Positions 1 through 64,000 of a stretch of DNA of 64,000 bases are shown here, one piece after another. The DNA lies in the NCBI RefSeq assembly GCF_052324685.1, contig NC_135223.1, positions 23,544,869 to 23,608,868 of the forward strand. The letters are read 5' to 3'. Origin of the DNA: Brachyhypopomus gauderio (taxonomy: Eukaryota; Chordata; Actinopteri; Gymnotiformes; Hypopomidae). Position 1 is the stretch's first letter. Each line of letters starts with the position of its first letter. The notes under the pieces were generated by a model, which did no database searches, was not told the origin of the DNA, and worked only from the letters and a program-made list of their open reading frames with translations. The translations under genes and the position numbers were made by a program.

Positions 1-125
1 TCTCCTCCTCTTGCCTGGCTGGAAGTTCCATCCTCAAGACCCTCCTACCAATATTCCTCTCCTCCTTCCTCTGTACATGTCCAAACCATCTCAATCTCGC
101 TTCTCTAACTTTATCTCCAAAACAT
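1..125 (-). mobile_element. RTE-type LINE relic, C-terminal end of the reverse transcriptase ORF (cut by window edge)
   Basis: Read on the minus strand from about 125 to 1, the open frame shows DKVREARLRWFGHVQR followed by a basic stretch ending near RRVLRMELPAR. This is the well-known tail of RTE-class (BovB/Rex3-like) reverse transcriptases in fish genomes. The element leaves the window at base 1, so its length and integrity cannot be judged. Confidence 0.6.
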
Positions 126-189
126 GCTACATGTGCTTGTGATGATGTAGACCTATACACCTACACATCACCAATAGACATATGATTAG

Positions 190-199
190 ATAGATGACT

Positions 200-277
<78 letters not shown>

Positions 278-302
278 CTATCTCTCTCTCTCTCTCTCTC
301 TC
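190..302. repeat. GATA microsatellite followed by a TC tract
   Basis: About 19 near-perfect GATA units run from roughly 199 to 275, then a (TC)n run to about 302. GATA tracts are common in fish and often length-polymorphic. Nothing indicates a function. Confidence 0.9.
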
Positions 303-538
303 CAGTTTCAGAAGCAGAAACAACAAATAACAGACAGTAACCTGACTAGAAATAAGTAATTCATCTGTGTTGAGTGAAATATTAATCTCACTTCCTTACA
401 GGCAATCAAACCATTTCCCCTGGATACATTTCACCTGAACACTTAAGAGTTACATATTAAACTTTATTATCTGAGTTCTGCAGAAGTCTCCTGAAATTAT
501 TTATTATTTATTCATTATTACTTTATTAGCCTTCACAC

Positions 539-792
539 CAGGGGTCACCTGCGGGCCTGTTCTACAAATAGCTCACTATAGTGCAACGCACCAATGAACT
601 GCATCGTTTTTTTTTTTTTTGCTACTATTAGAGATTGTCCGCGGTTGCTAGCGGTCTTCCCGCTTAGCAATCGACACCTCCCCCCCCAGCTCAACAACTT
701 TCGATCGATTGATGTGTATCAATCTGGTAGCCCTCCGCAATAATTGGTATCCAAGAAGTAGCTCACAGTTTCAAAAAGGTTGGTGACCCCTG
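539..792. mobile_element. hAT-type MITE with 8-bp target-site duplication
   Basis: The element starts CAGGGGTCACC and ends with the inverse complement GGTGACCCCTG. It is flanked on both sides by the identical octamer CTTCACAC (531-538 and 793-800). An 8-bp duplication and a CAGGG-type inverted terminus are hallmarks of hAT transposons. At 254 bp with no open frame it is a non-autonomous miniature copy. Confidence 0.85.
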
Positions 793-928
793 CTTCACAC
801 TGATGTGAGAAATTTAAATTTCTGAATTAGCTTAGTTGGCACTGTATTTGTTTAGCTATGCTTGGTGCTATTACTGCCTGGAATATGGTAACAGCATGAG
901 GGAACCTGGTTCAGTAAAGTGTCCTCAT

Positions 929-1115
929 ATTCCTTGGCTGATGTCTGACCAGAGTATTTGCCACACTTCATGACTCATGTTGGTTTTAAGGTTTGGGGAG
1001 AAGTTGGGGTTAGGTGCCTTGCCCAAAGGTACCTCATTCATGGCCTCAGGCCTGGGAACTGAACCCACGACACTCTGGTCACAAGAGTTCCCTAACCACC
1101 AGACCATGACTGTCC
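929..1115 (-). mobile_element. tRNA-derived SINE, minus orientation
   Basis: On the minus strand the sequence opens with an A-box-like TGGTCTGGTGGTTAGG, followed some 30 bases later by a B-box-like GGGTTCAGTTCCC. That is the internal RNA polymerase III promoter arrangement of tRNA-derived SINEs. A second copy of the same family lies at 58988-59195 with the same head and order, so this is an interspersed repeat and not a tRNA gene. The cloverleaf is degenerate. Confidence 0.7.
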
Positions 1116-1391
1116 CGATTATTAAGCAAATTTAACGTTTAATTTTGAGTTACATTGATAACGCATTGAAATTCTGAATTTAATGAGTACAAGCAAAAAA
1201 CAAAACAAGCATGACATTAATATAATAACAAGAAATAGGGGTAACATATATTAGGGGAAACAAGAAATAGTACTGTAATGTCTGTGGCAAAAAAAGCTCT
1301 GACAATATCTCCTTCTCATGAACAATTCGCTTAATGAAAATCACACACACAGCAAGCATGCAGAAAGTGAACTAAAGTGAGCTAATGTAAA

Positions 1392-2372
1392 CATGAGGAA
1401 GAAGGAACTGGTAATAAAATATCATGAAGATGGTAACTGTCCCAACAGACTAGGTACAGTAAACAGAACCGTTTCAAGTCAGCCATTTCTAAAACAATAT
1501 TAAACATTAACAAATTGACAGAGAGGAACATGGCATTGCAGGGAACCCAGCCATGGCCTTCCCATCTCTCTCTTACTCAGGACAGTAGTGGACATCACAT
1601 AGCTTCCTTCTCAAGGATCCCAGCATCCCAAGACAGCCCCTCTCCCATTGTGTGGAAGCAACGTTGGCTGCAGCACTGAGTTGAACATGTTGGTCTCTGC
1701 TCTTCCGGAAGCAACAAAATGGCACTAACTTGTCTTACATCTTGTCCTCCTGAAGGCCAGGCACATGCACTTGCACTCAGCCCCAACACCAGCACATATA
1801 TCCATGTTCATAGTGCCATATTGCTGCTTCCGGAAGAGCAGAGACAAAACGTTCAACTCAGTGCTGCAGCCAACGTTGGAGCAGCCACCAGTGTAGAAGG
1901 AGCAGAACTAACCTTCAGACACTACAGCAGACGACACAATGGGAGAGGGGCTGCCTTGGGATGATGGGATCCTCGAGAAGGAAGCTATGTCGGCCAGAGG
2001 AGGATGGGTTCCCCCCCTGAGTCTTGGTTCCTCTCAAGGTTTCTTCCTCGTGCTCTTAGGGAGTTTTTCCTTGCCACTGTCACCCTTAGCTTGCTCACTG
2101 GGGGCTTGGACTCGGACACCTGTAAAGCTGCTTTGTGACAACAACTGTTGTAAAATGCGCTATATAAATAAAATTTGATTTGATTTTGGCCTGAGTGAGG
2201 GAGAGATGAGAAGGCCATGGCTGGGTTCCCTGCAATGCCATGTTGCTTTCTGTCAATTTGTTAATGTTTAATATTGTTTTAGAAATGGTTGACTTGTTCT
2301 GTTTACCATACCTATTCTGTTGGGACGGTAACCATCTTCATGATGTTTTATTTCCAGTTCCTTCTTCCTCAT
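1392..2372. mobile_element. Fold-back (palindromic) element with an embedded retroelement tail
   Basis: The outer sequence from 1392 (ATGAGGAAGAAGGAACTGG) recurs inverted ending at 2372. The pairing continues inward through about 1690 and 1844 to a centre near 1770. The right arm is longer because it contains about 54 extra bases near 1881-1935 and a segment at about 2005-2185. That segment ends in the teleost repeat tail GCGCTATATAAATAAA followed by TTTGATTTGATTTT. The element is non-coding, and no clear target-site duplication is seen at its ends. Confidence 0.65.
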
Positions 2373-3535
2373 ATTCCTTGTATCCTCCAACTTCAAATAC
2401 AGCCACCAAGGTCAAGATCAATCTGCCCTAAACATTGCTGGAGGGCCATGGTCAACACTGCAAGGCCATAATGATCTGATCCACAAGGTCTTGTAGGGCC
2501 TTCACCACACAGAGCAGATGCAACGGTTTCCCAGTGATGGCCATATTACACAACCATGATGCTGGCCAACCTCCCACGGCCGTGCGGACCATGGCTCCTA
2601 TGTTCCTCTGCCGTGGCAGTGTGATAGGCCGATGCATGCTGGCTCAGCCAGTGCTGTGATTGCTCTCTAACGGCCCTTTGAAGATGGTTGGCATGTGGCC
2701 TCTTCCTCGAGGTCCTCCTCGGGGTACCACGACTGCTCACTTCCGCGTCTTTGACAGTAACAAGAATCTATGTTAGAATATCTAGAGAGGGCATTCTAAC
2801 CAAAAGAAATCATACACGGATCCCACTAATACATTATCACCTATGTAACACATTAAACCCTTAAAAATTGAACTAGTTTCAGCTGTAGGGAAGTCTACAG
2901 CAGTCTGGGGACCCTAACCACGCCCCTCCATGGCTATATTTCATATACAATCTGAGTTTTAGTGTCCTTCATTATTTATCATTTAATTCAAACCATCATT
3001 TAATTTTGTCATTGACCTCATTTATCATTTTTCCAAATTTTTGTGTAATGTAGACATCTTGTTACATGTCCCATTTAAGGTTGCAGATGAGGGTGTTCTT
3101 AGCTTGAAAAGTCTCTACTCTATGATGCCCCATTGAAGAGGTATTGTGAAATGTCAATATTTCTGGCCAACAAACAAGTAGAAATAAATCTAGACATGAA
3201 AAGTAATCTAAGGTTACAACAGTGTCTATTCACACGTATTTCACTGCTGTTTGTTTATTGTAAAACTGTCATGAGTAGTGCTAAATAAGCTGTAAAGAAC
3301 ATTGCTGCCTACTGACATGAAGTCATGGATGGCTGAGAATTTCTTAAAACATGCATCACCAGCAATTCTAAAGAAAGTCCAAAAGTACACCTGAAAAATC
3401 CCAGATTTGACCACTTCTTCCTTGGCTCAGGTTATAATGTTGGTGTTGTCTTAGGCCTAATACTGTACTTTGATTACCACATTAAAATGTTCCTAAGGCT
3501 ATATTTTTTTTATCTTAAGAACATTTCTAGATTGT

Positions 3536-3680
3536 GTTCCACTCTTTCACTCTCAGCAGCTGAAATTCTTATTTATCTGTTTATCACCTGGTTGGACTGC
3601 AATGACATTTTGTACAGGCTCCCTGCCTGTGGGCTTATAACATTGCAGTATGTGCAGAACTCAAAGGTTCAGTGCTGCTA
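3536..3680 (+). mobile_element. L2-type LINE relic (reverse transcriptase fragment)
   Basis: The plus-strand frame reads SAAEILIYLFITWLDCNDIL, then RLPACGLITLQYVQNS. This matches the L2/CR1 reverse-transcriptase block usually seen as a long helix, LDYCNALL, GLP and LQxVQNSAAR. The canonical tyrosine in LDYCN is changed and the frame soon ends, so it is a dead fragment. Confidence 0.6.
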
Positions 3681-4379
3681 AGTTTCTGTCCTATATTAGT
3701 AAACCTGAACCTAAACCATGGAACACTACTCCTGCACAATACTGAGCTTCTGCCTTACTCTTGACTTTTAATAAGCACATTTTCAAAAGTGCCTTTAAGT
3801 TATCTAACTTCTTTTACATTTTATCTCTCCCTGAATATTTTACTTTGTCCTATTTTAAGTCATTCTCTCTGAAATTACATTTATTGGTGTGTTGCGTTAT
3901 GTATTTGTGATAATGTGAGTATACTACTTATTCTGTTCAGTCACTTTGGGTCACTGGGTTTTGAAATGTGCTGTCTTTGTGAGGTCTAGATTTCTCTTAT
4001 TCAGAAGAGGCCTAATTATGAATAATTTAGGCTTGTTTTTGTTGTCATGAATTAGGCCCAAGAAGATCACCCTGACAACACTAAACTAGAGGTTGAGTTC
4101 AGCTACGCAGTCCCCATACAGCAAGCTGTAACACACTGTGCTCTAACATCCCTCCATCACAGGCAACACTACCTTCTCACCTATATGTGCTAGAGTAGTA
4201 CAGCAGTCAGCTGGATCCTCACGTTTGCCCATTGAACCTGCTTTAAAGACATCAACTTCAAGAACTGACTGTCAGACGTCTGATATATAGGGAATATAGT
4301 GTTACATTATAATAAGTGAAGCTCCATTTGAAACATAATGCAGGAAAAGTGCAAATAAATAACAGTATTACAGGAAATG

Positions 4380-4385
4380 TTTATT
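4380..4385 (-). terminator. Candidate polyadenylation signal of the ptchd3-like gene
   Basis: TTTATT on the plus strand gives AATAAA on the coding strand, about 250 nt after the stop codon at 4637. Further AATAAA-like hexamers lie within 30 bp, so the exact cleavage site is uncertain. Confidence 0.45.
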
Positions 4386-4636
4386 TATTATCACAAATTG
4401 AATTACAATCTGTCTACGTAAAATACCATGTACATAAATTCGTTGTTTAAATTAGCAGTATGTGCTGAAAAGGCTTCACTGAAGGAGTGTTTTAAACATT
4501 TTGGTTATTTGTACATGTTACAGCTGACAAAACAAAAGCAAAACAACATTCATGCATATATTGGTGGGTAAATGAGAGTTTGTTTTAGGTCTGAACTGTA
4601 CACTTGTGTCTTCATGATGAATTCACTACTAGTGAT

Positions 4637-8098
<3,462 letters not shown>

Positions 8099-8470
8099 TC
8101 CACGTGTAGGTTTAATACAACCGCTGGAAAACGAAGTGCATCATGTCGAGATGTTGTAGGCGCATCGAACGACGAAGCTTCTGAAACGCAGAGACGGTTT
8201 TCATTATCAGTTGTCAGGACAGATTATTGATTAACCCGGTTCTAGTGACGTGGTTAACCACTGTGCAAATTTCCTCATGAACACACACACTCACACAAAA
8301 AAACTGCGTGACACGTGTGTGTGTGTAACTGTGTATATGAATTTATATATATATTAGTGCTGTCAATTCCAGGTGCCGCGATTAAAAGTCCTCACCAGGA
8401 TTTTGCTCAAGCTTGCTAGATTTTCTAATTAGCAATCCAGGTAAAATTAGTGGAATCAACACAATCCAGG

Positions 8471-8562
<92 letters not shown>

Positions 8563-8602
8563 GAATGAATGAATTAAGATTTTATTGTCATACATTGTAC
8601 AA

Positions 8603-8695
<93 letters not shown>
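8471..8695. repeat. Two (TA)n tracts and a (CA)n tract
   Basis: TA runs at about 8474-8558 and 8607-8654 are separated by some 48 bp of ordinary sequence. The second passes directly into (CA)n up to about 8695. Open frames of TYR/ILE or THR/HIS repeats here are artefacts. Confidence 0.95.
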
Positions 8696-8699
<4 letters not shown>

Positions 8700-9766
8700 T
8701 ACAGTGTACAGGGCAGGAAAATATGACACCATTTGTGACGTGTGACTTCAAGGAAGATTTCAAAAAATAGGTAACCAAACTAACTAACCAAATAATTTCT
8801 GATGATGTGCCTTTGATGGTAGGGTACAGAACAGTCTTGGCACAGTGGTCACTGTTTCTGTCAGATTATGTGACTGTACTGTCAGATATCAGTGGTCAAA
8901 CACTGAGCAAAGGCTTTCAGATGACTAACCATCCCTTACCATGTTCACAGGGTCTGAATGTACATAGATATGTTACAGTAAAATTTGTTTGTACAGTAAA
9001 ATTATTGCAGAGTCTATTATCTTTTGCATATGATTGTCAAGTTCCTGAGAAGTTTTGAGAATCAACAGTGCACCCACACTACACAGGTTCAGATGCTAAG
9101 TTCACAAGGGCTTAATTAAAACATGCTACAGTAAAATGCATTATTTTAATAACATTATGTTAAAAAATACTATATATTTAACTTTTGATTGAGTTTTTTT
9201 CAGTTATCAGGCTATAGGAACAAACAGCACAGTTTGATGCACAGATGCCAAGTTCAAAACAAGGTCAAAATAAGAAAGACGCTACAGTAACGTGTTCAGC
9301 ATGTTTCACACCTGATTATCAATTTAATGACACATTTTGGTAATTAAGAGATTAGGCCATAGGAAAAAAGCAAACATCATGATTTGACTATTCAAATACC
9401 TCACGCCACCCACCCTAACACACGAGTAAGGAGTCATTGCTCACACAACTTCCGTCCCTTTCCAAAATTATGCCTATGCTACACTGTCTCAGAGGCCAAG
9501 TTTGGATCAGAATTTCATATTACAGAATTACTGATTATTAGGTTCATGCAGCGTTTTTAGAGTGGGGAGATAGAGGAGATAAAACTCGACTACACTACAT
9601 AAAGATTTATAAGGAGTTTTAGTTTACCCACAACAAACACTCTCACACCCCACCCCAGGTCCACTGTTAAAAATCCCCAGATAAAACATATATTAATAAT
9701 CTTTTGAAAATGGGAGATATGAATACATTCCCCAGTAACTCGCAAGCACTCTGCAACAGTTGTATG

Positions 9767-9872
9767 TATCACCAGGGTTTACTAGAGCACACAAGCCTCC
9801 CACCAGGGTTATATGTTATGTCCAGGGTTATACGTTTATCACCAGGGTTTACTAGAGCACACATGCCTCCCA
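9767..9872. repeat. 70-bp tandem duplication
   Basis: The phrase TATCACCAGGGTTTACTAGA starts at 9767 and again at 9837, with almost identical following sequence ending in GCCTCCCAC. It is a two-copy tandem repeat. Confidence 0.8.
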
Positions 9873-10697
9873 CAAGATGGCGCATTAGGCACAGGCTGGC
9901 TTGGATCTCCTTAACTTATCAGCAGTTCCCTCAGGAACTTGTTGGCAGCAATCTTAGGGTTTTTAAGAGCTGTCAGTGTACAGGTATCACCTTCCTTTGT
10001 ATGACTGGTCTCTCTAAGACCGAGGCCAACTATAAGAACACAGTTCCACATTCATGGAACATTAGACAATCATTATTGTTGATGTTTTTCTGGTCAACAC
10101 ATTTGAGCCCTGTTCATTTGCCTCGGTCTTCCAATATGCCTAATGCCAAAAGAAATGCAATAGCTGCACTTGTTTTCAGCTTGTAATCACACCAGAACTA
10201 AAACACTGTTTAGACTTGAATATTTTCATGAATAAGGAGCCTGTTTGCAAAAATGATGGTGCTGCATAATTCAAGCTGTTATGTGTGAGAATGGTGGTCC
10301 GTGCAATTTGCTGAGGTTCTCCATTTTCATCCCAGGGTGTAATCCACACGGGTCAAAGCTTCTATAATTTATCACCTATTGTAATGAATTCCTGGTTAAG
10401 TACTGGAGGTTGCAGGCACAGCACTGTTCTATTATCAGACCACTATTTTCATACCACTTGTTTTATATGTGTAACAATTTGATACTCTTTATTTGTAATT
10501 GTAATAAACATATGTCATTAATTTAGACACACACACACACACACACACACACAGAGAGAGAGATTGAGAGCAGACGGGGGGACCAAACACTAAAACAATA
10601 GTGTTCATTACACTGTGCATGACTGACATCCTCAGAGATTATAGATTGGGGCTTATGACAAAAAGTGATTTACGACTTTGACCTCTAGTTGACCCCG

Positions 10698-10799
10698 CCC
10701 CTTACACCCCCCCCCCCCCACTCCCCTCCACACCCCCCCCCCCTCCACCCCCCTCCATCCCCCCCCCCCCACTCCCCTCCGCCCCCTCCACCCCACCCC
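10698..10799. repeat. C-rich, G-quadruplex-prone tract (left arm)
   Basis: Runs of 4 to 12 C are separated by A or T, with G-runs on the minus strand. The mirror copy is at 21949-22048 in the right arm. Length differences between the two account for part of the arm-to-arm offset. Confidence 0.85.
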
Positions 10800-10952
10800 A
10801 ACTCATGACATCATCATCACATCAATCACGTCAAGACGACCAAAGAGTATTAAGTTGTGCTTTGATATTTTGCTTGATAAGGTTAATTAAAACATTATTT
10901 TGATCTTCTTTGATGTTGACTCTCCGGAGCAGTATAACCCTAGACACCTGCG

Positions 10953-10983
<31 letters not shown>

Positions 10984-11249
10984 AACAAACACGTGCACAT
11001 ACCCCTAGTCCACACAGATCAGCGCTAAAAGATAGGAGGATCTCAGATACACACAAACACACACCCTGAACAGAACAGGAGGATCTCAGACACACACACA
11101 CACCCTGAACAGAACAGGAGGATCTCAGACATACACACACACACACACACACACACACCCACTCCCCTGAACAGAACAGCACACACACACACCTAGTCAC
11201 ACACACACACACACACACCTAGTCACACACACCCACTCCCCTGAACAGA

Positions 11250-11289
<40 letters not shown>

Positions 11290-12200
11290 TACCCCCTAGT
11301 CACACAGAACCGCGCATGCGCACACAAATATGCTTACTTTGAGTAACTTCAAACAGTTAACAAAACTCTGATGAACCAATGAGGAGGCATTCTCAACACA
11401 CCAATCCGGGGTGCATGTTTAGAGCGCGAGCATTTAAAGAGAGAGAGGGGGAACGTTTCCTTGAGTAGCCAACATGCATTCGACTGTGGTATGCGAATAT
11501 CCATACAAACCATTTTTTTCCTGAGTGAGGCCCCATACTGACTTGAAGTAACTCTGAGGGTCCTCGGCACACTGAGTTGACCTCGTCACCTTTCCCTCAA
11601 TGAATTAACTCAGGTCTTCCCACACACACACACACACACCGATGCACTCGCACATGACCTTGACTCACGCTGTAGGGAAACCTCCGTCCACTGCCCGCGA
11701 CACACACACACACACACACACACACGCGCCCCCTAGTCACACACTCCCCTAGTCACACAGAACAGCGCACACACAAATATGCCTACTTCAAAGTAGCGTA
11801 CTTCAAACAATTAACAAACTCTGATGAACCAATGAAGAATCATTCTCAACCGAGTTAAACCACACTGTATAAACATTAAAATTACCTCTTTTAAAATTTT
11901 ATGTAGAGAACTTGTTAAGTTATCAAGTTTATAATGACAATCTTAAAACAATGTAAATATATGTAAAAGATTAATACATTGTTTTATTCACTGTTTTTTT
12001 CTGAAAACATGGAACTCAGATTTCAGTCTCCCTATATCAAAGAAACTGCCATAACTTTTGATCAAATGTTGGAATATCTCCTCAGGAATCACCCGACTCT
12101 TTTAAAACATATCCTTTCTAAAGTCTGCAGGAGCCTATGATACATGTTGGGTCATAGTGCTTAATATCCGTTATGTGAAGCTCCACTGTGTAGCAGAGTT

Positions 12201-12401
12201 TCAGGGAACTTCCTGAAGACTTATGAAAGGCCGTCCTTTAACAGTAAATGTGGGTTTATCAATAAATGTGACAAACCCATAGAAAGTTGCAAAAAAACAC
12301 TGGACCGAGGCATGAATTGTGCACCAGTTTAACACCAAGTTTAATCTATGTGAATTGCAGTTTACAAAAATTGCTTCTGGGGCAATTTCTTTAACTTTAT
12401 C
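12201..12401 (-). pseudogene. hAT transposase relic, left-arm copy
   Basis: This is the mirror image of 20345-20545. On the minus strand it reads KEIAPEAIFVNC, then SHRLNLVL, then FFATFYGF. It is identical in decay to the right-arm copy, so it was already dead when the arm was duplicated. Confidence 0.6.
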
Positions 12402-12753
12402 TTAAAGTCCTTTAGCGGGAGCCATGACAGTAGTCACAATGTACATCACAAAGTGCTGCATCTGTTATTTTAAAACACCAAAGACAGATTGGACATTTTG
12501 TCGTTCTGAAATATAAAACATCCACAAATCATTACTAAGTTTGGGCCTGCGGTATTTACATAACAAATTATCAGACTGTTGTGCATGACATGAAAATGTC
12601 AGTTGTCTTATCTACTCGCCAGTCAAAAATGTAAGCAGATGGAACTTCATCTTTGATTTCATTAAGGCCAGAGGCTGTAATAACAGAGCCTACAGTTGTA
12701 AATAACTCTGAATGTAGTTGGACATGCCAGAAAACAGAGGATGACTGGAGTGG

Positions 12754-13101
12754 TTAAGACATCATCGTACACGGATATTCTCTGTAATTGCCCTTGTTAG
12801 TAGATTCTACCCTCATTACAACCTCTAAAAGTGAGCTGTTTAACGTCGAGCAGTGAAGAACATCAATATCTGGATAGTTGCTATTTTGTGCTGTTAAATC
12901 TTTATCTTTTGGTCCCTTAATATGTAGCCCATCATCAATCACACGTTCTACTGTGACTCTACATAGGAAACCTGACCATGAACATGAGCTCACGTTCCTT
13001 GTTTTTCTATTGAGTTTTGTATGTCTAGTCAAAATTAACCAAACCCTCCAAACACACCTTTCACCAAACAATATGTAACCGAGATGATTGCGGCCAAACA
13101 T
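12754..13101 (-). CDS. Hypothetical 115-codon ORF, left-arm copy
   Basis: This is the mirror twin of 19645-19992 and encodes the same 115 residues. No domain is recognised, and a gene is not established. It may be a decayed part of the neighbouring transposon relic. Confidence 0.2.
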   Translation of the reverse strand: MFGRNHLGYILFGERCVWRVWLILTRHTKLNRKTRNVSSCSWSGFLCRVTVERVIDDGLHIKGPKDKDLTAQNSNYPDIDVLHCSTLNSSLLEVVMRVESTNKGNYREYPCTMMS

Positions 13102-15899
13102 TCTCTTAGTTTAAGGCAAGACACTACAGGTGAATAGGGTAAAAATGTCATCTAGCAATCACTATGAAACAATGATTATTGACATTAAGAGAATTACAAG
13201 TTTTCTGAAATGTTGTTTAAATATGCAACTTAGGCGTTATCTAATTAAATATATGTTAATTTGCATTTATTTCAAAAACAGAAATCTAAACAATGCATAA
13301 AGTCAGGTTCAAAATTCTTGTTTTGAGATTCTGAATATCTCTTTATTACTTTATAAATCAGAAAAACTGTTTACTTACTCTCAATCTAATCATATCATTA
13401 GAGCATCCCCAACAATAAAAGGACAAACAACAGCAAAACAGAGCAATGTAATGACTAAGTTTAACTTCAATAAAACGCAATCACAGCGCACACACTGCAA
13501 CCTGTAGAACTTTTACCTTAGATTGTTGTATGTCTGTCCTGCACAATAGTTCCCCAGTCCTGTTTACAACCTAGTCATCCATCCCTGCTCCATATGTATG
13601 TCCCTCACACATTTCCTCATGATGTCTTTTCAGCTTTTTAGCTGTGCTCAGGTTTGCACTTGTGTTTCACGCTGGCAGACGTGTCAGATGCGACAACCTC
13701 TGCTTTTGATATTCTGAGTATATCAGGTTCATTACATTGACAGTAAGACTGGGCTCTGCAGCCACAATCTCTCCATATCAGTCATCATAGCAGAGGCACC
13801 TTCACTAAAGGTAGAAATGGCCATACCTGTTGCTGCCTCAACCCTGCATTTACCAACACAATTAAATGCATAGGATATCACTACCTGTTCATCTCCTCAC
13901 GTTTAATTGGTGTATTTATTTTTTACTTTTACGTAACATAGGTATGAGTTTAAAACCTTTAGTCACAAAACATTGTATTCATTCACTTTTATTAATATTT
14001 TGTCCATTCTACCACTAAAGAAAAAATCTGTAGGGTAAAACTGACATTATTTAAATGTCATTATATAAAACTGTCTCTATCTCAACCCTGTCCCATACCT
14101 GTATTATTTTTGTAAACCTGCATGTCCCAAGACGCGTATATGTACAGTATATACAGGTTTGCGGTACCCATCTCTTTCACACAGACTGCACTCTTAAAAC
14201 AAACTGCTGCAAAATCCGTGGTCTGATATTAATTTTAAGCCCTGTGCCTACACAATTAGGACAAATTAATCCACTAATTAGTTCAAACGCGCTTTGCTGT
14301 CTAAAGTCTAAAGACATTTGCATTTTACACCTGAGAATATCCCTCTGCAATCTTCACTAAAATGAAGCGACTTAAGAAGTCAATATTTACATTTTTCTAC
14401 AGTATATACAAACAGTATAGTAAATAATAAATAAAATGAGCTGGAGTTTATGAGTTTATATTCCATATATGCCCCATGAACCGAGCTTGAATTCCTCCAA
14501 ATGCCGGGGTATGCTTTTAAAACTATGTTCTTTGTCAAAGTGATGAAAAGCTTCAGATGATCTTCCAATCATTATATATTACACTGCACAAATTCATTCC
14601 TACTGTGCAATAAATGTGTAAATATTCCAGATAACAACTGAACTGAAAACTGAACTGAAAAAGAAGTATACAGTCTGAAGTGTAGTACTGAACCCCAAAT
14701 ATGCGCAATGTCCGAGGGGTTAAACGTGTTGTGCTTCTATGGGGGAAAACGTCACGCTAGTTGATGACAACCTGTGAGAACTTGTTCTTTGAACACTTGC
14801 ACGTCCGGTACATTGTTTTGGAAGAATATAGTTATGTACATATAATATTAAATATCTGCAGAACTTTTTTCAAGATATTTTGGATATTTTACCTGTGCTT
14901 ACCTCGCAGTTGCCTTTGAACTGCGGTTATCTATTACACTTTAGGTCTAAACTCATATCCATACTGTTTAAAAGGTTTTTGAAGTAACGTAATGTTTTGT
15001 ACTACATTTTCCATATGACTTGTGCAGTTTAATGAAGTTTATATATAGGCTACTTTGCACTTCACTTGCCCGGCTGAAGACCTCTGTCTAAACCTCCTGT
15101 TTCTCTATAAAATCTGCACAATTAGGGGAGGCCGGGTATGTTTGTAACCCTTTTTGCTTCCAGTATGGAAAACACAATATGTATTAGTTAAACAATATAC
15201 AAGACTCGTGTGGCTTAATGAAATGTGGGAGTGATAGAATTTATAATTATTTTATAACTGTGGGGTATTTTTCTTGTCCAGAATCAACCAGCTTTTTGCT
15301 GCCATGGTTCTATGGTGTAACTATTTTGTACTTCACTGCACATCAACATTTTTCTCAACTAGGTATTCAACAAGTGTATCAACCACTTTGCAAACATTAA
15401 TCTGTTTCTTTGTTGAAAGTTTTACTACACAAATGTCTATTATATACACACACAGACAAAGCACATGATCGATTTTTACAGCATTGTTGCTCTTAGGCAT
15501 GAGAACCAACAGTTTACTAATAGACACATGGGGTGTTTCGTTAGAATCTACACACACAACTGGGCCAAATGATGCCAATCATGCGACGTTGTTGTTTTGA
15601 CAACATTCATTTGATTCTTGAAATTTTGTAAACGTTTAACATCATCAGCGTTCATGTTATTAAAAAGTGTAAAATCATCCACACTATCGCCAATACAATT
15701 ATACAACCTTTTTGAGTGATTTATGACCCTTGAGTGACATGTTTGATTGACAGGCTATCCCCCACAAGGGGAGGTCTGGGGGTACGCCCCCCACAGTTCA
15801 CATCCCCTGCCACACCACACCTGTTGGTGCATGACGCCTTGACGTCTATGTCACACAGTTTAGTCAATCAGACGCGAGACATTTAAATATGTAGATGTT

Positions 15900-15914
15900 G
15901 TATATAGTATTTAA
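15900..15914 (+). promoter_or_regulatory. Possible TATA-type core promoter of the orphan ORF
   Basis: TTATATAGTATTTAAA lies about 40-50 bp before the first ATG (15952) and about 60 bp before the long open frame. Spacing is plausible, but AT-rich sequence is common here and no initiator or CpG context was found. Confidence 0.25.
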
Positions 15915-15964
15915 ACCGACACTGCAGTTTATGTGGCTACAGCATTTTAAAATGTCTGCTGTGT

Positions 15965-16954
15965 GTGGATCAGGCTCTTTTTAGAGATTTAACAGTTACG
16001 CCAAGATTTAGTTCTAGTGGTGAAACCAATTTGTTTTTAGCGCCAAGGAAGAGACGGTATACCAAAGCATTTGGTCAAATACCTCGCGACCACTTTAGGG
16101 ATGTTAAAATTAATCTGTTTGATTCTCTGGCTTATGACGTTTGTGGGGTGGTCAAAGAGGATCACAGCCTACCCGAAAGTGCGTTAAAAGAAACACAACT
16201 CCACATCGTGGGCACACAACATCAAGACAAGGCCAACATGCAGGCCAACGTGTTTGAGGATTTTCATCCAGCAGACCAGCCGGATGCCTGTGAGCGTGTG
16301 TGGTATAGAAACTACAGAGGTCCGTGCTTTGAATATACGGAGATCGGCACCGGTCGTAGGTTTGTGGACTACAGCTATGATGAATCAGCTATGGACAACA
16401 CGGGACCGGACAATAGTATGTTGGCTCTTGGATATGTGAATATGGCCTCCCCATCGGATGAGCAAGTCGATGTTCCAGAAGACACAATCACACATGAGCA
16501 GCCCGATGATGTGGACAGCCGAGTGTGTACTACGTCGTTGAAACTGATAAAATCTGCCGTTGTTGCAATCCTACAACACATCATAGATCGCAAGTTGAAG
16601 GAGATGTGTCTCGGTTGTGAGGTGAATCACCCCAGCCAGCGTCGACACACGTGTCTCTTTGAGCCGGATATCTTCTTTTTTGAAAAATACTATAAAGATA
16701 TAACACAGTCACTGTTCATACCCGAGTTAAGAGAAGCCATAGCGGGTCTTCTAAAGTGTTTTGGAATACAGCTGGCTCTTCAAAAAGTGCAAGGATGTGC
16801 TGAAACCGTTGTCTGTGAATTGCGGAGCGAGCCGTACATTGTGGAAAAGCTGCAGGAGCTAAGGAAAAGTCTGGTTGATCAAACATCCGAACAATTCGTC
16901 TCTGACGCCGTTGACCATTGGGAAGGCGGTTCAAAGACTCGTAGTGCTGTTTAA
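15965..16954 (+). CDS. Orphan ORF in palindrome spacer, protein with a CX2CX3HX5HXC cluster
   Basis: The 329 sense codons open at a GTG, and there is no in-frame ATG nearby upstream. An ATG at 15952 lies in another frame, separated by a short GT run, so the true start may be spliced or disrupted. The N-terminal 35 residues are basic (RKRRYTKAF), a long acidic middle follows, and the C-terminal third is helical. Cysteines 215, 218 and 230 with histidines 222 and 228 form CLGC-x3-HPSQRRHTC, a probable zinc-binding knuckle. I recall similar Cys-His/HPSQ signatures in uncharacterised metazoan ORFs linked to selfish elements or small DNA viruses, but cannot name a family. Codon usage looks like a real gene and GC is higher than in its surroundings. 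The downstream frames at 16875-17198 and 17168-17413 may continue the same ancestral gene after frameshifts. The function is unknown. Confidence 0.45.
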   Translation: MDQALFRDLTVTPRFSSSGETNLFLAPRKRRYTKAFGQIPRDHFRDVKINLFDSLAYDVCGVVKEDHSLPESALKETQLHIVGTQHQDKANMQANVFEDFHPADQPDACERVWYRNYRGPCFEYTEIGTGRRFVDYSYDESAMDNTGPDNSMLALGYVNMASPSDEQVDVPEDTITHEQPDDVDSRVCTTSLKLIKSAVVAILQHIIDRKLKEMCLGCEVNHPSQRRHTCLFEPDIFFFEKYYKDITQSLFIPELREAIAGLLKCFGIQLALQKVQGCAETVVCELRSEPYIVEKLQELRKSLVDQTSEQFVSDAVDHWEGGSKTRSAV

Positions 16955-17198
16955 GTCGAAAATGGGTCTGGCTTGTGTACGACAGAGTTTGTCAGAACGT
17001 GTGATGAAACATCGTGTGTACTACGAATTGACACATTTGTTGTATAATTGTATTGGCGATAGTGTGGATGATTTTACACTTTTTAATAACATGAACGCTG
17101 ATGATGTTAAACGTTTACAAAATTTCAAGAATCAAATGAATGTTGTCAAAACAACAACGTCGCATGATTGGCATCATTTGGCCCAGTTGTGTGTGTAG
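16875..17198 (+). CDS. Second orphan ORF, overlapping the first and crossing into the right arm
   Basis: A 107-codon frame overlaps the end of the 329-codon ORF by 80 bp in a different frame. It crosses the spacer/right-arm junction at 17039. Its sequence looks protein-like (amphipathic; LTHLLYNCIGD and DDFTLFNNMNADDVKRL). A single frameshift near 16900-16950 would fuse it to the upstream ORF, which suggests one ancestral gene now broken, or programmed frameshifting. No homologue is recognised. Confidence 0.35.
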   Translation: MIKHPNNSSLTPLTIGKAVQRLVVLFKSKMGLACVRQSLSERVMKHRVYYELTHLLYNCIGDSVDDFTLFNNMNADDVKRLQNFKNQMNVVKTTTSHDWHHLAQLCV

Positions 17199-17413
17199 AT
17201 TCTAACGAAACACCCCATGTGTCTATTAGTAAACTGTTGGTTCTCATGCCTAAGAGCAACAATGCTGTAAAAATCGATCATGTGCTTTGTCTGTGTGTGT
17301 ATATAATAGACATTTGTGTAGTAAAACTTTCAACAAAGAAACAGATTAATGTTTGCAAAGTGGTTGATACACTTGTTGAATACCTAGTTGAGAAAAATGT
17401 TGATGTGCAGTGA
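17168..17413 (+). CDS. Third orphan ORF fragment, duplicated as mirror copy at 15333-15578
   Basis: The 81-codon frame lies in the same frame as the 329-codon ORF and overlaps the end of the second one. It reads VCVDSNETPHVSISKLLVL, then a cysteine-rich hydrophobic stretch, then KVVDTLVEYLVEK. It is probably the 3' end of the same ancestral gene. The left arm carries the identical sequence on the minus strand (15333-15578), where it has no upstream part and cannot be functional. Confidence 0.3.
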   Translation: MASFGPVVCVDSNETPHVSISKLLVLMPKSNNAVKIDHVLCLCVYIIDICVVKLSTKKQINVCKVVDTLVEYLVEKNVDVQ

Positions 17414-19644
17414 AGTACAAAATAGTTACACCATAGAACCATGGCAGCAAAAAGCTGGTTGATTCTGGACAAGAAAAATACCCCACAGTTATAAAATAAT
17501 TATAAATTCTATCACTCCCACATTTCATTAAGCCACACGAGTCTTGTATATTGTTTAACTAATACATATTGTGTTTTCCATACTGGAAGCAAAAAGGGTT
17601 ACAAACATACCCGGCCTCCCCTAATTGTGCAGATTTTATAGAGAAACAGGAGGTTTAGACAGAGGTCTTCAGCCGGGCAAGTGAAGTGCAAAGTAGCCTA
17701 TATATAAACTTCATTAAACTGCACAAGTCATATGGAAAATGTAGTACAAAACATTACGTTACTTCAAAAACCTTTTAAACAGTATGGATATGAGTTTAGA
17801 CCTAAAGTGTAATAGATAACCGCAGTTCAAAGGCAACTGCGAGGTAAGCACAGGTAAAATATCCAAAATATCTTGAAAAAAGTTCTGCAGATATTTAATA
17901 TTATATGTACATAACTATATTCTTCCAAAACAATGTACCGGACGTGCAAGTGTTCAAAGAACAAGTTCTCACAGGTTGTCATCAACTAGCGTGACGTTTT
18001 CCCCCATAGAAGCACAACACGTTTAACCCCTCGGACATTGCGCATATTTGGGGTTCAGTACTACACTTCAGACTGTATACTTCTTTTTCAGTTCAGTTTT
18101 CAGTTCAGTTGTTATCTGGAATATTTACACATTTATTGCACAGTAGGAATGAATTTGTGCAGTGTAATATATAATGATTGGAAGATCATCTGAAGCTTTT
18201 CATCACTTTGACAAAGAACATAGTTTTAAAAGCATACCCCGGCATTTGGAGGAATTCAAGCTCGGTTCATGGGGCATATATGGAATATAAACTCATAAAC
18301 TCCAGCTCATTTTATTTATTATTTACTATACTGTTTGTATATACTGTAGAAAAATGTAAATATTGACTTCTTAAGTCGCTTCATTTTAGTGAAGATTGCA
18401 GAGGGATATTCTCAGGTGTAAAATGCAAATGTCTTTAGACTTTAGACAGCAAAGCGCGTTTGAACTAATTAGTGGATTAATTTGTCCTAATTGTGTAGGC
18501 ACAGGGCTTAAAATTAATATCAGACCACGGATTTTGCAGCAGTTTGTTTTAAGAGTGCAGTCTGTGTGAAAGAGATGGGTACCGCAAACCTGTATATACT
18601 GTACATATACGCGTCTTGGGACATGCAGGTTTACAAAAATAATACAGGTATGGGACAGGGTTGAGATAGAGACAGTTTTATATAATGACATTTAAATAAT
18701 GTCAGTTTTACCCTACAGATTTTTTCTTTAGTGGTAGAATGGACAAAATATTAATAAAAGTGAATGAATACAGTGTTTTGTGACTAAAGGTTTTAAACTC
18801 ATACCTATGTTACGTAAAAGTAAAAAATAAATACACCAATTAAACGTGAGGAGATGAACAGGTAGTGATATCCTATGCATTTAATTGTGTTGGTAAATGC
18901 AGGGTTGAGGCAGCAACAGGTATGGCCATTTCTACCTTTAGTGAAGGTGCCTCTGCTATGATGACTGATATGGAGAGATTGTGGCTGCAGAGCCCAGTCT
19001 TACTGTCAATGTAATGAACCTGATATACTCAGAATATCAAAAGCAGAGGTTGTCGCATCTGACACGTCTGCCAGCGTGAAACACAAGTGCAAACCTGAGC
19101 ACAGCTAAAAAGCTGAAAAGACATCATGAGGAAATGTGTGAGGGACATACATATGGAGCAGGGATGGATGACTAGGTTGTAAACAGGACTGGGGAACTAT
19201 TGTGCAGGACAGACATACAACAATCTAAGGTAAAAGTTCTACAGGTTGCAGTGTGTGCGCTGTGATTGCGTTTTATTGAAGTTAAACTTAGTCATTACAT
19301 TGCTCTGTTTTGCTGTTGTTTGTCCTTTTATTGTTGGGGATGCTCTAATGATATGATTAGATTGAGAGTAAGTAAACAGTTTTTCTGATTTATAAAGTAA
19401 TAAAGAGATATTCAGAATCTCAAAACAAGAATTTTGAACCTGACTTTATGCATTGTTTAGATTTCTGTTTTTGAAATAAATGCAAATTAACATATATTTA
19501 ATTAGATAACGCCTAAGTTGCATATTTAAACAACATTTCAGAAAACTTGTAATTCTCTTAATGTCAATAATCATTGTTTCATAGTGATTGCTAGATGACA
19601 TTTTTACCCTATTCACCTGTAGTGTCTTGCCTTAAACTAAGAGA

Positions 19645-19992
19645 ATGTTTGGCCGCAATCATCTCGGTTACATATTGTTTGGTGAAAGGTGTGTTTGGAG
19701 GGTTTGGTTAATTTTGACTAGACATACAAAACTCAATAGAAAAACAAGGAACGTGAGCTCATGTTCATGGTCAGGTTTCCTATGTAGAGTCACAGTAGAA
19801 CGTGTGATTGATGATGGGCTACATATTAAGGGACCAAAAGATAAAGATTTAACAGCACAAAATAGCAACTATCCAGATATTGATGTTCTTCACTGCTCGA
19901 CGTTAAACAGCTCACTTTTAGAGGTTGTAATGAGGGTAGAATCTACTAACAAGGGCAATTACAGAGAATATCCGTGTACGATGATGTCTTAA
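19645..19992 (+). CDS. Hypothetical 115-codon ORF, right-arm copy
   Basis: The open frame starts with an ATG and ends at a TAA. It contains a cysteine-tryptophan patch (CSWSGFLC) and a hydrophilic middle (HIKGPKDKDLTAQNS). I recognise no family. The mirror copy is at 12754-13101. The hAT relic lies some 350 bp downstream in the same orientation, so it may be a piece of that element. Confidence 0.2.
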   Translation: MFGRNHLGYILFGERCVWRVWLILTRHTKLNRKTRNVSSCSWSGFLCRVTVERVIDDGLHIKGPKDKDLTAQNSNYPDIDVLHCSTLNSSLLEVVMRVESTNKGNYREYPCTMMS

Positions 19993-20344
19993 CCACTCCA
20001 GTCATCCTCTGTTTTCTGGCATGTCCAACTACATTCAGAGTTATTTACAACTGTAGGCTCTGTTATTACAGCCTCTGGCCTTAATGAAATCAAAGATGAA
20101 GTTCCATCTGCTTACATTTTTGACTGGCGAGTAGATAAGACAACTGACATTTTCATGTCATGCACAACAGTCTGATAATTTGTTATGTAAATACCGCAGG
20201 CCCAAACTTAGTAATGATTTGTGGATGTTTTATATTTCAGAACGACAAAATGTCCAATCTGTCTTTGGTGTTTTAAAATAACAGATGCAGCACTTTGTGA
20301 TGTACATTGTGACTACTGTCATGGCTCCCGCTAAAGGACTTTAA

Positions 20345-20545
20345 GATAAAGTTAAAGAAATTGCCCCAGAAGCAATTTTTGTAAACTGCAATTCACATAG
20401 ATTAAACTTGGTGTTAAACTGGTGCACAATTCATGCCTCGGTCCAGTGTTTTTTTGCAACTTTCTATGGGTTTGTCACATTTATTGATAAACCCACATTT
20501 ACTGTTAAAGGACGGCCTTTCATAAGTCTTCAGGAAGTTCCCTGA
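20345..20545 (+). pseudogene. hAT (ZMYM1-like) transposase relic, right-arm copy
   Basis: The plus-strand translation gives DKVKEIAPEAIFVNC, SHRLNLVL, and FFATFYGFVTFIDKP. The HxxAHRLNL block and the following FF-x-FV helix are conserved in hAT transposases of the ZMYM1/zinc-finger MYM-like type. Upstream the frame has stops, so only a fragment of the catalytic domain is left. Confidence 0.6.
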
Positions 20546-21457
20546 AACTCTGCTACACAGTGGAGCTTCACATAACGGATATTAAGCACTATGACCCAAC
20601 ATGTATCATAGGCTCCTGCAGACTTTAGAAAGGATATGTTTTAAAAGAGTCGGGTGATTCCTGAGGAGATATTCCAACATTTGATCAAAAGTTATGGCAG
20701 TTTCTTTGATATAGGGAGACTGAAATCTGAGTTCCATGTTTTCAGAAAAAAACAGTGAATAAAACAATGTATTAATCTTTTACATATATTTACATTGTTT
20801 TAAGATTGTCATTATAAACTTGATAACTTAACAAGTTCTCTACATAAAATTTTAAAAGAGGTAATTTTAATGTTTATACAGTGTGGTTTAACTCGGTTGA
20901 GAATGATTCTTCATTGGTTCATCAGAGTTTGTTAATTGTTTGAAGTACGCTACTTTGAAGTAGGCATATTTGTGTGTGCGCTGTTCTGTGTGACTAGGGG
21001 AGTGTGTGACTAGGGGGCGCTGTGTGTGTGTGTGTGTGTGTGTGTGTCGCGGGCAGTGGACGGAGGTTTCCCTACAGCGTGAGTCAAGGTCATGTGCGAG
21101 TGCATCGGTGTGTGTGTGTGTGTGTGGGAAGACCTGAGTTAATTCATTGAGGGAAAGGTGACGAGGTCAACTCAGTGTGCCGAGGACCCTCAGAGTTACT
21201 TCAAGTCAGTATGGGGCCTCACTCAGGAAAAAAATGGTTTGTATGGATATTCGCATACCACAGTCGAATGCATGTTGGCTACTCAAGGAAACGTTCCCCC
21301 TCTCTCTCTTTAAATGCTCGCGCTCTAAACATGCACCCCGGATTGGTGTGTTGAGAATGCCTCCTCATTGGTTCATCAGAGTTTTGTTAACTGTTTGAAG
21401 TTACTCAAAGTAAGCATATTTGTGTGCGCATGCGCGGTTCTGTGTGACTAGGGGGTA

Positions 21458-21497
<40 letters not shown>

Positions 21498-21763
21498 TCT
21501 GTTCAGGGGAGTGGGTGTGTGTGACTAGGTGTGTGTGTGTGTGTGTGTGACTAGGTGTGTGTGTGTGCTGTTCTGTTCAGGGGAGTGGGTGTGTGTGTGT
21601 GTGTGTGTGTGTGTATGTCTGAGATCCTCCTGTTCTGTTCAGGGTGTGTGTGTGTGTCTGAGATCCTCCTGTTCTGTTCAGGGTGTGTGTTTGTGTGTAT
21701 CTGAGATCCTCCTATCTTTTAGCGCTGATCTGTGTGGACTAGGGGTATGTGCACGTGTTTGTT

Positions 21764-21794
<31 letters not shown>

Positions 21795-21948
21795 CGCAGG
21801 TGTCTAGGGTTATACTGCTCCGGAGAGTCAACATCAAAGAAGATCAAAATAATGTTTTAATTAACCTTATCAAGCAAAATATCAAAGCACAACTTAATAC
21901 TCTTTGGTCGTCTTGACGTGATTGATGTGATGATGATGTCATGAGTTG

Positions 21949-22048
21949 GGGTGGGGTGGAGGGGGCGGAGGGGAGTGGGGGGGGGGGGGGATGGAGGGGG
22001 GTGGAGGGGGGGGGGGTGTGGAGGGGAGTGGGGGGGGGGGGGGTGTAA
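21949..22048. repeat. G-rich, G-quadruplex-prone tract (right arm)
   Basis: This is the mirror of the C-rich tract at 10698-10799, with many G-runs of 4 to 14 separated by A or T. It lies within 70 bp of the arm's outer end. Confidence 0.85.
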
Positions 22049-22190
22049 GGGGCGGGGTCAACTAGAGGTCAAAGTCGTAAATCACTTTTTGTCATAAGCC
22101 CCAATCTATAATCTCTCTATCCTCAAATGAATCAGTGCATAACAGCCAGAAAAGCGTGAATGAGTGCTGTATGAGGGTCAAACCAAGACC

Positions 22191-22216
22191 GGGGGGGGGG
22201 GGGGGGGGGGGGGGGG
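22191..22216. repeat. Homopolymer of 26 G
   Basis: This uninterrupted G run lies between the palindrome end (22116) and the rdh12l stop codon, within the presumed rdh12l 3'UTR. It is a likely sequencing and assembly weak point. Confidence 0.9.
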
Positions 22217-22260
22217 TACCAACATGTCCATCTCTTGGCTCATTCCAACAGAACCAGAGC

Positions 22261-22320
22261 TTTAGTCCCATGAGCCTCAGTCCCATGAGCTTTAGTCCCA
22301 TGAGCTTTAGTCCCATGTTA
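22261..22320 (-). repeat. 15-bp tandem repeat that includes the rdh12l stop codon
   Basis: On the coding strand the unit ATGGGACTAAAGCTC occurs four times with small changes. The first unit contains the last codons of rdh12l (Trp-Asp-stop), and the others follow in the 3'UTR. Confidence 0.8.
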
Positions 22321-25300
22321 TATGGAGCATCTGGCAGCTGAGGTCCCAGAGGCGCTGTGCCAGGTCGTCATCAAGAGCAGCGTCACAGCAACTTGCAGGT
22401 GCACAGTCACTGCAGGGAAGACAGTGGAGACAGTCAGTGTGCAATACAGTCACTGCAGAGAGGACAGTGGAGACAGTCAGTCTGCAATACAGTGACTGCA
22501 GGGAAGACAGTGGAGACAGTCAGTCTGCAATACAGTGACTGCAGGGAAAGACAGTGGAGACAGTCAGTCTGCAATACAGTGACTGCAGGGAAGACAGTGG
22601 AGACAGTCAGTCTGCAATACAGTGACTGCGGCGGGGAAGACAGTCAGTCTGCAATACAGTCACTGCAGGGAAGTCAAGTTTGCAGACAGTGGAGAGGTAC
22701 TGCAGGAACACACACAATTTTAATAACCAATGTAATAAAAGTACCAAAGACACTTGAACATGGCTGCTAATCACTCCACTTCTTTTACCCACCTGTAATA
22801 CTTGCCCGTCTCTTTCTCTAGCTCAGGAGCTACAGCACAGTAGATGGTGGTTTGGGCTCCCTGCACTGAAGTCTTGGTAAAGGGCTTAGCCATCCACATG
22901 ACTGCCTGCTGCACTCTACTCAAGTGTCTCCACAGTTCAGTCTGCACTACCCCAGGGTGAAGCGCATACACGCTTACACCTGAACCTGTCACACAAACCC
23001 AAGGATTCTCGTCAGGCCACATTTTTACAGAGGACGATGGAATGCAGTAAATCCTTAAAACCACCACAATATAGCTGTGTGACTAAGCAGAGCTGACCCA
23101 TTAAAATATCAAATCAGGTCAGCTATATGGAGTTATATTTCTCTACACTTAATATAATTCTGCTCTGGAGCAATTCTGCTCTTGACTTTAGAACAGCAAC
23201 CCCGAAGACCCAGGTAATGTGTGAGAGACTTGCCCTTTTGATGCAGTGGCACTCACCTTGTAGTTTTTTAGCCAAGGAGCGAGTGAAGAGCACATTGGCC
23301 AGTTTACTCTGACTGTAAGCTTTGGACTTATCATAGCTTTTCTCACTGTTAATATCATCCAGATTAATAGTCCCCCACTTGTGAGCCATGGATGAGACGT
23401 TGATGATACGAGCTGGAGCTGATCTCTTCAGCTGATCAATTAACAAAAACGTCAACAGGAAGTGTCCTACAAGATCATGGGAAAAGTTATGACCTCTCTC
23501 ATTGCATTTAATTAAAATAAGACTTTAAATGTATTTACAATCACTCCTGCTTACCCATGTGGTTGACACCAATTTGCATTTCAAATCCATCTGCTGTTTT
23601 TTCATATGGACATACCATCACCCCAGCATTGTTAATCAGGATGTTGACATGTTTCTCCTCTAGAAAAACAAAGTTGTACTTACATCGTGTAATTATAGCT
23701 GAGCATCTTTATATATAAAGAGAGAATTCAGTTATTCAGCCTACAAGATTAAAAAAACAATCCTCACAATTAGAAAATCAAGTATGGCTGCATCTTTTGA
23801 ACAGAATGTTTTGTAAAAGGTCATTGGTAAGATGAAACACTGCAGTAGATGTGCAGTACCATATGTGCAGTGCCAGGTGGTACCTGAGCAAACAATCAAG
23901 AATAGGCTACAATCAAAGCAGATGCTGGGAATGATGTTTCAGTATCACAGCAGTGCAACACGATGCTTATAACTGTCTTCTCTTAGTCGTGAGGTGCTAA
24001 ATAGTCATACATTTTAAAACAAGGCTAGAACATTTACAATCTGCTGTGTGCATTCAGTAAAACAAGGAAAGACTTGTTTGTCAATTGAATGTCAATTCAT
24101 CCATTGTTCTCGATTAGGCAATACTACACAGAGTATCAAATATTACAACAAACTCTCTAGGCAGGTATCTGATGTTTGGTCTGGACCACAGAGATAGGCT
24201 GATCTAGTTTATAGTAGACTTCAACCGTGTTATTTCAATTTATAACAGCATCTAATTCTTAGAATTATATCAAATTATCTACATGCATGTGTTACTACAG
24301 TGGTGCTCAGGTAAAAAGAGACTGCACAAGAGAACAGTTAAAATAATGAAGTCCAAAAGTAAGGCGTTTCTACCACTACCACAATGTAGCATTTCCAAGA
24401 ATATACATCTCTGTCTGGTATCCAGGTCCAAATAAAAAGGGTGTTTAAAGCAAATTCTCATATGACAATGTAAAATTGTTCTGCCAAGGGCTAAAGTAAG
24501 CTTCATAATGCAGTGGCCACCATGGATATTTTTGATTAGTTAAATTTAAGGTCCTATGAGAAAATCTATCAGACTAAATGTATCATGCTCTCACCACTGT
24601 TGATAGCCTGGGCAAATTCTTTAATAGAGCTGGAGTCGGCCAGGTCAAGCTTTTTACAGATGACATCCTGATTTCCAGAAACTTTGATGACCTCTTTAAC
24701 AGCAGCATCGCCTTTTTCCACATTCCTGCAACCCATGATAACACGAGCACCTGAAGACAGAGACAGCATTTACCATCTCCTAGGAGACAGAGACAGGATT
24801 TACCCTCTCCTAGAAGACAGATAGGATTTACCATCTCCTAGGAGACAGAGACAGCATTTACCATCTCCTAGGAGACAGAGACAGGATTTACCCTCTCCTA
24901 GGAGACAGAGATAGGATTTACAATCTCCTAGGAGACAGAGATAGGATTTACCATCTCCTAGGAGACAGAGACAGCATTTACCATCTCCTAGGAGACAGAG
25001 ACAGGATTTACCCTCTCCTAGGAGACAGAGATAGGATTTACAATCTCCTAGGAGACAGAGACAGCATTTACCATCTCCTAGGAGACAGAGACAGTATTTA
25101 CCATCTCCTAGGAGACAGAGACAGGATTTACCATCTCCTAAGAGACAGAGTTAGGATTGCCTCCACTCTTTACAACAGTTACACAAAAGTCAAGCGCGAC
25201 AATCACTGAATTAATAAAGTAAAGGTACAACTAAAATAAAGTATATATAGTTAAAAACATTGCCAGCTACATAACATCCCCGAATACGTTAAAGTCAGAC

Positions 25301-25692
25301 AGGAAAAGCCTACCTCTCTTTGCTAAATCGATGGCAGTTTCTTTGCCGATTCCTGTATTGGCGCCAGTAATCACAACAGTTTTGCCATCCAGGTTTGCCT
25401 CAGATGACCATGGTCTAAAGTAGTTTCTGAGGGTGAAATATAGGTGATTGTGTATGCCTTTGTTAGATTAACTGACTATACGATAACCAAATGACCTAAG
25501 TGATAGTTTCTGTTAAACGGCCTAAATCTGTTAAGCTAAACAGCCTGTATAATCATTGGTAGAATTACATTAGTAGAACGACATAACTACATTTCCCTTC
25601 CGGTTTTTAGAAAACTTCTTTAAGAAATACGAGCGTTAACAGCTTTCAGTTTAAACTACGGTATATTTGCGGTCATACCTTATTCCTTGCAT
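22307..25692 (-). CDS. rdh12l: Retinol dehydrogenase 12-like short-chain dehydrogenase
   Basis: Seven coding exons (25692-25679, 25426-25314, 24750-24595, 23659-23555, 23466-23257, 22979-22793, 22409-22307) splice in phase to 295 aa, the usual length. The protein should reduce or oxidise retinoids with NADP(H), or handle other lipid aldehydes, at membranes. The cofactor motif TGANTGIG is at 25-32 and NNAG at 104-107. The catalytic serine is at about 155, with Tyr180 and Lys184 in [13 protein letters not shown] and [12 protein letters not shown] match fish RDH12-like proteins. The four-codon first exon (MQGI plus two bases) is typical. The last exon gives YYSDCAPA and ends ITWD. Reading through its donor at 22792 would give a false end (WVKEVE, stop 22771). 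Tandem repeats sit directly before the acceptors of exons 3 and 7. The frame is intact, so the gene looks functional. RDH11/13-type paralogy cannot be excluded. Confidence 0.93.
22410..22680 (-). repeat. 43-bp minisatellite abutting the last rdh12l acceptor
   Basis: About six units of roughly 43 bp occur (plus-strand core GACTGCAGGGAAGACAGTGG, then AGACAGTCAGTCTGCAATAC). On the coding strand each unit contains CTTCCCTGCAG, identical to the real acceptor of the last exon. The array therefore looks amplified from the 3' splice site. Open frames in it are artefacts of the repeat. Confidence 0.9.
24754..25150 (-). repeat. 30-bp minisatellite in rdh12l intron 2
   Basis: About 13 units of 30 bp run directly up to the acceptor of exon 3. 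On the coding strand a unit reads CTGTCTCTGTCTCCTAG, then GAGATG or GAGAGG, then GTAAAT. Each unit thus has a polypyrimidine tract plus AG, a 6-nt spacer and a GT donor-like site. The genuine acceptor (CTGTCTCTGTCTTCAG) is a close relative of the unit. Confidence 0.92.
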
Positions 25693-25699
25693 CTTCAGG

Positions 25700-27400
25700 G
25701 TGTGCAAAAATGCGATATAGTACGATTAAAGTAAAACAACTTCTAATCCTGAGCACGAGTAAGAACCGAGTATGAAGTATCGACGTAAACAGGAACAACG
25801 ATCCGTTCGCCTCGATTGGCTCGCGCGTTTATGGGGCGGGTCGGTCCGCCCTTAACAGCCCGTTTGAGGAATTGTTACAAGTGCAACATTTAAGCTTTTA
25901 CATCTGTAGCATTAAGAAACGACCAGTTTCATGATCGAATTACTCCTGCACGTGTTTTGAGTGCCATATCACTGTGCAGTGACAGATGCCCGTTTGGTAG
26001 ATGTAGTAGATGGTGGGTGTAGTTCTTACACTAGCCCCACAGGTGATGTCCATGCTCATGGTGCGTACAAAACCTGGCTATAAAGTCTACTGATAACAAT
26101 TTACAAGTCTTTTAAACTCATTAAAGACCATTCATGGCATTCGTCTGCAGATTGTGTCAGCTTATTTTGAAAACCTAATGCAACCTTACTGAACACTGCA
26201 TATAGTCCGTGGAACAGTCTGAAGGCATCGCTTCAAGTACAACTGCTTAACTTCAAAATTATGTTTTTGTTGCCATGCATTTTTATGATAAAGTACTAAT
26301 TCTCAGTTAATAATGTTACACTTCATGTTCTGGACCACATGTGAAAAATTAACTAGTAACGTTAAACATTAACAACTAGTAACATTAAGAACGGTTTTAC
26401 CATTTGGGGTGTTTCCACTATGTCAGATATCTGCAAGTGTAAAGCCTGGTTTATACTTTCGCGAGCGACCGTAGCGCGCGGCTCCGCCCACCTCGCGCGA
26501 CCCTGCGCGAGCGGTGTAGGCGTTTATACTTTCGCGAACGTCGCGAGCGTCGCTGCAGTGTTCTCCGAAACGATAGGTGGCGATAGGTGGCAGTGGAGAA
26601 TAAAAAACCCCTGCAAAAACGGGGAAAGAACATTTTTACCTGACCAGAGACCGTATATATACACATCAGGCATCAAACGTAAATATGGCTTTGCAGTGTT
26701 GTCCGAAACGATACGTTAACAAATACGAGCCTCTTGTAATTCCAGGGCGACACATGAGAGAACGTGAAGACGTTAAGATTGGGCGTTTTGAAAATAAACA
26801 ACCATAAACTAATGTGATAAAAAAGCGAATTATTTCGATTCATTTCGAGTATATGTATAAATATTTAACTTAATTAAGTTTAACGTGCTGGGAAATATTG
26901 AAATGGACCTTTAAAGTGACGTACAAGTGCATTAATTCCACCTTGTATAGGTGTATGAACCCGGCAAACATGACTTTGTCCATCGCGCTGAAGCGCGGCG
27001 CGCGCGCGAAGTTACAAAATTCGGGAGGTGCACGACCTCGCGCCGCGACAGCGCGCGAGGCCCTCGCGCACGGGCGGAGCCACCGCGATTACGTCATTTT
27101 CGCCGCGCGGACCCTCGCGCCGCTCGCGGCGCGTCGAGTATAAACCAGGCTTAAGTGTTACTTTGTGTGAACTGCTTAAGCCACCTGGCTGGCATCAGTC
27201 ACCCTAGGCCAAATGATTGAGATGAACAAATTAGTTTCACTACTGAACCGATCCTGGTTCCCAGATCTGAAAATAAATTTAAAACTGCATTTACAGACTC
27301 CTGAACGGCAGTGTGTGGTAAATGAACATGACAGAATATGTTAAAGTTGTTTAAATGTCAGTAAAAACAAACAAAACACTAGACATGTACAGAGGATGTT
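25700..27400. other. Intergenic region between ddx6 3' end and rdh12l start
   Basis: About 25700-25870 is the rdh12l promoter side: moderately CpG-rich, with an inverted CCAAT (ATTGG) near 25815, and no clear TATA. A PIF/Harbinger MITE fills 26443-27151. The rest is AT-rich unique sequence without supported exons. Confidence 0.5.
26443..27151. mobile_element. PIF/Harbinger-type MITE, intact ends with TAA target duplication
   Basis: The terminal inverted repeat AGCCTGGTTTATACT at 26443 is matched by AGTATAAACCAGGCT ending at 27151, flanked by TAA on both sides (26440-26442, 27152-27154). A 3-bp TWA duplication is typical of PIF/Harbinger. The sub-terminal parts are extremely CpG-rich (CGCGAGCG repeats) and the middle is AT-rich. 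The 709-bp element has no transposase. A rearranged relative sits in the ddx6 intron (from 34895). Confidence 0.85.
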
Positions 27401-28219
27401 GACTTTATTTTCCTTCATAAAAAAATGCTGGACTTTATTCCCCTTAAAAAAATATACAAGGTAATGGAGATTCTGGTATTGATATTTGGAACATAAAGCT
27501 CTCCCAGTTATACACCACGTCGAAGGTGTCCACTCACAGAAATGGTACAAATCAACAGTGAGACAAAAAGAGGGACTTGCACTGGCTCAGACCGGCATAC
27601 AGCAGTTTTGACATCTAAACACACTGTTGCTAATTCAACTGCAACAGTTGTGCTGATGTGACAAGCAAATAAAAAGCTAAACAGGACCAACCAGGGGTGA
27701 GGGTGACGCTGGTAAACAAGGAGCGGTCCCAATTATTACATTAAAATGAAATTCAAGATTATAAATGTCCTAAAATGAATGAACCAGGTTCATTTATATC
27801 TTCAAACAAAGTTGGGGAAACAAGGCTCACAAATCTCACCGAGTGTTCATTAAGGCACTTAAGAATATGTGAAACTGTATGTAATGTAATGCGATTTTGT
27901 CCTTCTTTCACAGAGTGGTGTAGGATGAGGTAGGTTCAGACATCAAGAACCCTAAATGAAACGCCATTTCATACTTGGTAACAAGCAATATGGGTTTAAA
28001 TGTGTAGGAAAAAAAACTGATACAAAATCACATCTTCATGGTTTGCCAGTACCCCCCAAGTTAAAAACAATTAGCATTTTCAATGCATTGAAGGGTCAGG
28101 AAATGGCAAATGTAACAAATTAGGAACGAATAACTGTGTTAATAAAGGGAAGGGCATTTTGTCCTCATTCCTCTGTTCCACAGAAGATGTGCAAAATGCA
28201 TCATCGTCTATTTCCTCCT
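27400..28219 (-). other. ddx6: ddx6 3'UTR terminal exon (inferred)
   Basis: An excellent acceptor (CATTCTTCCCAG before AGGAGGAAATAG) at 28220 faces the donor CCG/GTAAGT at 28517/28516, three nucleotides past the ddx6 stop codon. The segment is non-coding and ends in AATAAA hexamers. This is an inference from splice signals. Confidence 0.55.
27404..27439 (-). terminator. Candidate ddx6 polyadenylation signals
   Basis: Two AATAAA hexamers on the coding strand lie at 27434-27439 and 27404-27409, both after the inferred 3'UTR exon and in a T-poor, A-rich context. Confidence 0.5.
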
Positions 28220-28519
28220 CTGGGAAGAATGAAATGATGAGAAATACATTAACTTGAAATAATAAAAAAAAAACATGTCCGTCCATCTGGCTTACATTAC
28301 AAATTGCTTACAGTACAAAAACACACACATGCATAAACAGTGCATGAACACAGTAAACAAAGATGTGAGATCCACAATCACAACTGTATTATTTGACCAT
28401 TAAACCCATGTAAGCCCCACTAATTTAAAACTCTCATTAGTTTGGGTACTTTAACAACCAGCAACAGCTACCATCTACAGATAAAGATAGCCCGTGCCTA
28501 GATTTTAGTCACTTACCGG

Positions 28520-37979
<9,460 letters not shown>

Positions 37980-39969
37980 TTTCACAGGAACCGTGCCCGA
38001 CAGTTTGTGGATTCTTGACTAGTTTTTCTACTAAGCTACTGTTTTTAACCGTATGCTCACAGCTTCTCACAAATGTAGTGCCCTACTGTGTAAACAACTG
38101 TTTGGTTCTACTTGTGCTTGCATGTGCAGACCTCTTGAAAAGAAGAGGAGCTGACGTATGAAATAAAGTTTTAAGAAAACTCTCCAAAAAAGAAGAGAAA
38201 TTGTATTTATATGAATAAATATAAAAAATATATAATGGTTGCTACATTCAAACAAAACAACTTGCAAACTTGTATCTTCAGTGTAACTCAACTCTGTCTT
38301 ATAAGGTTCTGAAAATGTAAAAATACAAATATGTTCATTGTTACAAATTATTTTAGTTATTCCTGAAGTTCTTGTTTTCCATCATAAACTAACTTGGAAT
38401 AATCTATCACAGTGTCCTACTCCTTCTGAGTTGTAATACCCTTTATAGTATTTTTGATTTGAGTGATTAACAGCCTTTTACATTCAAAAAAAGCTAATTT
38501 CAGATGATGGTCCTCAAACCTGCCCAAAACCTTGGTATTTACTTATCTCTATGAGGAATTTCTAACCAAGATGTCCCTACTGAGCAGAGAGACAACCGAA
38601 TTCCAGTCCAGACGCTGAAGTCAATACAGATTGTACCCAAGTCTGCATTTATCACTTGTTTTGTTTTCCTCTCTGGCTTACTGATCCACAGAATCCATCA
38701 GAAGGAAATTCTGGACGCTGAGCCACCTTAAAAAATCAGGACAATATTAAACAGTATTAGATCGACTATGCTTACTTACATGGCCATAAACAGAAAAATT
38801 TAACACTTGGAGATTTTTTACGTTTTATATATAGAATATTATTTGAACACAGTGAGGAACATCTCATATTTATGAATGCATGACTGCTCCCTCTTTTAAT
38901 GCCCGCTGGTTTGTACAGAAGGTGGCTGAGACCAATATGTGGAACGCCAATAGAAATGTTAAGTGTTTGTAGTGGAATTCAGCTTCTAGCCAAAGCTGTA
39001 ATGCTAGACCTTCAGATCTTTAAATAACCACATTGTACATCCCAAGATAAAGAACATATACATCCTAGACACCAATATCACTGATCTACTTGATTTCATA
39101 ACGTATAAATGACCAGAAGACAAAGGAAATGTAAAAATCAGGGCCAGAGTACAGCATCTGCAACCAGCCTCTAAAATATCTGTTGAGCAAGTTGGAAAGA
39201 CTTGATACTTTCACAGTGATGTGCACCTAGTGTCACCATTATCTATACTATATAGATAAGTAGGCTATAGATATATCTATACATTATCTCACTAAAACTA
39301 CCTGTAGAGCACACACTGTAAGCCTTCACACGAGCTCTAAATGGAAACCCGTCATTAAAGTGTTTAAATCTACTTTAAATGCCGCAAATGTAGGTAAGAA
39401 GGACATTATAGGACCCAATTTGTTCTTCATGGACCGTTTCTGCGAGTTTGTACCGAGATTGGCACAAAAATACACGTGAACAAGCAGCTCTCCTTCCCTG
39501 CAGTTGTGGTGAATTTCTAGCAAAATATATCTCGTATTTTAACCAGTTAGACGTTGTTCAAAGGTTACAGCTAGTTACTTGACTAAAACTACGTTTAAAA
39601 ATATAACATTTATTACACAGCCTATTGTTTGCTGCTGTGATTTTCACTAAAAACATTAGTTAACGTGGACGGTTTAACCGAGCAAACCCCGAGCGTCTGA
39701 ACCGAGTATCTCGATTCTACATTCAGTCCAAATGGGTCCAGCAGCTCCCTTTAACCGCGGCTGGATGAAACTGGATGAAAACAGCCAAAAACAAAAATGT
39801 GTTAAAGGTTTTACTGAATAGTGGATAGAGACCGAGCACCACTGCCGTATAAACTAGTCGGCTAGATCACCACAAGGACGTTTTCCTGCGCCACCGCCAC
39901 CAACTGCTCCGTTTCAGGCGAGCTTCAACTCAAATGTTCAACTCAAGTATGCTTCAACTCAAACGTTAC

Positions 39970-40080
39970 CTTCTTGACTTGAAGGAGCTCGTTATCTTGA
40001 AACAAAGTCGGTTGTTTTAACGTAACGCAGCGTTTATCCTCTCGTCTCTTCCTTCCGGGCCTTTTGGTGAACGCGGCTGT
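39970..40080 (-). promoter_or_regulatory. ddx6: Likely ddx6 promoter and 5' non-coding exon
   Basis: On the minus strand a CpG-containing stretch (CCCGGAAGGAAGAGACGAG) ends in the donor-like CAAGAAG/GTAACG at 39970/39969. A good acceptor (CTCCTCTTCTTTTCAAG) lies near 38134, upstream of the start codon exon. CCGGAAG is an ETS-type motif frequent in housekeeping promoters. This is inferred from signals alone. Confidence 0.35.
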
Positions 40081-41035
40081 GAGTTGAGAAGTTTCGCACC
40101 AAATGACGCGCAACTCAAAGAGCCAATCGCGGATTTGAGTTGAAATTTGTAGCGTGCCGCCGAGTTATTGTCTCGTTAAATAGCCTACAAACATGCATAG
40201 ATCTACAGTTGTGTCTTATTCATCTTGCATATGGCTTAACTCATTTTACTGCGAAGCGGGTTTGCCCACCCAACCCAAATTGTTTAGGTTGTATTAAGGC
40301 AGAAATGACATAACACTGTGATATCGAGGCTGTATCTTTCCATTTGTAGTGGCATTGATTATATAGAAAATAAAACTCGTTCCACCAGATCTCTCTCACG
40401 GGTTAATTAAGATTTTATAATTTTCTGTTTTGTATTGTAATGTATTGTATTGTTTTATTGATTCTAGTTGTGGACTAGGAACTAAATGCTAGTTTTAAAA
40501 TTATTTTCATTAGTTGTGTTTATGGTTCTATATGTTTTTTTTCTAGGTTCATGATAACCATAAACTAATGCTTCATAACAGTTCATAATTATTATTTTAT
40601 TGAAGAACACTTATATCAACACTTTAACTATAAAATATTAATACAAACAAAAACAGATTGCTGCATAAAATACAAATGCAAATACTTTTGCTACCTCAAC
40701 TACAGATACAAGTAGTCTCTTGGCACATAGCCAGAAGTAGCGCACGCAGCGCCATCTGCTGAACAAAAAACGAAACATAGCCTGCTTAAGTGGTATGGAA
40801 AATTCACTATACAAACACTAAAAAGAGCTCAATTTATCCCTAATGTGATTGCTATTTTAGACGTTCTGAATAAGCTCTTGTAGAAACACATTAAAATTAT
40901 TTAGCATTTATCTATTTAACAAAGAAAAAATGTAAATGTAAATAAATGTAAATGTAAAATGGTGAGCAGCACAGGAGGTCATGCCACCTTTCCTGTTCAC
41001 AAAAAATATATATATATATACACACACACACACAC

Positions 41036-41575
41036 TCACCGGCCACTTTATTAGGTACAACTGCTCATTAACGCAAATGTCGAATTAGCCAATCACATGA
41101 CATCAACTGTTCATTAACGGAAATGCCTTGTTGATGTCAGAGGTCCGAGGAGAATGGCCAGACGTGTTCGAACTGATAGAACGGCAACAGTAACTCAAAT
41201 AACCAGTCGTTACAACCGAGGCATGCATCTCAACGCAAAACACGTAGAGCCTTGAGGAGGATGGGCTACAGCAGCAGAAGACCACACCGGTTGCCACTCC
41301 TGTCAGCTAATAGGAAACCGAGGCTACAATTTGCTCAGGCTCACCAAAATTGGACAACAGGAGATTTGAAAAACTTGACCTCTGGCATCAACAAGGCATT
41401 TGTGCCCACAGAACTGCTGCTCACTGGATATTTTCTCTTTTTCTGGCCATTCTCTGTAAACCCTAGAGATGGTTGTGCATGAAAATCCCAGTAGATCAGC
41501 AGTTTCTGAAATACTTAGACCAGACCTTCTGGCACCAACAACCATGGCACGTTCAAAGACACTAAAATCACCTTT
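41036..41575. mobile_element. Scrambled Tc1-like transposon relic
   Basis: The left end CCGGCCACTTTATTAGGTAC is a familiar fish Tc1-like terminus. Plus-strand frames give RRMARRVRTDRTATVTQITS and then RRMGYSSRRPHRLPLL, the second DNA-binding part of a Tc1 transposase. The first helix-turn-helix (SISETADLLGF, TTISRVYREW) lies further right on the opposite strand (41545-41324). The N-terminal part has thus been inverted relative to the rest. No catalytic DDE part is seen. Confidence 0.75.
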
Positions 41576-41683
41576 TAATACACATTCTGATGCTCGATTT
41601 GAACTGCAGCAGATTGTCTTGGTCTACACGCTTAAATGCACTGAGTTGCGAGACAGAGAGAAGAAAAACAGAAGTCAGAATAC

Positions 41684-41686
<3 letters not shown>

Positions 41687-41730
<44 letters not shown>

Positions 41731-41746
41731 ATATATATATATATAG
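41687..41746. repeat. (CA)n/(TA)n microsatellite
   Basis: A CA tract of about 19 units is followed by a short TA run, just beyond the Tc1 relic. Confidence 0.9.
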
Positions 41747-41784
41747 CAAAATATACTTACAAGAAAAACGTATGTAGAAAAATA

Positions 41785-41790
41785 TTTATT
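41785..41790 (-). terminator. Candidate bcl3 polyadenylation signal
   Basis: AATAAA on the coding strand lies about 445 nt after the bcl3 stop codon. It is the first canonical hexamer I found on that strand after the stop. Confidence 0.4.
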
Positions 41791-42234
41791 TGTCATCTCT
41801 CAGTTTTTGCCATATTTTCATATATTCAGTTTAGAGCTCATAACTGCATACAAGGTTACACATCATAATTAGTAACTGTTTTGGAGGGACTTTCCACCAG
41901 AGTTACTGAAAATCATCATCCCTTTGCAGTGACCTTAAAACCTGTTAGAATAATTAATATAATGCACATCATTTCACCCATGATGCATTTTCACAGGTGC
42001 AATGTATAAATATGTGATGGAAATGCTAAGATAATAAAAACTGTGGAATTTAGACAGCATTCAGGCCAACCATAAATTATAAGCTACATAGAATAATAAC
42101 ATCTCATTAGATGGGCCTGCCACATCTGTTCATATTCTGTAATCACCACTGTAAATATTTTAACCCTCAGAGTGCCAAAAGGACCAAATGGAGCATGTGC
42201 AATTATAAACAGTTTATAAAATTATCAGTCATGA

Positions 42235-45200
42235 TCAACTTGCACCTTTACCCTCACTGCTCACACTCGTATTGGATGTATCCGATTGGTCACTGTTATG
42301 ACTGGAGGGCCGTGATTGTGTGAACGTGGACGTATGAACATGTGGAGGTGGGCCACCCCTTCCAGGTGGTGCGGCCGGGAAGATGATTAAGGGTGCCTCA
42401 GAGGGACACAGAGGCCTCCGCACATCAGGTGGGTAGTATCGTGGTTGAGATGACATGAAAGCTTCCACATTCAAAGGAGTTACAGAAGGCAAGAATGCAT
42501 CATAGTGAGATGGTTGTAAAACGTGAATAGAATGAAAAGACATCCGACAGTCCGCTCTCTCCGATACCACATTATGAAATCCCTGCGGTCTCATTTGCAC
42601 ATCTTCTTTTTCTTGAGTTCCCATTGGTGACTGGTTCCCAGATATGCTTTCACCAGACTGGCTGTGTGGTGAGTGTGTGCGAAGGGCTACAGGAGACAGG
42701 GATGCGCTACACTGAGGGTTGGGTGTGGCCAGAGGAGAATGGCTTAAATTGTTTGGAGATGGAGAATCTAAACAGGAAAACAAACAAAAACAAGCTTTGT
42801 TATTCCACCAGGAAGACTTCGGCAATATAAAACAGTTACAAAGGCTGAAAGGACCACCAGCATACATAGGAGGTCAAACCAGCATAGGAGGTAAAAATCG
42901 TGGATATGGTTTAAGCCCAAAAAGGTTTTTAACTCTAGTCCAAGCAGATGCGGGACAGAAAACACTAACCGCATGGTCTACACGTGCTCTGACTGACTGA
43001 TTATTGTGCGATGGGAGAGTCGCCCTCAACATCATTGAGATGCCAGAAATGGCCATGGACAATGTATGATAAAAATGGGATTTGAACTGATATCAGTGCA
43101 GAGCACAATGGATAACCTGCACCTGGACTATTCAGGGTCACTTAGCAATCATATGTTTTCTGCCCATGACTAAGACCCTTACTTTAAAAAACATAAACAT
43201 TTCTACAGTTATAGAAACAATTGTAGAATATGTAGAGATTGTAGGTAGTATAATGGTACACTTCACTTAAAATCTTCAAGATTTAAAATTCAGGTAGACT
43301 CAGGAAGGTATATTCCTATTTCATATGGCTCATGCTGTTATAGTGTTATAACGCAACGTTTTGTATGGTGTATACCTCACCATTAAAGCTCTGCTCAGTT
43401 TTCAAAAACTGGCCACGAGTCGCCTTCCCACGCAGCACATCAGAGACCTGATCAAAAAGTCAAGAATTAACCACACAACCAGCCTCTTCGCCATATCAGC
43501 CCTGATCCATTTCAGAACGGCAAAACATTGTAACTGCTAACATTCACCAGTGACAGGCAGCATTTACATTCTATTTAACTCATGGAAAATGATCAGTGAA
43601 ATCATCAAGTTTCTCCCATTTCCGTTTCTAAATGAAGTTAAACAGAATATAGATTCTACCCTCTTGCCCGTTAAACCACTCCGACTCTCTTACCTTTTTG
43701 TTCTTTGCCACCATGACGGCGGTGTCGTTGTGGTAGTTCTTCAGACTGCTGTCAGCGCCGTTCCTCAAGAGTACACGCACGGCCTCCACATCCCCACGGC
43801 CACAGGCCATGTGCAGGGCTGTGTTTCCGCTGTACGACTGGGAATTCACGCTACAGCCATTCTGAGGGCGGGGCAGAGGAGCAGAAATGACTACTCCAAT
43901 ATCTCTCCAAAACGTTCAAGTACATATGAAGCAGCACGATATCTTGGTTAACCTGACTTAATTTTTATCTTATGTTATTATCAGGCCATTTGCTGGTATA
44001 CAGAGATATAAAATGCTGAAGGAATCCCTACAAGAGTCAAGCGAGTTCTTGATACCCTTCTTGCTAAACACTAAAATGACTATTATACACTAATATCCAG
44101 AAAAAAGTAACTTTTCCATTAATATACCTCTTAGGTGATGTATTTTAAAACTACAATGACCATCACTTTTTATAGGTAAAAAGGCAAGACATATATAGTT
44201 TTAAGTCTGCTTTTAAATTATTGTTTATTTAGAGTCTATTCTTGTTCCTTGTATGTTTAAAAACAGAGAGTCTGTGACTATATTTATATTGAATTACTGT
44301 AAAAAGCCTGAGTCATATGTTTATAAGGAAATAAAACTGGGAAAAAACTCCTGACACACCTAGTAAATACATCAGAAAACAAATAAACACCTCAATGAGG
44401 AAGTTGACCATGTCCATGCAGCTGATCTCCACAGCGTGTACCAGCGGACTGCGTCCACTCTTTACGTCCTGTGGTGACGGGAGAAGTGAGTCAGACCCAA
44501 AACACACATTTCACAACTTCTGTTACTGGCTACATAAGCAAGCGTGACAATGATGTCAGAACCACCATCACCACACCTGCTAACCAAAAGGCATGGATAA
44601 CCTCACAGGTGTGTGAGCTGCTAAAAACCTGGGAGGTTGCTTACATATACGAAATGGCAGGAGACTCTCCTTCCCACAAAAAAAAAAATATCCTGGGCTA
44701 TCACAGATGCAAAGCTCTACTGTGCACAGTGAATCCACTGACCATTTCCTTGACACCAGAGACACGTATGACACATAAGTGACAGGATATTCCAGCCATC
44801 ACTAGCCACAGAGTATTATCACGTGATGGAGATGCCTCACTCCTAAACACACTGAATGATCTGGCGGCATGATTTGAAGGGAAGAGCAAACCATTTACCA
44901 CGGTGGAAAAGGAGATGTCAGGGAAAACTCTTTCCTGTTACCAAAGACTGCTATGTACTAATCTACTAATCATCTCACGGATGTCTTAACAGGCATTTTC
45001 AATATTCCCCCGAGCCAGGCAATTTCCCCTTTAAAAGATCACCATCAGTGCTAAAGAAATGGTCTTTGTCCTGCCTGCATAACTATTGGCCTTATGTCAT
45101 AAAAAATCCTCTTTAGCTTCCCCACTGCACATCAATGGCCCAACTGTCAATGGACTCACAAGCTCCAAGTTCCTTGGTGTGCATATCACAGCCAAGTTCA

Positions 45201-48200
45201 CCTGGACCCTCGGCACCACCTGCCATAGCAAAAACAGCTCAGTGACACCTTCACTTCCTGTATCGCTTCAGAAGAGCACGCCTGACACGCCTCCCACTGC
45301 CACCGCCTTCACTACAGTGAAGTATATGTTAACAGTTGAGAAGTGGTCTCTCAACACACCTTCTGGCACAAGCGGTGCGCCCACAAAGCCACCGGCACTG
45401 TGGATGACGTCTCTCGCGCCTCTCACAATCTCTCCGCCCCCTTTTCCTCCTGCAGAAAGTACCAGAACTTCCACTGCCAGCACCGCCAGACTCCACACCA
45501 GCCTACACACTCCACACTAGTTTACTCAACACACCGCTGCTCCCCAATTCCCAGTTGGACTAATTAAGAGTGTTTCCATCACCACCAAGACTCCTCCCAG
45601 CTCTGCGCTACTCTGATCTGTCTTACCGATACTCTCCCTTGTGCAAAATGTGTGTATTTATAGTATTTTATAGTATTTTTTTGCTTCTTCTGCACATTTG
45701 TCATTCTTGTGCATTTGCACTTTGTAGTCTTGTACTGTGCCGATCTGCTGCTGCACTATGGACCAGCAGAAACATCTGACACACAATAAGTACATAGAGA
45801 AACGACAGCACAACTTTAAACTTGAACCTGATTTGTGCATTGAGGTGTTCCATAATTAAAGAACAATGCGGTTACAATGAGAGCATCTTATAACCTGAAT
45901 AACCTGGAAACATTCCAACAATATACAGAGGTGACAGCACAGTATCAACAGAATGAAAAAAGTGCCTATTGCCTTTTAAGCTTGAATTTCATTTACAACT
46001 TTAATTTTACTCACACGAGCAAGTTACAAACCTCACACTGGTAGGAAAGATACCCATCTCTTTATTTACATTCAGTGAAGTATTTGTCTTTTCTGATCAG
46101 GGCAACACTGTTGTGCGGTGGACACACTGTCCTGTGGGGACATGTGCGCATGCGTGGACACTGTCTCGCTTTCAGTGTCCCGCTGCTTCCCCATCAGCAG
46201 TCTGATGGAATAACACATTTCCATCCTTTCCATCCTGACGTTTGCTGTCATTTATGTTTTATATGCACTCATATATTTACACATGTACCTATTAAGTCAC
46301 TTTAATTTTACATACGTACAGTCAATACTGTGTGAAAATATACCAATCCTTCCATAAATGATTTCTATGTAAACTATAAATTTTTTAAATAAATTGTCAT
46401 TCTGTAACATGTTATGTATACTAAAAAGAAGACATGTGTGCATAAGTCAGCCTAGTTCTGTTGGTGAGCAGTTGTTCTTGAGACTCTGCAGCAACTAAGC
46501 ACTCACAGGAGCTACAGTTATTACATCACTTCCTGTGTGGTTGTCTTTTTAACCTCCATTAAAGAATGTCAAACATTTTCAGAAAAATGATTCGTTTATT
46601 GTAAGTAATATGACATGCATGAGATGAAGAAGAGACAGAGACTTCACTGACCACAGCGTTGATGTCAGCTCCGCTGTCCAGTAACATTTTGGCCAGTTTC
46701 TTATTCCTGTCCTGGACAGCCAGGTGTAGAGGGGTCATGCCTGGAATTCAACAGATTATAATGTACTGCAGATTTGTTTATGATCAGATGGATGTGTCAT
46801 GTTTTAACAACTCAAATCTGATAACACTCCCAGGCAAGCTTGGGCTTGTCTTACTGAAGAACACACAAAGGCATTTACCCACACCCACACAATCACCCAC
46901 ATCTCAGCTGGGTAGACCCTCTGTTGGTGATTCTAGGGGCTTTCTGTACCTCACAGCAGGAAAAATAAGGCTCACTTTGCCATGCAACTGAACCGAGAGC
47001 TCTCCCTTATCACAAGAGGGCGCATGGTTTAAGTCGCTAATAAATTCAATCGAGTAAAACTTTTTTTTTTTTAACATTTTTAACAAATTGTCTAAAGCGT
47101 TGCACACACACAGTAGGTACGCCATACACTGCATGCCCTCTCTCAAACCCTACTTTCAGAAATGCTTTGCATCTCAACCTAAATATATATTAACAATGTA
47201 TATTATAGGGTTCATTACATTTAACAATACCCAAAAGAAGGTTCACACAGAGGTGTCAACATCACAGTCACCTGGTTCATCTAGTCCAGCACTTACCCTC
47301 GTAGTTCCTGCTATCGAGGAGTCCTGACCAGCAGCGCGGGGGGCGGGCCAGGTGGCACAGGATGACGGACAGGCACTCCGCCTGGTTGTGCTCGCAGCAG
47401 AGATGCAGCGTGGTCTGTCCATTACGGTCCAGCGCCCCTGGGTCAGCCCCCCCTTGCAGAAGAGCAAGCACTATTCTAGGCTGATGGGTGATGACTGCCA
47501 GATGCAGGGGAGTCTGTTTGGGGGGGGGGGGGGGCAGAAGCAGTGAGAGTCAGTTTAATTGAATCATTGTGACCAGGATTTCCAAAAGCAGGACGGATGC
47601 AGGACAGAAGCAGGAAATGTACTCAAAGGAATGAGATGGCAATAGACAAACAATAATAACTTGAGTTAAGTACTAAAACATTTGTAATAATTTCCCCCAA
47701 GAGAAAAAACTCACTTTATATAATCGCATCATAAATTCATAAATTCCTAGTAACATTAACAGATTGAAGTTTGTTTGGCAATACAGGGCAATTTAGTATT
47801 TAATTATGAATCACATCCTAGTGTATTCCCACCCAGGGACTCTCTCACTTGGAACTATCTACCAAGTTAAAGGTACAGACAGCAGAACAAGCACAACAAC
47901 GACAACAACATGTTTTGGTGTTGTTTCACAGCGATAACAAGAAATATTCTTTTGTTTTAGTGCTGACAGGTAGGCCTGGCACAGGGCTGACCCACTGGAG
48001 GTTAGTAAGAAAGGGGAGTTCAAGGTTCCTGTAAAACCCTGCAGTTAGACATATAGATATGCAGAAAGGAGAAATTCCTCCGGTGTCACAATGTCTGTGA
48101 CACTCCCTTCCGGTGAAAGCGTCACAGTTTCCCTGAATCCAGTCTGAGTCACCACGCATCTCACAATCACACATCAGGATCTCACTGGTCTGTGCATGTG

Positions 48201-48414
48201 TAAGAACCCATGTATTCAACCAACCCAATGAGAAATTCTTTACAGTTCAACTAAGACAATCATCTCTGATCTCATACAGTCCCTTTGTAAGATTACCAGC
48301 TGTAACGGTTCTCCTACCACTGCTCATGTGACGTGTCACCCACACACCCCTCCAAGAACAACAAGAAGAAAGGGGCAAACAAGGATGGGAGAGGAAGAGC
48401 TGAAAGTGAAAGAG

Positions 48415-48479
<65 letters not shown>

Positions 48480-48852
48480 GATGGAAGGATGGGATTAGAG
48501 AGGGAAAATCCCTTTCCTCTCCCCTGCAGTGCGTCTGGATATTTATATTCCTATCTGGAAAGAGAGCAAACAAAAAAAGGGACGTGCTGAACGGATGTTT
48601 GGATGAGCACATAAAACGGCCGTGCGACAGAGCAAAGTGCAGGAGTGATAGCGTCAAAGACAGAGCTGGAGAGCATGAACACGAGGGGCAATAAATACAC
48701 CACCCGCCGAGAGTACTGCCCCGGTGGCAGTTATGCAGATAGAGCTATTCATACTTTGAATTAAATGTACAGTAAATCGGTCTTTTATGGTAAGTTGATG
48801 CCTTATTTTTCAGACAAACTAAATAATCTATATAATATAATAAAGTTCTAAT

Positions 48853-48907
<55 letters not shown>

Positions 48908-51574
48908 AGAGAGAGACAGAGAGAGAGAGTTAGAGAGAGAGAGGAAGGGCAAGGGAAAGTCCCAGTTTCTTACCCTCTGAGCCACAACAGAAGGTATGTT
49001 GAGAAACAGCCCAGAGAGCGAGGGGCATGTGACTTCTCGGAATAAGGACACATAAGTTCATACACACATACCAGACATACAGCAGCTGCTTCACAGAGCA
49101 CACACACACACACACACGCGCGCGCAAACACACGCACACACACATGCACAAATACACACACATACACACACACACACACACACAAACACACGCACACACA
49201 CACGCACAAACACACGTACACACACATGCACAAACACACACACACACGCACAAACACACGCACACACACACGCACAAACACATGCACAAACACACACAAA
49301 TACACGCACACACACACACACACACGCACGAATACACACACACACACACACACACGCACGCACAAACACTTACACACACATGCACAAACACACACACACA
49401 CACACGCACAAACACACGCACACACACATGCACAAACACACGCACACACACATGCACAAACACACACAAACACACACATGCACAAACACACGCACACACA
49501 CAAACACACAGCTTACACTGCAATGTTCAGAAAACAAGAAAAATGCATGTTAATGCACACATATCTAACCTCTGCACACATAAATATCTAACCTCCACAT
49601 ATATACCTTCTACATACATAACCATCACACACATAACTAACCTCCACATATATACCTTCTACATACATAACCATCACACACATAACTAACCTCCACGTAT
49701 ATACCTTCTACATACATAATTATCACACACATAACTAACCATAACACTAACCACTGCAAGCATAACTAATCTCCACACGCATTACTAACCTCCACATACA
49801 TAACCACTGCACGCATAACTAACCTCCATGCGCAAAACAAACTTCTACATACATAACTTGCCTCCGCATACATAACTAACCTTGACACACATATCTAGCC
49901 TCTGTATACAAAACTAACCTGCACACATAACTAGACTCCATGCACATAACCTAATGATAATGATTTTGATTCTTTTCCTAATCTTCACTACAGCTGTTGC
50001 CGTGAGCGAGCACAGACTTGCTCAGAATCTATAATGAGCATTCAGTCGTTGTAAGTGGTCACAGTACATCTGTGGGCGTAAAGATGCTGTAGAGGAAAGA
50101 GGAATACACTAATATAGAGAAATCGGTGGTAGTAGTAACACTTGTTAAACATGCTAGTCAGCTGAGAAGATGCTCACTTTTTTAAATTTAATAAAGAACG
50201 CCTGGAGATAATTTGAGTGAAGTATCGGAGACATTGTATTTTATAATATGTGTGTTCTTTTACTTACTGGAAAACACATAAAAGTGAAGACAACCAAAAA
50301 AATAATAATAAAGACACAAACAAAAAAAAAAAAACAATAAGACAAACCCCTGTTCATATGCTTAACTCAAGCAAAGCTTCTGGTAACTGTGTTGCATTGC
50401 GTGTGCTGACTGAAACCCCAGCATGAGGTGAGGTAATCTCTGTGGTTTGGTTAAACATGAAGTGGCTATCTGTGATGAAGAGAACGGGTGAGATAGCTGG
50501 AAGTGCTGCTTGATGGAGGGAGGGAGGGGGGGAGGGAAGGAGGAGAACAGAATGTGAAAGCATGGGGACAGTCCATGTGGACTTCAGCAGGGGGGGGCAG
50601 GAGCCACAGCAGTTCCCAGCCAGAGCAGAAGGTTCACACTGCACACAGGGAAGTGGTGTGATGTGCAAACAGGCTAACCACCGAAAGGCTCCCAAGAAGC
50701 ACCAGACGTGAGAAGGCACCGGGTCTGGGGAGGAAAGGTCAGCTCCCTGGATGTGCGGGTGTAGCACAGGTGCCGATTTTCATCCCCTCTCCTCATGCAA
50801 TGCTATGATCTTCATCACCTCGAGCTTAGTACCTTTGCTTGTTTTTTGATTGGATCACTATGTGTGCATGTGTGTATGCGTGCACACCAGGAGGTGTCCT
50901 ACCTGTCTGAGGTTATTATACAAGTCCAAGTCTTTGCGAGCCCGACGTAATATGTGAATGAGCCAGTAAACCACAGCCTCGTTCTCCTGAACGACAGCGA
51001 TATGCAGAGACCTGCAATAATAAACACAATCCATGCATCAGCCAGACAAGGGTCTGCTTCATGGGCAGAGTTCCCAGACACTGAGAACCCTCAGTTATGA
51101 AGCTCTACTAACCCTTTGCTTTAGTCCTACAAGTAAAACATGAGGTATTCCACCAACGTTTCATTCAAAATGTTCTTCTCCAGGGCTTAAAGATCGTGTA
51201 TGAATAGGAAAGTTTAGGAACTTTTTACCAGATGCTACCTGGCCTGCTCTGTTCTTAAGAGTTACTGGTGTTCTTTTATTGGTTATTTAGGTCTAGCTCA
51301 TCTGTTTCTGAATGTAAAAGATTTTCTGGACACGGTTTTAAAGACCCTTATTACAGCTTTCTGCCATTTGAACTTCTTAAAAGCATCAGCAGAAGTGAAT
51401 ATGTGTATTGCTTCACTCACAGCTGTCAGAAGCACCCAATGTCTGTAAATTATCTGGATGACTCTACTAAACAGTTGCTATGCTTGACTGGTACAAATTT
51501 TTAATCAACTTTATCAATATTTATATTAACTCCAGTCCCTCTATTACAAAACACATGCACATGTTTCTCACATG

Positions 51575-51627
<53 letters not shown>

Positions 51628-53668
51628 ACAATTTCACTTTAAAAGTGAAGTTTATGATATATTGATCTTACTGTCATTCAGATTTTCGCTTTTCAAAGAA
51701 ATTGTGAGTATATTACTTGGAATATGGAACTTACACGCAGTCATATGCACACAAACACACAAGGCATATACCACATGTACTGCTGACCAGTGTGTGGTTA
51801 GACAGCTGAGTGAAGCAACTGCGATCCACACGGCGATCCATCACCTGATGCCGTGACTAACCATTTCTGAAACCTTTTAACCTGCATGACTCATACCGCA
51901 CACAGTATCCATATATGTAACAGTCCCAGTAAGTACAGGGAAGTCGTTATCAGTCCATCACTTCACAGAAAACCTCTCTTTCTCTCTCTCTCTCTCTGTG
52001 TGTGCAAGTTGAAAGCAGAAAGGGGCGTGTCCGGGATTCACAAGAAAATGAATGAGGGACTCGTACAATCCTTCTAGCATGTGTATATTTTTTGTAAAGA
52101 GACTTCCAGTAACAACTACTTTAGTTTGAGGTCACTTCCTGACATCAGGCACAATGGCACCACTCTTTCTGTTTTGAATAATATTCATCGTTGTTATTAA
52201 TGCGGCTTTATAGGGGCTTTCAGTATGTTGTTCAGTGACATAGAATTTCAACACACCTGGAAAAAAAAAATCCTTCTTTGTGAGTTCAGTGTCTTTGACT
52301 CCCTGGCAGAATGCCTGCGTTGGGTTCATGAGCATTATCTTACTAAAATGACCGAGCTGTATTTCTAACCTTTATGTCCAATACAGATGGACAGCCGGTA
52401 ATGCGTTTTCACATCCAGGAGATCTCGTACATTTTGTTCACAAAACCAGAAACCACAAAAAAAGGTCAGTAGGAATGCAGTGGCCCATGTTCCCACACCA
52501 CACCAAAGACAAACATCAGATGTGACACAACCTGGGGGAGGTTCTAGACCATCTGAACTGGGGGGAAGACTGGGACCAGTAGGTCTGTTAGAGGGGTCGA
52601 TTATTTACCTTATGGTGCTGGCATTTAATCAGCAAAAGTAAACATTCAATATGAATCAACATTTTATACAGTTTTCTGTTATAAATAAGATTATCATCAA
52701 CAATTTGGTGCTTTTACTTTTGTGTTATTTGCTTTACAATATGATCAATTATCAATTATAATAATGAATCAGGCATCAATTTTATTATTATTACAAACAC
52801 TCTTCCTGCTTGTTTATGCCGTTTATGCATGAATTATATGACCGTGCATGAATTGTAAATCCCCTCTTTCTAAGTCACCGTCTTACAGTCCAGCTGCTGA
52901 GTCAAATACTGGCTCTGAGATTTTGGGGAGAACTGAAGTGTGTGCATGCACAGTAATACACAGAGGCTGAAATCAAGCCAAGGGCGGATGTTGTAACAGT
53001 TCACCATGACTGAATTCTCTGGCTCTAACTGACTGTCCGCATGAGCCTCTTTATTATTATTTTTTAAAGAAGTGCAATATATTACATTTTCTCTTCATTA
53101 TTGGAAAGAACTATAGAGCAAAAAAGTGTCACACTACAATGGGATTTCTGCATTAGCCATGTAGTCAGTTAACTAGCTGGCTAGTTACATGCAGGTATAA
53201 AGTCATTCATATGCAGCACATTCTCAACATCACTAGCCTAGATGACTGTGTTACCAACTCCTCACTCAGGGAAGCAGTGATTGGCTGTCCTAAAAGTAGC
53301 TGAAAGTGGCTAAATGACGTAACCCCCTAAAAAGAGTAGCTAGAGAGGTCTGAGTTCTCGCTAAATATAGCGACAAAGTCGAAAATTTGGCAATACTAGT
53401 GCTGCTTTATCGGCATTCACAGAAATGATGCCACGCCTCAGGAGGGATCCAGGGATGTTGTTACAGGGGCACTGTGCCTACCCCCCCCCCCCCCCCCCCC
53501 CCCCACCACCCCAGCCCCTCTACCCCCCCACAAAAAAACATATACGCCACGGACACAACCACTACAGGACCTGCATGGTGCACACATGATGGCCCACTGT
53601 CATAATAAAAAGAATAATAACGTGTAAATAACAAAATCAAAATAATAACGTCACATATTTGCAAAATG

Positions 53669-53716
<48 letters not shown>

Positions 53717-54838
53717 CTAACCTATAGAAAAAGCTAAGCAAACATGTAAAGACGTAAAGACAGATGATGGACGTTCGGCAGTACTGTCTGCAGCTACAGT
53801 CACTTAACAAGTGCTAAGATTCTTTGACGCATATCTAGAGTCATTCTGAAATGTTGACACATTAAAATACCATCTGACTTTTCCAATGTGCAAACATAGC
53901 TTTTCCTATGTGGAGGTTGTAAAAAGAATAACCATACAATCAAAATCTTTCAAGAAGCATTAAAGTGAAAGAGGAATTGAGACAGAATACAGTGTTTAAT
54001 TTTGACCTGACTCAGTCTTTGCCCTCAGACCTAAAAGGTTAGGTTGTTTTAAACAAGAGGAAAAAAGAAACTTGCTTCATCACGCTTTCTCTGTTCCTTG
54101 GTTCAGAAACAAAAAAGCAGAAGACGCCATTAAAGTTCACCGGGCTCTTTCCTCCTTCAGTGTTTCCCGTAAATGACTTCTCTGTTCATGATATTACTTC
54201 TTACGCCTTAATCATGGGCCAGATAAGGTGCTGTGTATTTTAATTTAACGCGTGCATTTTAATTTCTTTTCCATCTCATATTCACGCCAGTGTGGGAGAA
54301 CTGTTGAAGTAAATAAGGTGCTAGTTATCATTTTCCTGTTAAGTGCATAGTACAAATAATATTAGACCGATGACACATTTTTGCTGCAGGTTTAATGTAA
54401 GCAGTTGCTTTCTCTCCACAGTAGTATCTGTCCCACTCAATAACAGCCTTGTAGAATACGTTCACATCACCCACAAACTCAGAAAGGCAGAACACACACA
54501 GGGTTAGTGGGAGGCCCGTTTGCAAGGCCACTTTATGTTCTCTTAATCTTAAGTGGAGGTTTCCTTTCCCAACTGTTCAGTGTTTGCTCTGGAAATCAGC
54601 CAAATTTGCCATACCTGCCAGGTGTGGCCAATGCTGCCTATATATCGTATTCATGTTTCTGGGTTGTTTTTGCTCATTACCAAACGATATGTTTTTTTTT
54701 CCGGTTTTACAAAAGTAATGCTCAATGAAATCCTAGTTAATTTGTAATCATGGGTCCAATGCTTGCAACTCATTGGTAGAAGTGCTACAGTACACATAAC
54801 AGAAGATAAGATAAGCAGCAGCTCTTCACTGACCAAAG

Positions 54839-54891
<53 letters not shown>

Positions 54892-55391
54892 CGATGTGTG
54901 CCTACATGTACATATTTAAAACATCTCATCATATTTAAAACATCTCATTTTCATACCATATTAACAACCTGCATGTTTAACAGCTGGTAAGACGCTTTGG
55001 GCTGTAGTACGCACAGCACCCCACTTCACACTTCCATTTCATGATCCACCCATTCTCACAATCTCACAGTCTCTGTCTCTCTTCTGTACAGATGAAACTT
55101 TAGGTTCCTGGAAGTGAGTGAGAGTTTAGTTAGACCGCAGCCCCAGATAATGAAAAGGCTGCGCATGTTCGGCATCCTGTACAAACCAGACACACACAAA
55201 CCCTCACATCCACTGTGGCATGGGCTGGCTGTGGCAGTAAACAAAGTCTGAAGGGAAGCTGAAGTGTGCCCAAAAAGCCTGAGCCAAGCACTGTATGATA
55301 CCGTTTACCAGAAACCAACCAGAGGCACAAGCAAGTGGCTCCTTACGGCAACACAACCAAGCACTTTGGCAGAACATTGTGTGAAAGGATG

Positions 55392-55456
<65 letters not shown>

Positions 55457-56628
55457 TAGAAGGTTCAACGTTGGACATCATGCAACATGCAAACTTCTTC
55501 ATGCACTTCCATCTTATTTTATTAGGTTTCTTAGCATCAACCTCAAAACCTGAATCCAGCTATACACATAACAGCAAACACTCTAATGTCACAGTGACAG
55601 ATACAGTGCAGACCAAGCTGCTGAGAAAAGGTTCCACAACAGGCCAATTGAACCAAACATTACCCTGAACTGGATGCAAAACTGTATTATTAAAAGTGAA
55701 TTTAAACTTTGGCATTTTGGGCCATCACTGGACCATAAAATGCATTATTACTGAGGCAGAACAGACCTGACCCAAGGGTAAACCTGCACCCACTCACACA
55801 GAAGTCACACACCAACGGCATCAAACAACAATTTGCATCTGGCCTATAATGAATGCTGCAACCTGCTGCATGTAAATGAACCCATTTTGTTATACTCCAG
55901 TAGTGTCTGTAACACATACAGATGCAGCTACAGCGCACATGAAGGTTATTGAAAAGATGTACTCTCCATAGCATTATGGGTATTATTCCAAGTAAGATGA
56001 AACTTTGCAGAAAGATTATGCCAAATCCAGAACAGCTAAATAATGCCCATTTTATATCCTTTCCTGATATTAATAATGCTGATAGTTAATATGCTTGCAC
56101 CTCACACTACTTATGAAAAAAGAAAGTATTATTGCCAACAGTATCTCCTTATATGACCACTGAGGTCTTCTTACCGCCTTTGAGGGCTTTCATGCTCCCC
56201 TGGTAAAAATGTCTCATTTATCTATGAATGTCCCATGTGCTCTACATGTACTTACCCAGTGGAGTTGGGAAAGAAACGGCTAAAGAAGAGGATACAATGA
56301 ACGACGGAGACGTACAGTACACAGCTGTGTCGTTATCTGAGAGCAACGCACACAGCAAGCTGTTCATTTGTTAATGTAGTCACAGGAAAAGAAGAGAAGC
56401 CTGCAAAACACTCTACACTTCACACTCCTTTAGCACTACATACATTTGACAAGTCGATGCTATGCAGTTACTACTACAGTCTGTACATGCACCTAATGTA
56501 TAGTTTTCTTATATAAACAAATCTCTTTAAGGACTTGTGAAAAGCAAAACAAAGTACATAAAACCAGTGATAGAGAGAGAAAGAGTAAAGAGCAGGAACA
56601 GAAATAGTACAGAGAAGAAAGAGAGATG

Positions 56629-56687
<59 letters not shown>

Positions 56688-56876
56688 GGAGAGAGATAGG
56701 GAGAATGGGAGAGAGAGATAGGGAGAATGGGAGAGAGAGATAGGGAGAGGGGGAGAGAGAGATAGGGAGAGAGAGATAGGGAGAATGGGAGAGAGAGATA
56801 AGGAGAGAGAGAGATGGGGAGAGGGAGAGAGAGAGAGAGATAGGGAGAGAGAGAGAAAGATGGGGAGAGAGAGATG

Positions 56877-56918
<42 letters not shown>

Positions 56919-57099
56919 TGGGGAGAGAGATGGGGAGAAGGGGAGAGAGAGAGATTTGGGGAGAGAGAGAAAGAGAGTGAGAGAGAGAGAGAGAGAGATG
57001 GAGAGTGAGAGAGATAAAGAGAGCGAGAGAAATAAAGAGAGCGAGAGAGAGATAAAGAGAGAGAGAGAGAGATGGGGAGTGAGAGAGATAAAGAGAGCA

Positions 57100-57134
<35 letters not shown>

Positions 57135-60100
57135 TGGGGAGAAAGCGGTGAAAGAGGAAGTGTTGAGCGGATGTTTGGGTTTTTGAGCCCATTCATTTAA
57201 AAAGGATTAAAAAAGAGAAGAACACAGAGAGTGAGAGAAAGACACCTGAGCAAACCGCAGACTCGCGCGCTCACACTGGCTTTCCCGAAAGTGAGGGTCT
57301 GTGAAGCGCTGAGATAGAAAACAAGGTGAGAGGATGAAACAGCCATTGACGTAAAAGCCCTCAGACAGCAGATTACAGAGAAGGGGGACTCGGGCAGCAT
57401 GCTTGCGTGTGTGTTCGCCTGTTTTTGTGCATCTGTATGTAAGTGTGTGTGGCTTAAATGTTGTTTTCTGCTGAAATATGACCTCTCAGACATCTGCTGA
57501 TGTAAACGAAGATAGGGGCCAGGAAATTGGTTTTTACCAGTAACCCAGACTTGCCATCTTTCAAAACACCAATTCATGATCATATGTTGGTAGAATAAAC
57601 TCTACACTGAAAACACACTAAAGAGATGAAAATTCAATCTCAATGATTAATATGATCTTATGAAACAATACTACACATAAACATTAGCAGTACACATTAC
57701 ATGCATAGTTTTTTTACTTACACATTGAATACATATAAACTGACATATGCAGACTCCTTAAAGCGTGATCTTAACCGATCTTTCCATCTGACCTTGCTCT
57801 TCTGAAGGATCGTTCTAAGTGAACCTGTACAGTCACGTTTATTCACTTAGACGAGACATTTGAAGACGTGTTGACTAACTCTGGGTGTCGGTATTGCATG
57901 ACAGCAGGTGCTGTTTTTGGACAGCAAAGTTTCACTCACATGAGCTCACAAAGACTGACATTTTCATAGCTGGCATCACGTGGGTGTGTGTTTAGGTCTT
58001 ACAGTAAGGGTGTGTATCCATGCATGACCGAGCATTTTATGTGATCATCTGCAGTATGGCCCGTCTCACCTGCACTTACTCCAAGGACCTTCAGACCTTT
58101 CATCTAGATCCGTTTCCCTCAGTCACTCAAGCCCAGCTCCTCATGCAAAGAACGCACATCTTCTCTATACTACTTGTTATCTGTCTGGACCATAGAGCTG
58201 ACCATAAGCAGAGTCACCACAGGTCTTATGCATCTTGAGATTACTTGTCTACTCAAAGTACTACCTTCATTTTCACCTTACTAACAAAGCACAAAGAATT
58301 CATACAGCTGCATGCAGTCTGACATACCTGCCATAACCCCCCTCTCCTTGCTTCCTTCTTGCCCCCCCCCCCCCCCTCTCTCTACCCCACAACAGGCAAT
58401 ACATGCACTAATCACAATCTAGTATGGCTTACTGCTGTTACATTCTATTGAATTACTCATTCATTGCTTCCACAGCAACTTAACAGAGAGTTGTTGGAAT
58501 GAACCAGAAGACATAGGGGCCATATGGAATCCTCCCTGCAGGAAGTGAAATGGCTGTGAAGTATGTGTGTGTGTGTGTGTGGGGGGGGGGTCAGTCAGAC
58601 AGTCAGATGTGTTAAGAGATGTGTGCCAGCCCAAATCATAACGACTGCACTAATTTGACAAGTTTCATTAGAATCACCTTCTCTAAAAGGCAACAATTTC
58701 ACTTTTAAAATGCTTAATCATACCAAAGAGAATCTGAAAGTATATATATATATATTCACCAAACAGGCTACAAACCAGACAATAAAGCCCACAAAAGTTG
58801 ATCCACAGTTTCAGCTACCTTAACTCATACAGAACTATAGTAACCACCCCCATTATTAGACACATTATTAGAAACACTCTGTGGGTGTAGGAGTTAGAGA
58901 CAGGCACCCATTTGCTGTCATGAACAACTGTGTTAGCTATATCTCACCGAGGACATTTACTGAGCTATTTACTGAGGTCTTCTCATGTCTACATTTACGG
59001 CATTTAGCACACACTGTTACCCAGAGTGACTTACACACTTAAGTGCACACTAGTGATCACTATTGGGATGTGGGAGCGGTTGGGGTTAAGTTTCTTGATC
59101 ATGGGGCACTTCAGTCTTGGCCTGGGGCCTGGGAATCAAACCCCACAACCCTCTGGTCACAAGACTGTTTCCCTAACCATCAGACCATGACTGCCTTCTT
59201 TAGTTCTTCTTAGATGGCAGTCAACTCTCAACATAGTACTCACCCATGTAAAGATACCAGCAACACTGACCAATGACGTACAACCGATCTAAGAAAGGTG
59301 CAACAACAGTGGTTGTTCTGTAGCCAGAAAGTGACAAATGATGAATGAGGTTACAAGAGGAGGACAAATCTGCATGGCAACGTATGGGCAGCATTCTGTT
59401 CATGCACTCCTATGAAAATGCATGTATAATGGGGCATTTCACACTCAGTGCTTTGAGTTTGATTGGCGGTGTGACGGAGACCATCTCTCAGAAGGGCAAT
59501 TGTTCGGGTTGTTCTGGCCTGGTGTTCACCACACATTTGCCACATGGATGTGTGAGACTGCACACGGCTGCTCTTCTGTTTGATATAGACGGAACTGTTT
59601 CAGGTTTGGATATTAGACACGCCCACCCGGTGAGCAGGACTACCAGCAGTGATGTTTCACACTAAGAGCTGAAGTTCGGCTCATGAAATTCTCTAGTATG
59701 TTAGAAAATCAGTCCACATAACCCCAATTCTATATCAGTTACACTGGCTACCAGTTCAGTGGATTCAGTGTAAACTCTTCCTGCTTACAAGCAAAGTTCT
59801 GCACGGTCTTGCACCTCCATACACAGCTGAACGTCAAAACTTATACTGCCCCACTGTGCTTAGGTGTTCTGATTGAGCTCTTCTCTTCATCTTCATGTTC
59901 AGGTTCAGTACAGTGGCATAGCGTTGGAGTAAATCACGAATTAAATCATAACAGGATATTAATGTAAGTAATATACATTTTAAAGGCAATTATCAGCCAT
60001 GGGCACTCTTACTGAAGCACTGTGAAACTGTGTGTGTTGTGTTACCCACTTTGAAGCCCTGAACATTACGACTGATAAAACAAAAGACTTACGTGTCACC

Positions 60101-61698
60101 ATCTTCATCCTGGCGTGTTGCCAGAGCAACCTCGTTTAGAAGATAATCTGTATCCTCAGACAGGTGTAGAGAAGCAGGTAAGCGTTTGTATGGCGGCACA
60201 TAGTATGTGTAGCCTGTGATGATACAGAGGGACACTAGCTGTTAAAACACACATAAGGACCTCATATAGTTGACATATAGCTCACTTCTAATTCAAATTT
60301 CTAACATATATGCTTATCTGGATCCTCGGTATTAAATCAACAGAGCACTTGTAACAACAGCCTTTAAGACAATGAAAGACTAATCCAAATTTTTACCAAA
60401 TGAAAACACAATAAGAGTTTTTTTTTCACTTTAAGATTCGCTTTCCCTATCCTCCTACTTCCGGGTTAGAAAACAATAGCAGATGAATCTCCTAATTAAT
60501 CTCTAATATTTTTTTGCAGATAATGGAAAGGCAGTTTTTCACACATGTGCATTATTTTCGTGCGAACTGAAAGGCTAAGCCACTGACACGTCTTGTGAGA
60601 GACTTCTAAACATACTCTCTAACTTCCTGTTGACTGGAAAGTTTCACAATCACAAACAACGTTGACTGGACTGACCATGACTTCGCAATCTTGTGTTTGC
60701 GTCAACCCAGTACGAGAGGATGAAATAATGAATGAATTAATGCTTGGGTCTAAGACGGACTGTCAAGGTACCACTCGGGTATTTACCACCAGGTCCAAGT
60801 CTCGTATTTACCACCGGTACCCAGACCTCGAGTGCGCTGCAGCACACCAAATTAAAATATGACTCAAACATATTTCGTGAGAAATATTAAATGGAGTAGA
60901 CTTGACAAAAAGTGACTAGGAAACTCGAGTGGTTTCGAACATTGTTATCTTTAAACCTATTTAAATCTCTAAACCTCTCATGAACAGTCGATAGTCATGA
61001 TCAAACGTCCAGATCTACAGTCCTCTTGGAAATTCGACTTGGTCTTGCGTTTACTGGAGTAAATTCAGAAACGAGTCGTTTCCTGTATTACCACAATCAA
61101 TGAGCTATTCATATATCTATGAATAATATCACAAGACATACGTTATTTAAGAGAAATGTTAAAACTTACAGTATGGTTGAACGGTATGAACATGATCAAG
61201 GCAGCCAGAGCCACCAGGAACTGGGGTTATGAACTGATGGTCCTCCACATTTGAACGATTCCGGTTGCATTTTGGAACTTTTGCAGGACTTGGCCTTATT
61301 CTCCAGTCCGTCTTTGAGTCCTTTGGCAGTAGCGGTTCCACGTTACTTCCCAACTCCTCCACATGTTTGCTGTCGGGAGGGAAAGGACGTTTTCGTAATG
61401 GAAGTTTTGATGGAGAGGTCTCAGAAGACCTCAGATGACTGTCAGCTTCTCTGGCACACCTCCCGTTAGAGGGCATGTTGGCTGGGCTGATTTTGCATTC
61501 ATCGCTGTCCCTTTTAATCGTCGAGGAAACTGAAGATGTTCTGGAGCTGTATTCCGCCACCTTTGCGTTGATGGTGTCCCCTGGATGACATTCAGTGCCT
61601 GCTGCTCGGTTTGAGCAGCTCCCCAGATCTCTTCCTCTGGTCCTCAGGTCAAGCGGCGCAGATGGTTCAGTGTTATTATCGCTCATGGTCATTGTCAT
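42235..61698 (-). CDS. bcl3: BCL3-like nuclear IkB-family ankyrin-repeat coregulator
   Basis: Nine coding exons (61698-61170, 60213-60093, 51011-50903, 47513-47297, 46740-46652, 44468-44391, 43861-43694, 43447-43381, 42767-42235) splice in phase to 636 aa. BCL3 binds NF-kB p50 or p52 dimers on DNA and modulates transcription. The N-terminal region has PLDLR (15-19), the PxDLR type known to bind CtBP, and a basic KLPLRKRP near 98-105 as a likely nuclear signal. Ankyrin repeats run from about residue 205 to 435. Diagnostic pieces include [58 protein letters not shown] and [19 protein letters not shown]. The C-terminal exon is Ser/Pro-rich with many SP sites (SPSPNN, SHSPLA, LSPVAL). It is longer than human BCL3 (about 450 aa), mostly in the two tails. 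The gene spans 19.5 kb because of repeat-rich introns. The frame is intact. Confidence 0.93.
44800..45600 (+). mobile_element. L2-type LINE relic in bcl3 intron 5
   Basis: Plus-strand frames show [13 protein letters not shown] text, [20 protein letters not shown], then after an in-frame stop [13 protein letters not shown], and later [20 protein letters not shown]. These are ordered blocks from the C-terminal half of L2 reverse transcriptases (SFKFLGVHI, KKAQQRLxFLRRLR, DPSHPxHxLFxLLPSGRRY). Frameshifts, stops and an internal deletion make it dead. It is in opposite orientation to bcl3. Confidence 0.75.
48415..48474. repeat. (GA)n microsatellite
   Basis: About 30 uninterrupted GA units lie in bcl3 intron 3. 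Confidence 0.95.
48854..48945. repeat. GATA/(GA)n tract
   Basis: A short GATA run passes into a long, slightly interrupted GA tract. Confidence 0.9.
49100..49512. repeat. Interrupted (CA)n satellite, about 410 bp
   Basis: CA-rich blocks are punctuated by GCACAAA or GCACACAC at irregular intervals. The interruptions form higher-order units of about 20-30 bp (CACACACATGCACAAACACA). Open frames of Cys-Val or Thr-His repeats on both strands are artefacts. Confidence 0.95.
49589..49738. repeat. 49-bp minisatellite, three copies
   Basis: The unit TAACCTCCACATATATACCT, then TCTACATACATAACCATCAC, then ACACATAAC, repeats three times with few changes. More diverged CATAACTAACCTCC fragments continue to about 49930. 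Confidence 0.85.
51572..51630. repeat. (CT)n-(CA)n compound microsatellite
   Basis: About 14 CT units pass directly into about 14 CA units. Confidence 0.95.
53478..53505. repeat. Poly-C tract
   Basis: A run of about 24 C lies next to further C-rich sequence. It is an assembly-sensitive site. Confidence 0.9.
53668..53715. repeat. (CA)n microsatellite
   Basis: About 23 CA units in bcl3 intron 2. Confidence 0.95.
54842..54887. repeat. (TA)n microsatellite
   Basis: About 22 TA units in bcl3 intron 2. Confidence 0.95.
55392..55453. repeat. (GT)n microsatellite
   Basis: About 30 GT units in bcl3 intron 2. Confidence 0.95.
56570..57140. repeat. Purine-only (GA)n / GGGAGA satellite, about 570 bp
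   Basis: GA runs are interspersed with GATGGGGAGAGA and GATAGGGAGAAT units. The plus strand is almost pure purine with occasional T. Long open frames (up to 240 codons of Ser/Leu or Arg/Glu) are artefacts. Such homopurine tracts can form triplex DNA. Confidence 0.95.
58988..59195 (-). mobile_element. tRNA-derived SINE, second copy
   Basis: On the minus strand this begins GGCAGTCATGGTCTGATGG and continues with the B-box-like GGTTTGATTCC. It ends with the widespread fish SINE tail AGTCACTCTGGGTAAC, then GTGCTAAATGCCGTAAATGT. It is the same family as 929-1115 and more complete. Confidence 0.8.
59742..59870 (+). mobile_element. L2-type LINE fragment
   Basis: The plus-strand frame [20 protein letters not shown], then [10 protein letters not shown], matches the LHWLPVxxRIxFK, LTxKALHGLAPxYL block of L2 reverse transcriptases. 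It is only about 45 codons long. Confidence 0.7.
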
Positions 61699-62361
61699 CA
61701 AGCGTAATTGAGCTCTCCTTATCCCTTACTTTTAGCCCGGAGGCATCTTAAAACATTTTACAGGTCCGCAAAACAATAGTCCTTTGAGTAAACTCGTTAA
61801 AGTAAAAAACTTAATGATACTAAATATCACGGTCTGAAAGCCTTCCTATGTGTATGCCACATCAGTGAATACTATACTACAACCCATTCAAATAAACCAC
61901 GCAAAGAAATCAACACCCTGACCAATTCAGTATCTGATCAAAGTAATATTAGGAAATGCACCGTCTCTCTCTCATAAAACTACATGCTCTCTCATTTGAT
62001 TGCGATAGTACTATGGCATTAATAGTACTATGTGCAATAATATAATAATATGTGCAATAATAATGCACACAGAGCAATGGTGCTCACTGCTGCGATGTCC
62101 TGCATTAATGTGAGGTCTTCAGAGAAGGTTTCTCTTCTCTCTCTTCACTTACACACGCCAATGCGTGAACACTGGGGGTTTTCCCTACTCACATTGCCCA
62201 ACAACTTTAAGCGAAATGCTACACGCCACAATATTTTTATGCAGATTTTGCTGTCGTGCGGTCTGGCTGCACGATCCGTAATAAATAAAGTAAAATAAAA
62301 TAAGAAAACTATAACTGATCAGCTGACCTTTTTTGCAGGATAACCGTCAGTGGTAGAAAGC

Positions 62362-62525
62362 GACACGTCGGTTGGAGCTTCACACTGATAGGCAATAAAC
62401 TCATTATTCCCCTTTGAGCTCATGCGATATATGGACGACACGTCGGTTGGAGCTTCACACTGATAGGCAATAAACTCATTATTCCCCTTTGAGCTCATGC
62501 GATATATGGACAACACTTCGGTCAA
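62362..62525. repeat. 75-bp tandem duplication with partial third copy
   Basis: GACACGTCGGTTGGAGCTTC starts at 62362 and again at 62437, with identical 75-bp units. A third unit begins at 62512 but diverges after about 12 bases. The following AAAGTGCTTTATGAATAAA looks like a retroelement tail. Confidence 0.9.
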
Positions 62526-62791
62526 CAACTGTTGTGTTTAAAGTGCTTTATGAATAAATCTGACATTTGACGTGGTCAGGTTGTACGTGGATTGTCCGAA
62601 GCTTCTCAACCACCAGGTTATTTCTCCCATCGGTTTCTGGTTTGTATTATACAGGCGTGACTCTTCGCCCTGAACGCAAGGTAACCTGTTTGGTGGCGGT
62701 GAAGGAGCCATGCAGGCACAACTGCTGTTTTGCAGTCTTATCTTCTCATTCATCAACCGGTTTGCCGCAGTAGGAAGCTGGCAGGACCGCG

Positions 62792-62801
62792 GGGATGTCC
62801 C
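62792..62801. promoter_or_regulatory. NF-kB-like site upstream of bcl3
   Basis: GGGATGTCCC fits the consensus GGGRNNYYCC. It is 1.09 kb upstream of the bcl3 start codon. Confidence 0.3.
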
Positions 62802-63187
62802 TGTCTGTTATCGGGAAGCAGGTCTCTCTACGCCCCGACCTCTTCCTCTAATCCTCAGGATAAGGGCTAGAGACCTCTGGCATCAAAAAAAGATTTACAG
62901 TCCTGGCTGAGTAACTTTGCCCAAATTATGACAAATATCAAGACACGAATTCTCACATCTGCAACTCATCTAACCATTATTCAACTCTAATTTAACAATG
63001 TCCTTGCATCTTTTAAAACCTTCACCCTCTGAGGTTTGTTTTAAGTTAATTTAGCTTTTTGGTCGATCTTGTCGAAAAAATGCACACGCCCTGTTATAAG
63101 TAATCATCTTTCACACCCATTCCCTTTTGGTTACTGGTTGTTCCAGGGTATCAGTCGACCACGGGCTTGGTTTACCTGGGCCCGTTT

Positions 63188-63197
63188 GGGACTTTCC
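63188..63197. promoter_or_regulatory. Perfect NF-kB site upstream of bcl3
   Basis: GGGACTTTCC is the classical kappa-B sequence. It lies 1.49 kb upstream of the bcl3 start codon. BCL3 is a known NF-kB target and partner in mammals, so autoregulation is plausible, but one decamer is weak evidence. Confidence 0.35.
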
Positions 63198-64000
63198 TTT
63201 ACCTTATGGGTGAGAATGGCAAACGGAAAGATAATGAGTATTTAAAGTCCCTAAAACCCTGCTGTAGACTGTCAGTTCATGACCTGTAAATGTAACATGT
63301 GCCTCGATAGCTTGATGGAAGATATCACTGAGATTTCAAAACCCATGGGAGGTTTCAAAAAGAAGTAAGAACCTTTTTTTGAACCTCATGAAAAATTTGC
63401 ATGAATCCACAGAGAGAAGTAGGTAGTTTCCTACAGGGTAGGAGAGACGGGCCTGGCTCACCTGCAGTCATAGAGAGAGAGAGAAAAAAAACGTTCTACA
63501 CAACAAAAGATGCTGTCAAATATCCTACTGTTTTAAATTAAATTATTTTGATAGAACATACATGCTATGTATATTTCAAATATTTCAGTAAATATTTGAC
63601 CAGCTGCAATCTGTTACAATTATACCATTAATCATAGGTGTTTAGCTTTGGGTTTGTCGTAACAGGAGACCCAAACCATTATTTACATAACAGAGGCCGA
63701 GTCATATGTTTATACCTTTAAAAGTAAAACATATAAACAAAAACACATGGTAGCATGACGACAGCAATTTAAAAAACAATTTTAAATGTTCAATGCAGAA
63801 AGTCTTCTATGTGCTCTATGTTTATTCTTTTCAGAAAATTAAGTCAAAAGATAATGTTTTTGCATTGCATATTACTTGGACAGTAATTTCTGTCCAAATA
63901 GTATCAAGCACTTGAGAGCAGTACAAAGCTGTGACGGTAGGCTGGCCCAGATCCTCTGGGGAGACGCCCACACCACGACACACCTCTCACACTCTCGTTC

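Follow-up and report, generated by a model that had tools for sequence, protein, structure and literature searches.

Why two ordinary genes of Brachyhypopomus gauderio should be separated by a giant palindrome is the question raised by this locus, and the answer bears on whether such a structure was duplicated on the spot, assembled in error or carried in as a mobile unit. Self-BLAST of the window (the whole 64,000-nucleotide stretch analyzed here) aligned the left arm (10634..15707, forward strand) with the right arm, its mirror copy on the reverse strand (17039..22116), at 99.90% identity over 5,078 columns; the length of the arms excludes pairing by chance. The only differences were one substitution (T at 13973 versus C at 18773) and three small length changes, of which two fall in C runs and the third at a CA run. 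Between the arms lies a spacer of 1,331 bp (15708-17038). A gene with Patched/sterol-sensing domains lies to the left of the palindrome and a short-chain dehydrogenase gene to its right, so the original prediction, which described a near-perfect palindrome with few arm differences between two ordinary genes, was borne out in each of these respects and in its coordinates. Neither Rfam nor tRNA scanning gave a hit in the window.

This palindrome is mobile and belongs to a set of about two dozen mirror-image copies. The whole element in the window spans 10634..22118 (11,485 bp, unstranded) and terminates in 5′-AG repeats, (AG)2 on the left and (AG)3 on the right. It is flanked by a target-site duplication, with the same six bases, ATCCTC, at 10628..10633 and 22119..22124. 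In the same 797-Mb genome, the fold-back junction could be read in 25 copies, the window copy included, and 24 of these had arm sequence in inverted orientation to either side of the centre. The eight palindromes with both ends in hand were tested for duplications, and all eight showed a perfect 6-bp target-site duplication whose sequence differed from copy to copy. AG-repeat termini were present in six of the eight, including the window copy, and ATATAT in the other two (C1:53.55M and C1:50.77M). Across palindromes, element size ranged from 11.5 to 15.5 kb, with arms of 5–6 kb.

Judged from its sequence, the palindrome is a chimera, with the ends of one Maverick family (B, (AG)3 termini) and the centre of another (A, (AGT)2 termini). 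The 71-bp terminus of the sister palindrome C74 had 40 scored matches. Ten inverted pairs of B ends, 14.3–17.3 kb apart and matching this terminus at 87–100%, enclosed an integrase ORF without stops, with at least one end at only 87% in six of the ten. In the window, the outer part of the left arm (10660..11506, forward strand; mirrored at ~21243-22090) corresponds to the end region of a family-B Maverick and is 84.3% identical to the left end of the family-B element C57, which has its own 6-bp duplication (GAGGTC). The outermost 26 bases of the window element aligned neither to other copies nor to the C57 end.

The centre consists of a family-A left end followed by two accessory ORFs. The left-end region, without its terminal bases, occupies 15708..15907 (forward strand) and has the CTTTTTGAGTGATTTATGACC block also present in the C9 and C26 elements. 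ORF1, a family-A Maverick accessory gene, follows at 15908..16954 (forward strand), and ORF2, which overlaps it, runs from the spacer into the right arm (16863..17198, forward strand), encoding 111 aa here versus 180 aa in C9. In C9, a family-A Maverick with the 6-bp duplication CATGTC, both ORFs precede an rve+chromo integrase. Identity between C9 and the palindrome over the ORF1 region was 91–92%, C9 representing the A parent without being the true ancestor. The inverted tail of ORF2 forms the innermost part of the left arm (15339..15707, reverse strand; arm positions 4706-5074), at 95.9% identity to L027 and L028. The earlier description of the arms as non-coding requires a correction at one point: the inner 369 bp of each arm are the tail of a Maverick accessory gene extending from the spacer.

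The remaining arm body (11507..15338, forward strand; mirrored at ~17408-21242) contains no long ORF and mostly recurs in C27, a linear, non-palindromic element with B-type ends and the 6-bp duplication GTAGTG, as seen by comparison with the arm of sister copy C139. A reading of the arm body as coding sequence of Mavericks was rejected: the A and B end pieces in hand matched only short repeats, the outer end and the ORF2 tail, and the arm body was found in linear C27 instead. Outside the accessory gene, ORFs in the window arms did not exceed 118 aa, and the two window arm ORFs scanned against Pfam had no match. Judged from the window-arm ORFs, no protein-primed DNA polymerase, ATPase, protease or capsid gene was found, and no integrase match fell inside the palindromes among the 110 scored of 1,585 candidates. 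The palindrome is best read as a putative non-autonomous Maverick/Polinton satellite that shares its termini with an integrase-bearing family of the same genome, and it was probably moved by that family. Of the three origins offered by the original prediction, the terminal-inverted-repeat element, large and with a gene inside, was the right one, and it can now be identified as Maverick-related.

Family B carries a gene homologous to ORF1, 29% identical over 147 aa, and searches of ORF1 gave no convincing match in PDB and nothing in a viral contig collection. Neither ORF matched Pfam; ORF2 had one weak PHROG match. We considered whether the spacer gene is a selected cargo and rejected this, as 283 non-synonymous versus 76 synonymous differences, summed over non-independent pairs among ten palindromes, are close to the ratio of sites. 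ORF1 is open, its constraint no longer visible, and these counts indicate that the inner gene drifts neutrally, with no sign of constraint within the family.

Ten palindrome copies could be read along most of both arms. Within copies, arms differed by 25 substitutions in 55,881 columns, while divergence between copies was 0–1.96% (45 pairs). The arms of one copy were sisters in all nine testable pairs, and at 194 of 211 variable columns both arms agreed in every copy. Gaps private to a copy were mirrored in both arms in 19 of 27 cases, and in six of six for the window copy. Among the latter is a deletion scar at 14300..14314 (forward strand; mirrored at ~18432-18446), where ~0.94–0.97 kb was lost; it is private to the window copy among the ten aligned, the corresponding 943-column gap being present in both of its arms and in 0 of 17 other aligned arms. 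Divergence after insertion could be followed in one older copy, C75, whose arms differed at 10 of 622 columns and whose rearranged right arm lacks ~117 bp, and in two insertions confined to a single arm (~2.0 kb in C164 and 1.2 kb in C17). Because these arms diverged or were altered singly, resetting of the arms seems to occur before integration rather than at the chromosomal locus.

At the window's own fold-back junction (J4; 15706..15708, unstranded), the inverted gene tail is joined to the family-A left end with a 2-bp overlap, AC. Overlaps at the other junctions were 5 bp (J1), 3 bp (J2), 1 bp (J3) and 1 bp (J1b), and the mirrored centres of C139 and C4 showed overlaps of 3 bp, with a 7-nt loop, and 6 bp. 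Among random joins, overlaps of at least 3, 5 and 6 bp occur in 5.4%, 0.6% and 0.2%, respectively, which leaves J3, J4 and J1b at chance level. A mirror copy joined at a short complementary sequence with a loop, as a snapback predicts, was found at J1, J2, C139 and C4, whereas J3, J4 and J1b have only 1–2 bp; later deletions could explain J3 and J4, and a changed base or shifted join could explain J1b. We rejected the derivation of all junction variants by deletion from one founder: J1 and J2 each hold bases absent from the other, and J2 therefore cannot be derived from J1 by deletion. The centre of C139 turns within ~10 bp, as expected of a hairpin and not of two independent end points.

We propose, with a probability of roughly 0.8, that the palindrome is a non-autonomous Maverick satellite of snap-back origin, inserted by the B integrase, whose arms are reset before integration. 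In this scheme, a linear satellite carrying a B end would have contributed its right part, and an A element its left end, to a single recombinant molecule. From its A terminus, minus ~26 bases, the free 3′ end could then have folded back and paired through five bases (GTTTG with CAAAC) within the accessory gene, ~1.3 kb away, priming synthesis to the far end; the product would be a palindrome bearing B termini on both sides. Such a B-ended molecule could be inserted by the B integrase, which would give the 6-bp duplications; the termini and target-site duplications point to mobilisation by helper proteins. Kinship suggests that replication would use the Maverick protein-primed polymerase and that packaging would be in B particles. 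Before integration, the arms may repeatedly have been made identical by hairpin synthesis or by arm pairing in single-stranded replication intermediates, and once integrated they would diverge like any duplicate. Copies sharing J4 still carry copy-specific mirrored arms, so that the junction is not remade in every round of resetting, and arm pairing with correction is needed as a second route.

Among the alternatives, we weighed whether the unit is mobile as described but owes the lasting likeness of its arms after insertion to gene conversion at the locus, in the manner of Y-chromosome palindromes. Of this earlier suggestion one part stands, since the arms do evolve in concert in the ten copies, and repair of a central break from the other arm as template could account for the extension of J1 into J2 and for the mirrored centres seen in C139 and C4. 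However, the diverged arms of C75, the one-arm insertions in two copies and the tight, hairpin-like turn of C139 speak against conversion on site, and we regard this explanation as unlikely. That the palindrome is an assembly or library fold-back artefact is very unlikely: the flanks are unique, differ left from right and bear matching 6-bp duplications in all eight tested copies, a spacer of defined sequence is shared, and the arms differ between copies. What an artefact would account for is the near identity of the arms, which consensus polishing may inflate, and the mirrored centres of C139 and C4 are the most open to doubt in this respect.

An intact, self-moving Maverick with unusually long terminal repeats would agree with the termini, the 6-bp duplication and a size close to that of the class. 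We nevertheless consider it highly improbable given the missing integrase match, the lack of long arm ORFs and the neutral drift of the inner gene, together with repeats of 5–6 kb versus the maximum of 1,447 bp reported for intact vertebrate Mavericks in PMC8097293. An inverted duplication of host DNA confined to this locus has nothing but the shape in its favour; it is refuted by 25 fold-back copies, Maverick sequence at both ends and at the centre, and the target-site duplications, and its probability is close to nil.

Returning to the snap-back satellite, a more far-reaching view, for and against which we see even odds, is that these copies are germ-line records of endogenous-virus genomes of the defective-interfering type. 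In that view, chimeric molecules formed by snap-back from two families would have turned into a satellite that perpetuates itself, with family B replicating and perhaps packaging it and the palindrome being renewed outside the chromosome. If true, the junctions would be direct fossil evidence of linear Maverick DNA replication through displaced single strands. Maverick replication has so far been inferred from gene content, and a satellite readable as hairpin-primed copying of a Maverick end would offer an independent, sequence-level trace of linear, strand-displacing replication, the palindrome insertions forming a datable set for testing such a cycle. For 5–6 kb near-perfect palindromes on many scaffolds, recent insertion suffices and no maintenance on site is needed. 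Genome surveys that class such structures as sex-linked palindromes or as errors of assembly would be misled.

Mammalian Y palindromes also have long, near-identical arms and a short spacer and are chromosomal structures kept by gene conversion; in contrast, the unit here is mobile, and its older copy C75 has diverged arms. The symmetric recombinant (SYREC) DNA of adenovirus type 12 is a palindrome in which terminal viral sequence is fused to foreign DNA; it is seen in virus stocks and, unlike the palindromes here, is not known as a transposable family; a literature search for adenovirus palindromic recombinants found no paper on them. Intact vertebrate Mavericks, as described in PMC8097293, carry seven to eight core genes and terminal inverted repeats of 46–1,447 bp; virions of Mavericks have yet to be seen. 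The palindromes share with the Maverick/Polinton elements of that account the 6-bp duplication, the (AG)3 end motif in most copies, a similar length and an accessory gene, which precedes the integrase in C9; they differ in being palindromes with arms of 5–6 kb in which no core gene was found, and the ATATAT ends of two copies fall outside the three end motifs listed there (PMC8097293). Like foldback transposons such as Tetris, in the description of PMC4079207, they are mobile, and that class is named for its inverted repeats. The snapback genomes of AAV defective particles are described in PMC8235507 as self-complementary, derived from one parental end, symmetric or looped, and replicating with viral and helper functions. 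The palindromes resemble them as self-complementary forms from one parental end, but AAV is a parvovirus, whereas the molecules here are chimeric, integrated in the genome and multiplied as a family.

The original prediction of a near-perfect palindrome between two ordinary genes held in both respects. Aligning the arms recovered the same coordinates (10634-15707 and 17039-22116, around a spacer at 15708-17038), and, across 5,078 aligned columns, showed a single substitution and three short length differences; the neighbours are a minus-strand gene with Patched/sterol-sensing domains on the left and a short-chain dehydrogenase gene on the right. The locus (C13:23544869-23608868 in an assembly of 796.5 Mb) is ordinary, and the element in it remarkable. 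Judged by its gene content and microsatellites, the sequence looks teleost. Tandem repeat arrays lie near the element and further right (window 22403-22690, 24755-25158, 49092-49510 and 56566-57156; the second has a 30-base shift), and a dispersed repeat of SINE-like size occurs three times (26712-26899, 35172-35358 and 35888-36081; 88-94% alike, one inverted).

The window palindrome is a repeated mobile element. When this genome was queried with the spacer, 40 scored candidates yielded 178 matches, the near-full ones at 94-99% identity. Eleven other loci were read, nine as paired stretches and two as one stretch each. Eight proved to be palindromes whose centre resembles that of the window copy, C139 is likewise palindromic but has a mirrored centre, and two (C9 and C26) are Mavericks, not palindromes. 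After junction reading at fifteen more places, the fold-back junction, an inverted gene tail joined to the left end of an (AGT)2-ended Maverick (family A), was found in at least 25 copies, window included, a count that rests on part of the 178 matches. Inverted arm sequence flanks the centre on both sides in 24 of the 25 (in C67 on the left only); reading covered the greater part of each arm in 10 copies, parts of both in C75, and the centre alone elsewhere. At three further places (C68, C90 and C104) inverted arms enclose a shortened centre; at two (C38 and C3:8.7M) the piece read shows arm and gene on a single side; C1:40.55M has the gene without the junction, and at C6:33.28M a junction was looked for and none was readable.

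All eight palindromes with both ends available are bounded by perfect 6-bp target-site duplications (ATCCTC in the window, CACACT, CACCTC, GATGTT, AAGAAG, AATGAT, GATGAA and ACAGGG), and measure 11,485 bp (window), 13,505-13,719 bp (five copies), 14,955 bp (C139) and 15,477 bp (C164, one arm of which carries an additional insertion). Six end in AG repeats and two, at C1:53.55M and C1:50.77M, in ATATAT. According to PMC8097293, intact vertebrate Mavericks are 12.7-24.6 kb long, have 6-bp duplications and TIRs of 46-1,447 bp, and end in the motifs (AGT)2, (AG)3 and (AC)3A; protein-primed replication is the proposed use of the repeated motifs. In the two C1 palindromes (53547877-53561442, L017/L018; 50764402-50777906, L023/L024), ATATATTTATATAGGG or a close variant replaces the AG repeat; both still carry 6-bp duplications. 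This end is absent from the Maverick motifs given in PMC8097293.

The sequence shows the palindrome's centre to be that of family A. Its examples C9 and C26 share 99.8% identity across 4,180 bp from an (AGT)2 end (L027 versus L028), and their accessory gene is the spacer's (ORF1, 359 aa; ORF2, 180 aa), followed by a 373-aa ORF in which rve and chromo domains were found for C9. The C9 element, of 14,239 bp, has an inverted (ACT)2 at its far end and the duplication CATGTC. Junction types J1, J2 and J4 are missing the terminal 26-33 bases of the A end, and the inverted accessory-gene tail is joined at that point. All 10 palindromes examined have an open ORF1, with a start region unlike family A's and an omega of 0.39-0.44 between palindromes and C9; among palindromes, summed differences (283 non-synonymous, 76 synonymous) are close to the ratio of sites, and therefore no constraint on ORF1 is visible within the palindrome family. 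The two-gene accessory pair is common to families A and B (L027:5909-7475, L057:862-2707, window 15908-17198; 29-30% identity), with the motif C-x2-C-x3-HPSQ-x2-H-x-C in ORF1 and a smaller ORF2. The A pair had no Pfam family matches, and the B pair was compared by BLASTP only.

The ends, in turn, are those of family B, an (AG)3-ended Maverick family. For the 71-bp terminus of the C74 palindrome, the genome search scored 40 matches out of 88 candidates. Ten inverted pairs of such ends, 14.3-17.3 kb apart and 87-100% identical to the query (C406, C2, C57, C15, C6 twice, C19, C22, C179 and C4), each have between them an integrase ORF that belongs to the 58-59% family and is listed as free of stops (in C179 the match covers residues 8-344 of 373 only). 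The left end of C57, the one element from which family-B sequence was read, as end pieces, aligns with the outer 0.85 kb of the arm, at 84.3% for the window copy and 86.5% for C139, and runs on into the homologous accessory gene. Among the best-scored candidates of the genome list, no integrase of this family lay at palindromic places. Among scored integrase matches in the genome (G000), those near full length and free of stops number 20 in the 58-59% Maverick group and 8 in a 57% group; the genome is Maverick-rich and perhaps recently active.

None of the Maverick pieces read matched the arm body, except at its outer end, in the tail of ORF2 and through short repeats. Arm sequence does occur in C27:168353-180159, a non-palindromic element of 11.8 kb whose ends are B-type, with repeats of ~1.1 kb (98%) and the duplication GTAGTG; the arm sequence runs through the right third of the element and recurs in two more pieces with other sequence between (89.5, 95.5, 98.5 and 99.5%). 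C27 is a second kind of satellite, and appears to be the linear source of the arms. Its stretches (L059-L061) showed no integrase in the genome listing of scored matches. It also carries other ORFs of unknown kind.

The 25 junctions comprise J1 (7, with one changed base in C17), J1b (2), J1c (4), J2 (4), J3 (1), J4 (6, window included) and J4b (1). Since J1 keeps A-terminal bases that J2 lost and J2 keeps gene bases that J1 lost, neither derives from the other by deletion; deletion from J1 and J2 can explain J4 and J3. The joined sequences overlap by 5 bases in J1, 3 in J2, 1 in J3, 2 in J4 and 1 in J1b, and by 3 and 6 at the centres of C139 and C4; random joins of the same sequences overlap by at least 3 in 5.4%, at least 5 in 0.6% and at least 6 in 0.2%. 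The C139 centre is a perfect stem of 2,056 bp with a loop of 7 bases, the form expected from a 3′ end folding on itself, and C4 has the same pattern with a loop of ~0.4 kb.

Within ten copies the arms differ by 25 substitutions in 55,881 BLAST-aligned columns (0-0.14%) and by 0-6 indel events per copy; divergence between copies is 0-1.96% over 45 pairs. When 19 of the 20 arms were aligned (the C164 right arm, without an anchor, was left out), the arms of a copy were sisters in 9 of 9 testable pairs, agreed in every copy at 194 of 211 variable columns (17 had a discordant copy), and shared gaps of 4 or more in 91 occurrences, against 21 in one arm. Copy-private gaps were in both arms in 19 of 27 cases, the other eight falling at one length-variable site (6), in C164 (1, one arm aligned) and in C74 (1); all six of the window copy are mirrored, one of them of 943 columns. 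It is unlikely that gene conversion at the locus keeps the arms alike, given that those of C75, an older copy, differ at 10 of 622 columns, its right arm lacks ~117 bp and the match is lost further out, and that insertions of ~2.0 kb in C164 and ~1.2 kb in C17 are confined to a single arm.

The element is a chimera with termini shared with family B, 6-bp duplications, mirrored private changes and several junctions. We favor a history in which an A Maverick would have recombined with a linear satellite bearing a B end, snap-back priming would have started at the A end, the arms would have been reset before integration, through renewed snap-back or arm pairing, and a B integrase would have inserted the element. 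Among the papers listed on palindromic or non-autonomous Mavericks, foldback elements and linear snap-back replicons, none was recognised as describing such an element. Adenovirus SYREC DNA is one precedent. Another, as described in PMC8235507, comes from AAV defective particles, in which snapback genomes are a major class, replicating with Rep and helper functions.
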